From Asterias amurensis (taxonomy: Eukaryota > Echinodermata > Asteroidea > Forcipulatida > Asteriidae): DNA of 64,000 nt. How positions within the stretch are numbered: position 1 is the first letter of the stretch; each line of letters opens with the position of its first letter. Under the pieces are notes generated by a model. It searched no databases. It was not told the DNA's origin and worked only from the letters and a program-made list of their open reading frames with translations. The position numbers and the translations under genes are program-made. Positions 1 through 64,000 of the stretch are shown here, piece after piece. The DNA is taken from assembly GCF_032118995.1 (NCBI RefSeq), contig NC_092663.1, forward strand, positions 248,001-312,000, read 5' to 3'.

Positions 1-3000
1 TATAAACATGTGACAAAGGTATAACATAACAATTGTTGCACACTGTGATTTGGACTTTGCTTCGAGTGTCATTTTCCCTCTCTGATGTACAAAACGCCAT
101 GGAGCCTGTCACAGTATGCAACAATTATAAGCTGTAAAACCTTGAGTGTTGTCCTGAGTGGATTATTTTCTCCAGCCCTTTAAACTTAGTTTAGTCCAAT
201 ATATAACCAGGAACATTGAGTAATAAATCATGTCAAATAGGCCAATAATTTCTTCATTTATAGCAGATAATTATACTGTAGTTCCTAAAAATATGTGCAG
301 AAAGACTTTAGAGAACTTACCAACATGTTGGACATTGTATAGCTTGACAACGGAGCTGTCTCTGGCCAATGAGGCTAGTAACCCATAGCGGGATGGACTC
401 CAAGCTAGCTTAACGATAGGCCGTGGTTCAGTAATTGTTAATACGTATATATCAATAGTTAAGGAGTTGTGGGTACATGTACATGTTAAAGCATTATCAA
501 AGAATCACACATCTAACAGCACAAACAACAATAGACCAAGTTGAATAACAACTTTTTTGCTATGAAAGTCGCCATCTTGTAGGTCAAACCGTATGCGCGT
601 CTAAACGAATACATGAAGCACGCAGCACGCAGTCTAAGGTAGACTAAACACAGTCATCCTCAATACATCTCGCTATAGAACTCTTGCACGCACATCACAC
701 GCAGTGACTGTGCCAAGCTCACCGCTTTGGTGGTGAATTGGTTTATGTACACATCACTGAATAACGCACACAGTGACATTGCCCACCAATGTGGCACATC
801 CAAGATTATTCCGACGATAACGTCAGGTGAATTGGGTCAATACCTTGCTTTCAAACCTATCATATTAAAGGATATTGGTTTATCGAAGTGTCTCCTGTCC
901 CAGATATGAACCTGTGATTCATAATAGGATGCTAGACGATACTCTACTACTGGATCTGCTGTTAATCCATACACTGCCTTAGTTGCTGTCGCACTCTTAT
1001 AACTTGTTGTATCTAGAAACAAAATAGTACAACTCATCAGCACTAATGTTTGTAAGGCATGTCTCATGATCACAGGTTTTGCAACACAAATTCAATATCA
1101 CACAAAAATGTAATCAAAAAGTACATGTAAACCTTCAAATTATGACACTGGTATTAATCTACAACATTATTGTGTATTTGATTCATGAACAAGTGAATGA
1201 AATGTTACCTTTAAAAAAAATCTCCACCATAATAATTGTAACAAATTGAAAATCCTCATTTGATTTTCACTGCAATCAAAGGACAAAATATTTATCATTC
1301 AGCGCACTAATATAATAAAATCTTTTTGGGAGAAGCAAAACAATTAATTAAATTCTCTCAAAAGAAATGAAGATCTAAATCTTCTAAATAACTGTCCTGA
1401 ATGAAACTCTTCTTGTTTTTACTTCACTCTACTTTAGCAACTTATACTTTCGTTTTTTTCTGCTTAAAGGAATGTTACAGAATTGGTAAGAAACAAAAAT
1501 GGTGAGGACACAGATTTACATTAAACTTACACAGTCTAATGATGATGATAGTATTTGATGAGAAACAAATAATCTAATTTCGCGTTTGGAGTTTATCGCT
1601 CAGTGAGCGTTTTAGTCATTTTTGTTTTGTCATCGATGCAATGCAAAATTTGTAATCGTTTTTCACTATTCTCTCGTGACACAGATGGCTGATCGATCTC
1701 AAACTGCTACAGGTTTGTCAGTTGATGTATATAGTGGATTACATAAAGTGCTCACACTGCCAGCAAAACCAATTCAGTGATTTTCCTTTAAAGATACTCA
1801 ACATTTGGAAACAAAATTTAAGATGATAACGTTACTATTGATCTAACCTCTAATATCAAAGATACGAAGGTTCTTATTGCTCACACCAGCTACAATGCAT
1901 TGGGGTTGATGAGGTAGCCATGCCATGGAGTTCAATGCTTCTGCTTGGACTGTGTCAAAAAAAAAAAACATGGATTATTATAATAAGCAATCAAGAGTTC
2001 ACTGATGGATGTAAAAACCTACTCCAGAGTAGGACCTACTCAACTCAAGAGTAGGGTACCTACTCCAGAGTTTTGTTCCTTTACCAGAGTGGGTGCTAAT
2101 CCAGAGTCTGGCCTACTCCAGAGTGGAGCCTAATCCAGAAGGGATGCTACTCCAGAGTGGGCCCTGCTCTAGAGTGGGTGCTACTCCAGAGTGCGTGCCT
2201 ACTCCAGAGTGGGGCCTACTCCAGAGTGGGGCCTACTCCAGAGTGGGACCTACAATTAACTCCAGAGTGGGGCCTACTCCACAGTGGGGCCTACTCCACA
2301 GTGGGTGCTACTCCGGAGTGGAGCCTACTTCGGAGTGGGTGCCTACTCCAGAGTGGGGCCTACTCCAGAGTGGGGCCTACTCCAGAGTGGGGCCTACTCC
2401 AGAGTGGGTGCTACTCCAGAGTGGGTGCCTACTCCAGAGTGGGGCCTACTCCAGAGTGGGGCCTACTCCAGAGTGGGGCCTACTCCAGAGTGGAGCCTAC
2501 TCCAGAGTGGAGCCTACTCCAGAGTGGGTGCCTACTCCAGAGTGGGGCCTACTCCAGAGTGGGGCCTACTCCACAGTGGGGCCTACTCCAGAGTGGGGCC
2601 TACTCCACAGTGGGGCCTACTCCACAGTGGGTGCTACTCCAGAGTGGGTGCCTACTCCAGAGTGGGGCCTACTCCAGAGTGGGGCCTACTCCAGAGTGGG
2701 GCCTACTCCAGAGTGGGGCCTACTCCAGAGTGGGGCCTACTCCACAGTGGGGCCTACTCCACAGTGGGTGCTACTCCAGAGTGGGTGCCTACTCCAGAGT
2801 GGGGCCTACTCCAGAGTGGGGCCTACTCCAGAGTGGGGCCTACTCCAGAGTGGGGCCTACTCCAGAGTGGGGCCTACTCCAGAGTGGAGCCTACAATTAA
2901 CTCCAGTGTGGGGCCTACTCCACAGTGGGGCCTACTCCACAGTGGGGCCTACTCCAGAGTGGGGCCTACTCCAGAGTGGGGCCTACTCCAGAGTGGGGCC

Positions 3001-6000
3001 TACTCCAGAGTGGGGCCTACTCCAGAGTGGGGCCTACTCCACAGTGGGGCCTACTCCAGAGTGGGGCCTACTCCAGAGTGGGGCCTACTCCACAGTGGGT
3101 GCTACTCCACAGTGGGGCCTACTCCAGAGTGGGTGCTACTCCACAGTGGGGCCTACTCCAGAGTGGGTGCTACTCCACAGTGGGGCCTACTCCAGAGTGG
3201 GGCCTACTCCACAGTGGGGCCTACTCCACAGTGGGTGCTACTCCACAGTGGGGCCTACTCCAGAGTGGGTGCTACTCCACAGTGGGGCCTACTCCACAGT
3301 GGGGCCTACTCCACAGTGGGGCCTACTCCACAGTGGGTGCTACTCCACAGTGGGGCCTACTCCAGAGTGGGTGCCTACTCCAGAGTGGAGCCTACAATTA
3401 ACTCCAGTGTGGGGCCTACTCCACAGTGGGGCCTACTCCAGAGTACGTGAATGGGCAGTCGCTTAAGCGATCATGCTGAATATAAAATTTGTGCAGCCAT
3501 GTGGTATCGTAGTCACGCAACACATCAATCATGTATGCACACAGGGTGGCTTCTAAACGTAGAGCAAGTTAGTGCTCTAGTCAATATATATAGATTAGCT
3601 CTTTTAGAGTACAGGCCTAGTTCACATTACATGATGTAGAGCTACTTACCCATCTCACTAACAGGCCGGAAGGCAGATTGAGGGGTACTATTCGATACAA
3701 AACGAGACTTCTCTGAAGATGTTGTCAAGCCAGTTCCAGCTATTATGCAGTTCAACAAAATAAATAATAGAAAAAGAAATATCAAACGCTTCAACCCTTC
3801 AAGTGATTTAAAAACAAAAACAGTCAGGCATTATTTTGAAATAGCAAGTATAGCCTTCAGGTTGAAAAAAACTAATGAAACCACATTCTTTCTTTTTTCA
3901 AAAGCTGTCATATGAGTTCCATTGTACAGGTCTTGCATGGTGTCATGTCTACCTACAGAGTTTGTACATGTATTTGTCACACTGGTTTTGCATTTAAATA
4001 TCATACACAAAACAGCTGAATAATAGCAACGGGAGACTTTCGGGACGCTTGGAGGCAGCAGACTTACCGAGTAAAATCCATTGTTGTCGATAACGTGCGC
4101 ATGCTCAGATCTACATGTATATAGGCAATAGACTTTTACCTGGTAAGTCTGCTGCCACCTAGCGTTCCAAAGTCTCCTATTGATTTGACTTACTTGTTTG
4201 TACACTAACATCATAGACAGCCATGCAATAGTCAGTTCTGTATCTATCAAAACCAGCAGCTAACTGAAGAGAAACAGAAATACTGATATTTATAATAGGT
4301 CGAATAGGTTTCCTGGTGCAGTGTTTCTTGGGTGACACAGCAGACACACACCACGGTGTTTTGTACATCCGAGGGAAAAAATGGCACCTGGAGCAAAGCC
4401 AAGAGTGCCATTTGCCCCTGGAGTTGTACAAAACTAGTGGACCCCTAAAACAGCATGCAACAAATGTTTTGCAGGAGGGGCAACAGGGAAACAAACATTA
4501 TAAAGTAAAATAAATTATGTCTCTTTATTAATTGATTGTTGAAAATTTCATTTTGCTGAACAAATTCAATCGCTTTTAAACAGGCAATTCCCCATTTGAA
4601 TTTGAATAATTTGGGTTGAAGATCTGTATTCTGATCTCGTCTTTGGTACAGGAAAGAAAACTCCTCTTTGGATGTGTTTTTGTTGTCATCTTTAACATTA
4701 TTACAAGGAAACTGGCACAGTTAAAATAAGAGAGGAAGAACAACCGAACAAACTTTAACAACAATAGCTGTCATTAACACAAATATTGCTTTACACTATG
4801 AAAATATTTGTAAGCAGTAAAGCAAACATTGTATCCCACCAGGATCAGTTTGGTTTAAAGGTAAATAGGTAATGTCAGCAAGTTAAACCATTCAATGATT
4901 AGTTCTCAAACACAACAACAAGACTCTTAAACTGTTTTCATTTGCAAAGTTATTTATACGTCAGTAGACAAACGCTGCATCATGAATGTGCTAAAGCCAA
5001 TATTTTGTAATATTCTTCACGATCACAAATGAAACACTATGTGAATTTAACATATTTATTGTGCCATGAAGGTTACCACTCACCCATTTCGGTTCCACAG
5101 TGTTCCAGGCCAGACTAGTACACATCTTGTTGTGCTTAACTGGGAATTCAGTCCCTACTAAGCCCATCTGAGAGGAGGTACATGTAGGGTCTACCAAAAA
5201 GGCAGTCAAGATGACCTTACCGCTTGATAAGCCAACCGCTATTATGTCATCAGACGACTGCTTAGGACACCAGCAAAAACACTGACAAAAACAAAGACAA
5301 ATATCATAAATCTTTCTTATTTTTTGAGTTTTTACATGAAAATAGAAAACAAGACTGAGATGACTGAGTACTACCGTTCTGATTAGTAATATTACATGGT
5401 TCATGCAGAGCCTACAGGTAGAAAGATTCACAAGTTTCTTGCTTCAGGATACATGTATCATGACTTTTCACAATACAAACAAATCTTGGTGTTGGACACA
5501 GAAATGATCCTGGTAGTGTGGACTGACCTTTTCACACTACAACTTTTCAATATGGTGTCAATCTGGATAGAGTGCTTTAATTGTGTTGAGACCAACCCTG
5601 CTCGGGAGGTGGGTTGAGATATCATGATCCGGGTTAATTTTCGGAAATGAGCCTTGTAAAAAAATCGCTGCAAAGCATCACTATGCGTTACACGCACCAA
5701 GATGCATCATGATTCACTATGTTGCGTTACGACGCGTCCCACTTTGATCCGTGTAAGACCTTTCAGTGTGAAACTTGTGCACATTACACGGATCAAAAGT
5801 TAGACGTGTAACACAGAAACTAGCACAAAAATGAAGCAGTTTGTAATTGTAACCGTGTTGATTTACAGAGTCAACATGGACCCTATCTGGATAAGTTTTG
5901 ACACGGATCAAAAGTCGATTGTGTGAAAAGGCCTTCAGATTCTAACCCAATATAGAATAATAATAATTTTAAGTTTTTATATAACACTTTTTCACCCCCA

Positions 6001-8701
6001 AAGGATGTCCCAAAGCGCTTCAAATTATTACCCCTGGTCACTGGGCCTTAAATCAATCCTTTAACTATCTCAGCAGACTAGGGAGTATAGAGCCTTGTGC
6101 AACAAATCTGCCCTACTTGGCTAAATCAATCACAAGAACAATATCTGCCCTCACAGGGAATTTGGGTCATCTCGTACCCAAGTCAACTCGTACCCAAGTC
6201 AAAGTCAACTCGTACCCAAGTCAACTCGTACCCAAGTCATCTCGTACCCAAGTCAACTCGTACCCAAGTCAACTCGTACCCGAGTCAACTCGTACCCAAG
6301 TCAACTCGTACCCAAATAAATTTTTACAAAATTTTGGAGTTTCAACTCGTACAGATAAATATTGTGGTTTATTTGATTTTTGTTATGTAAATCATATATT
6401 TTTTATTCATTGTTGTAATGATTTCTTTTTTCATGTTGCAGATACATGTAAAAGATAATCAGAACATACGCAGATGAAGGAATTGAATGAATTTTTATCA
6501 TGAAATTTTCTAATGAGAACCCTTTAACAAGAAAAACACGAAACGTTTGCGTACTATACATTGTATGTTTTTATATTGAATGAGTTTGTTTTGAAGCAAA
6601 AAAGAGAAGAACTTGAACCTTAAAAAAAATTAACCCTTTTTATGTCTCATATGTCTTTATAAGCACCAAACACCGAAAAAAAGAAAAAAGAAAAAAAAGG
6701 CAGAAGAGAGATGAACATCTAGCATTATTTAAAATGAAATTCGTGAGAAGGTATTGTTTTTAATAAAAGTGAGTAGAACATCAATTTTATTTCCCGTCGC
6801 TTATAAAATCACGTCGCACGGATTCTCCGTATCGGCATACAACTTACGTTATACGGTACGAGTTGACTTGGGTACGAGTTGACCTGGGTACGAGTTGACT
6901 TGGGTACGAGTTGACTTGGGTACGAGTTGACTTGGGTATAATAATTTGGGTACGAGTTGACTTGGGTTCGAGTTGACTTGGGTACGAGTTGACCTGTTTC
7001 GCTCACAGGTACCCATTTACCCCTGGAAGGAGAGAAGCAGTTACAGTTAAGTGTCTTGCTCAGGGACACAAGTGTCACGACCGGGATTCAAACCCACACT
7101 CTGCTGAACAGAATCAGCAGAGCTTGAATTCGGTGCTATTATCCGCTCGGCCATGTACACACCATACCCTGACGCTTTTGCCACCAGAGTTGAGTCATAC
7201 ACAAAGATTGCTGGCCAAACTTGTGAGTTTACCATTGAAGTTGCTTTCTCCTGGGTATGAGCAGAGTGTACTGTTTAAAGCGTTGAGACCACAACAGCTC
7301 TTTTCAGAGCCATAACACTCCTCCCAAACCTGCAAGTTCACTAGTTAAAGTTACTTGTTATTCAAAATGACGATTGAGTTGTTACTACTCACTCTGATTA
7401 GCTGTAGATCACTCTTAGTGCTGACATACAAGTCTGTCTTACTTGCTTGTAATCTAGCATACATATTACTATCCTGACTGATCAGCTGTATCTGAGACTG
7501 GCTGGATGATAGTAAATCAGATTCCACCATATAAAGGTTCATATCATAACGATCCGTATTCAAGGCTACAAACACATCAGGGTCAGTAGGGGACCACTGT
7601 AGGTCCCACTTAGCACCTGTAGTAGGAAGGAATGAATTAACATTTAAAAACTTTAGTAGCCATTCATAAATACCTAGATAAATAGATAGTTTCGCTATTC
7701 CTATTGGTGGAGAGCGCGTCACGTGGGTGTGTATAAACCTTTGTTTATGACCGGTAAACCTTTGTTAATTCATGGGCGTGACACACGACCTTGCACCTGT
7801 TCTTTTAAGACAGTTTCTTCATTCCTATTGGTCGAGAGCAACAGCTGAAACAGTTGTGTCACATCACGCGATACGCGCGACGCGCACAGCATTCCCTTAT
7901 AAGGAGTTGTTTACCCGAGGGCGGCGGAGGGATTTACCATTTCATAGCTGGAGGGGTGTTGTGTTGAAAGAAATCACTTAACAATTATAATGTTTGCATT
8001 TATTTTAGTTTTTTACCAAAGAGTGATGATGTTGTTGACTGAAAAGGTATTTATGAATGGGAATCAAAGTGTGTTGAATCGGTTTGATAATTTACCTCGA
8101 CTTCGTCTGAGTAAAATTTTCAAGAACCAGGCCTCGTTGGGATTAAACCAGTAGTTGAAAACCTCTTCACCACACATTGATTCCCATATTAATAAAGAAT
8201 GCTACACACGGGTCAATCTGTATCTTTCAAAATTTCATATTTTACTTCCTCGTCAATGGAGATCCTAAAATATTCTAGAAGTGGCACAATTCAATAGGGG
8301 ACTTTCGGACACCTGGTGGCGGCAGATTTACCAGGTAAAATCCATTGTTCTCGTTAGCGCATGGTCAGAACTACGTATCCGTTCAAGTTAGCCAAGTTTT
8401 GGATTTTTTTTTGCAAAGTATAGGTCCTAAGTCCAGGTATGTGTCCCTTGAGGGCGCTAGCATGTTTTTCCGACAAGCATAAACCCCTCTCATTCAACGA
8501 GAGAGACCCCGTGTTTTATACACTGACAGGGTTCTCCAAAACATTCTCAAAATACCAAATGCACCCGGACAAAAAATGCCGCGCCAGGACAAAATCGTTG
8601 TCCCGAGACAAAACATTTCAAAAAACACATAGGCCCCTATAAAACAAACACAAACAATTTAATTCAGAAGCCTTATCCTTCAACATACCTGAGGAAGTCA
8701 T
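1..8701 (-). CDS. MIOS: MIOS (GATOR2 complex WD40 subunit), 5' part, runs off the left edge
   Basis: WD40 scaffold of GATOR2, which relays amino-acid sufficiency to mTORC1 at the lysosome. Coding exons on the minus strand: 8701-8689, 7616-7393, 5281-5084, 4263-4194, 3739-3650, 1949-1848, 1012-876, 444-321; the rest lies left of the window. All phases join, giving about 319 codons. The 13-nt first exon encodes MTSSG and ends in CAG/GTATGT, matching the short N-terminus before the first blade. Blade signatures seen: [108 protein letters not shown]. These follow vertebrate MIOS blade by blade. The C-terminal zinc-finger half is not in the window. One junction (876/444) is AT-AC rather than GT-AG. 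Introns carry SINE, fold-back, MITE and minisatellite DNA. Identity is confident; the start exon rests on phase and motif only. Confidence 0.9.
445..875 (-). other. Predicted U12-type AT-AC intron in MIOS
   Basis: Read on the minus strand, the exon ends ...FDKP and the next bases are ATATCCTTT, the canonical minor-spliceosome 5' site. TCCTTAAC, the U12 branch consensus, lies at 465-458, and the intron ends AC at 446-445, about 14 nt beyond the branch A. The downstream exon then reads VLTITEPRP, so [13 protein letters not shown] continues the MIOS blade without gap and in phase 0. No AG acceptor exists nearby: the first upstream AG (near 514) is followed by an in-frame TGA. Confidence 0.85.
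2019..3445 (+). repeat. 17-bp minisatellite array in a MIOS intron
   Basis: About 84 tandem copies of a 17-bp unit close to cctactccagagtgggg, with interspersed variants (cacagt for cagagt; tgctactcc; an 18-bp form). The core actccagagt is a near-palindrome. Copies at the left edge (2019-2095) are most diverged, so the array probably grew from the right. The plus strand has no stop in any frame over long stretches, producing overlapping open frames with a 17-residue period. It lies wholly in the MIOS intron 1950-3649. Confidence 0.95.
4030..4180. mobile_element. Palindromic MITE in MIOS intron, next to a splice donor
   Basis: Arms of about 45 bp: the left reads gggagactttcgggacgctt and onward to a gtaaaa near 4076, the right is its imperfect reverse complement ending near 4177. 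The right end lies 12-16 bp from the GTAAGT donor of the MIOS exon 4263-4194. A one-armed relative lies at 8297-8345. Confidence 0.75.
5955..7165 (-). mobile_element. tRNA-derived SINE, split by a fold-back element
   Basis: On the minus strand the head near 7160 has an A-box-like TGGCCGAGCGG and a B-box-like GGTTTGAATCCC (near 7085-7096), followed by a body that continues beyond the insertion at 6158-7001 to a tail near 5955. A second copy at 38213-38515 reads through the same point uninterrupted, which shows what the SINE looked like before the insertion. Confidence 0.75.
6158..7001. mobile_element. Fold-back transposon with arms made of a 16-bp tandem repeat
   Basis: The left arm (about 6167-6316) is roughly nine copies of gtcaactcgtacccaa; the right arm (about 6856-6993) is eight to nine copies of the reverse complement. 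The roughly 540-bp AT-rich centre codes for nothing. The 8-bp duplication ctcacagg lies at 6150-6157 and 7002-7009, and removing one copy plus the element restores the SINE. An 8-bp duplication fits hAT-like or FB-type integration. Confidence 0.85.
7650..8200 (-). repeat. Interspersed repeat related to the element at 56714-57501
   Basis: The segment contains ctattcctattggtggagag and, further right, gaatgggaatcaaagtgtg, ttgaatcggttt and an aggcctcgttgggattaaac-like stretch. The same blocks occur in reverse complement near 57060-57420. It lies in MIOS intron 1. No clean ends were defined. Confidence 0.55.
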
Positions 8702-8980
8702 AATAATGATGGTTGGTATTACATCTGGTTCAGAAGAAATGAAGCAATGACTCAACAGTTACCACGTCTGTAAATGCAGAAAATAAATCCTGTCCAAGTT
8801 AATTGTATCATGGAGGTTCTTCCTCCATGATTGTATACAGTAAAACAACAACATGCTAAGTGGATGACGGCCGGACGGGAGGAGGGTTACGCTATGGGCA
8901 TACGTTATTATCGCAACTAGTATTGTAGCGTCATACGTTATCGACCCTCATATGTTTTCGGTCCCCAACTTTGATTCCTG

Positions 8981-9114
8981 TTGGAAAAGTTTCCGTATGG
9001 CACCACCACTTTTTCATTCGATATGAAATAATATAGTATCTAATTTACCTCAATGAGATATCCCTTTTTGTAAAAATGAGTGAAAAAGTGGTGGCGCCAT
9101 ACGGAAAGTTATCC
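8981..9114. mobile_element. Short palindromic MITE with purine-rich arms
   Basis: The left arm begins ttggaaaagtttccgtatgg and continues through caccaccactttttca; the right arm is its inverted copy (tgaaaaagtggtggcgccat then acggaaagttatcc). About 60 bp lie between. A weakly related aaaagcggtgg stretch occurs near 50370. Confidence 0.65.
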
Positions 9115-10198
9115 TTCCTGTTTACCGCGAGATTGTGCAAGCTACACCGGTGACAGAAGCTATGCAGTTTACTCACAGTCTGTATTTTCATCAGGCTTTA
9201 AAATCATGCTGAGAAAAAAGTTTCCTGTTGTTGGTTATGCTCAAAAATTTATAAAACGATTCATTTTTGGTACTAATCACTAATCATTCAAATGAGTCAA
9301 AAACATCATCCAACCTCGAAAGTTCAAAACAAAATTACTATCTGCTAGATTGAGTTTCATTCTGCTTTAGTCACTAGATGGATCACGTGAGGTGGTTACT
9401 ATTTGGGATTCTATGGTGTGCAAATGTGGGGAAAATATTAAAATATTTTGAGTGAAAATGACAACAATTTTTAAATTGTATTTGGCAATGTCGTACATGC
9501 ATAAGCAATGTTAATGGCTAACTGAGATCCGCTAACTGTCTCTCGCAACGTAAAACCAAAACTTTAAAAATTTCAACACACCATGAAGTGTAAGTGTTAT
9601 TGTTAAAAAATTGGATAGATGATTTGAAAAAAAATATTTAGTTTTTGATAGTGAACAATTTTCCTGTTATCCTACTGAAAACACATATGACACATGGAGG
9701 TAGAATTAGTACGACACCAGGATAGCATGATTGATTGAATTGAATACACAAATAAAACAATAACATCATGATCCATGTAGCCCAACAATAAACTGTAGGC
9801 TAGCTGTACTGCTTTATTTCTACTATTAAATAATAGTAAATATGTAGGGGTTCCACTAAGTTGTTACCTTTAATATTGTATCACGGAAGGCAGGAACCAC
9901 CATCCACTGGAAAAGAGACTGGTGTACTGTGACCAGACTGAACTTCAGTCTGAAGTGAGCACCAAATTTGGTGATAGCAAAAACATTTGGTGCTGTGTGT
10001 TATGTGTTCCTTCAACTGCCACTTTATTGTAGCCTTTGATCGAGTAGCTCGCGGCTTCCTCGATGGAGCTTTACGTGTTGACTATATCTATCATCAACAG
10101 ACATGACCGCTGCCAAACCTGAACAAAGACTAATTTCATGTTTATTGGCAAAGGAAGCATAGAGGGCGCTAACGCTTTATTATGCAAATCAGCTTATA
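9115..10198. other. Intergenic DNA upstream of MIOS, no gene seen
   Basis: AT-rich sequence with only short unsupported open frames and a few small palindromes (for example near 9938-9975). No conserved protein motif or RNA gene was recognised. Confidence 0.5.
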
Positions 10199-10330
10199 AG
10201 GCCGTGTCCGAAACGACGACTTCGGCTACAGCTACGTCTAGATCAGCGCGTCTACCAGTGTTGAAGAATAGGCAGACGCGCGCGATCTAGCCGTAGCTGT
10301 AGCCGAAGTCGCCGTTTCGGACACGGCCTA
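10199..10330. mobile_element. GC-rich near-perfect palindromic MITE
   Basis: Two arms of about 58 bp, beginning aggccgtgtccgaaacg and ending in its inverse, with about five mismatches and a short spacer of roughly 15 bp. It would fold into a long hairpin. Flanks are AT-rich (ttata / aaaca). Confidence 0.8.
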
Positions 10331-10522
10331 AACAATGGGTGCGTGATGGAGCCTTTTCGAAACCACGGCTTCGGCTTCAGGCTCCGTTCTCTCGTGTGAA
10401 GCCCTGAACGCCAACACAAAGCACGCGTAATAATGTCAAAACACGGCTAGCCTGAACCGAATCCAAAGTCGTAACTGACGAGTGACATAATTTTCTCACA
10501 AAGCATGAATGATAACATTGGC

Positions 10523-11475
10523 ACTGCCAAAGGAGGCTTTGGTCGTGGCCGTTTGAATCGTTGATGAACAGATCGAGGTCATGAAACCAAAATCTGCCCA
10601 TATAAGGTATTAATAATGAACCACGAGGGGTAGTGACTGACTGGGTACAAACACTCTTATATTGTGGGATTGACTCGGCAAAAAAATATGTAAATGGAAT
10701 TTAAGTTTGTATTTCTTAAAGGCGTAGACACTATTGGTAATTACTCAAAATAATTATTAGCATTAAACCTCACTTGGTAAAGAGTAATGGGAAGAGGTTG
10801 GCAGCATAAAACATTGTGAGAAACGGCTCCCTCTGAAGTGGAGTAGTTTTCGAGATAGAAGTAATTTTCCACGAATTTGATTTCGAGACCTCAACGAAAT
10901 CAACCATCTAAACGCACACAACTTCGTTTGACTAGGGTGTTTTCTTCTTTCATTTTTATCTCGCAACTTTGATGACCGAATGAGCTCAAATTTTCACAGG
11001 TTAGTTATTTTATGCATATGTTGAGATACACCAACTGTGAAGGCTAGTCTTTGACAATTACCAATAGTGTCCACTGCCTTTAAAAGACAGAATCTCTCGT
11101 GTACACACGCGTAGCAGGAGGTTCTTGCCGTGGTTCCCTCCCCCGTAACTCTGCCCCACCCCCTCCCCACCATACAATGAATTGTGCACTTTTTTAAATA
11201 GCGCCCTCTCTTGAATCAACCCCTTACCTTTCAGCCAATGATAATTCCCCAATAATAATAAGGGTGGGCAGAGACAAGCGGTATTTTGAGTGTTGCCGCG
11301 ATAATGGGGACAGAATCTCGTGCCACACCGGGCTACGTACTTTTCATCACAGGGAAAGTTTTGGTCGGCTATGTTGTTTATTTTTTTATCTCAGGGGTTT
11401 GTATTACACAAATTAAACAGTGAGAATAGGGTGGGTGTATCTTGGTCAAAGTGACACCCTCTGTACTTCCAGGCT
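10523..11475. repeat. Left copy of ~590-bp direct repeat flanking the large satellite
   Basis: Starting at ctgccaaaggagg and ending at ctgtacttccaggctg, this segment is closely similar to 21694-22288 in the same orientation, apart from the 360-bp MITE at 10720-11079. The two copies bracket the 9.5 kb array. They could be ends of one long element or relics of a duplication. Confidence 0.85.
10720..11079. mobile_element. TTAA-target MITE, full copy, with empty site in the paralogous repeat
   Basis: Ends are aggcgtagacactattgg and its inverse ccaatagtgtccactgcct. TTAA lies at 10716-10719 and 11080-11083. The right-hand direct repeat reads tttcttaaaacacagaatc at the same point with a single TTAA and no insert, so the duplication is seen directly. 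TTAA duplication is the piggyBac hallmark. Confidence 0.9.
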
Positions 11476-11900
11476 GTTAAATATCTTTTGCTTCTACTTC
11501 TTTCAACCGTAAACCCGTTTACTATAGTATATCCACCAACCAATGCCACTGGTTGGTGAACTCGGATAAAGAATTAGACCCTTTTTTAAAGCTGTAAGCA
11601 GACGTTTTCTGTCTTTTACCAACTTGCGTGACTCAACCAGCCCTGTACAGCCGCTGCAGGGCATATGATAAACAAAGTTGTATAGGACGCCGTACTACGG
11701 TATGCCTGAACTGTTGTATAGGAATGATGAACATCGGTTTTACTGTTCACCAAATCTGTATTTCCCACTTGTTTACAAATGCATTTGAATAATACAATTC
11801 ATTACGTCATAGTGGGTATTATTTCTTGCAAAGTCAGAGCATTTCTTGAAAGACAACGGAGAGCTTTTAACCAAACTACCAGAGAGTTTTCTGCCCTTTA
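11476..11900. other. Spacer between direct repeat and satellite
   Basis: Unique-looking sequence with no supported gene. The first satellite monomers emerge gradually after gcttgtaaaggggg near 11901. Confidence 0.4.
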
Positions 11901-14900
11901 GCTTGTAAAGGGGGTAACTCTGTAAGGGGTGACTTTGTAAGGGGGCGACTTTGTCAGGGGGTAACTTTGTCAGGGGGCGACTTTGTAAAGGGGGTAACTC
12001 TGTAATGGGCGACTTTGTAAAGGGGGTAACTCTGTAAGGGGTGACTTTGTAAGGGGGTAACTCTGTACGGGGCGACTTTGTAAAGGGGGTAACTCTGTAA
12101 GGGGTGATTTGTAAAGGTGGTAACTCTGTAAAAGGTGACTTAGTAAATGGGGTAACTATGTAAGGGGCGACTTTGTAAAGGGGTGACTTTGTAAGGGGGT
12201 GACTTTGTAAAGGGGGTAACTCTGTTAGGGGCGACCTTGTAAAGGGGGTAACTCTGTAAGGGGCGACTTTGTAAAGGGGGTAACTCTGTAAGAGGCGATT
12301 TTGTAAGAGGTGACTTTGCAAAGGGGGTGACTTTGTAAGGGGGTGACTTTGTAAAGGGGGTGACTTTGTAAGGGGGTGACTTTGTAAAGGGAGTGACTTT
12401 GTAAGGGGGTGACTTTGTAAAGGGGGTAACTCTGTAAGGGGCGACTTTGTAAAGGGGGTGACTTTGTAAGGGGCGACTTTGTAAAGGGGGTGACTTTGTA
12501 AGGGGCGACTTTGTAAGGGGGTAACTTTGTCAGGGGGCGACTATGTAAAGGGGGTAACTCTGTTAAGGGCGACTTTGTAAAGGGGGTAACTCTGTAAGGG
12601 GCGACTTTGTAAAGGGGTGACTTTGTAAGGGGCGACTTTGTAAAGGGGGTGACTTTGTAAGGGGCGACTTTGTAAGGGGGTAACTTTGTCAGGGGGCGAC
12701 TTTGTAAAGGGGGTAACTCTGTAAGGGGCGACTTTGTAAAGGGGGTAACTCTGTAAGTGGCGACTTTGTAAAGGGGTGACTTTGTAAGGGGCGACTTTGT
12801 AAGGGGGTAACTTTGTCAGGGGGCGACTTTGTAAAGGGGGTAACTCTGTAAGGGGCGACTTTGTAAAGGGGGTGACTTTGTAAGGGGCGACTTTGTAAAA
12901 GGGTGACTTTGTAAGGGGCGACTTTGTAAAGGAGGTGACTTTGTAAGGGGCGACTTTGTAAAGGGGGTGACTTTGTAAGGTGCGACTTTGTAAGGGGGTA
13001 ACTTTGTCAGGGGGCGACTTTGTAAAGGAGGGTAATTCTGTCAGGGGGTTACTTTGTAAAGGGGGTGACTTTGTAAGGGGGTAACTTTGTCAGGGGGCGA
13101 CTTTGTAAAGGGGGTAACTCTGTAAGGGGCGACTTTGTCAGGGGGTTACTTTGTAAGGGGGTAACTTTGTTAGGGGGTGACTTTGTAAAGGGGTGACTTT
13201 GTAAGGGGCGACTTTGTAAAGGGGGTAACTCTGTAAGGGGGTGACTTTGTAAGGGGGCGACTTTGTCAGGGGGTAACTTTGTCAGGGGGCGACTTTGTAA
13301 AGGGGGTAACTCTGTAAGGGGCGACTTTGTAAAGGGGGTAACTCTGTAAGGGGTGACTTTGTAAGGGGTTAACTCTGTACGGGGCGACTTTGTAAAGGGG
13401 GTAACTCTGTAAGGGGTGATTTGTAAAGGGGGTAACTCTGTAAGGGGTGACTTAGTAAATGGGGTAACTATGTAAGGGGCGACTTTGTAAAGGGGTGACT
13501 TTGTAAGGGGGTGACTTTGTAAAGGGGGTAACTCTGTTAGGGGCGACTATGTAAAGGGGGTAACTCTGTAAGGGGCGACTTTGTAAAGGGGGTAACTCTG
13601 TAAGGGGCGATTTTGTAAGAGGTGACTTTGCAAAGGGGGTGACTTTGTAAGGGGGTGACTTTGTAAAGGGGGTGACTTTGTAAGGGGGTGACTTTGTAAA
13701 GGGAGTGACTTTGTAAGGGGGTGACTTTGTAAAGGGGGTAACTCTGTAAGGGGCGACTTTGTAAAGTGGGTGACTTTGTAAGGGGCGACTTTGTAAGGGG
13801 GTAACTTTGTCAGGGGGCGACTATGTAAAGGGGGTAACTCTGTTAGGGGCGACTTTGTAAAGGGGGTAACTCTGTAAGGGGCGACTTTGTAAAGGGGTGA
13901 CTTTGTAAGGGGCGACTTTGTAAAGGGGGTGACTTTGTAAGGGGCGACTTTGTAAGGGGGTAACTTTGTCAGGGGGTGACTTTGTAAAGGGGGTAACTCT
14001 GCAAGGGGCGACTTTGTAAAGGGGGTAACTCTGTAAGTGGCGACTTTGTAAAGGGGTGACTTTGTAAGGGGCGACTTTGTAAGGGGGTAACTTTGTCAGG
14101 GGGCGACTTTGTAAAGGGGGTAACTCTGTAAGGGGCGACTTTGTAAAGGTGGTGACTTTGTAAGGGGCGACTTTGTAAAAGGGTGACTTTGTAAGGGGCA
14201 ACTTTGTAAAGGGGGTGACTTTGTAAGGGGCGACTTTGTAAAAGGGGTAACTCTGTAAGGGGCGACTTTGTAAAGGAGGTGATTTTGTAAGGGGCGACTT
14301 TGTAAAGGGGGTGACTTTGTAAGGTGCGACTTTGTAAGGGGGTAACTTTGTCAGGGGGCGACTTTGTAAAGGAGGGTAATTCTGTCAGGGGCGACTTTGT
14401 AAAGGGGGTGACTTTGTAAGGGGGTAACTTTGTCAGGGGGCGACTTTGTAAAGGGGGTAACTCTGTAAGGGGCGACTTTGTAAAGGGGGTAACTCTGTAA
14501 AAGGCGACTTTGTAAAGGGGGTGACTTTGTAAGGGGCGACTTTGTAAGGGGGTAACTTTGTCAGGGGCGACTTTGTAAAGGGGGTAACTCTGTAAGGGGC
14601 GACTTTTTAAAAGGGGGTAACTCTGTAAGGGGCGACTTTGTAAAGGGGGTAACTCTGTAAGGGGCGACTTTGTAAAGGGGGTGACTTTGTAAGGGGCGAC
14701 TTTGTAAAGGGGGAGACTTTGTAAGGGGCGACTTTGTAAGTGGGTAATTTTGTAAGGGGCGACATTGTAAAGGGGGTAACTCTGTAAGGGGCTACTTTGT
14801 AAAGGGGGTGACTTTGTAAGGGGCGACTTTGTAAAGGGGTGACTTTGTAAGGGGCGACTTTGTAAGGGGGTAACTTTGTCAGGGGGCGACTTTGTACAGG

Positions 14901-17900
14901 GGTAACTCTGTAAGGGGCGACTTTGTAAAGGGGGTAACTCTGTAAGGGGTGACTTTGTAAGGGGGTAACTCTGTAAGGGGCGACTTTGTAAAGGGGGTAA
15001 CTCTGTAAGGGGTGACTTTGTAAAGGGGGTAACTCTGTAAGGGGTGACTTTGTAAAGGGGGTAACTATGTAAGGGGCGACTTTGTAAAGGGGGTAACTCT
15101 GTAAGGGGCGACTTTGTAAAGGGGGTAACTCTGTAAGGGGTGACTTTGTAAAGGGGGTAACTCTGTAAGGGGCGACTTTGTAAAGGGGGTGACTTTGTAA
15201 GGGGCGACTTTGTAAAAGGGTGACTTTGTAAGGGGCGACTTTGTAAAGGAGGTGACTTTGTAAGGGGCGACTTTGTAAAGGGGGTGACTTTGTAAGGTGC
15301 GACTTTGTAAGGGGGTAACTTTGTCAGGGGGCGACTTTGTAAAGGAGGGTAATTCTGTCAGGGGGTTACTTTGTAAAGGGGGTGACTTTGTAAGGGGGTA
15401 ACTTTGTCAGGGGGCGACTTTGTAAAGGGGGTAACTCTGTAAGGGGCGACTTTGTCAGGGGGTTACTTTGTAAGGGGGTAACTTTGTTAGGGGGTGACTT
15501 TGTAAAGGGGTGACTTTGTAAGGGGTGACTTTGTAAAGGGGGTAACTCTGTAAGGGGGTGACTTTGTAAGGGGGCGACTTTGTCAGGGTGTAACTTTGTC
15601 AGGGGGCGACTTTGTAAAGGGGGTAACTCTGTAAGGGGCGACTTTGTTAAGGGGGTAACTCTGTAAGGGGTGACTTTTTAAGGGGGTAACTCTGTACGGG
15701 GCGACTTTGTAAAGGGGGTAACTCTGTAAGGGGTGATTTGTAAAGGGGGTAACTCTGTTAGGGGTGACTTAGTAAATGGGGTAACTATGTAAGGGGCGAC
15801 TTTGTAAAGGGGTGACTTTGTAAGGGGGTGACTTTGTAAAGGGGGTAACTCTGTTAGGGGCGACTTTGTAAAGGGGGTAACTCTGTAAGGGGCGACTCTG
15901 TACAGGGGCTAACTCTGTAAGGGGCGATTTTGTAAGAGGTGACTTTGCAAAGGGGGTGACTTTGTAAGGGGGTGACTTTGTAAAGGGGGTGACTTTGTAA
16001 GGGGGTGACTTTGTAAAGGGAGTGACTTTGTAAGGGGGTGACTTTGTAAAGGGGGTAACTCTGTAAGGGGCGACTTTGTAAAGGGGGTGACTTTGTAAGG
16101 GGCGACTTTGTAAAGGGGGTGACTTTGTAAGGGGCGACTTTGTAAGGGGGTAACTTTGTCAGGGGGCGACTTTGTAAAGGGGGTAACTCTGTAAGGGGCG
16201 ACTTTGTAAAGGGGGTAACTCTGTAAAAGGCGACATTGTAAAGGGGGTGACTTTGTAAGGGGCGACTTTGTAAGGGGGTAACTTTGTCAGGGGCGACTTT
16301 GTAAAGGGGGTAACTCTGTAAGGGGCGACTTTGTAAAGGGGGTAACTCTGTAAGGGGCGACTTTGTAAAGGGGGTAACTCTGTAAGGGGCGACTTTGTAA
16401 AGGGGGTAACTCTGTAAGTGGCGACTTTGTAAAGGGGTGACTTTGTAAGGGGCGACTTTGTAAGGGGGTAACTTTGTCAGGGGGCGACTTTGTAAAGGGG
16501 GTAACTCTGTAAGGGGCGACTTTGTAAAGGGGGTGACTTTGTAAGGGGCGACTTTGTAAAAGGGTGACTTTGTAAGGGGCAACTTTGTAAAGGGGGTGAC
16601 TTTGTAAGGGGCGACTTTGTAAAAGGGGTAACTCTGTAAGGGGCGACTTTGTAAAGGAGGTGATTTTGTAAGGGGCGACTTTGTAAAGGGGGTGACTTTG
16701 TAAGGTGCGACTTTGTAAGGGGGTAACTTTGTCAGGGGGCGACTTTGTAAAGGAGGGTAATTCTGTCAGGGGCGACTCTGTAAAGGGGGTGACTTTGTAA
16801 GGGGGTAACTCTGTAAAAGGCGACTTTGTAAAGGGGGTGACTTTGTAAGGGGCGACTTTGTAAGGGGGTAACTTTGTCAGGGGCGACTTTGTAAAGGGGG
16901 TAACTCTGTAGGGGCGACTTTGTAAAGGGGGTAACTCTGTAAAAGGCGACTTTGTAAAGGGGGTGACTTTGTAAGGGGCGACTTTGTAAGGGGGTAACTT
17001 TGTCAGGGGCGACTTTGTAAAGGGGGTAACTCTGTAAGGGGCGACTTTGTAAAGGGGGTAACTCTGTAAGGGGCGACTTTGTAAAGGGGGTAACTCTGTA
17101 AGGGGCGACTTTGTAAAGGGGGTGACTTTGTAAGGGGCGACTTTGTAAAGGGGGAGACTTTGTAAGGGGCGAACTTGTAAGTGGGTAATTTTGTAAGGGG
17201 CGACATTGTAAAGGGGCTAACTCTGTAAGGGGCTACTTTGTAAAGGGGGTGACTTTGTAAGGGGCGACTTTGTAAAGGGGTGACTTTGTAAGGGGCGACT
17301 TTGTAAGGGGGTAACTTTGTCAGGGGGCGACTTTGTACAGGGGTAACTATGAAGGGGCGACTTTGTAAAGGGGGTAACTCTGTAAGGGGTGACTTTGTAA
17401 GGGGGTAACTCTGTAAGGGGCGACTTTGTAAAGGGGGTAACTCTGTAAGGGGTGACTTTGTAAAGGGGGTAACTCTGTAAGGGGTGACTTTGTAAAGGGG
17501 GTAACTATGTAAGGGGCGACTTTGTAAAGGGGTAACTCTGTAAGGGGCGACTTTGTAAAGGGGGTAACTCTGTAAGGGGTGACTTTGTAAAGGGGGTAAC
17601 TCTGTAAGGGGCGACTTTGTAAAGGGGGTGACTTTGTAAGGGGCGACTTTGTAAAAGGGTGACTTTGTAAGGGGCGACTTTGTAAAGGAGGTGACTTTGT
17701 AAGGGGCGACTTTGTAAAGGGGGTGACTTTGTAAGGTGCGACTTTGTAAGGGGGTAACTTTGTCAGGGGGCGACTTTGTAAAGGAGGGTAATTCTGTCAG
17801 GGGGTTACTTTGTAAAGGGGGTGACTTTGTAAGGGGGTAACTTTGTCAGGGGGCGACTTTGTAAAGGGGGTAACTCTGTAAGGGGCGACTTTGTCAGGGG

Positions 17901-20900
17901 GTTACTTTGTAAGGGGGTAACTTTGTTAGGGGGTGACTTTGTAAAGGGGTGACTTTGTAAAGGGGGTGACTTTGTAAGGGGCGACTTTGTAAAAGGGGTA
18001 ACTCTGTAAGGGGCGACTTTGTAAAGGAGGTGATTTTGTAAGGGGCGACTTTGTAAAGGGGGTGACTTTGTAAGGTGCGACTTCGTAAGGGGGTAACTTT
18101 GTCAGGGGGCGACTTTTTAAAGGAGGGTTATTCTGTCAGGGGCGACTTTGTAAAGGGGGAGACTTTGTAAGGGGGTAACTTTGTCAGGGGGCGACTTTGT
18201 AAAGTGGGTAACTCTGTAAGGGGCGACTTTGTAAAGGGGGTAACTCTGTAAAAGGCGACTTTGTAAAGGGGGTGACTTTGTAAGGGGCGACTTTGTAAGG
18301 GGGTAACTTTGTCAGGGGCGACTTTGTAAAGGGGGTAACTCTGTAAGGGGCGACTTTGTAAAGGGGGTAACTCTGTAAGGGGCGACTTTGTAAAGGGGGT
18401 AACTCTGTAAGGGGCGACTTTGTAAAGGGGGTGACTTTGTAAGGGGCGACTTTGTAAAGGGGGAGACTTTGTAAGGGGCGAACTTGTAAGTGGGTAATTT
18501 TGTAAGGGGCGACATTGTAAAGGGGGTAACTCTGTAAGGGGCTACTTTGTAAATGGGGTGACTTTGTAAGGGGCGACTTTGTAAAGGGGTGACTTTGTAA
18601 GGGGCGACTTTGTAAGGGGGTAAATTTGTCAGGGGGCGACTTTGTACAGGGGTAACTCTGTAAGGGGCGACTTTGTAAAGGGGGTAACTCTGTAAGGGGT
18701 GACTTTGTAAGGGGGTAACTCTGTAAGGGGCGACTTTGTAAAGGGGGTAACTCTGTAAGGGGTGACTTTGTAAAGGGGGTAACTCTGTAAGGGGTGACTT
18801 TGTAAAGGGGGTAACTATGTAAGGGGCGACTTTGTAAAGGGGGTAACTCTGTAAGGGGCGACTTTGTAAAGGGGGTAACTCTGTAAGGGGTGACTTTGTA
18901 AAGGGGGTAACTCTGTAAGGGGCGACTTTGTAAAGGGGGTGACTTTGTAAGGGGCGACTTTGTAAAAGGGTGACTTTGTAAGGGGCGACTTTGTAAAGGA
19001 GGTGACTTTGTAAGGGGCGACTTTGTAAAGGGGGTGACTTTGTAAGGTGCGACTTTGTAAGGGGGTAACTTTGTCAGGGGGCGACTTTGTAAAGGAGGGT
19101 AATTCTGTCAGGGGGTTACTTTGTAAAGGGGGTGACTTTGTAAGGGGGTAACTTTGTCAGGGGGCGACTTTGTAAAGGGGGTAACTCTGTAAGGGGCGAC
19201 TTTGTCAGGGGGTTACTTTGTAAGGGGGTAACTTTGTAAGGGGTGACTTTGTAAAGGGGGTAACTCTGTAAGGGGGTGACTTTGTAAGGGGGCGACTTTG
19301 TCAGGGGGTAACTTTGTCAGGGGGCGACTTTGTAAAGGGGGTAACTCTGTAAGGGGCGACTTTGTTAAGGGGGTAACTCTGTAAGGGGTGACTTTTTAAG
19401 GGGGTAACTCTGTACGGGGCGACTTTGTAAAGGGGGTAACTCTGTAAGGGGTGATTTGTAAAGGGGGTAACTCTGTTAGGGGTGACTTAGTAAATGGGGT
19501 AACTATGTAAGGGGCGACTTTGTAAAGGGGTGACTTTGTAAGGGGGTGACTTTGTAAAGGGGGTAACTCTGTTAGGGGCGACTTTGTAAAGGGGGTAACT
19601 CTGTAAGGGGCGACTTTGTAAAGGGGCTAACTCTGTAAGGGGCGATTTTGTAAGAGGTGACTTTGCAAAGGGGGTGACTTTGTAAGGGGGTGACTTTGTA
19701 AAGGGGGTGACTTTGTAAGGGGGTGACTTTGTAAAGGGAGTGACTTTGTAAGGGGGTGACTTTGTAAAGGGGGTAACTCTGTAAGGGGCGACTTTGTAAA
19801 GGGGGTGACTTTGTAAGGGGCGACTTTGTAAAGGGGGTGACTTTGTAAGGGGCGACTTTGTAAGGGGGTAACTTTGTCAGGGGGCGACTTTGTAAAGGGG
19901 GTAACTCTGTAAGGGGCGACTTTGTAAAGGGGGTAACTCTGTAAAAGGCGACTTTGTAAAGGGGGTGACTTTGTAAGGGGCGACTTTGTAAGGGGGTAAC
20001 TTTGTCAGGGGCGACTTTGTAAAGGGGGTAACTCTGTAAGGGGCGACTTTGTAAAGGGGGTAACTCTGTAAGGGGCGACTTTGTAAAGGGGGTAACTCTG
20101 TAAGGGGCGACTTTGTAAAGGGGGTGACTTTGTAAGGGGCGACTTTGTAAAGGGGGAGACTTTGTAAGGGGCGACTTTGTAAGTGGGTAATTTTGTAAGG
20201 GGCGACATTGTAAAGGAGGTAACTCTGTAAGGGGCGACTTTGTAAAGGGGGTAACTCTGTAGGGGTGACTTTGTAAGGGGTGACTTTGTAAAGGGGGTAA
20301 CTCTGTAAGGGGCGACTTTGTAAAGGGGGTAACTCTGTAAGGGGCGACTTTGTAAAGGGGGTAACTCTGTAAGGGGCGACTTTGTAAAGGGGGTAACTCT
20401 GTAAGGGGCGACTTTGTAAAGGGGTAACTCTGTAAGGGGCGACTTTGTAAAGGGGGTAACTCTGTAAGGGGGTGACTTTGTAAAGGGGGTAACTCTGTAA
20501 GGGGCGACTTTGTAAAGGGGTGATTTTGTAAGGGGGTGACTTTGTAAGGGGGTGACTCTGTAAGGGGGTGACTTTGTAAAGGGGGTAACTCTGTAGGGGT
20601 GACTTTGTAAAGGGGGTAACTCTGTAAGGGGCGACTTTGTAAAAGGGGTGACTTTGTAAGGGGGTGACTTTGTAAAGGGGGTAACTCTGTTAGGGGCGAC
20701 TTTGTAAAGGGGGTTACTCTGTAAGAGGCGACTTTGTAAAGGGGGTAACTCTGTAAGGGGCGATTTTGTAAGGGGGTGACTTTGTAAAGGGGGTGACTTT
20801 GTAAAGGGAGTGACTTTGTAAGGGGGTGACTTTGTAAAGGGGGTAACTCTGTAAGGGGCGACTTTGTAAAGGGGGTGACTTTGTAAGGGGCGACTTTGTA

Positions 20901-21376
20901 AAGGGGGTGACTTTGTAAGGGGCGACTTTGTAAGGGGGTAACTTTGTCAGGGGGCGACTTTGTAAAGGGGGTAACTCTGTAAGGGGCGACTTTGTAAAGG
21001 GGGTAACTCTGTAGGGATGACTTTGTAAGGGGTGACTTTGTAAAGGGGGTAACTCTGTAAGGGGCGACTTTGTAAAGGGGGTAACTCTGTAAGGGGCGAC
21101 TTTGTAAAGGGGGTAACTCTGTAAGGGGCGACTTTGTAAAGGGGGTAACTCTGTAAGGGGCGACTTTGTAAAGGGGGTAACTCTGTAAGGGGCGACTTTG
21201 TAAAGGGGGTAACTCTGTAAGGGGGTGACTTTGTAAAGTGGGTAACTCTGTAAGGGGCGACTTTGTAAAGGGGGTGACTTTGTAAGGGGGTAACTTTGTA
21301 AGGGGGTGACTCTGTAAGGGGGTGACTTTGTAAGGGGGTAACTTTGTAAGCGGGTGACTCCGTAAAGGGGGTGACC
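11901..21376. repeat. Large satellite array, 16-bp monomer, 32-bp dimer, higher-order structure
   Basis: Nearly 9.5 kb of monomers of the type gggggtgactttgtaa, often alternating with gggggtaactctgtaa to give a 32-bp dimer; roughly 590 monomers. Rare variants recur at set spacings: gacttagtaaatgg is found near 12137, 13449, 15766 and 19484; two 204-bp blocks at 17003 and 18312 translate identically and a near copy is at 20005. This shows block duplication on top of monomer amplification. The minus strand lacks stops in all frames, giving open frames up to 605 codons rich in PLQS, YKVAP and TKSPLTELP; they have no support as genes. Confidence 0.97.
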
Positions 21377-21693
21377 TCTTGTGGTACACAATGAAACAAA
21401 GTGTACAAGGAAGTCGTACTCCGGGTTATTTGACCGTTTTGATAACAAAAACCCAGTATGTAGTTTATTTTGTATCGTGTCCACCCTTCCCCCTTTCTCT
21501 CTTTTCTTTTTTCTATCCCTCTCACTGACAGAAAGTGGGGCTGCGCCCCACGTCCCCCTGGATCCGCGTCTGCAAAATAATTATAAGATTCCAACGTGAG
21601 ACTTAATTTCTACTGTCCCCTCTCCTCTCCTCTGATGACCAGCCCCCAGCAATGGTGGCACAACGTGCAACCTATTAGGAGGACACTGAGACC

Positions 21694-22288
21694 GCTGCCA
21701 AAGGAGGTTTTGGTCGTGGCCGTTTGAATCGTTGATGAACAGATCGAGGTAATGAAACCAAAATCTGCCCATATAAGGTATCAATAATGAACCACAAGGG
21801 GGAGTGACTGATTGGGTACAAACACTCTTATATTGTGGGATTGACTCGGCAAAAAAATATGCTGTAAATGGAATTTAAGTTTGTATTTCTTAAAACACAG
21901 AATCTCTCGTGTACACCCGCGTAGCAGGAGGTTCTTGCCGTGGTCCCCCCCCCCCCGTAACTCTGCCCCACCCCCTCCCCACCATACAAAGAATTGTGCA
22001 CTTTTTTAAATAGCGCCCTCTCTTGAATCAACCCCTTACCTTTCAGCCAATGATAACTCCCCAATCATCATAAAGGTGGGCAGAGACAAGCGGTATTTTG
22101 AGTGTTGCCGCGATAACGGGGAAAGAATCTCGTGCCACACCTGGATACGTACTTTTCATCACAGGGAAAGTTTTGGTCGGCTATGTTGTTTATTTTTTTA
22201 ACTCAGGGGTTTGTATTACACAAATTAAGCATTGAGAATAGGGAGGGTGTATCTTGGTCAAAGTGACACCCTCTGTACTTCCAGGCTG
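21694..22288. repeat. Right copy of ~590-bp direct repeat flanking the large satellite
   Basis: Direct-orientation paralogue of 10523-11475, beginning gctgccaaaggaggtttt and ending cttccaggctg. It lacks the MITE, so it is the empty-site allele. A C-rich run near 21945-21956 differs in length from the left copy. Confidence 0.85.
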
Positions 22289-23154
22289 ATACATTTTGAA
22301 GATAGTACAAAGTTGTATCCTGTTCTGTGAAGTAAGAGGATTTGGGCACAAGGTAGGTTGTTTCTGTCTTTCAATAAATCATGCAGATAAGTGGTACGAG
22401 TAGTACGAATGCTAGTGCGGATGACTCGTGCACAGTAGTCGTACGGGTGGGCGTTGACAGTGTGTATACGGATACAGTACAGGTGGGTTTACAGCGTCGT
22501 GAATAATGTGACTGAATTGAGCAAGGCTCATCGGTGTATGGGTAAAAACCAAAACTAATATAATAGTTCAAGTAAATTACAATTACTTCCCTTTGCATGC
22601 ACCACATTGCACTTCATCGTAAATCAAAAGAACACATTAAAATTGAAGAGTTTTTATTACAGCAAAGCACAACCTACATACGGAATTCCTACAGTTTTAT
22701 TGCTCAATATTCCGATCTATTAAATAGCCATTAACGCATTAAAACTAACACCATATGTGATTAATTCCACACCTTTAAGTGTCATTTTATGAGCACCCTT
22801 TAGTCATTTCCAGTATGCGAAAGGTTATGGGGCCATTAGACTACACTGTATCTACAACATTGACACATTTGCATTAAGGATTTGTCTGAAAATTGTGTTG
22901 CTTTGATCGATTAGAGCTTGGGATACAACGAGTAAACAAACGCAGCTTATCTAAAGCGCTTGATGGTGGTGGAATCAAATATGCTGGGCACTATTTTATA
23001 GAGCTGTTTAAAGCAAAAATGTTGCTGAACACTTGTCTGCTGAGCAGAAATGAGCACGATACCAGTCACAAATTGTAAATGTGATATGGTAGTTTGGCTG
23101 CTAACCGATTTCTAGTAATTTTATTATGCTTATACATGTAGCCACCTTTCGTGC
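22289..23154. other. Intergenic DNA, nothing recognised
   Basis: AT-rich DNA with a few short open frames without family motifs. A gt/ac-rich stretch near 22390-22500 is the only texture noted. Confidence 0.4.
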
Positions 23155-23429
23155 TTAAGAATCTCCCGGTACGATCTCGATCTGATTCGAGCTCAAGTCC
23201 ACAGTCTCAAGGTGACCACATTGTCCAAAGATGCTACTGATATCACTCATGGAATTGCGAGCAAGGAGCAAGATTTTCAAACCATCAACAAGTTGACAAT
23301 CCTCCAAATCAAAGTTCTTAATGTTGTTGTTAGAGAAATTCATTGTGACGATCTGTGGTAGAAGGCAGAACATCTCCGAGTGGAGTTGAACCAGCTGATT
23401 CTCGGAGAGATCCAAACGCTCCAGGGAGT
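23155..23429 (-). pseudogene. Leucine-rich-repeat fragment (exon or pseudogene piece)
   Basis: The minus strand encodes about 86 residues with three to four LRR units: LDLSENQLVQL, MNFSNNNIKNF, LLLARNSM and VDLSSNQIEIVP, with the usual spacing of about 23 residues. Upstream, FPPDSLERLDLS extends the repeat but reaches an in-frame TGA with no ATG; a possible acceptor (tttccaccag) lies just before it. The frame ends soon after VPGDS. No partner exons were found, so it may be a stray exon of an LRR protein, a retained duplicate, or a broken copy. The parent family cannot be named. Confidence 0.5.
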
Positions 23430-24290
23430 CTGGTGGAAACGGGACAGCGACCCGTGAGATTGTTGGAGGTCAACTAGTCATGAGTTTGACATTATGGGAA
23501 CCAAAGCAACACGATTCTTCAACAAGGCATAAACATCATCAACAACTGCAGTCGAACATTTATGATCAGTACAAAATGAAAAAGGTTTTATTCTATTATA
23601 AAATCATGTAAAAAATTACACAAGTCCTTTTACTCTTTAACTTGTATATCTCATGAAGCTGTATAGGAAGTTTGAAACGTTGAAATAAATCACACATTTT
23701 TGTACATGTATCAATGAATCATGTGTTTTAGTCAAATAGTTATTGACTCAGCTGGATGTCTCCCTTTTAACTACTGACTAATTATATTTCAGATCAAAAC
23801 TTAACAGTGGCACAACTAGCATTTTAAAAAAGATTGAGGGGGGGTTTGCAAACAGGGGCAAAGGCATAGATTTGGGGGCTTTTTGGTGTAAGGAACCAAT
23901 CATTGGAGCATGTTCTCGATTGCACTTATGGGGGGGGGGGTTCTGAAAGGGGTGCTCCCAGCCCCATTCCCAATGTTGGTTAAGCCACTGCAACTTGTTT
24001 TAAATACTTGAGTCATAAATGTACAACAGTCTTTGTATAACAGAATGTTTTCAAAGAGTGACAGCTTTGCTCATCAAAACCACTAGTCAAGTCCACGACC
24101 TCCGAGGCCAAGGCCTAGGCCAAGTCCTGGGTCTCCAAGGCCGAGGCAGAGTCCAAGACTTTAAGTAGCCAGGCAGAGTCCAAGACCAAGTCCGTCCAAG
24201 GTATTGCTTCGAGACCTCCAACATTGATCAGAACCGGAGAGCTCTTCTTCAGGCAAGCCAAATAACCAAAGCAAGGGCCTGAGTGATGTC

Positions 24291-27200
24291 CTAAATAGCA
24301 ATTTCACCCTGAAGTACAACTGTAGCTCGTCCAAGTAGATCAACGCGCCCGTCATCCCGTACCCTCATCTCAATATCACCGCCCCTCTTTGAACACTGAC
24401 GAGCTGTTAAAACACAATCAATATACAATCATGACTTGGGTTGTCAGTAGAGGGCGCTCTTGAACAATAATGTCACCAATTAAGATGTATCAACTTCACA
24501 CACAAAACATCAAGTAGCAGTAGTAGACAAATCTGTTCCTATCAACATGGCGAGATCAATTTGATCTCATTGATTGTTTGATACAGAAATGTATCCTTAT
24601 CAATGAAAGTGAGTTCTCAGTCCTAATCAGCTACGGTGAATCTCAAATCTCAATCCTACTCAACCATAAGTTTTTTGTCCTACTCGTCTAAAAATATCAA
24701 ATCTCAATCCTAATTATCTGTACTGAGATTCCAAACTAACTCAGATTATGGTGAAAAGCAAATCTTACTCGATGAGTTAGATCAGCGGCATCCTAGCTTG
24801 GTGAGACCCTAATCCTACTGAGTGTTGGTGAGAGTGAGACCCTAGACCCTAGTCGCATTTTGTGATAGTGAGATCTCTTACCCTACACGGCAATCAGTCA
24901 GAATTCTACCAAAACTAAAGTGAGATCCAAACCCTACGAAACTCAGTGGTGAGTTTTGATCCTACTCAGTATTGTATACAACTAAATGTATCTCAATCAT
25001 ACTCGATGAGAATGAGAACTCAATCCTACTCAGCAAAAGCAGAATCTGAATCCTTTTCAGATAACAATGTAATCTACGTTTACATTTCACTATGAACACA
25101 TTGCTTCATCTCACTCAACTGAGATCAACAGTAGCTTACATGTCAATTGTACGCCACTACTACTACCATTTTAAACATTAAGAAAGTATCAAATAAGATC
25201 AACATTTAAAATCTTACCATAAAGTTCTTTCTTGCTCAGTTTCTTTGCCCAGTAACCAGCTAAAACAGTGTGTGCAGAACCTGAACAAAAGATACAGTGA
25301 ACATCTTTTTAATAAGGAAATAAAAGAGTAGGTGAGGAGGTCTTAAGTCGGCATTTAAAACTGGCAGGGATGTCCGTGTGAGAAATGATCGAGCCTTACA
25401 TATGGCGAGGGTGAGAGAAGCAAATTATGGTCAAGTTCTTTGTTCAAGGGGATATCATCATGATGACCTCTGTGCACAAGACGGTTCTGTCACAACATTA
25501 TATTTATACAACAAGATTATCTAAACTTTTCCAGTGTCTGGATCAACTAACCTGTAACAGGGTCTTCTGGGATACCGTTCCACGGAGAAAAATACCTGGA
25601 GATGAAATCATACTGTCTATCTTCTGCATCCACGGCACCGTTGTCACGGTTACCCTTCAGTGTCACTATAACACCCCGTACGTGAGAAGCATTAGGGGCA
25701 GCCATCATGGCTGTACAGTCTGGTTTCAGACTCTCCAAAGTGTCTCTGTAGAATAGGATAAAATAATACATAACTTTGTTTAGACTGGTTGCTCTCTTTT
25801 GAAATGAAGGCATTTTATACCCATCTAGCCTCCCTAAGCAGAATTTGATTTATATGACTGATAAGCGACCCCCTTCCAAACCCACAGGCACATTTACATT
25901 CCCCTTGTAGCATGACAAAACTTCAGTTTATAAGATCATATAGCATACTAATTAAGCTTGGGCGATATCGATTTATTTTATTCACGATATATCGCCGACA
26001 ATATATCGCGACATTCGATATAATCGCGATTAATGAAATTTGACATCATCAGTCTTAAAACTCCAAGTGAAAGTTGTAGAAGAGACAGTCCTAGTATAAG
26101 AGAGGTGTTCTAATGACCTATTCTTCTGGTTTTACTCCAAACCTATGGGGTATCAGCTAGCAAATACATCGCGATATTTAATCGATATATCGATATATCG
26201 CAATTATCGCGATTATCGCGATATATCCCGATATATCGATATTTCGATATTTCGATTAAAACCAAATCCATCCGATATCGAAATCGTGTCCAAATTAATA
26301 TCGCGATATTTGATAATATCGTGATATCGCCCAAGCTTAATACTAATTGCCAACATTTAACGGCAAAAGTAACAATTCTCATTCTAAACACTTACGAGTT
26401 CTAGTACCTTGTCTCAGAGTCCGAAAGTCTAAGCAGCAGTTTTTTAGTTGTTTCAGAATAAAAAACTTCTTGGGGTTTATAGTCACCAATGGTTACCTGT
26501 AAACAAATTGAGAAAAGTTGTCATTTTCAAATATTCAACCACCAGTCCAATTATTAGTAGCACAAATATCCAATAGTATACTTTTGTATGATTCTATTGA
26601 ACTTGGGGTTATACTAAACTGATATGTGGATCGGGGGGGACAATTAAGATTGACCCTAAACTAATTGCTAAGAGAAGTGTGATGTCATAAAATTAAGGTG
26701 ATACTGACAACTTGTCCTAAGTGCTTTGTGAATTTTGAGCCAAGGCATCAAAATGGAAGATGAGCTTTTTGTTTATTGAGCAACGTTTTAAGTAACTTAC
26801 TCAAGAAGTTAGGGTTAAACAAAAGTATACCAGAAAAATTGGATCAAACAAAATTTCATGATTGATAATTTATTTGAAGGAAACTTACCTGAATTAGTTC
26901 TGATAGAGGTGCCTCATCCTAAACAAACCGAGAGAAAATAAAAAATATAAATGTTTTTTAGCTCAAACTTTACTATAGGGTCCAACTTTTGTAGGGATTC
27001 CATCCGGTGCAGTTGTGTTTAGTCAGCCGTAGGGCAACAAGGGGCAGAAAAGGATGTTAGTCAAAATTGTTGTGGTTACGCTCTTTACTTGCAAATTTAT
27101 GGAAAAGTATCTGAGAAAGTCCGAATGAATACCTCTTTTGATGGTTTATTTAGAGGGAAATCCAAGCCGATGGACTTCCCTTCTCGACTCGCTATCAGCT

Positions 27201-30200
27201 CCCCACTCTTGGATTGAAACCTGATGGAATCACACCTGTTACCAACAACGTAAAACAAGGCTGCTGCAGATGCTAGGGTCGCATGGCCACAAAGATTGAC
27301 CTCATTGGTGGGAGTGAACCAACGAATCTTCACCCGACTTGCTGTATGAAAGAAAAAGGATGTTAATAGGCAACAGAATCCCATTACGTCAAATAAATGC
27401 ACATCTAGTAACACGCCCCGGTACGCAGAGCATTCACACACATGTTTTGGGTTTTTTGTTTATGCAAGTCGCCAGACACACAAATCCTGAAGGCCACTCC
27501 AAGGTGTGGGCTACAATTCAAGTATTTTTCCGGGGGTAGTTGCCACCTACTGACTCCTGTGGCTGAATTAGGGTTACCCCATTTACATTCCACACGAATG
27601 TAGGCTTGGGTATCATCCATTAGAAGCCTGGCTGGTAGAGCAAAAAGCACTACCTCCCCAACTTTACGAAAGTTACATAAATGATCGACTCTTGTATTTA
27701 CCATTCTGAAATGATTCTTCCGGTTCGACCGTCTGTAAATAAGCCGTCTCTGATAGATTCATCTCAGCTGCAATTTTCATCTTAGTCTCATCTGGAATAT
27801 CCTAAGTAGACAAAGTACAATAAAAAATGTAACGACAAGAATAAAATTGCTCCAAGTCCAGTAATCACAGACAAGTTTAGTTTCATTGTTTTCTAGATTA
27901 GTGGATGTACATCATGAGACATGACTCCACATGATGAGTCAGGTCAGAGTGAATTAACAAAAACTAATGATTTAGCCTTATACTTACACTTACAGGCCAA
28001 CATTCCTCATGGTAAGGCGTCGGGCTGTGACGGTTTAAGTTCTTTTGTTATTAAACAGGCTAGGTATTCATTAGCGAAGCCATTAGCCGAGCTGTTCAAT
28101 ATGTCTTTTGCGTTAGGAATTTTTCCTGACGGGTTAAAAATAGGCAAAGTTACTCCAATACATAAAAAGGGCAAGAAGCATGATATTGAAAACTATAGAC
28201 CCATCACAGTAGTATCTATATTCTCAAAAACTTTTGAAAAGTTAATTTATTCTAGATTAAACTCTTTGATAAACAAAAACAATATTTTTTCTGAATCCCA
28301 ATTTGGATTTAGAGAAAATCACTCAACTGACCTAGCAATTTCTTATGTAGTTAATAAATTATCACAAGCTATTGATGACAAGAACATCTCTATTGGTATA
28401 TTTTTGGATTTGTCCAAGGCTTTCGACACAGTTAATCATGAAATTTTGCTTCGTAAATTAGAACATTACGGTATCCGTGGAATAGCCTTGGACTTGTTCA
28501 AGAGTTACTTATCAAATAGAAAACAATTGTTTCATATAATGCCGTCAATTCTATTGATCAACCTATTTTTTGTAGTGTTCCACAAGGTTCCGTGTTAGGT
28601 CCCTTGCTTTTTATTATTTACATCAATGACATCTGTAACTCATCTGATATTATTTCATTTTGCTTATTTGCAGATGACACAAGTTTATTGTACAGTCATA
28701 ATAATGTAGATGTCGCAATTCAGAACCTTAACTTGGAACTTTATAAAATAAGTACTTGGCTTTTAGCAAATAAGTTATGTATTAATGTACTAAAATCTAA
28801 CTATGTTATATTTTGTGCAAATCAATATAAATACACTTAATCTATTCCCTTAGTTCTAAATGGTATCAACTTGAATCAACTGAAAGTCACGAAATTCTTA
28901 GGTATATATACTGATGAACATTTAACTTGGAAAAATCATATCAAAGATGTATCAATTAAAATATCTAAACATATAAGTATAATGAATCGCTTAAAGTTTT
29001 TCCTACCTAGTAATATCTTATTGACCATCTATAATTCTTTTGTTCTGCCGTATTTAAACTATTGCATTCTCATTTTGGGGTGTTCTTCAACTCAGTGTAA
29101 CAAACTATTTACTTTACAAAAGCGGGCTGTTCGAATCATTTCTAATGCTGGTTATCGTGATCATTCAGCTCCACTTTTTGAACAATTTAAACTTCTAAAA
29201 TTAAATGATCTGTACCGCCTTAACTTAGGTAAGTTTATGTATAATTACAACCATAATGCATTACCCTCTTGTTTTAACTCTTTCTTTACCTTAACTTCAA
29301 ATATTCATTCGTATGATACTCGAAGTACTCGTAAGAAAAATCTTTATGTCCATTTCAACAGAACATCTTTATTTAGAAATAGTCTTGTCCAACGTGGTAC
29401 TACATATTGGAATAGTCTCAGTTCACTTAAATCTGCACTTACTTTGTCAAAATTTGCAAAAAAATTAAAAGCAGTCCTTAATTCTTAGTTAAAGTTATGA
29501 TATATTTTCCGGATGATGTTTGTCTTTGTACCCATACGAGTACATGTTTTGTATGTAAGTCAGTGTTGTGGTAGTCTGTTGGTGTATTTGTTTGTTTTGT
29601 TCGTTTTTTGTCTGTCCGTAGGTACGGGAACAAAAGCCTTGCTTCACCCTATGCCTAGATGTTGTCCTGTTTGTCATTATCTACTCAACTTCGGTGTAAA
29701 TTGTTATTGTCTTTACTTCATCTGTGGTTTGTCATTATTTATTCATTACCATGTATATTAACTTTAATGATGTACACAAATGTAACTTTATGGCAACATT
29801 GAAATAAATGTATTGAAATGAATGACTGTCTTATCAACCGCCGAAAACACACACAATTTATTTTCGTGACAAGAAAAAAAACTTGCTTAGGACTACCTAG
29901 TACTCTAAATTTCCTACATTTTCCCAACAGCAGCAAGTCTCACTCATGCCCCCCCCCAAAAAAAAAAATAAATAAATAAAATAATAATAATAATAATAAT
30001 AACAAATAAATAAATAAATAAATAAATCATTATTCATTGTCAATTCACTTTCTCTTTTTTCAGTCTTTGCTTTTTGGGAAGTACACCATTTTGATTTCAT
30101 TCCTCTGTTGTGTTTGCTACCTAAAACTTGTTAATATAATTAAAGTTAAGCTCACAATTTATAAGTCGTGACTTGCTCTATGTATGTAGGATGATAAAGT

Positions 30201-30395
30201 TTATGCTCGGTGCTTTGAAAGTTTGATTTAGTCTTGGACTATATCACTATTTTCTAAACGCCAACGTTTAGATTCTTTAGTAGAAAGAAAAAACATGACC
30301 TCAAACAAACACTGCTCCCTTACCTCATTTAGCAGGCAGATAGCAGCTGGGTTTCCAGCAAAAGGTATATCGGTGAATGCATCCACTGTCACCAT
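24291..30395 (-). CDS. PBLD: PBLD, PhzF-family phenazine biosynthesis-like domain protein
   Basis: Complete in eight exons: 30395-30324, 27801-27702, 27341-27133, 26918-26889, 26496-26408, 25745-25552, 25280-25218, 24403-24291 (TAG stop). All junctions are GT-AG and in phase, giving 289 residues, close to the 288 of vertebrate PBLD. Motifs: N-terminal VDAFTDIPFAGNPAA; NLSET with the conserved acidic residue Glu42 (the PhzF catalytic position); RWFTPTNEVNLCGHATLAS (64-82); FISRYFSPWNGIPEDPVTGSAH; C-terminal RQCSKRGGDIEMRVRDDGRV. The fold is the two-domain PhzF/diaminopimelate-epimerase type, cytosolic; the animal substrate is not established. The start at 30395 is chosen by family length; an upstream in-frame ATG at 30452 would add 19 residues. 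It is head-to-head with the cupin gene at 32187. Confidence 0.93.
24600..25060. repeat. Highly diverged minisatellite in the last PBLD intron
   Basis: Irregularly spaced copies of a gagatctcaatcctactca-like motif, about 20-35 bp apart, fill the interval between the last two PBLD exons. Units differ at many positions, so this is an old array. Confidence 0.6.
25954..26340. mobile_element. hAT-like MITE with atcgcgat-rich body
   Basis: Terminal inverted repeats aagcttgggcgatatcg / cgatatcgcccaagctt and a perfect 8-bp duplication tactaatt at 25946-25953 and 26341-26348. The interior holds dense runs of atatcg and cgcgat, themselves palindromic. It sits in the PBLD intron between exons 25745 and 26496. 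Confidence 0.85.
27921..29823 (+). mobile_element. 5'-truncated non-LTR retrotransposon (LINE), RT domain and 3' tail
   Basis: The plus strand, antisense to PBLD intron 1, encodes reverse transcriptase: PIHKKGKKHDIENYRPI, FEKLIYSRL, SQFGFRENHST, FLDLSKAFDTVNHEILL, then VPQGSVLGPLLFIIYIND and FADDTSLLY with the catalytic DD. The frame is broken by a one-base shift around 28525-28540 and again near 28840 between LCINVLKSNY and KVTKFLGIY. The C-terminal half (28871-29488) ends at TAG or TAA near 29488 and a tail to about 29823 ends in attgaaatgaatg repeats. No endonuclease domain is present. CR1/L2/Jockey-like by style; inactive. It interrupts nothing coding in PBLD. Confidence 0.85.
29948..30029. 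repeat. A-rich microsatellites (aaat / aat repeats)
   Basis: A poly-C and poly-A run followed by aat and aaat repeats, in PBLD intron 1 just after the LINE tail. Confidence 0.9.
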
Positions 30396-31045
30396 TGGCA
30401 ACCGTCCTTCTTGTCCAGAAACAGCAAAATTTCCAAACTTTTCGGCTGCCATTTCAGACTTAACCTGTGAGTTGATCGCGAAACTTTGGGTTGACAGCGC
30501 CACCATTGGTCGGGCTTTTCGCACACGACGTACGTCCAGCACCAAACTTGAACCTGTCACAACATTGAATTTCAGTCAACTCCCGTCGTGCACGACGTAC
30601 GATGTAAATGTATGACCACGCGGTGAAAGACGTTAACAACGCGCGCCGACTCTATGGTATGACAGAAAGTTGAATGCATCGATGGCCGACAGTCAGTAAG
30701 TACCTAGGATAACTTTCGATAATTATTTCACTTCCAAGTTGTTGTTTTGGAAAAATACATAATCAGATTAAAACTTGGGGTAGCCAAGTAGTCTCAGTGG
30801 TGGGTCGCGAGATTGAATATTTAATTGATCAACCGATGGTGACGAGCTTGACGGTCGTTAACGATACTCGACACAATTTTTATTTTCGGTACACAGCTAC
30901 ACACACGGCTAACCTAGCAGACCTTGTGTGTGAGACGTGGGTAGGGTTTTTACCATAGAGAGCTCCCCTAATATCAATAGGACACCGAAGTTGTACGGCT
31001 ACGTTGTGTTGATACTTTGGATTCACCATGATTCACTAATGACGA
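30396..31045. promoter_or_regulatory. Probable bidirectional promoter region between PBLD and the cupin gene
   Basis: PBLD starts leftward near 30395 and the cupin gene runs right. The interval is richer in CpG than its surroundings (for example cgtcgtgcacgacgtacg near 30583-30600). A splice-donor-like acgacg/gtaagt at about 31045 could end a non-coding first exon that joins the acceptor ctatttcag/tgagg at about 32000 ahead of the cupin ATG. Inferred from layout; no core promoter element was identified. Confidence 0.45.
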
Positions 31046-31333
31046 CGGTAAGTGGCTTGATCTCTGAGCATGGAGGTACACTATGGGTGCATTCGTTAAG
31101 CTTCCCTGGGTCTGACCCGCGGTGCTCACTCGGGTGAGCCCCTGACCTGACAAGAGCTAAACGAACGATCACACTCGCCCTCTCGTGGTGACGGCATGCA
31201 ACTCAAGTCACCCCAAGTGACCAACTCCATAAGCAAGGGAAGGGGGGGGGGGCGGCTTAAAATAGTCCTTTTGGAAAAAGGAGTGACAATCTCAGATTCG
31301 TTTTTACCAGAGCAGTAGAGGCTATAGTCTTAT

Positions 31334-31493
31334 TATAGACCTTTATGCATTGACGTCATCCAGCCGCCATCTTTGAGGTCAAACGGTGACAAAACAATCG
31401 AAATGCACACATAGATTGGCCAATGAACAACCTCCTTTTGACCTCAAGGCAAGGGCGCCGTACTGAAATGACGTCATGTGCATAAGGTCTATT
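31334..31493. mobile_element. Short TIR MITE (160 bp) upstream of the cupin gene
   Basis: Ends tatagacctttatgcattga / cataaggtctatt are inverted copies, each followed inward by tgacgtcat, a CRE-like octamer. Either arm places a cAMP-response-element-like site close to the gene. Confidence 0.7.
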
Positions 31494-32186
31494 GTGAAAG
31501 TGAATGTTCTGATAACACTGTATTAAATATTGGACCCATGGGTTTTTAGCAATGGTTGGTAGGAGGATAGAGAAAAGTAAGAATTGTTTTGGGGGTTGAA
31601 GGTGGTGAGTGGTGCACTCCAGAAGTGGCAGTACGACTTGTACATTGGCAGTGGGGCTGTCTTGAGTTACCTTACTTTATTTTGTTCATGAAAATTGGTT
31701 CAGTATCTGTACTGAAACCGTTAGCTGCTGTGCAAACTCAATCTGGTGGATATATACAGCACACGGCACAGACACCAAGCAGGCAGCAAGCGGAGAGATA
31801 CCCTTTATTAGATGTGGCAACTCAAGATTTTGTTGAAATCAACAGGTCAAATATCAAGGTCACAGACAGTACTCAGTCATTGGATCATATTTTATTATAC
31901 AGCCAGAATCAGGATACGGTTTGCATATTCTTAACTGTTGGCTCTTGCGTTATCTAAGTTAAATCGTCTTATATTACCACTTCTTTTCCTCTATTTCAGT
32001 GAGGCAATCTAGCTGTGGGGTTCACCGATCAATGAAGTCGTAGCAGAAGACCGCGACAAAGGAAACGTGAATCTAGAGGCCGACAAATGACACAAATAGA
32101 AGATGAGCAGAGAACTACAAAGTTGATCTACTAGCTACTGACTGCTGGAGTTTGTGTTTGGTTTTTAAGTGATTACATATCACATC

Positions 32187-33275
32187 ATGCCTTTGGAGTT
32201 TGTAAACAAGCCTGTGCCAATTACTCGTGTAGAGCATCTCAGGCCTGACTCTTTCAAACAGAGATACAGAAACAAACATCCAATCATTTTAACAAAAATC
32301 ATTTCTGATTGGTTGCCAGTAACAAAATGGACAACTTCTTATCTGCAAGAGGCCCTCGAACAAACCTGTCCCAATGGTGACCTTCAAGTGTTTTCCTCAC
32401 TTGACAACAAGTTGTTTATAAATAACCCTGAGGTAGTACAAACAGTAAACATTTCCCCTAAAGACTTTCTCAACCTTGTTTTTGACCACCAAGAGCAGTC
32501 TGCAAAACAGCGGTTTTACTTGAGGACCCATTCAATGCCAGACATCTTATTCAATGATATTAATATTCCTGCTCAGGTTAAGTCACTATTGGATGTGTTT
32601 TGTTCTAATGAAGACGAAAACACAGGAATGAATAGAGCAGTGGAAGTTCAGTGTCCGACTAAAACTGAAAATGTTAAAGAACGCACAGAGCAGTCTGCTT
32701 TATGTAGTCCTGATGAGGGACTCTCTGCATGGGAACAAATGCTATCATGTGATGTCCATGATGAAAATTCAGTTAGTATTGAACTTGAAGATTCAGCTAA
32801 TATTCAACAGAAACTGCCACATTATCAAAATGTGTCTCTGATGGACACTTCCTGGCAAAAGTTGCAGGCCCGTATCTTTAATCAGCCTACAATGCAGCTT
32901 TGGGTTGGAACAAAAGGAAATGTTACACCACTACACTACGATCGCAATCATGGTTTACTCGCGCAAATTGTTGGTCGAAAAGAGCTCATTCTCTTCTCAC
33001 ATGAGGATACACCCAACTTATATCCTCATGTTAGTTATTCAGAGCGTGCTCACACAAGCCGAGTAGATCTCAGGAAAGTTTATGCGGAAGAAGATAAACG
33101 GTTTCCTAGGTTGAAGAATGCACAACCCTATACATGTACTTTACAACCAGGGGAACTTTTGTACATGCCCCCATTCTGGTGGCATGATGTGACGTCATTA
33201 GATGATTGTGTTTCTGTGACTCTACCATGGGATATGGATAGCAGTGAAACTGTACCAGGATGTATGCTTGCATAA
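32187..33275 (+). CDS. Cupin-8/JmjC-type Fe(II)/2-oxoglutarate oxygenase, intronless
   Basis: Single-exon frame of 362 residues from ATG 32187 to TAA 33275. The N-terminal part (about 1-130) reads MPLEFVNKPVPITRVEH, then a cupin-8-like KHPIILTKIISDWLPVTKW; an acidic, low-complexity insert spans about 135-215; the C-terminal double-stranded beta-helix holds the metal triad as His250-Tyr-Asp252 in VTPLHYDRNHGLLAQIVGRK and His333 in MPPFWWHDV. FDLYPH-like EDTPNLYPHVSY and LQPGELLYMPPFWWH are typical of the JMJD5/HSPBAP1/TYW5/FIH group. Members hydroxylate protein or tRNA side chains; the substrate here is unknown. The last nine codons and the stop fall inside a 38-bp tandem repeat. A 5' non-coding exon is likely. 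Confidence 0.85.
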   Translation: MPLEFVNKPVPITRVEHLRPDSFKQRYRNKHPIILTKIISDWLPVTKWTTSYLQEALEQTCPNGDLQVFSSLDNKLFINNPEVVQTVNISPKDFLNLVFDHQEQSAKQRFYLRTHSMPDILFNDINIPAQVKSLLDVFCSNEDENTGMNRAVEVQCPTKTENVKERTEQSALCSPDEGLSAWEQMLSCDVHDENSVSIELEDSANIQQKLPHYQNVSLMDTSWQKLQARIFNQPTMQLWVGTKGNVTPLHYDRNHGLLAQIVGRKELILFSHEDTPNLYPHVSYSERAHTSRVDLRKVYAEEDKRFPRLKNAQPYTCTLQPGELLYMPPFWWHDVTSLDDCVSVTLPWDMDSSETVPGCMLA

Positions 33276-33360
33276 TGTATCTTTAAACTGTACCAGGATG
33301 TATGCTTACATAATATATCTTTAAACTGTACCAGGATGTATGCTTACATAATGTATCTTT
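33247..33360 (+). repeat. 38-bp tandem repeat, three copies, spanning a stop codon
   Basis: Unit aaactgtaccaggatgta plus 20 more bases, starting at 33247, 33285 and 33323. The first copy supplies the last codons and the TAA of the cupin gene; copies two and three are in the 3' UTR. A fourth unit is only partial (from 33361). Confidence 0.95.
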
Positions 33361-34035
33361 AAACTGAAAACAGTTCTCTTAGCCTTTTTGCAAGATCTAA
33401 ATCCTTGTGCGTAAACATTTTCCTAACCATTTTCCTAAATGTATCCTTGAATTGAATTGAATTGAATTGAACCATATCGGTTTCATAACAAATGGTTTCA
33501 AAAGCTTTTCATGGACCAACTCGACTGATCCAAGGCAACGTGTCCCTCTGAAGGGAAATTTGTTACTGAATAGCAGGAGTGAGGGAAAATTACACTGCAC
33601 AAATCACAAACACTGTTCTATTTTGTACTTTCACACTTGAGTTCAATTGTTTATGTTTTTTTCCAATACCTTTCATATATATCTATAGCACGTTACTCTG
33701 ACTTTAACCAAGCACAGATATACATTTATAGGGGACGATGAATACAGTAGGACTACACATTGTTTACATAATATGTACACTTGTCCACATTACACTCTTT
33801 TGTTTACAGTAAACTGCGCATTGTAGATTGTAGGTATACACAAAATTGTAAGTCATTGACTAGAATATTAATAGTGCCCATCAACTCAAAGGATTGTCAG
33901 CCCTATAGTGTTGCCAACAATGCAATTATACCTGTCCTTTAGCGCCCGAAATTAAAATTTAGTTTTGGGTGTTAAAGGATAATGGTAATACAGGTATTGG
34001 TTATTTTTAAAAAAGCCAGGGCTCATGCCAACAAG
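33361..34035. other. 3' flank of the cupin gene, non-coding
   Basis: AT-rich DNA with a tgaat/gaatt run near 33450-33470. No gene was recognised; polyadenylation signals may lie here but none could be assigned. Confidence 0.4.
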
Positions 34036-34450
34036 TGTCCGCTGCCAAATAGTGTCTGCTCATTAGCATATTGTGATAAACATTATAATAGGTCATGCGT
34101 CCACGACGTCACAATGTATACTGCGCCTTGCCAATAGTGGTTTCTGCCAATAATATCAACAAGACGTCATATAGTGGTATATTGTCATAATGGCTTTACT
34201 TTTAAAAACGCTTTGTTTATTAATGTGACTTTAAAGGAGCGCTTTCTCACATCGTGGCAAGATTGTATGTCCTAGTTTTTAAACAAAGCTGCAAATAAAA
34301 CGCCCCTTAGAAAAATGCTTAAAGCATTCTTGTCCATTTCACCTGGACAGTGGACACTATTTGGAACTGGACACTATTTGGAAAGTTTCGGATCAAAAAG
34401 TGTCCTGCGTCCACGTCGCATGCTCATTGGACACTATTTGGCAGCGACCG
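34036..34450. mobile_element. TIR element (415 bp) with gctgccaaatagtgtc ends
   Basis: The left end reads gtgtccgctgccaaatagtg and the right end its inverse (ggacactatttggcagcgac); homology continues inward (gcgtccacgacgtc near both ends). Non-coding, between the cupin and sulfotransferase genes. Confidence 0.75.
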
Positions 34451-35065
34451 GTAAGCAGACCCTGGTACCAGTTACAAATTTAACATGTTACATGGTAGTT
34501 TCGCTTGTAATGTTGTTCTGATAATTGTTATATGCAGCTCTATGAAATAGCCATGACCTGTCCATTCACGCGAAAGCGAATTTTGGTGACAAGATAATTG
34601 GTACGCGCCTTGACAATTTGCTTCACTTTTGCTTTCACATTAATAGGGTGGAACATGGCCGATTTCAGAAAACAGCTAAGATTGATAATAATATTAAGTT
34701 TTCTCTCAATATTTTGTAGCTGCCTTAAAGTTTAATATTCGTTCCTGCTAAATAACACTTCGTCCCCTCAAAATATTTGTTCGCAAATACAAAATCCTGT
34801 TTTGAGGGAATGAAATGATTTCGGAGGAACAAAGTATTTGTTACCGCTGTCACATCTCACAAGTAAGAATATTTCAAAACTTTGAATAGATAAACTACAA
34901 CTCAAAGTCAAATTTCAAATTTGTTCCGTGTACTTCCTTGTGGTAAATAGCATCAAACGTCTCATTCTGAGAAACTGTCAGGTGGTTCTTCCAATCTCCA
35001 ACTTGACCTGTACATGAGGTGTAAAACGAGTATAGACATTCACTCAGTCATAAGTACTTTGACAA

Positions 35066-35340
35066 TGGGTTGGGTACTATAAGAACGACACAAATGTCCA
35101 CAGATTTACATTTACACAGTTTAAAGATAATGATGGTAGAAAGATTCCCTTAAAATAGTATGCTGAGGTGCTGTAGCTTTTGAGAAATTAGTAAAATAAA
35201 AACAATTTCACAGGAAAAATGTTCTCATGAGACGACCTTTTTTGAGCATGTAGGCCTACAACGGATTTACGCCACTCTCCTGAAAAGATGGCTCAGTGAT
35301 TCCCACTTTTGTTCTCTAAAACTTGATGACTTATGAAGCT
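35066..35340 (+). repeat. Copy of the TTAA element seen at 56714, one end
   Basis: Shares gttgggtact, a gatgttagaaag-like block, cccttaaaat, gctgaggtgctgtag and ttgatgacttatgaagctga with the left half of the element at 56714-57501. Its far end is not identifiable. Confidence 0.6.
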
Positions 35341-35761
35341 GAAACTTCTACATGTCAATTATATTACATACATCTTGATTCACAGTGAGTTTGGATGCAT
35401 GTCATGGCCAAATAAAACTGATCTACCAAAGCCACCAAAACCCTTAAACAAACTTGGAGGACTGATGTTCAAACAACTTGTCTGCCAATCGGCGTACAGA
35501 TCACAGGAGGGCAAGTACGTACAAAGTTAGAACAGAACAAACAAATAGTTCTTTAACATAAATAGAGTTTGATGTTGCAATTGTTTTATGGGACGAAATA
35601 ATTTCAAATCCAACGAATTAATATTTTTACGAAAAAAATAACACTTCATTGGAATGTATGTAAATATTTAGGGAGAGAAATAGCGGCACACTGCCCGCCT
35701 TCGTTACTTTATCCCTTGGGATTTAAACTATATAGAAAATTATAATTGTCAGACAACCAAC

Positions 35762-38700
35762 TCATCTAAGCCATGTAAAAAACATCCACAGTTTTGCACA
35801 GGGTGTTGTTGATTTTAAAAAATCTGAAACGCTGTCGTGTTTACTTATAATATTTTGCCAAGTGTGAAATTGTTGGTCACCTTTTCTCATAAATGACGAA
35901 TCTGTCGGCAGATCTGGGCTTGACATACTATCTTTGTCCTCCCCTCTAAATTGTAACACCAGATCTGGGTTGACTGCAGGATCCCTTTTCATGTTCTGGA
36001 AGCGGCACAAATCATCAATTCTATCTAACATATCAGTTGTAAGAGTCCGGCCAAGGAAATTTGCAGTCATTTGAACAGCACTCCGTTGATCCTTCAAAAA
36101 TGAATTGAAACAAAATGTATTACTTTATTTACTGGAAATTCATAATTGTTTAAATTGCTGCTTTTTGAGTCTTCGCAACTCCTTACTTTGAATTTATTAG
36201 CAAAACCTTCTTCGTTGTTTCTTTAACCTCAACCCTGCTCAAACTTAATCTAATCATTTTGAGTCTCTCTTTTTATGTTTTTTTTCTACTTCAGGAAGCG
36301 TTTTTTAATAGTCCCAGTCGGCCAACCCTAGTTTTAAATATGCCTATTGGACTTTATGGGCCCCTGTTTTTTTCAACACAACTAAAGTCTTTAAACCGTA
36401 TCATATAATATTATCCAAGTTTATGGAAAGGTTGATACACAAATCATCTCGGTTTTTGATTCGGAGATTGTGTACGGAATAAAAATGAAAATAAAACACT
36501 CTCTTGTACTTGAGCAGGCCATACCGATATATCATCTGTAAACACAAGTTGAGTATGGAATGTTATTCTTGTACTCTTCTCTCTTAAAGACACTGGACAC
36601 TATTGGTAATTGTCAAAGACTAGTCTTCACAGTTTGTGTGTCTCAACAAATGCATAAATAAACAAACCTGTGAAAAGTTGAGCTCAATCGGTCGTCGATG
36701 TTGCGAGAAATCAAATTCGTGGAAAATTTTTTCTTTCTCAAACTACGTTACTTCAGAAGTAGCTGTTTTTCACAATGTTTTATACTATCAACCTCTCCCC
36801 ATTACTCGTAATCAATAAAGGTTTTATGATAATAATTATTTTGAGTAATTACCAGTAGTGTCCACTGCCTTTAAGGTAAAAGAGTGAAAATTCACTCTCT
36901 TGTCTGGGAGGTGTAAGTTTCGCTGTTTTGAGAGTTGAAGTAAACCTGTGTCACTCTTTTTGAGTGAAATTGAAACGAATCTCACTGTAACCCGAGTTGA
37001 AGTACGAGTGTTTCACTGTACAAAGATTGCACGCCGTATGGCTCTTTACAAGAGTGGTTTGGCGGACAAAATGAGTGCTTCACCCTTTTATATTCAGAGA
37101 CGATACTCAAGTTTGCCTTTTCAATACCTTTAACGAAAGCAATTCCAAAATCTTTCAAAATGGCTGGTTGTAATTCAATCTTTCTTTTTTTTATGGATTA
37201 CAAAATCACATTCGCTATGTATTCACATAATGTGCCATATTTGTTGAAGATATCCAAGGTTATCCCGTCCTCCCTAACGTAATTAATGAGCAACAAATGA
37301 AAACATGCGTTTCAATTAGAAACTAATAAAGCAATCCCTAATAAACTTGATGTAGCATTGAAGACGGCCATCTTAGATACTACTTACCTTCTGCATGTCT
37401 TCATACTTAATAAAGAGGACATTTGGGTCTTGTCTTCTGTTCCACCAGAATAAATTATGCTGAAACCAGTCACCGCCCAGAACTGCAAAACCAAAACATG
37501 TATACAAATGACGTGACTATAACAGGAAAGAAAGGAGTATATGCATCATGCGTGCAACAAATACTAGTGCATAATATTCATGTCTAACCTTATCTCCTTA
37601 TTTTTGAACCTGAGGCTGGTATGTTTTAGTGCTAGAATTCTTTAATCTAGCCGAAGCTTCGAAGCAGGCTGATATTGTTTGCTATAATTATTTATAAGCT
37701 GTTAGGGGTACACTGTTCAATCGCTATGAAATGAATTGCATCAAAGCAAACTTGTTTCGGTATCAATTCAGGAACTCAAATTCCATGTTCCTATAATATA
37801 GGAAGAACAGTATTCATTTTGTTGTGGTGCTGGCTTAAATGCAGAGTAATAACAAAATAATCAAACAACAAGCTGAAAACATCAGCGTTTCCAGAAGAAA
37901 TACTACAGATATAAGAAAACCGACATACCACTTTTATTAAGAAATCTCTCGATGAACTTGTCCCAGCTAGCATAGGTCTGCAATGATGTATCGAATTGAT
38001 GCATGTAGTAGTATGACACGGCTACATCCTTTGGGTTGCGAGCGACGTACACCACTTTTGGAGTCTTCTCAAACATTTGTTTCGGTAGTAAGTTTGGTTG
38101 AAGATGTGTCTTAATCAATCTCGGTTTGTCACGTGGCATTTTGTTCAGTAGAGTATGCGTTGGTGGTATTAGGCCAATCTGAATCAGACAATATAATTAT
38201 GACAACAATAATAGTCGGTTTTTTATATTGCTCTTTTCACACCCGAAGGGCGAATCAAAGTGCTGCCACTATCATTACCACCTGGTCACTGGGCCTTTAA
38301 ATTAATCCTTAAACCATCTCAGTTCCCTGGGCAACAAAAATATGGGCTACTAAAGCTAACAATCACGATCTCTGCCCTCACTTTTACCCATTTACCCCTG
38401 GGTGGAGAGAAGCAATTATAGTTAAGTGTCTTTCTCAGGGTCAAAACTGCACCACTGGGACTCGAACCAACGATGCTGAGCCAAAAGACACAACAGCTTG
38501 CAGTTTGTTGCTGTTATGCACTCAGCCACACATCATACATACATCATACACACAACCTTTCAGGTCGGGTTTGCAATGCCTAAATACATGTAAACTCGGG
38601 CATTCACTGAAACTACAGACAAAGAGCAATTGGAATTCACCGCTGGGCTGGGTGCTTCACAGTATCGATGGTATGCTAATCAGATCGCTTACTATTCAAA

Positions 38701-41700
38701 CTGCACTAACCAACACCTGAGGGCAGTATTCGACTTAGTCGGCAAAGAATATCCCATGGATTGAAAGCTTTGAACATCTGCTGCCCCTTATTAGAGAAGC
38801 TTCATACCGACACCACTGTAAAGAAACAGCACCTCATCAAGCAAGTATCCTCACAAGATCATGAGCAATAATGGGATGTATCTTGGCTCCATCTCTCTTT
38901 GACTGGGGCTTTGGATTGAATCCTTGAGCGGGCAAAGGCAAACACAGGAATCGACATTAATTAAGCAATTCAATTTCTCTGACCTCAACCATGCAGAAGA
39001 CAACTCCATCAATTAAACACAATTGATTTGTTTCAGCAAGAGGCAGAATACCAAACTCAAAGATCTATCTCATGAGAGACACACCTGAAAATATAGTGTT
39101 GGTTAGAGTCCCTGCGTTCCTTGTTTGATTGGCAGCATCCAGCACTTCGTAATCATCACATTCTGCTATAATGGAATGTGTGTCCCTAGCAGAATGATAT
39201 ACTGAGCGCTTTGTTAACCACCGGGGCTCTTATAAAGCACTTAATACAACAACAAATCATATCACCCCCCCAAAAATGCCATTATTGGATACCTTGTGGT
39301 GCTCTTTTGGGCCACACTGCCGTCTTGATTTATTTAATTAAATCAAATAACTAATTAAAACATAATTAAAAAATAAATAAAAAATACATTACAAAACTTC
39401 CTTGGTAACGAGCAATCTAGAGCTGTTGATAATATTTATATGTGAGAAACGGCTCCCTCTATGAAGTAAGAGAGAGGAGGGTGCACTGTTCTCTCTTTCA
39501 TTTTTTTTTTTTGCAACTTTGATGATCAATTGAGTTCAAATTTTCACAGATTTGGTTTTTGTATGTTGAGATACAACAAGAGAAATAACATGGCCGCAGT
39601 GACAATTTCAAAGTAGTCCAGAGCCTCCAACCTATGTAATGGCGGCAATAAACAATTAATTGTAAGGGTTTTTTTTACCTGTGAGTGATGACTAACCCAA
39701 ATATTTTCCAGAAATGGGAATCGAAAAAATACGTGGAGATTTTTGTGTTCTTCTGCATCGCATCCATTGATAATCAGACTGATCATTTGTTGCATCCAGG
39801 TCGTACCTGTAAGACAATCAAAAGTCAATGTAAGGTTGTTTTGTCTAATTATGTATTGCTACAATAGAAGTTCAGGAGAATAAACAAGGAAGTTTAGATT
39901 CGTGGATAGAATGTACAAGCCGAAGGAGAGTACAGTCTATAGTCACCAATTTACACATAAGCCCTCTTCACACTACAGACTCATTTCCCGAGGGAACTAA
40001 ACTCCATTTCTAACCCCCCCCCCGCCACCCCAGCTGGTAACAACCGGGAGTACTATTTCCCATAATCTACCGACATTACCGCGGGTGCTCATATTCAATG
40101 CAAACTGTCCATTCACCCATCAGTCACTGTTACAAAATCGCACTCTCCCAAAATCGGGGGAAAAAATGAGAAACCACCATGAAATGGTAATTCGGCTGTG
40201 GCCGTGTCAACGAATTAATTGAGCAGTTCTCTATTTGTTTACTTTGTTGAATAATTGAGACAGACTGTTTTTTACCGTAGTCTCCCTATGTTTGTTGTCT
40301 GTCCTCAGAATGAGGCCTTGGTTCCCAGTTCAACTTCCGGTTTTAACCGAGAGACAAGGTCGAAGTGGGGTATTGTTAGTACAACTTTAAAGAAGTATGT
40401 TAAGCACTTTATAAAACGGTTAGATAATCAAAATAGCTTACAGTTCAGGAGACATGATTTTTCAAAATGTTTAGCTTTGAGTTAGTAAACCAATAGCAAC
40501 TGCTCGACAGACACAATCCTGAGGTGTGCGAGCACTAGTACCCAATGCAATAGATAACAAAAACAGAACAGATTTGAACATTATTAAACAACTAGATGTT
40601 TTCACGCCAGTTTCAGGAGTACCTAGCAAAGTACTTTACCTGATTTGGGATAAGTAATGAGGAAGATATCATCATTGCGGACTTCAAATGTCTCCAGGTC
40701 AATCAGGACTTCTTTTGGAACGCCTTTTGATACACATACTCCTTTATAGAAGTACTCAAGATTCTCACCCTCAGCTGGGTCGATACGAGGCAACGTCAGA
40801 ACCTTCCTTTGAAACTCTAAAGAGAAAACAAAAACTGGTTATAGTAAACTGATTAAAGGCACTGGACACTATAGGTTGTTACTTAAACTAATTGTTAGCA
40901 TAAAAACTTGCTTGGTTAGAGAGCAAAGGAGAGCTGTTGATAGATAAAACATTGTGAGAAACAACTCCCTCGTAAGCGACATAGTTTTTTTGTAGGGGTC
41001 TCATTTCTTACTCAAATATTAAAATATGTCATACCTTTTATATGTATTTCTATAGACATCTGCAAGTTTGTGCAAAAAGGGTGTTTTTTCTGCTCTCATT
41101 ATTCTCTTGCAACTTCGATGACCAAATTGTCATAGATTTGTTAAATTTTGCATGTGTTGGAATACATTAGAGAACATTGGTCTTTGACAACATTACCAAA
41201 GTTGTCCTTAATGAAACCTAAGGAGAATGTCACTGACAAAATAGTTTCAATATATATTTTCAAGTTCAGCTTGTTTTATATTGGGCCTAGATTTTTCAGA
41301 AATTTAATGAAATTGCTCTTAAAAATAAGAATAATACACTAATCACCAAAATAAGAATAACTGTCCCATAGAGCTGCGATGGAAGTAACAGGCTTTAGTA
41401 ATAATAATAATAATATTCAGTTTTTATTAAGCGCTTTATACACCCAAAAATGCTCACATTTACATATGAATTTGTTGTTTCTCTTTCTGGATGGCAACTA
41501 GAAGGGTCTTTAATATAGTCCTGTATACAATATCAGTTTTAGAGGCAAGGGTATTTTGCCAAGTAAATATTTGAAAAGCACAGCTATTTGAATTAAGGGA
41601 AGGCTGATAGTATGTGTTGAACACGCGATTTGTATTAGAGTTGCACATTTCCGGCACTTTCAGCACAAAAGTCACGATGCAGTTCCGTGAACAACCAAGT

Positions 41701-42810
41701 CTGCAGGAAATTACTGTTTGCACGGCGGGCAATATTTACAGCTTGAAGAGGCAACCCATGTAATAGCAACCTAACAATGTTCAGTGTAATTATAGTTTCC
41801 CCATGCATGAAAGTGGCTGTTTTATAAATAATGAACCATTTTTGTAGAGTGCATATCACAATCACAGAGAAGTCCTATGCGCTTAGAGATGAAAACAAAA
41901 GAGAAGTAATAGTTAATCTTGGGTTTTGAGTCTTGCAGTTTAGCTCGCATTATTTAGTCCTTAAAAGCACAAGTTTTTTTGTAGCTCCTCACAATAATTG
42001 TTTGCATGTAAACTTACTTTGTAGCGAGGAATGGGGTGCTGTTGATAGCATAAAACATCATAAGAAACGGTGTAAGATGCAATTGTGTCTGCCATGCAAT
42101 ACTGTCCACTCCGGACAGTATTGTTACATATTGTCATATTTTGTTAAGTAAACAGGCATTTTCCCGTTTTTTTTAGTTTTTGTTTTTTTCGGGGGGAGGG
42201 ATGTTTTTTTCCCGGTGTATACTAGTTTGTAAGACACTGCTCTAGAATCAAATTTAACAAATTTTCTCTTCTTTGCAAGTTTTGGGGTTCGGGATGGGGG
42301 TGGGGCAACAGGGGAGCTAGAATTACATTGGGCACGTACTACGTCGCTGGAGTCCTGGCCGAGTGGATGAAAGCACCAGATTCAAGCTCTGATTTGCAGA
42401 GAGCGAGTTCTTTTCCAAGCAAGACACTTAAAACCGTGATGATTCGTCCTTCGGATGGGACATAAAGCCATTGGTCCCGTGTGGTGTGTAATGTACTTGA
42501 AAAAGCCCAGTGCACTTAACGTAAAGCGAAGGGCTCGCCATATGTATTCCTGGTTTGATTGGCTGCATATTGCCCCACAGTACCTTGTAAACCATTACAT
42601 GCTCCGCATAAGAACTAATACTTAGCACTTTGATAACTCCAATTGGGCTAAATAAAGCGCAAAAAGAACTCAGTAGTATCATACACAATTTCAGATATGC
42701 GGCATTGGTGAACGTAAACCAAGTTTTTTAAAAACAGTTGTTGCAGTTAGACAAATGAAATGGACACAATACCCTAAATATAAAAAGGGCCTACCTTCCC
42801 AGTCGACCAT
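35762..42810 (-). CDS. Cytosolic sulfotransferase (SULT family)
   Basis: Transfers sulfate from PAPS to a hydroxyl or amino acceptor in the cytosol. Complete in six coding exons: 42810-42795, 40816-40640, 39806-39697, 38178-37929, 37482-37388, 36091-35762 (TGA). All are GT-AG and phases close, giving 325 residues; SULTs are usually 285-300, and the surplus is C-terminal. Motifs: 5'-phosphosulfate loop TYPKSGTTW (60-68); catalytic His126 in LIKTHL; 3'-phosphate motif YVARNPKDVAVSYY (145-158); GDWFQHNLFWW and FIKYEDM; C-terminal SFMRKGDQQFHTWQN, where the second Gly of the usual RKGxxGxxK is not seen. A 57-bp tandem repeat lies about 190 bp upstream of the ATG. Acceptor unknown. Confidence 0.92.
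36588..36870. mobile_element. TTAA-target MITE copy
   Basis: Ends agacactggacactattgg / gtagtgtccactgcct, with TTAA at 36584-36587 and 36871-36874. In the last intron of the sulfotransferase gene. Confidence 0.85.
38213..38515 (-). mobile_element. tRNA-derived SINE copy in sulfotransferase intron
   Basis: Contains the same body as 5955-7165 (cctggtcactgggcctttaa, acccatttacccctgg, gttaagtgtctt) and the inverse B-box gggactcgaacc near 38456. Uninterrupted at the point where the other copy holds the fold-back element. Confidence 0.7.
39060..39240. mobile_element. SINE-like fragment
   Basis: gtttgattggcagcatccag and the aagcactt-type tail resemble the SINE at 42345-42670. No tRNA-like head is preserved. 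Confidence 0.45.
39440..39580 (-). mobile_element. Internal fragment of the TTAA MITE
   Basis: gtgagaaacggctccctct and gttcaaattttcacag match the interior of the MITEs at 10720 and 44420; both ends are missing. Confidence 0.6.
40857..41208. mobile_element. TTAA-target MITE copy, right end degraded
   Basis: The left end aggcactggacactatagg follows TTAA at 40853-40856; the right end (accaaagttgtcct then taat) is mutated. In the second sulfotransferase intron boundary region, left of exon 40816. Confidence 0.75.
42345..42670 (+). mobile_element. tRNA-derived SINE, second family
   Basis: Begins with an A-box-like tggccgagtggatgaaagc, followed by a degraded B-box, then gggacataaagccattggtc, a cagtgcactta block and a tail ttgggctaaataaagcgc. 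Lies in the first sulfotransferase intron. Confidence 0.65.
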
Positions 42811-43000
42811 AGTTCCAGAGTCCAGCAAACACAACCCGTTCAAATACGCAATCTCAATCTGAATGACACGGAGTCACGGAGTCACAATATGATGGACTGC
42901 CTCTGCACACCGAACCCAATGCAACTAAACCGTGTGTAACTGAACTATCAAAAAAGTACCTAGCCAACAAGTGGTCATGCCCAGTACGGCCCTTGCATAA

Positions 43001-43275
43001 AATCTTAGGGTTTGACTACACCAAGCAACCTATGCTGTAGTGCGAAAGCTTGCTGGCAATCTTAGGGTTTGACTACACAAAGTAATTTATGAGTGTATTT
43101 CAAAAGCTTGGCAGCACTCTAGGGTTCAACTACACCAAGCAATCTATCCTGTAATTCAAAAGCTTGGCGGCAATCTTAGGGTTTGACTACACCAAGCAAT
43201 CTATGAGTGTTTTTCAAAGCTTGGCGGAAATCTTAGGGTTTGACTACACCAAGCAATCTAGGCTGTATTTCAATC
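43001..43275. repeat. 57-bp tandem repeat upstream of the sulfotransferase start
   Basis: Units start at 43001, 43058, 43115, 43172 and 43229 with exact 57-bp spacing; the core is aatcttagggtttgactaca followed by an aagcaatctat and a caaaagcttgg block. The array ends about 190 bp before the ATG at 42810 on the gene's 5' side. Confidence 0.93.
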
Positions 43276-43999
43276 AGGGCTCTTATTGATCCGTCTTGAT
43301 CCTGGAACATCTTCTACACCGCTCCTTTGATATCATTAATCAAGGTGCCTTAGGCTGGTTGATAATGGTTAAGAAAGAACAAGGCTCCGAGCAAGTCTAG
43401 TATATATCGACGTACAGGTGTGTTACTCATTACCTTTCCTATTTATAGCATGTCCAATGGGATTCAAATTAAATCAGCAGAGACTGTGTCTTGACTACTA
43501 GTGAACGCTGCGTTGGTTTCAATGTATTCAATGTTTAACAATTAAAATCCCATACAATGAAGAGCATTATCGCAAGAAGTAACTTAACAAATTATTTGTT
43601 ATAATTTAGTAAAGACTTAGGCATGACTTTAGCAATAAAAAGGGCTGACCTATCAACTAGTCGGTCATTAATTATTTTTATTAATTAATTTTCTTTCTTT
43701 TTGACAGCAAACTTAATATTCTGAGAGAATGCAAGAATTTTATTTCACTCCCTTGGAAATTTAATTACCACGAACTAGTATTCTGTTACCTCAAAATAGT
43801 TCAGTTGTATCAAGCCTAATAGAATGTGAAACTTGATGCCGAAGCCATAGGTATACTGTGGGTCCCTCGTTGCATTGTTCGGCAAATTGAATTCTCTTGA
43901 GGTTATTTTGGAATAGGCGGCTAGAGCTATATTTTAGTGTCACCATGCGTTTAAGGTCCTTAGCAACACCCTTAGCAACAGACGGTATACATCCACATT
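43276..43999. other. Intergenic DNA upstream of the sulfotransferase gene
   Basis: AT-rich, no gene recognised. Contains a taattatttttattaatt palindrome near 43668-43688. Confidence 0.4.
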
Positions 44000-44000
44000 C

Positions 44001-44281
44001 AGGGGTCGAAATTAGGTGTATTTCCATGGTAGTCAGCAGGGCTAGTGACCAATAATTTTTAGTAGCCCTGATTAGATTTTGGTAGCCCGAAAGACACATT
44101 ATGTCTCGCGTCACGGCTCAAACTTTACAATACACCAATAACATAGTTCTTTATTGTTTGTGATGATGATTTTTGCATTATTTTTCAACTAGCCCGTCGG
44201 GCTATCAAACTGAAAAAATCAGTAGCCCTGCTGTAAATCTGGTAGTCCCGGGCTAGCGGGCTAGTGGCAATTTCGACCCCT
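44001..44281. mobile_element. hAT-like MITE with aggggtcgaaatt ends
   Basis: TIRs aggggtcgaaatta / gcaatttcgacccct. Flanks cacattc (43994-44000) and cacattt (from 44282) look like a slightly mutated target duplication. Inner blocks agtagccctg and gggctagcgggctag are also inverted. Confidence 0.75.
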
Positions 44282-44419
44282 CACATTTCCCCAGGCTTCG
44301 TCACAGTTTTGAACCAAAGTACTTGAAGAACAATCAGTAAAAGATAACGTTTCGTCCACCAGAAGTTAATTGCTTTGTAACTTGGGAATTAACAAATTAT
44401 AAACATTTATATGATTTAA

Positions 44420-44733
44420 AGGCACTGGACACATTTAATGTCAAAGACCAGTCTGTCCACTTGGTGTATCTCAACATAATACATGAAATAACAAACCTGT
44501 GAAAATTTGAACTCAATCGGTCGTCGCAGTTGCGAGAAAAGAATGGAAGAAAAAACACCCGTATCGCACAAGTTGTGTGCTTTCAGATACTTGAGTTTGA
44601 GAGCTCGGCTGGGGTCTCGAATTCAATTCAAATATTTTAGTGAGAAATTACTTCTTTCTCAAAAACTACGTAACTTCAAAGGGAGCCGTTTCCCATAATA
44701 CTATTGAGTAATTACCAATAGTGTACAGTGCCT
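44420..44733. mobile_element. TTAA-target MITE copy
   Basis: Left end aggcactggacacattt after TTAA 44416-44419; right end aatagtgtacagtgcct before TTAA 44734-44737. Both duplications intact. Confidence 0.88.
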
Positions 44734-45324
44734 TTAAGAAGATGTTAAATTTGCAACGGGGATAAAGAATAAATTGATTTTGGTTTTACCCTTGTCTGTA
44801 AACACAAATCAAAGGCATAATACCTATTACTCAAGCATGATTGGAACCCACCAAATAGCTGTGTTTAACCAACCTGACCACCAATTGCCCGGTGGCTTTG
44901 GGCAGTTCGATTCTTATATATATTTAGCAGTGGTAGCGTAACGATTTATTAGAGGTGTTAATTCAGGGATAATTAATACCCTTACACCGATGTGTGTTAT
45001 ACACTGTAGGCTATTTATGTACTCAGTACTCAGTACCCAGTTTAGACAATTTTTGATGTCAAGTCCGAGTCTGAGATCGAGATTATTCCTCTGAATCAGT
45101 AACAAAAAACGCCCCCACCGATTAGCTATCACGCACCCCAGGCTAGTGTCGGAGGTTATAGTCTTACAAGAGGTCGCTATATCAGGTAAAAAGCCAAGAT
45201 CGCAGACCTGGAACCACGTCTACACCGAGTAGGTATTAATGAATAACACACATTGGTGCTCCATGGTGTTAGGTTAAAACTGAAATATATAATTCTCTTT
45301 TGACCTTGTGAAATGTCTAATTAC

Positions 45325-45433
45325 AGTAAGCCGTGTCTCACAATGTTTTATACTATCAACCTCTCCTCATTACTCGTTACTAAGTAAGGTTTTATGCTAA
45401 TAATTATTTTGAGTAATTACCAATAGCCTTTAA
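45325..45433 (+). mobile_element. Right-end fragment of the TTAA MITE
   Basis: gtgtctcacaatgttttata through ttgagtaattaccaatagcc and ttaa matches the right third of the family; the terminal gtgtccact is deleted. Confidence 0.65.
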
Positions 45434-45615
45434 GTATACATAAAATAGTTTATGGCGCGAGTATTTTTAAAATAAATAAAAGCATCCCAAATTACCATAA
45501 CCGTTCATAATTCATTCTTGATATTAATAACCTGTTCTGTTTTACTCGACCAAAAAGATCACAAGGGAGATCACAAGGTTTGGATAGTTAGATATTATGA
45601 TGCTATAGTTATTTG

Positions 45616-48600
45616 TTAAAAGACTTTCAGAACACGAAAATGTTGCTCTAATGATGGTTCTTCATCAGCAAAATGCAAGCATTCTTCAACATCAGCACCT
45701 TTGCTTCTGAGTAAATCTACAAAGATTGCTTCTTCGACTCCAATAAATGATCTCTTTGGATCTTTGACTTGTCTTGGTGTGACGTGGACTCGAACCTTAA
45801 CACCCAAATCAGTTAGCTGCTGTAATGGTTTGTCCTCTGTTATCCACACGTTGGACGTCAGACTATGCCCACCATCTAACCAATACAGAGCTCTGGTCAT
45901 TCTCAGCATGTCTCTTATAGCGGACATTGCTTTGACATGCTCAAGTTCGTACACTAGTTGGTTAAGTACCACACATCCTTTGCTAAATCCTACAGCAACA
46001 AGGGGAACAGTTTGGGAAATGGGCAGCACAGTCTGTTCTTGAACATTAAGTTGATTTACATTATCAATTGCAGTGTTTATGAGGTTGTGGAGATGCGTCA
46101 ATCCATTGACATTATCAAAGTTTATAGGAGCACCAAACATATTACAGTGTAGAAAGTTATCATAACAGCTGAAAGTTTGATCATGAATGCGACTAGGCTT
46201 GACTAACCACACATAGGAGTCAATAAATTTATGATGTAAGAGTGCACAGGTGTCCTCATAGCTCCAACAGGACCACTTGTAGCTTGCCTCATGTGCGATC
46301 ATCATTTGGTAGAAATTCTGTTCATAAAAACAAATTTTAGAACATTCAATCGAGTGGCTACTGAGTCATGCCGAATTTCTGCCCCCAAAATGATTGAATG
46401 ATTATCATTAACGACAGACCTAACATTTGATTTTAATTTGGTGTAGAACAACACGGATTAATTAGAGTGGGAGAATGAAGCACAATCCCATACTCATTGC
46501 GGAAATCAAGAAACTACATGTAGTAGACAAGGGAGCAGTAATAATAATATTAATAACAATAGCTAATTCTTATATTGTTCTCATTGTCCGAGCAGAAATC
46601 CCTCCGGCAGAAGTCCCTCCCATTAACGATAACGTTAATCCCCCTATACCACTGGGAATTTTTAGGTGTTCCAACATCTCCAAATGCATCGTTCACCAGC
46701 AACATTGGTGATACAACCCATAAGGCAAGGGGTCATGTCACCTGCACCACCACTAATCTCATTTATCTCATATCTTGCAGAGTCTGTGGTGTTTAATATA
46801 CAGGTGAAACAAGAACTACACTCAAGAGGCATTTCTACGGCCACAGATCCACAGTCAAGTCCCAAAAGCTGGATACACCTGTAGGACATCACTTCAATCT
46901 TCCTAATCAGTTAATTTCTGATATGATTTTACAGGGCATAGGGGCACTGGGCAACCACAGAGAGACTGTGTGTTTGAGTACGGAGAAACTCTAGATTAGA
47001 CGCCTCCAGACCATTCAACCCCATGGTCTGAACATCCAAGAAGGAAACTATTAATAAACCTTTTGTTTTGCCGTCTCCTTTTTCACCACAGCCTCATTCA
47101 CTAATTAATTACTTTTTTCCCCACCTCCCCACCTTTGATGTTGTCCTTTGTGTTTCCATCTTCTTGTGGTCAAGCCAGTCCCTTCCCTTCACCCCCCCTT
47201 TTTTTGTCCCCCCTATTCATTGTTTACCCCCTGCTTTTTACGTATGCTTTCTAACCCCATGTATTTCCACTTCACTGCCTACGTCTCACTTAGTTACCTG
47301 TTCATGTTTGTTGTGTTGTCATTATTTTAGCCTTCGAGAGATGCTAGAAAGACGTCGAAGCGTCAGGCCAGTAACTACCATTTTTTGCACTAATTGTTTT
47401 ATAGTGCATTTCATAAATACAGGAAATACCAATGCACTTTACCCGAAACTTGAAAAAGCTAACAGCAACTAATTTACAACTAAATACACTAATACTGAAC
47501 AATAAGCAGTAGAAAACAAATGGGATTTGAATTGTACTTGAATTGTTCTATACTCTATAGAATCGGATGTAGCAGGGAAGACGGTTCCAAAGTTGGGGGG
47601 CAGCATTGGACAGAGTCCTTGAATGCAAGAGAAATAAGTGAGAAACCAGTTCATTTCATTGACTTTCTTGGTTCAGAAACAGATGGAGATTTACAACCAG
47701 TAATAAACCTACGCTGTTTGAACAATTCATCAAATGCAGCCATTTTAAGATGGGTTACATCGAGGGGGTACAGAGCTGCTTCCGCAGAACAATTTAATGA
47801 AGGATACTATAAAAAAAATCGTAACGGTGGCTTCTCATATAGTAGACATATTCATCATTTATAATGACGCTCAAGGTCCTTCAACATTCAGTATTTTCCT
47901 GCAAGGTATGTGGGACCACATTTTGAATTATGAGGCCAACTTCTTTTACATGCTGTGGCGCAACAGGCTGCCAATTAAACCAGAAACACCGGTGAACCCC
48001 TTTTCTTTTTGATAAGTGCATTGTGTTCCAACGGAACGGCATTGTGTTCCAACGGCTTTACGTCCCACCCAAAGTAATAAGCATCATGGTTAAGTGTCTT
48101 GGTTAAGGACACAAGTGTCATGTCGGTTGGACTTATAATACTGGATAAAAGACACTGGACACTATTGGTAATTGTCAAAGACTAGTCTTCTCACTTGGTG
48201 TATCTCAACATATGCACAATAACAAACCTGTTAAAATTTGAACTCAATTGGTCATCGAAGTTGCTTGATAATAATTGAAGAAAAAACACCCTTTCAAACG
48301 AAGTTGTGTGCTTTCAGATGCTTGATTTCAGGTCTCAAAATTAAAAATTACTTCTTTCTCAAAAACAATGTTTCTCACAATGTTTTACACTATCAACAGC
48401 TCTCCATTGCTTGTTACCAAGTAAGTTTTAATTCTAATAATTATTTTTTATTACTTGCCAATAGTGTCCACTGCCTTTAAATGCATGCAACACTTTTGAA
48501 TTTGAATATTCATAATTTATGGTAAATTTTACCTGTATGTCACCTGGAAAGAACACCACATGGCTTTTGTGTTTGTCTTGCAGTTTCGAGGATGAAGATG

Positions 48601-48736
48601 ACCGCATTGTTGAGAATAAAACATCATTCTGACGATTGCCATGCCCGCAAACATTTTCAAGCAGCACAAATGTTATGCCTTTGATTTCGTTTCTTGCCAT
48701 CTGGAACATGATCTCAAGGAGTACCAACCATGTCAA
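45616..48736 (-). CDS. C2orf69: C2orf69 homologue (mitochondrial hydrolase-like protein)
   Basis: Two coding exons, 48736-48533 and 46317-45616, join in phase 0 through CAG/GTAAAA and AACAG/AATTTC to give 301 residues. Family signatures: SHVVFFPGDIQ-NFYQMM across the junction, SYVWLVKPSRIHDQTFSCYDNF, NMFGAP, the nucleophile-elbow-like GFSKGCVVLNQL (Ser at about 180), ALYWLDGGHS, VHVTPRQVKDPKRSFIG and C-terminal EQHFRVLKVF. The vertebrate protein is mitochondrial and its loss causes a multisystem disease; the enzymatic reaction is unsettled. The N-terminal leader is weakly conserved; ATG 48736 follows a strong acceptor-like tttctag, so a 5' UTR exon upstream is likely, and ATG 48701 is an alternative start. 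The intron holds a Penelope-like remnant and a MITE. Confidence 0.9.
46640..47045 (+). pseudogene. Penelope-like element remnant (GIY-YIG endonuclease tail)
   Basis: Broken plus-strand translation gives CTTTNLIYLISCRVCG, then a stop, then YTGETRTTLKRHFYGHRSTV, VGHHFNLPNQ and after further breaks IRRLQTIQPHGLN. This order (IYLI..C..CG, YTGET, GH, LP.GLN) is that of the GIY-YIG domain closing Penelope-like ORFs. No RT core was found, so this is a 3' fragment inside the C2orf69 intron. Confidence 0.65.
48085..48140 (-). mobile_element. Fragment of the first SINE family
   Basis: gttaagtgtcttggttaagg and acacaagtgtcat match the SINE body at 7045-7085. It abuts the MITE at 48150. Confidence 0.5.
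48150..48476. mobile_element. TTAA-target MITE copy
   Basis: agacactggacactattgg at the left and aatagtgtccactgcct at the right; TTAA at 48477-48480, left target mutated to taaa. It lies about 50 bp from the donor of the C2orf69 exon 48736-48533. Confidence 0.8.
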
Positions 48737-49025
48737 CTAGAAAACAACAAGAAAAAACATTTATAATAAAAAACATTGAGATGTTGACTAAGCCTTTAAT
48801 TCCAAACATAATAACAAACCAACCAGACTGAACAATAAGGGTGTCAGTCAATGGAACATACGGGTGTTGGAACATAGGGGTGTAGGAACAAAGGGTTGTG
48901 AACATTTAGGTTGTCAGAAAAATAGGGATTTCTGAACAATTGTCTGAATATAAAAGGGGGATAGCATTGGGATAATTCTTCGCGGGTTGTCTGAATATAT
49001 AGGGCTGTCTGAATATAGGGGTTTT

Positions 49026-49326
49026 GTACTTCTAGAAACTATAAGGCTTCCCCCGTGCGCCTTATAAGGGGTCTAATATTTTGGGCCTCCTGAACGCTAC
49101 ACGTTTTTCAAATCAGCGTTGATAGGTGAAAGTTTTACGCCCGTTAGCCAGCAATAACTGAAGTTTTTTTTGTACTAAACACCACCAAAACTTTCCCCAC
49201 ATACTCAATATACATTCATAGAGCCCCAACCACTAGACCCCTATAACTTACTATAGTATTAGTAAGGCTCACAGTCACACTCAGGGAGCCTTATTAATAT
49301 TATAGTTTCTAGAACTTAGAAGTACG
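49026..49326. mobile_element. TIR element, 300 bp
   Basis: Left gtacttctagaaactataag gcttccc and right gggagccttatt ... tagtttctagaacttagaag tac are inverted copies, with a small insertion in the right arm. Between C2orf69 and the next gene. Confidence 0.7.
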
Positions 49327-49899
49327 CGTATTGCACGGATAATATCAGCACGCGTAGCCTGAGCCGGAGCCGGATCCCAAGCCGAGCTATGAGAAAGGGC
49401 CCTGGTTGTCTGAACATTACAACATACGGATCCCAACATACATGTAGGTTGTTGGGAAAATAGCCGTGGCTGAGTGCTAACTGACTGAGCATTAATTAAA
49501 TCATGGAGGTAGGATTAGATTTTAATTTATTTTTAATTAAGTAAGGAGTTTCTGAACATATTGATTAGGGGGTTGGAACTGGCAAGCTACCAAACTCAGG
49601 AATCTAAAATTTTACTCACATGTTCCTTGTAGTTGGAACTCTATGACGGCGTTATTAAAAATAGTTGAATTTTCTCCTTTGGTGTTCATAATTTGTGAGA
49701 AGAAATTTGACATTTCCCATCCCCACGTCGTGCACCAACTTCCGCGAAACTACAGAGCAGTATATTGACAATAGCGCCCTCTGTAGTTGACCTGGAAGCC
49801 AATGTTGTCGTGCTGTAAATCAGATTTCACGGACGAGAGCGCTAGAGAGACACACACAACTTATCTAAATTGTGTTGTTATTTTGTAGTACTTGAATGA

Positions 49900-52800
49900 A
49901 TGAGCAGAGAGAACGCTAAGCAAGACGTTACTATCGTGGAATACTTTTGTAAGTAAGTGAGTGATTACTAACAAGATTTGACGTAAACTATTAATTTTAG
50001 ATTAATATAATACTTTAGGTTAGTAATAATAGGGGCTAATTCAATTGTTAATCATCAGTCATTCAGTCATTAACTTTAAATGAATAACTATTCATGGGAG
50101 GTCAGGTAGATTAGAAACCTCCACTTTCATTGTTGATGATTTAATTAACACATTGTCATTGGCATGGTATGATGGTCCCGTTTCGCCAAGCCAAAAAGCC
50201 CAAAAGTGTACATAATAATGTATCGTCATGATCGTATGGTTGGATAGGCTACCACCATGGATGGGCTGGTTGTGGGGTATGTTAATTTGTTATTTTCTTA
50301 ATTAATTATTATGGCTCTTATTATTGCTCTCTGGATAACTTTACTAAATTATTTCATTTGGAATGAAAAAAAAGCGGTGGGCGCACCATACTTTCATAAT
50401 AATTTTTTAATAAGGAGACTGTTCCACCTAGTTGCGATAAAGTAACCCTCCTTACAATGTTGCAGTGCGTGTGCGCGCTGTGTGTTTGCTTTGCACGCCG
50501 TTCACTCATAATGGCGCGCATGCACTGCAGCACTGCAACATTGTAACACCCCCTTTTACAGAATGGTTTAGCCCAACAACAAAATAATGCATTTGCAAAG
50601 CGTTGGACAGGTTCAAAATATGAACCTGGGAATTCGCTCCGGGATCTGGTAAGTTTTTGTCAATTTTTCTTCGAAATATTTCCTGAATGGTGTTTTGAGT
50701 ATTATGGCAGGCTGCATTAGACATTGCGGATTAAGTGCGGACCCTCAGAATTTGTGTCATGATTTTTTTAAAGTGGTAAAAATGGGGAAAATCTGGTGAC
50801 TAGCTGTCGAAATTGTACACGTGTGCTAGACCAGATTAACCATTTTCGCTCGAACCTATCTCGTAACCTAGCGGCCGGCGGGAGGAGGGTTACGTTATCA
50901 AAACTATGTTCCACCTGGCTCTTTTAGTGTCTGGTATGAATGGCAACTAAAGATTGATGTTGTTAAAGAGAGCTACAATAACACTACAGCCACGATAGCC
51001 CCATCATCAATACTATCAATACTAGTGCCAATGGCAGAACTCCTTCCGCTTGCGCTTCTCGTGGAGAGGGAGTCTTCTTCTTCCTTATAAAGTGCATCCT
51101 TCAAATGGTTGAAGATGTACGCACTGCGTGTGAGTGCATGTGTTGTCTGAGGCAACAGGAATTTGTGTTAGGTGCAAATAGAATTATGTACAGGTGGCGA
51201 GTAAAAAAGCTGGAGATGAGGTTACTTCAGCCGGGGGTCCCTTAACGCCAGTTTGAAAGCGTCAAGGATCAACTGGGAGGTTGTTCCAGTCGCGGATGGT
51301 GGGTGGGAAGAAGGAGCTGGCATAGGCTGAAGAGCTGGTATGTGGGATTGTGAATCGAGAGTCATGACTTCCTGTTGATGTGGTTAAATGTGTCAGAAGG
51401 GTGTTCCAGGGGATGTCGACCAAGTTGAATCTTATTTAGTACATCAGTTGAGGGCAGCTTTGGTAACGACGTTCCTGTAGAGAAGGCCATTCGAGGTGAT
51501 CTAGCATGGCGGTAACACTGCTCATTCTTCTGTAATCTCCCATGACGAATCGAGCTGAGCTTCGTTGGACTTGCTCTATAGCTTCTTGATGTGAAGTTGC
51601 TGCATGAAGTTGCTGCGTATTCGACTGCTGGTCGAATGAAGATGGTATAGACAGCTTCTTTGATTTTTCTGACTGCTATGGCACAGATTGCGGGAGAAGA
51701 AGGCCTTGGTGCTAGTGGCTCTTTTTGTGATGTTGTTTTTGTGATGTTGTCAACATGGGTGTTGAAACTTAGCTTCGGATCAAGGTGGACTCCTAGGTAT
51801 TTAGCAGAGTTGACAGCCTCTAAGGTATGCCCATGGATAGTGTAAGAGGCAGGCAGGGATAATCATTCATTTATTGGTGACTACTTGGCACTTGAATTGA
51901 AGCGCATCAGCCATTTCATTTCCTAGTCTTGGAGGGGGTTGATATCTTCCTGGAGGCTGATGGCATCGTCGATTGAAGAGCTGTGTCTGTAAACAACAGT
52001 GTCGTCTGCAGGCAGCCTACGCTGTTGTGCTTGAGAGGCAGTTTGGCAGGTCATTGAAGCCAGCGGATTGGCACTATTGATGGGGCCACAGAGCCACGAC
52101 AGCCCAACAAGGTGAGCTAGGTTTCAAGTCACTTGAGTCATGTTCAAGTGTGAGTCATGAGTCATTTGGATCATGTCACGAGTAACTTGTAAAAATAATG
52201 AAATAGTTAGAAAACTTCAACCAGTTCACCTTCACCGCCGGAACACTTGATTGCAAACCAAATGTCGAAAAAAAAATAAGAATTAAAAATGACAAAATAA
52301 AACTTATAATTTAAACAAAATTTCTGTACAGTGCAGTTTAATTTCGTTTTAAGTTTTACAATACACAACCTACATGTACTCCTTGTCCCAGAATATCTCT
52401 AATGGTTTAAAATTATTTTTTTCTTAGCGCTTGTATTACCAACAAGGTACTCAAGGCGCTTAGTACATTACATACAGAAAGATACATGGATAGTTTACTG
52501 AAGATGTGTTGGAAGTCTGCTTCAAATGAGGATGATTTACATATGAAAAATGATCCATTGTAGCTTAGATGAGTTCATCAAACATAAGAGCGCCCTCTTG
52601 TGGTAGGTTTATCAATAATAAGTTGTACTGTACACTATGTATGTTTCATAACCTTAGATTTAACCAGTAAAACAAATAAAGCCAAAACAAATACTGAAAT
52701 ATCACCATGACTGCACCGAAATGGAATTAACTTTATTTGAAGTTTTTATTTTTTTAAGATTTGAATATCTGTCATGTACATTATGTATGTGACATGTTTT

Positions 52801-53367
52801 ATTTTATTGCCCATATAGGTATACATGTAATGATTACAAGTTTAGCCAAGGAACAAGAACCTATAAACCCCAAAACACAACAAAGACATCAAGAAAACCA
52901 GCTAAAACGAATGGGTGCTATGAAGCCATTTATTAAGAATGTGGGTTGGATTTCACAAAGAGTTAAGACTAGTCTAATCTTGAGTTTGGATGAGTTAATC
53001 GACCTAGGACTAGCATTAAGTTTTTAATAACTCCTAGGACCTCTCTGTGAAACCAACCACTGGGCCACTGGAGCATTACACTCCTAATGTCTTAATGAAC
53101 CCTCTATCTGTCAAAGAATGTTGTGATGAGGTGTTTAGTAGTGCCGTTACTTGTGTGAAATATAACGTTTGTGAATTATTAATGGAGATCCAGTTTGTGG
53201 TAAGTTGACACTCATAATGCCTTACTGCACAGCACTCATCTTACAGGTTTCATGGAATTTATTTTTTGAACTCAAGAACAATGCTTTTAAATTTCTTGTA
53301 GAAGGCAGGTTTTTATTTCCATTTCCACATCACCAACTTGAATATGATCTCTTTGCCCTAGGATATG
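49900..53367 (+). CDS. Unidentified gene, 5' part (four predicted exons)
   Basis: Exons proposed: 49900-49948 (ATG; MSRENAKQDVTIVEYF, donor GTAAGT), 52819-52940 (IHVMITSLAKEQEPINPKTQ and onward to MKPFIKN, donor GTGGGT), 53074-53199 (HYTPNVLMNPLSVKECCDEV and onward to MEIQFV, donor GTAAGT), 53247-53367 (VSWNLFFELKNNAFKFLVEG to FALGY, donor GTATGA). Phases 1, 0, 0 agree at each junction and all four stay open, giving about 139 residues. No family was recognised. The third intron (52941-53073) is almost entirely a palindromic MITE. No convincing continuation exon was found to the right. If the exons are a chance chain, the gene is not real; confidence is moderate to low. Confidence 0.45.
50452..50546. 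repeat. GC-rich inverted repeat
   Basis: ttacaatgttgcagtgc at the left and gcactgcaacattgtaa at the right, with imperfect internal pairing (gcgcgc blocks). It may be the core of a larger element: agtaaccctcct near 50441 and aggagggttac near 50883 are also inverted. Confidence 0.65.
51190..52110 (-). pseudogene. Degraded LINE reverse transcriptase, 3' half
   Basis: Minus-strand translation over several frames gives TVVYRHSSSIDDAISLQED, AKYLGVHLDPKLSFNTHVDN, IFIRPAVEYAA and near the end FFPPTIRDWNNLPVD followed by a stop. This is the order of the thumb and C-terminus of CR1-like LINE ORF2. Several frameshifts and stops. It lies in the first intron of the unidentified gene. Confidence 0.75.
52120..52818. 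other. Intronic AT-rich DNA
   Basis: No gene. A SINE-tail-like segment (cttagcgcttgtatt, aaggcgcttagtac) lies near 52425-52470. Confidence 0.4.
52945..53062. mobile_element. Palindromic MITE filling a predicted intron
   Basis: ggttggatttcacaaagag at the left and ctctctgtgaaaccaacc at the right are inverted; inner blocks gactagtc, cctaggac are also palindromic. One end of another copy is at 61637. It occupies 118 of the 133 bp between predicted exons 52819-52940 and 53074-53199. Confidence 0.8.
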
Positions 53368-54465
53368 GTATGAATTTGATATGGGTAAAGTAGTTGCTTG
53401 GCTGGTGTGTAGATCACTGTATTGATTATAAGATACTGTTATAGTAATAGGAGCTCCTACTTTTCAGTCAATTGAACCTTTTGGGATCAGGCAAAGCTTA
53501 GGTGACCCTAACTGTGTAGTATAAGCCTGGTCTGTAAGGTGTGTGAGTGACATAGGTCAGGTATAGTTGAAAGTAGATTCAAGACTTGGCCTTGATCGCT
53601 GGCCTGTTTGGGCCAACCAGTTAGTTTGACTACATAATTATACATCAGACTTGTTACATCTATTTTTGAAAGGGCAAGGGCACCAAGGCATTTTCTTCTT
53701 GGTAAAGGGTATTAAAGAATATTTAAATTTCTAATGAATGGGCCATTTCAAAGGCAATGCCCAGTGAGCATGGAGGCAATCGCCCTTGCGGTCTTCGTGA
53801 AGTATTAGCCGTGTCAATTCATTCTTTACTACTTTACTCCCTGAAACTTATTTTATTTTATTTTGTAGTTTTTGTTATTTTGTAACAAAATAGCCTGGTT
53901 TAAACTAGCCCTGGCTGCCTTACACTTTCGTGTTATACACTACAGTGACGTTTCTGGGGCGGAAAAATTTCAAAGCTTCATAACTCAAATCTCACATTCC
54001 ATGGCAGCATATATTTTTCTGCGGTGGGTTTCGATCGTCATAAATTCTTCACATTTTTACGAAACAACTTGTAGCTCCCAACGCTAAGGAATTCCCATTT
54101 TGTCATACATGTAGTTCCTGACCATTAAAAGTAAAAGTTAAACTTTTTTTCGTTAAAGCGGGTGATACTCTTTGAAATACCATTCACTCAAAAAAATCTA
54201 TTTTTTAATGTTTGGGGCTAAAAATCTGACATAGCATCTTTAAATTTAATCTGTATTTTTACAACTCATTTACAGGGATGTTATTTTTGTTTGTAAAATT
54301 CTAAAAGAATTCTTGGAGTTCAGTTTTTGTTCTCAACAGCCATCACATCCTTGCATTTATGAAATATTGGCAGTTGGTTTTGATGTATAGGCCTAAAGTA
54401 ATTTGCTGATATTATATTGCACAACTATGTACATGGCTTCTGAGTACATTTACGTTGTGTCTTAA
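53368..54465. other. Non-coding stretch
   Basis: Probable intron of the unidentified gene. An open frame at 53872-54087 shows no motif; its sequence looks like repeat DNA. Confidence 0.4.
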
Positions 54466-54845
54466 AGGCAGTGGACACTATTGGTAATTGTCCAAGACTA
54501 GGCTTCATAGTTGGTGTATCTCAACATATACGTACATAAAATAACAAACCTGTGAAAATTTGAGCTCAATCAGTTGTCGAACTTGCGAGATATTAATGAA
54601 AGAAAAAAACACCCTTGTCTCACGAAGGTATGCGTTTAGATGGTTGATTTCGAGTTCTAAATCTGAGGTCTCGAAATCAAATTTGTGGAAAATTACTTCT
54701 TTCTCGAAAACTATGGCACTTCAAAAGGGTGCTGTTTCTCGCAATGTTTTATACCATCATGATCAACCTCTCCCAATTACTTGTCACCAAGAAAGGTTTT
54801 ATGCTAATAATTATTTTGAGTAATTACCAATAGGGTCCACTGTCT
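54466..54845. mobile_element. TTAA-target MITE, longest copy
   Basis: aggcagtggacactattgg at the left after TTAA 54462-54465; aatagggtccactgtct at the right before TTAA 54846-54849. Interior includes a doubled tctgaggtctcgaaatcaa region absent in shorter copies. Confidence 0.9.
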
Positions 54846-56489
54846 TTAAGTGTAGGTTGCTAAGAGTAAGATTGTATTTTGAGGTTGCACATTATATGAA
54901 CAGTGTGTACATGGCTCATATATTATGAGTACATTTATTATGTACATTGCTAATTGTATTATTAGGTTGCACACATGATGAAGATGTACACGTACACAGC
55001 TCATGCATACGTGCCTACACATAATTACGTACGTGTATTGATACATTTACTTCAAGTGTTTTATGGAGATCTTTTGTTGACACAAGTTATTTCCCCAATC
55101 CTTATCCTTTAATAAATAAAATGATTCCAAGAAATTCATACATTTGCATACCATGCAAGTCTGATGTATCTTGCCTTTCTCCATACACGTAGGTTACAAA
55201 TTATGTTAAGAATAATGTTTTAAAATGTGCCGTAATTTCTGACTTTCAAAGGTAAAAAATAATAATTCAGCAACCATCTTAGAGTAACATGCTTCTAGTT
55301 AGAAATTGCTATAAACTTAATTGTGAGATCTGAATAGGGCGAACTGTGCAATTTGAGCGTTCCGAGTCCCGATCTGAATGCATAGCCAAAGGGCTATCAT
55401 TGTATGCAGGTTCACAAGCTTGCTTGATCTCTATGGTATGGTTTGTGGGTTCACTGATATTACTTTCCTGATTGTACTTGAATTATTCATCATGGATTCT
55501 TTTGTGTATTGGATGAGACAGCTCTTTGACCACAAGTTTTGTTTCACCAGGGGGCAATATGGAAAGCCAAAATAAAGTTTGGGGTTGATTGAGAGATAGG
55601 TCATTAGCCACTGGCACTTATTATATCCAACATGCTACAGAGTTGCTCAGGTTACATTGGTTTGCATTCATTCCCTTTCTCGATGGTATTTTGGATTACT
55701 CAGCTCACACTACCAAGAACTGGTTTTAAAACACATTGTACAGTACAAGTACACTATACATTTATGTCAGTAAAGGAAATGTATTGATGTAATCAAGCTG
55801 CAGTGCTAAAATAATTTTACCTTAAAAACATGTCTGGCAGAATAGAAACTGAAGTGCACATTTTGTAAAGATGAAAACAAACCAATATAGCCTACTACTA
55901 GACCATTAAAAAAAGGTTTTAAAAGGAAATCATTTTTAAAATGGCATTAACGAATTAATAACAAAGTATTTAGAAAGTAAACAGATTGTAGGAGGGGATG
56001 TTCTGAACAAAACTGTTCATACTTCTTCTGAGATGGATATTTCTTTGAGGGAGTTACTTTAGAGGGAGCCTGAATCATTTGGAGTCCAGTGCCTTGAAGT
56101 GTTTCAAGGTTGCAAGTGTTCAAAGCACAGGAGCTTAAACTGATTGTAGTTTTTGCCTGGTAAGAGTGCATCCAGAAAAGGGAGGGGTTTGTCTTGGCTG
56201 ACGTTACCATTAAAAAGACTGTGACACACTAATCCACTGATGTAGCCTTTATCAATTTCTAAAAGATCTCCAACAGAAAGGTTCAATATGAGCGTAGTCT
56301 GTACAACTCTCTGTTGCTTTTCCTATTTACGACTTCAGTTAACGTGTATTTCCCATTTCAAATTGTCTTGAATTGTCACACCTTACACATAATGAAGTTG
56401 AGTGTCGTTTATAAACAAAGCAACAAACTGATCAAAATTCTTAGCCAGTAAAAGTATCACAGTGCTTGGTTGCATTTAATTTACATATT
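54846..56489. other. Non-coding stretch
   Basis: AT-rich. Short open frames (54846-55046, 55378-55575, 55947-56286) have no recognisable family. Nothing else seen. Confidence 0.4.
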
Positions 56490-57715
56490 ATTCTTAGGCG
56501 TCCAGTTCTGTAGGCTAACTAAGGATTGTTGGATGCGTGATGGTTTTGTGCATTTCTGGCTTTGCCATGTTTACCACGTTGCTGACAACCTACAAGGAAG
56601 CTTATGATCCAACTCCAGGATCAACAATACTCGGTTGTACTTCTAAAGCAATCAACTTCCCTGTCAGGGTGTTATGGTCAATTCCATCAAAGGCTTTTGA
56701 AATAATCAGTTAAAGGGTTTGGGTACTTTTTGCACGACACAAAACACAAAGTCCCGAGATTTGCAGTTTCAAGGTATGATGTTAGAAAGCTTCCCTTAAA
56801 ATATTACCTGCTGATGTGCTGTAGTTTTGTTTAAATGATGGGTAAAACTATTTCACAAAACTTATTTTAGCAGGTACATGTACATGTACAACAGATTTAC
56901 AGAAAATACATTGCTCTTTGATTTTTTCTTTCTTTCTCAAAAACTTGACACATATTGAGCTGAAACTTCTACAGGTAACTTAATAAGGGAATCAATGTGT
57001 GGTGAAGAGGTTTGTAACTAGTGGTTTAATCCCAACAAGGTCTGGTTCTTGATAATTTTATAGAGAAGAAGTCGAGGTAAATTATCCAAGCCTCGGCAGG
57101 TTTAAACCACAAGTTGAAAAACCGATTCAACACACTTTGATTCCCATTCATAAATACCTTTTTGGTTAAAAGGCATAATACAGTAAGAAACGCTGTAAAA
57201 CTGATCTGTTTCCGAGTGCTTGAGCTCTGTATGTTTTCACCTTCATCATGTTCATGGTATGTTCAGTATACATGTTAGTCATGTGGGGGATGTGCATGTA
57301 CGATGTCCGTACCGGTACACAGTCATTTTTAACGGTTTAAACACCCTCACGTGATGCGCTCTCCACCAATAGGAGTAGCGAAACTGTCTGAGGTATTTAT
57401 GAAGTGACAATATACAATTTATAGGAATACATCTTTAGTCACAGTGAGAAGGGAATCATGGCACTGCCAAAAACTTGACATACAAAAGGTATCAAAACCC
57501 TTTAAAACATTTAATTGGTGGACAGTGACTTTGGATTGTTATCAGCAATAGCATACAATTAGTGAAGTAGTTTGATTAGGTAATGGCAAGTGTATGCAGC
57601 TGGTTAGGACTATTGGCCTGAGATCACTAATTGTAAGTCTCTTTATTTTAGGAATGGGTGTAATATCAGCACTTAGCCACTGAGCAGGACTTTGGCAAGA
57701 TCAGAAGAGGCATTG
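56490..57715 (-). pseudogene. LINE reverse transcriptase fragment, interrupted by a TTAA element
   Basis: On the minus strand the right piece (57530-57715) gives WLSADITPIPK then LRPIVLTS; the left piece (56490-56713) gives ISKAFDGIDHNTLTGKLIAL and EVQPSIVD. These are RT motifs 1-2 and the catalytic-motif-A region of one LINE, in the right order. The element at 56714-57501 lies between them. Confidence 0.75.
56714..57501. mobile_element. TTAA-flanked TIR element, 788 bp
   Basis: Ends agggtttgggtac / gtatcaaaaccct, with TTAA at 56710-56713 and 57502-57505. No coding capacity. Related segments lie at 35066-35340 and 7650-8200, so this is the best full-length example in the window. Confidence 0.82.
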
Positions 57716-57847
57716 AGAATATCAGCAAGGGGAAAGCATAGCTCACACACAACGAGGCATTGAGAATATCGGCAAGGGGAAAGCATAACTCACACACAAC
57801 GAGGCATTGAGAATATCAGCAAGGGGAAAGCATAGCTAACACTCGAA
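57707..57847. repeat. 47-bp tandem repeat, three copies
   Basis: Units start with gaggcattgagaatatc at 57707, 57754 and 57801; copies differ at only a few positions, so the expansion is recent. Confidence 0.93.
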
Positions 57848-58567
57848 ATCAGGCAACACTCGTACAGGTAAGTCATATTGTCTCACTTGAATGTCTGGTG
57901 ATAGCGTTGCGCTTCGGAGTTTCCCCGACGGCAAAGCCTTCCGTCTGTTTGGACGCCATTTTGACACACTGCTGATGAAACCGGCGGAAACCTATCCATT
58001 TGTGCTTATAATAAATAATAATAAAGAACACTTAATAGAGCGCCGGTATCCGCCTCAGGAAGGCGCTCATGGCGCTTGAGGAGAGAAAGTCAAATTAGGA
58101 CTGAGGATTGTGTGAGTAGGCTTATTTGAACAGGTGAGATTTTAAGTTTGTCTTGAATGTTGTGATGGATGGAGATGATTTGACAGTCAGTGGGCCGGGT
58201 GTGCGTGCGCGGACGATGCCGACCCGCTCTGGGGAAAGATCCAATTGGTAGGCCTAGTGATGGACTTTATATCGCAAGAATACAAAACTTTCAAGGGATG
58301 TTGTTTTTGTTGGTTCTCGATCTTATTTTAGATAATATTTAAACCTATCATTTAGATTTCCGTTTAATTCTGATATTTTTGTTTAATGCTGTGAAATTCC
58401 GTGCAATTGGATCGATTCCGTGTTCTACACCAATTTCCGCGATTCCATCCGTGTTCACCATGATGGGGAAAAATCGGAGGTCTGAGGTTGGGACATTTCG
58501 GTGTCTGGCTACAGAACTGTGGGAAACCATCTGTTTAATTTTACATGTCAGTTTGAAACTCAAGCAG
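57848..58567. other. Repeat-like non-coding DNA
   Basis: Contains an aat-rich run and an inverted gcgcc/ggcgc block near 58040-58075 typical of SINE or MITE tails. No gene recognised. Confidence 0.4.
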
Positions 58568-58964
58568 TTAGACCACGTTCCCACTGGATCCACAATTGCG
58601 AGATCGGGATCCCGCAACAAGATTAGTTGCAGGCGTGAAATCAAGGTCGCGTTCCAAACTAGTATGATCGTGCATTGATCCCCCTTTTTGGGAACGGAAG
58701 TGGGTTAAAAAAAACAATGTTTTGATAGCCCTGATCGCCCTTTGCATTACCACTAGTGACTTTTGATCGTCCATTAATCCACAAGGGCGATCAGATCCCG
58801 CTTTAATCCTACTCCCAAGGAGGATCAAAATTGCACGGTCAGATCTTGATCGCCCTCGCGAGCTTATTTTTCTTTGATCGCCCTTTGATCCCCCTTTCAT
58901 GGTCTTGATCGCCCTTTTCACGAATTGGGAGATCAATGCGGGGTCCAGTGGGAACGGGGTCTTA
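58568..58964. mobile_element. TIR element, 397 bp, gatc-rich
   Basis: Left ttagaccacgttcccactgg and right ccagtgggaacggggtctta are inverted. The interior repeats short gatcgccctttgatc-like blocks. No open frame of note. Confidence 0.78.
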
Positions 58965-59935
58965 GTGAACACCTGAAAACCAAGACCTGGAGATCCTAGA
59001 TAAAACTGAAGATTACAATCAAGATAGGATATCTGGTTCAGTGACTGAGAACTTATACAAAATTATAGCAACTAAAGCTCAAATGTTACATTGCCATTGG
59101 AGTGACTTGTTAACACTATTCCTAACTCAACTGAAATTTTGTTGTTGTTGTTAATTTGAGGAAAAAAGAAGAAGGCTTTACGAAATTGTTAAAATTCTCT
59201 AGATTATTTAAATAAATCAAAAAGTAGGCCTTCTGTACTTGTAATTTTTTGGAAACAAAAGAGACGGCAGTTCGTTTCCCTCAATATAATGCGAAAATTG
59301 CAAGGTTCCCTCGACTGGAACATAAATCAACCACCCGACAATCAAACACAAAACAGTGCATGGTGAATCAGTGTCGCACCATAGAGAAAAGAGGACATTT
59401 CCTGGGGTTTTTCACAAAAATGAGAGTTAGAGCTCTGTGAAAGGTCTAAAAAACACTGAACATTACATGCGTGAAATGTGTTGATTCTGACCATGAATCT
59501 GAACATTGTGAAGTACAGATCTTCCTTCATTTAATTGCTGAATGAACACACGCATTTGTTATTCTTACTGCTTTATTTCCATACTGGACTGTAAAAGGGC
59601 ACCTAATGAGCATGCCTTTAACAAGATTCCTGTAAAGATCTTGACATTGACTCTGTGATGCAAACAAACATCTTAATCAAACTGGTTAAAATGTCTCTGC
59701 TATTCTAGCAGAGTACTTGATCGCAACGTAGATTTGATGATTTGCCAACTGTGTATTGTAAACATCCAAGACATGATCATGTTTTATAACTCATGTGTGC
59801 TACATGTACATGTACGTATACGTACTACTAGTAGATTATTTCACAAACATTTTCATACTGGTGCCCCAATCTGTATTAGTCCATGGAAAGTTCATGATGA
59901 GGTGAATTCTACAGTCTTTTTCAGATAAGAATTAA
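58965..59935. other. Non-coding stretch
   Basis: AT-rich, no gene or recognisable repeat beyond short tgtacatgtacgta runs near 59805-59825. Confidence 0.4.
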
Positions 59936-60255
59936 AGACACTGTACACCTTTGGCAATTGTCAAATACCTGTATTCTCACTTGGTGTGTCCCAACTTATG
60001 CAAATTTGTCATCAAAGTTGCAAGAGAATAATAACAGGAAAAACACCCTTTTTGCACAAATTTGTGTGCATTCAGAGATGCCTAATAAAAGGTTACAGGC
60101 CTGAAGTTTAATATTTGAGTGAGATACCTCTTTCTCAAAAACTCACTTCAGAGGGAGCCATTTTTCACAATGTTTTGTACTAGGTATAAACTGCTCTCTT
60201 TTGCTCACCAAGTAAGTTTTTATGGCAACAATTATGTTACCAACAGTGTCCAGTA
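59936..60255. mobile_element. TTAA-target MITE copy, right end lost
   Basis: Left end agacactgtacacctttgg follows TTAA 59932-59935; right end stops at accaacagtgtccagt without the terminal bases. Confidence 0.75.
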
Positions 60256-60562
60256 ATAAGTTATATTATAACACACCTCTTGCTTGTTCTGTGTTCTGGT
60301 TGGCTGAAACACGATCAGGTGGGATGAAGTAATATAGTCTAGTGATCGCACGCGCGTGTTTTGCGGGCACTAGTCTACGAAAGTTGTGGCTTGTTTCAGC
60401 GCCCTCTCATGACTTGAACCATGAACAGCACTACAAAATTTCCTTGCTTTTCCCAGATTTCTGTTCTTATTTCACATTTAAGACCGAGGTGTATTATAAA
60501 ACACATATTGACTGGCATAATTCGGTAACTAGTGTACGTCTATTCCCCCCTCAGGCCTGGTG

Positions 60563-60629
60563 TGACCAGAAGAGGGGCCTATTTCCCTCTGCCTTCGGCC
60601 TCGGGAATTAGAGGCCCCTCTTCTGGTCA
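60563..60629. repeat. Perfect 18-bp inverted repeat (hairpin)
   Basis: tgaccagaagaggggcct at 60563-60580 and its exact reverse complement at 60612-60629, with a 31-bp spacer that is itself partly self-complementary (gccttcggcc). Could be a tiny MITE or a transcribed hairpin. Confidence 0.85.
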
Positions 60630-63600
60630 CTCAAAGTCACTCAGGGAACAGACCACATATGTACACTATAGTTACCTCATTGCCAGTCAATATAATATTA
60701 AACGTGGTGTACATACATGTACATTCAATATTTTTTATTAGGCAAGTGACGGCCTTATTGATCTACTTGATTCTCAATACATGACACTCTATTGTCTCTA
60801 GCGTCTAGTTGTGTACATGTATAAACACTACCCATGCACACATGTCCATGTCAAGTATGTGCAGTTTAAACAAGTCTTGAAATGAAGGCTGTAGTAATTG
60901 TTAAGCACAGTGTAGTTACGAGGACGGTACACACATCCTTGATCCCAGTATATGTGAGAGTCAGTGGCAATTTTTAGCTTCCACAAGCTACCTGCGAATG
61001 TTGCATGAATGTGTATTCGCAGCTGTGATTGTTGCATGAACGGCATACTATGTGTTTGTAACAGCATGGAGGAAGAAATACAGCTAGGCAGCGCCTAACG
61101 ACTTGTCATCAAGTCTAAATTTCAACTTGAGTTTGAGCAGTATGGTAATTATACATGTAGCAATGATATCAACTTCTTGCCAATGAATTAACTGGACACA
61201 GATGTTATGAATATAATTCAGGTGCCCCTATGGCAATGGGTGTAACCTGATTACATTAACAGAATCCAAAATGGCAAGGGACCAAGGCTAGCTTGACTTA
61301 TGTGTCAGAGAGATTTCACAAAAGTGCATTCAATTGAAATGCAAAATTGCCAACATATGCAAGGAATATTAAAGTGTTGGACTCTTTTTACCCTGTGGAT
61401 ACAATACATGTAATAAACACTTCAGCTAGCCGCTGAACGATGTGCCCATGTTTTACTTGCCTGTTGTTGTATCACATGCATACAGTGATTTAGAAAATAT
61501 ATCAAGGGATGAGAATTTTCAGACTTTAATCTGAACTGAGAGTTGTTTTTTTAAGTCTGTACGTGTGATAATGGTAAACAGAAAATGATAGCACTGAGAA
61601 TGCGTTTCCAGTATGAGCTCCTTGTAATTTAGTACTCCAGAGGGGTTGGTTTCACTAAGAGTTAAGACTATAGTCTTATCTCCAGATATGATGAGTTACT
61701 TGTCCTAACTTTTGGACTAGCCTTTAGAGTTTAAAATATCTTGTCATTATTTTGTTTCAAAGTTTTTTAAAATAATTTAATAATTAGTGAATAGTTTGAA
61801 TCCCTAAATTAACGATCAGTTACACATTCAATTTGTCATCGGCCAGATATTTTCTTCTTTTTTTAATAAGCTCATGGTAGAAACATTGATTCCCATCACT
61901 CAGTACTTTCTCTGGGTTGTTTTATAATAAGGCCATGGCCAAATAGAATAAAATTACTGGACCTCTGGGACAATTTCTATCCCGAACAGAGCGCTATAAA
62001 AAAGACCTCTCCCCCTCACCTCACATGCCTGTTAAACAACTTAATTGAATTAGTATGCGGCTTTTTATGCACTTGTTAAGTTTGTTTTCTTACATGTACT
62101 TCTTTAAGATTGCCCCAAGGTTTTGCTGGGCTGCACCTATCTACAATATTTTTGACAATTTGTGCAAATTACCATGTACTTAGACCTTAGTGATGTGTTT
62201 TGAGGCATTGCATAGTGAGGTAATGTAGGTATCAATATTGATTTGGTTTGCAGTGACACCATGTGTGTAGGCCTGTCTACTTGCCAGGTAGAATCTATTC
62301 TTTAGAGAACTGTCTTTCTAAACATTCTACTACCCTGGAGTTGATTTATCAGATGTCCGAGAGACTTCTCAGTTCTGAACAAAACTGTCATGCTTTTAAC
62401 TGCTACTATAGCTTGAAGGATTGTAATTAGCTGCGCAACTGCCGAGTCATTTCTTAAATTGGTCTAAATGTTTTGACTTGCTTGCTCCAGTCATCATCAT
62501 CAGTAGACCTTAGTTTGTACGTATGTAGACTGAACCATGTAGGCCTACACGTATTTATACCTTATTACAATGTAGACGGAACTGTTACCTTTTCGGGATA
62601 ATGATATCCTCAAAGTCAATGTTTAATATTTTGAAAAAATCTGGAAAACCATGGTCCTTGCACCATGAAACATGATAGCTATTGATACTCTTTCTTAAAT
62701 GCATCTGATGTGTATGTTGCGTACAACCATTTTAAGTTAAAAAAAATAACAAAAATATTAACCGCATAATTTAAGAACTTAGTTTTAAGCAGAAATAAGG
62801 CTTGCATAATTGTGAAGAAAAAAAACGTATTAGACTTTCCTTTCTTCTTGTACATGTTTGTAGCTTGCTTGGTCAATTTGGAGTTTTTAACTGTTCTTAG
62901 TGTGAAATGAATTTTTACATTAAAAGACTATACTGTACGTACGAACCCCTACAATAAGCAACATTGTGCAAATGTTGCTTAAACTTATTTGGTAATATTT
63001 TGCGTTAGTGCTGGCTACTACCAGATGTATCATGCAGCATGCAATGAGCAAGGTTTACTATGGAATTTTATACTTCAAGTATAATCATAATATGTGAGAA
63101 AATATTATTTATGTTTTAAATATGATTATGATCACTTCATTACTGAGCCTTCTAAAATGAAATGGCTGAAGCACTGGAAAGCAAATTCCATCTGATATTT
63201 CTGAACCCTTTGTCCTTAAAAGATAATGGATTGTCCAGATGTTGAGGCCCCCTGCTAGGCCCCTAGGAGGGCAAATTAACATTGTTAGACCCTGGATCCC
63301 AAGCTTATCAGGACAGGCATTGGACAGGTAAGGAGGATGGCATGACCCTGCAGATAAAACCAATGTACTCAAGAAGCCACGTATCTAGAGGTTACACTGG
63401 GAATCAAACATACAGTACAAAATTCCACAGTTGGCTGTTCAAAATCTTAAAGGGATTGTTAAATTATTGGTTGAATACACGGTGTAAAGTGTGACAATCT
63501 AATTAAATGTTAACAATCAAAGTCAATTACTAGGATGAGAAAATTAGTAATTTTGCTCTTGGCTCAAAATGAGTTAACGGATTTGTACATGTACAACAAA

Positions 63601-64000
63601 TATGTAGGCTATCTATACATGTACATGAAGGCATACCCTGCTCTAACATCTTACGTATTTCTGCTTTTTCTGAATTTACTTAAAGCTAAGTTAATACTTG
63701 AGTGTGTGAGATGATCTGGGAATTTTTAGTCGAACCATGTAGATAGATTAATGGTACAATTGGTTGATGTGGTGCATGCTTGTGCCCAGTTGTTGCGCAT
63801 CTCTAAATTTTGACGCCATGGTTCACTTTGCATTCAAATTTGCATGAAGTAAGAACTGGTATTTAGGTTGAGGAATATGCCATTGTGTCCAGGGAAGGAC
63901 TGGTGGGTATGACGATGGTGCAGGCACCTGTCACACAGGCCAGTGGACTAGGGTGGAGGCACAACAAGTTTAACAGTTGATGTTCCTCAACAGTGACTTG
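60630..64000. other. Non-coding right end of the window
   Basis: AT-rich DNA with tgtacatgta-type runs and one end of the palindromic MITE family at about 61637-61735. Open frames are short and lack motifs. It could be intronic to the unidentified plus-strand gene or intergenic. Confidence 0.4.

Follow-up and report, generated by a model that had tools for sequence, protein, structure and literature searches.

The results indicate that nucleotides 875 to 445 of the minus strand of the window (the whole 64,000-nucleotide stretch of DNA that was analysed) are very probably a functional U12-type AT-AC intron in the sea-star gene for MIOS, a subunit of the GATOR2 complex. Minor introns are rare, are dispersed over many animal genes, and are excised by a second (minor) splicing machine. 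We favour the U12-type reading because the signals are exact and suitably spaced, because the protein is continuous across the resulting join, and because every GT-AG or GC-AG pair tested fails. In the window, the minus strand carries eight coding exons from the 5' part of MIOS, which together provide 319 codons without a stop; the window's MIOS stops short, the sequence ending within the beta-propeller. The features of the gene and of the intron are:

8689..8701, minus strand: first coding exon of MIOS, ATGACTTCCTCAG (MTSSG, as in Asterias rubens)
7393..7616, minus strand: MIOS exon 2
5084..5281, minus strand: MIOS exon 3
4194..4263, minus strand: MIOS exon 4
3650..3739, minus strand: MIOS exon 5
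1848..1949, minus strand: MIOS exon 6
876..1012, minus strand: MIOS exon 7, ending ...RRHFDKP
445..875, minus strand: probable U12-type AT-AC intron of MIOS, 431 nt, phase 0
867..875, minus strand: predicted 5' splice site ATATCCTTT, a 9/9 match to the U12 consensus
458..465, minus strand: predicted branch-point element TCCTTAAC, with the presumed branch adenosine at 459
445..446, minus strand: terminal AC, with the presumed branch adenosine 14 nt upstream
321..444, minus strand: MIOS exon 8, beginning VLTITEPRP, with a GTAAGT donor next, at 320

The seven introns of this model comprise six GT-AG introns and one AT-AC intron. An additional exon candidate, 7329..7233, broke the frame and was dropped from the model; exon 2 joins exon 3 directly. 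The product of joined exons 7 and 8 matches the Pfam family MIOS_WD40 (PF21720) with an E value of 2.4e-28, and of its 87 residues, 3-86 align with PDB chains named MIOS; with the same query, PDB chains labelled WDR24 in the file score above the MIOS-named chains. Together with 97% identity to a MIOS-A-like protein of Asterias rubens, the Pfam match and the PDB MIOS chains bear out the identity of the gene as MIOS, as first proposed in a preliminary description of this DNA made from its letters.

Re-reading of the sequence confirms the letters and coordinates given in that description for the start of the intron, the branch element, and the AC 14 nt beyond. On the minus strand, 875..445 reads ATATCCTTTAAT...CTCCTTAACTATTGATATATAC. 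The nonamer at 875..867 conforms to the pattern expected of a U12-type 5' site, [AG]TATCCTTT, and occurs as a single copy in the 64-kb window with the two strands counted. Near the intron end, the octamer of the branch element is exact, and the nonamer that contains it, CTCCTTAAC, differs by one letter from the consensus, TTCCTTAAC. The 14-nt distance from the branch adenosine to the intron end lies towards the long side for U12-type introns. The AC at 446..445 restores the MIOS protein, as judged by the match to A. rubens MIOS and by the alignment of the PDB MIOS chains.

Joining 876 to 444 in phase 0 gives an uninterrupted MIOS reading frame. A search with the spliced product returned six relatives at E values of 1e-3 or better among 2277 candidates, all MIOS-like, with BLASTP identities of 97% (Asterias rubens), 74% (Acanthaster planci), 73% (Patiria miniata), 54% (Amphiura filiformis), 42% (Glandiceps talaboti), and 37% (Saccoglossus kowalevskii). 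The residues FDKPVLT span the join free of gaps in 4/4 echinoderm MIOS-like proteins (extended to FDKPVLTI in Acanthaster, Patiria, and Amphiura), and the hemichordate proteins have FEKPVVT (Glandiceps) and FDKPIIT (Saccoglossus) at the same place. The A. rubens MIOS-A-like protein (P0056), an annotated protein that shows the join and not which intron lies there, is the same letter for letter at the join, as expected from the earlier claim that the splice product is continuous with known MIOS; it is 98% identical over the window's 319 residues, differing by six substitutions and by two residues present only in the window's MIOS. This similarity points to a close sea-star relative of A. rubens as the source of the window. 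P0056 also lists PF21719 and PF17034, the alpha-solenoid and the C-terminal zinc domain. Human MIOS aligns through the join, which falls between the equivalents of human P259 and V260, with the nearest gap one residue after VLTITE. In the human gene the corresponding coding exon is probably long and is not known to be interrupted by this intron, a point that plays no part in the argument.

At the intron itself, a 92-residue translation of a 688-base contig (P0001) continues past exon 7 into ISFNMIGLK, like the start of the window's intron. At the level of residues, to which this comparison applies, the intron start is therefore kept in a near relative in a form compatible with ATATCCTTT. Among viral contigs scanned for relatives, 37 stretches fit the pattern and none was confirmed.

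A rival explanation assigns the splicing to the major spliceosome, which would either remove a rare AT-AC intron of the U2 type or use a cryptic GT-AG pair. To assess alternatives of the latter kind, we scanned the 692-nt segment comprising exon 7, the intron, and exon 8 for GT-AG and GC-AG pairs at least 40 nt apart. None of the 1383 pairs in this segment restores the MIOS protein. The reading frame stays open in 41 of the 1383, each time at the cost of 36 nt or more of conserved exon 8; even the smallest loss, 36 nt, removes residues that are kept whole in A. rubens and are similar in other relatives. The statement that no AG acceptor can yield the continuous protein holds: between the nearest intronic AG and the join there are 68 nt, with a stop in frame, and each of the 41 open pairs cuts into exon 8. 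The cryptic pair AAG|GTATTG with GCTTGGAG|TC illustrates the difficulty: it stays in frame, but it retains 32 nt of intron and drops 47 nt of conserved exon 8, and the A. rubens MIOS protein carries the full exon 8. When pairs of all types are considered, including other AT-AC pairs, 129 keep the frame, and only the 875..445 pair neither drops exon nor retains intron, the other in-frame AT-AC pairs adding or dropping residues. Moreover, ATATCCTTT and TCCTTAAC are signals of U12-type and not of U2-type introns, which counts against either form of major-spliceosome splicing. We consider removal by the major spliceosome very unlikely.

Scoring of both sites with U12 matrices, a check that the preliminary description had proposed, agrees with the U12-type reading. 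With approximate matrices, the 5' site reaches 14.1 bits against a maximum of 16.1, and within the final 40 nt of the intron the best branch element reaches 13.6. The other six introns of the MIOS model have 5' scores of -4.6, -22.7, -22.1, -16.8, -17.2, and -21.6 and branch scores of -5.3 to 5.5, as compared to 13.6 for the branch element of the AT-AC intron.

The frequency of the motifs was compared with that in 100 simulated 64-kb windows generated by a first-order Markov (Markov-1) model. The real window contains 2 equally good 5' sites vs. 1.93 expected per simulated window, 1 branch element with a suitable AC or AG vs. 1.25 expected, and 1 pair of 5' site and branch within 10 kb vs. 0.23 expected. 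Unanchored U12 motifs thus are no commoner than chance, and alone they prove little. The intron signal exceeds chance because the motifs sit exactly at conserved exon edges, and not because of their frequency: the 5' site abuts the last conserved codon of exon 7, and the AC abuts the first conserved codon of exon 8. For a 5' motif at a conserved exon edge together with a branch element no more than 40 nt from the next exon, the probability is ~5e-8, before correction for the model's seven introns, in an estimate built on window counts of 4 [AG]TATCCTT and 7 TCCTT[AG]A[CT] on both strands.

These numbers bear also on a second rival explanation, in which the MIOS of the window is either an artefact of assembly or a pseudogene and the motif match arose by chance. 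The expectation of 0.23 unanchored motif pairs per simulated 64-kb window leaves room for such a match, but the anchored value of ~5e-8 speaks against it, as do the 319 open codons, with six substitutions and a two-residue insertion relative to A. rubens, and the GT-AG ends of the six other introns. We regard a pseudogene or artefact as exceedingly improbable.

Returning to the U12-type reading, in the cell the intron is most likely removed by the U11/U12 machinery rather than by the major spliceosome, to judge from its sequence. In minor introns, U11 binds the 5' site, U12 binds the branch element, and U6atac then replaces U11. In MIOS, ATATCCTTT would be the site recognised by U11; U12 would base-pair with TCCTTAAC and leave the adenosine at 459 bulged; U6atac would next take the place of U11 at the 5' site; and ligation of 876 to 444 by the minor spliceosome would give an unbroken MIOS beta-propeller.

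The MIOS intron shares with animal U12-type AT-AC introns the 5' site ATATCCTTT, the branch element TCCTTAAC, and the AC end, and it likewise has a short branch-to-end distance and lacks a long pyrimidine run ahead of its end; apart from its phase, it differs from them in no notable respect. For the wider distribution of such introns we relied on a published survey by Larue and Roy. In this survey, deuterostomes outside the tunicates, with Asterias rubens named, have a minor-intron density approximately that of vertebrates, AT-AC introns make up ~26% of the minor introns of humans, and most species cluster at ~22% for the share of minor introns in phase 0, which makes the phase of the MIOS intron the less frequent one (PMC10639083). 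The phase, like the 14-nt distance from branch to end, is a point against the U12-type reading. On the figures of the survey, there is nothing unusual in a single sea-star gene that carries a minor intron with AT-AC ends in phase 0. A literature search found nothing that connects minor (U12-type) introns with MIOS or GATOR2, and searches for sea star with U12 minor introns and for Strongylocentrotus with U12-type AT-AC introns found none; the supplements of the survey (PMC10639083) may list the MIOS intron.

Provided that the intron is real, the sea star depends on minor splicing to make MIOS. The preliminary description had gone further: its interpretation as a U12-type AT-AC intron in MIOS stands with respect to the signals, the join, and the lack of an AG alternative, but the functional tie that it drew between amino-acid signalling and the capacity for minor splicing does not follow from the presence of one intron. 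A stronger proposal strikes us as highly improbable, namely that the amount of GATOR2 is set by minor splicing that is slow or limiting, that mTORC1 nutrient sensing therefore tracks minor-spliceosome capacity, and that the intron has been kept for this reason. Were the intron regulated, nutrient sensing would be linked to minor splicing; nothing here points that way, and no special regulatory role is indicated. The intron matters as a clear case in which raw sequence, supported by protein comparison, reveals a minor intron, and as a useful check on annotation: a gene finder restricted to GT-AG introns would break MIOS at the AT-AC intron.

Two other introns of MIOS contain tandem repeats. Intron 3649..1950 holds ~78 copies of a 17-base unit (CCAGAGTGGGGCCTACT) at 2084..3444, and spurious long open frames occur there because of this repeat. 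Intron 7392..5282 holds 16-base tandem arrays at 6166..6315 and 6855..6993, 539 bases apart, the units of which are mutually reverse-complementary; the arrays may mark where a mobile element begins and ends. A larger tandem array, ~9.5 kb with a period of 32 and ~296 copies, occupies 11903..21375 and creates spurious open frames of up to 605 codons. At the gathering threshold, Rfam yielded no RNA family within the 64-kb window. A reverse transcriptase fragment (PF00078) followed by an open frame without a Pfam match, at 27921..29488, is probably a non-LTR retrotransposon. An open frame of 368 codons at 32169..33275 encodes a JmjC/cupin-8 protein, with brittle star, crinoids, hemichordates, and amphioxus among the relatives named (39-45% identity), and a 38-base tandem repeat at 33247..33366 runs across its stop codon. 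An open frame of the C2orf69 family (PF10561) lies on the minus strand at 45616..46305.
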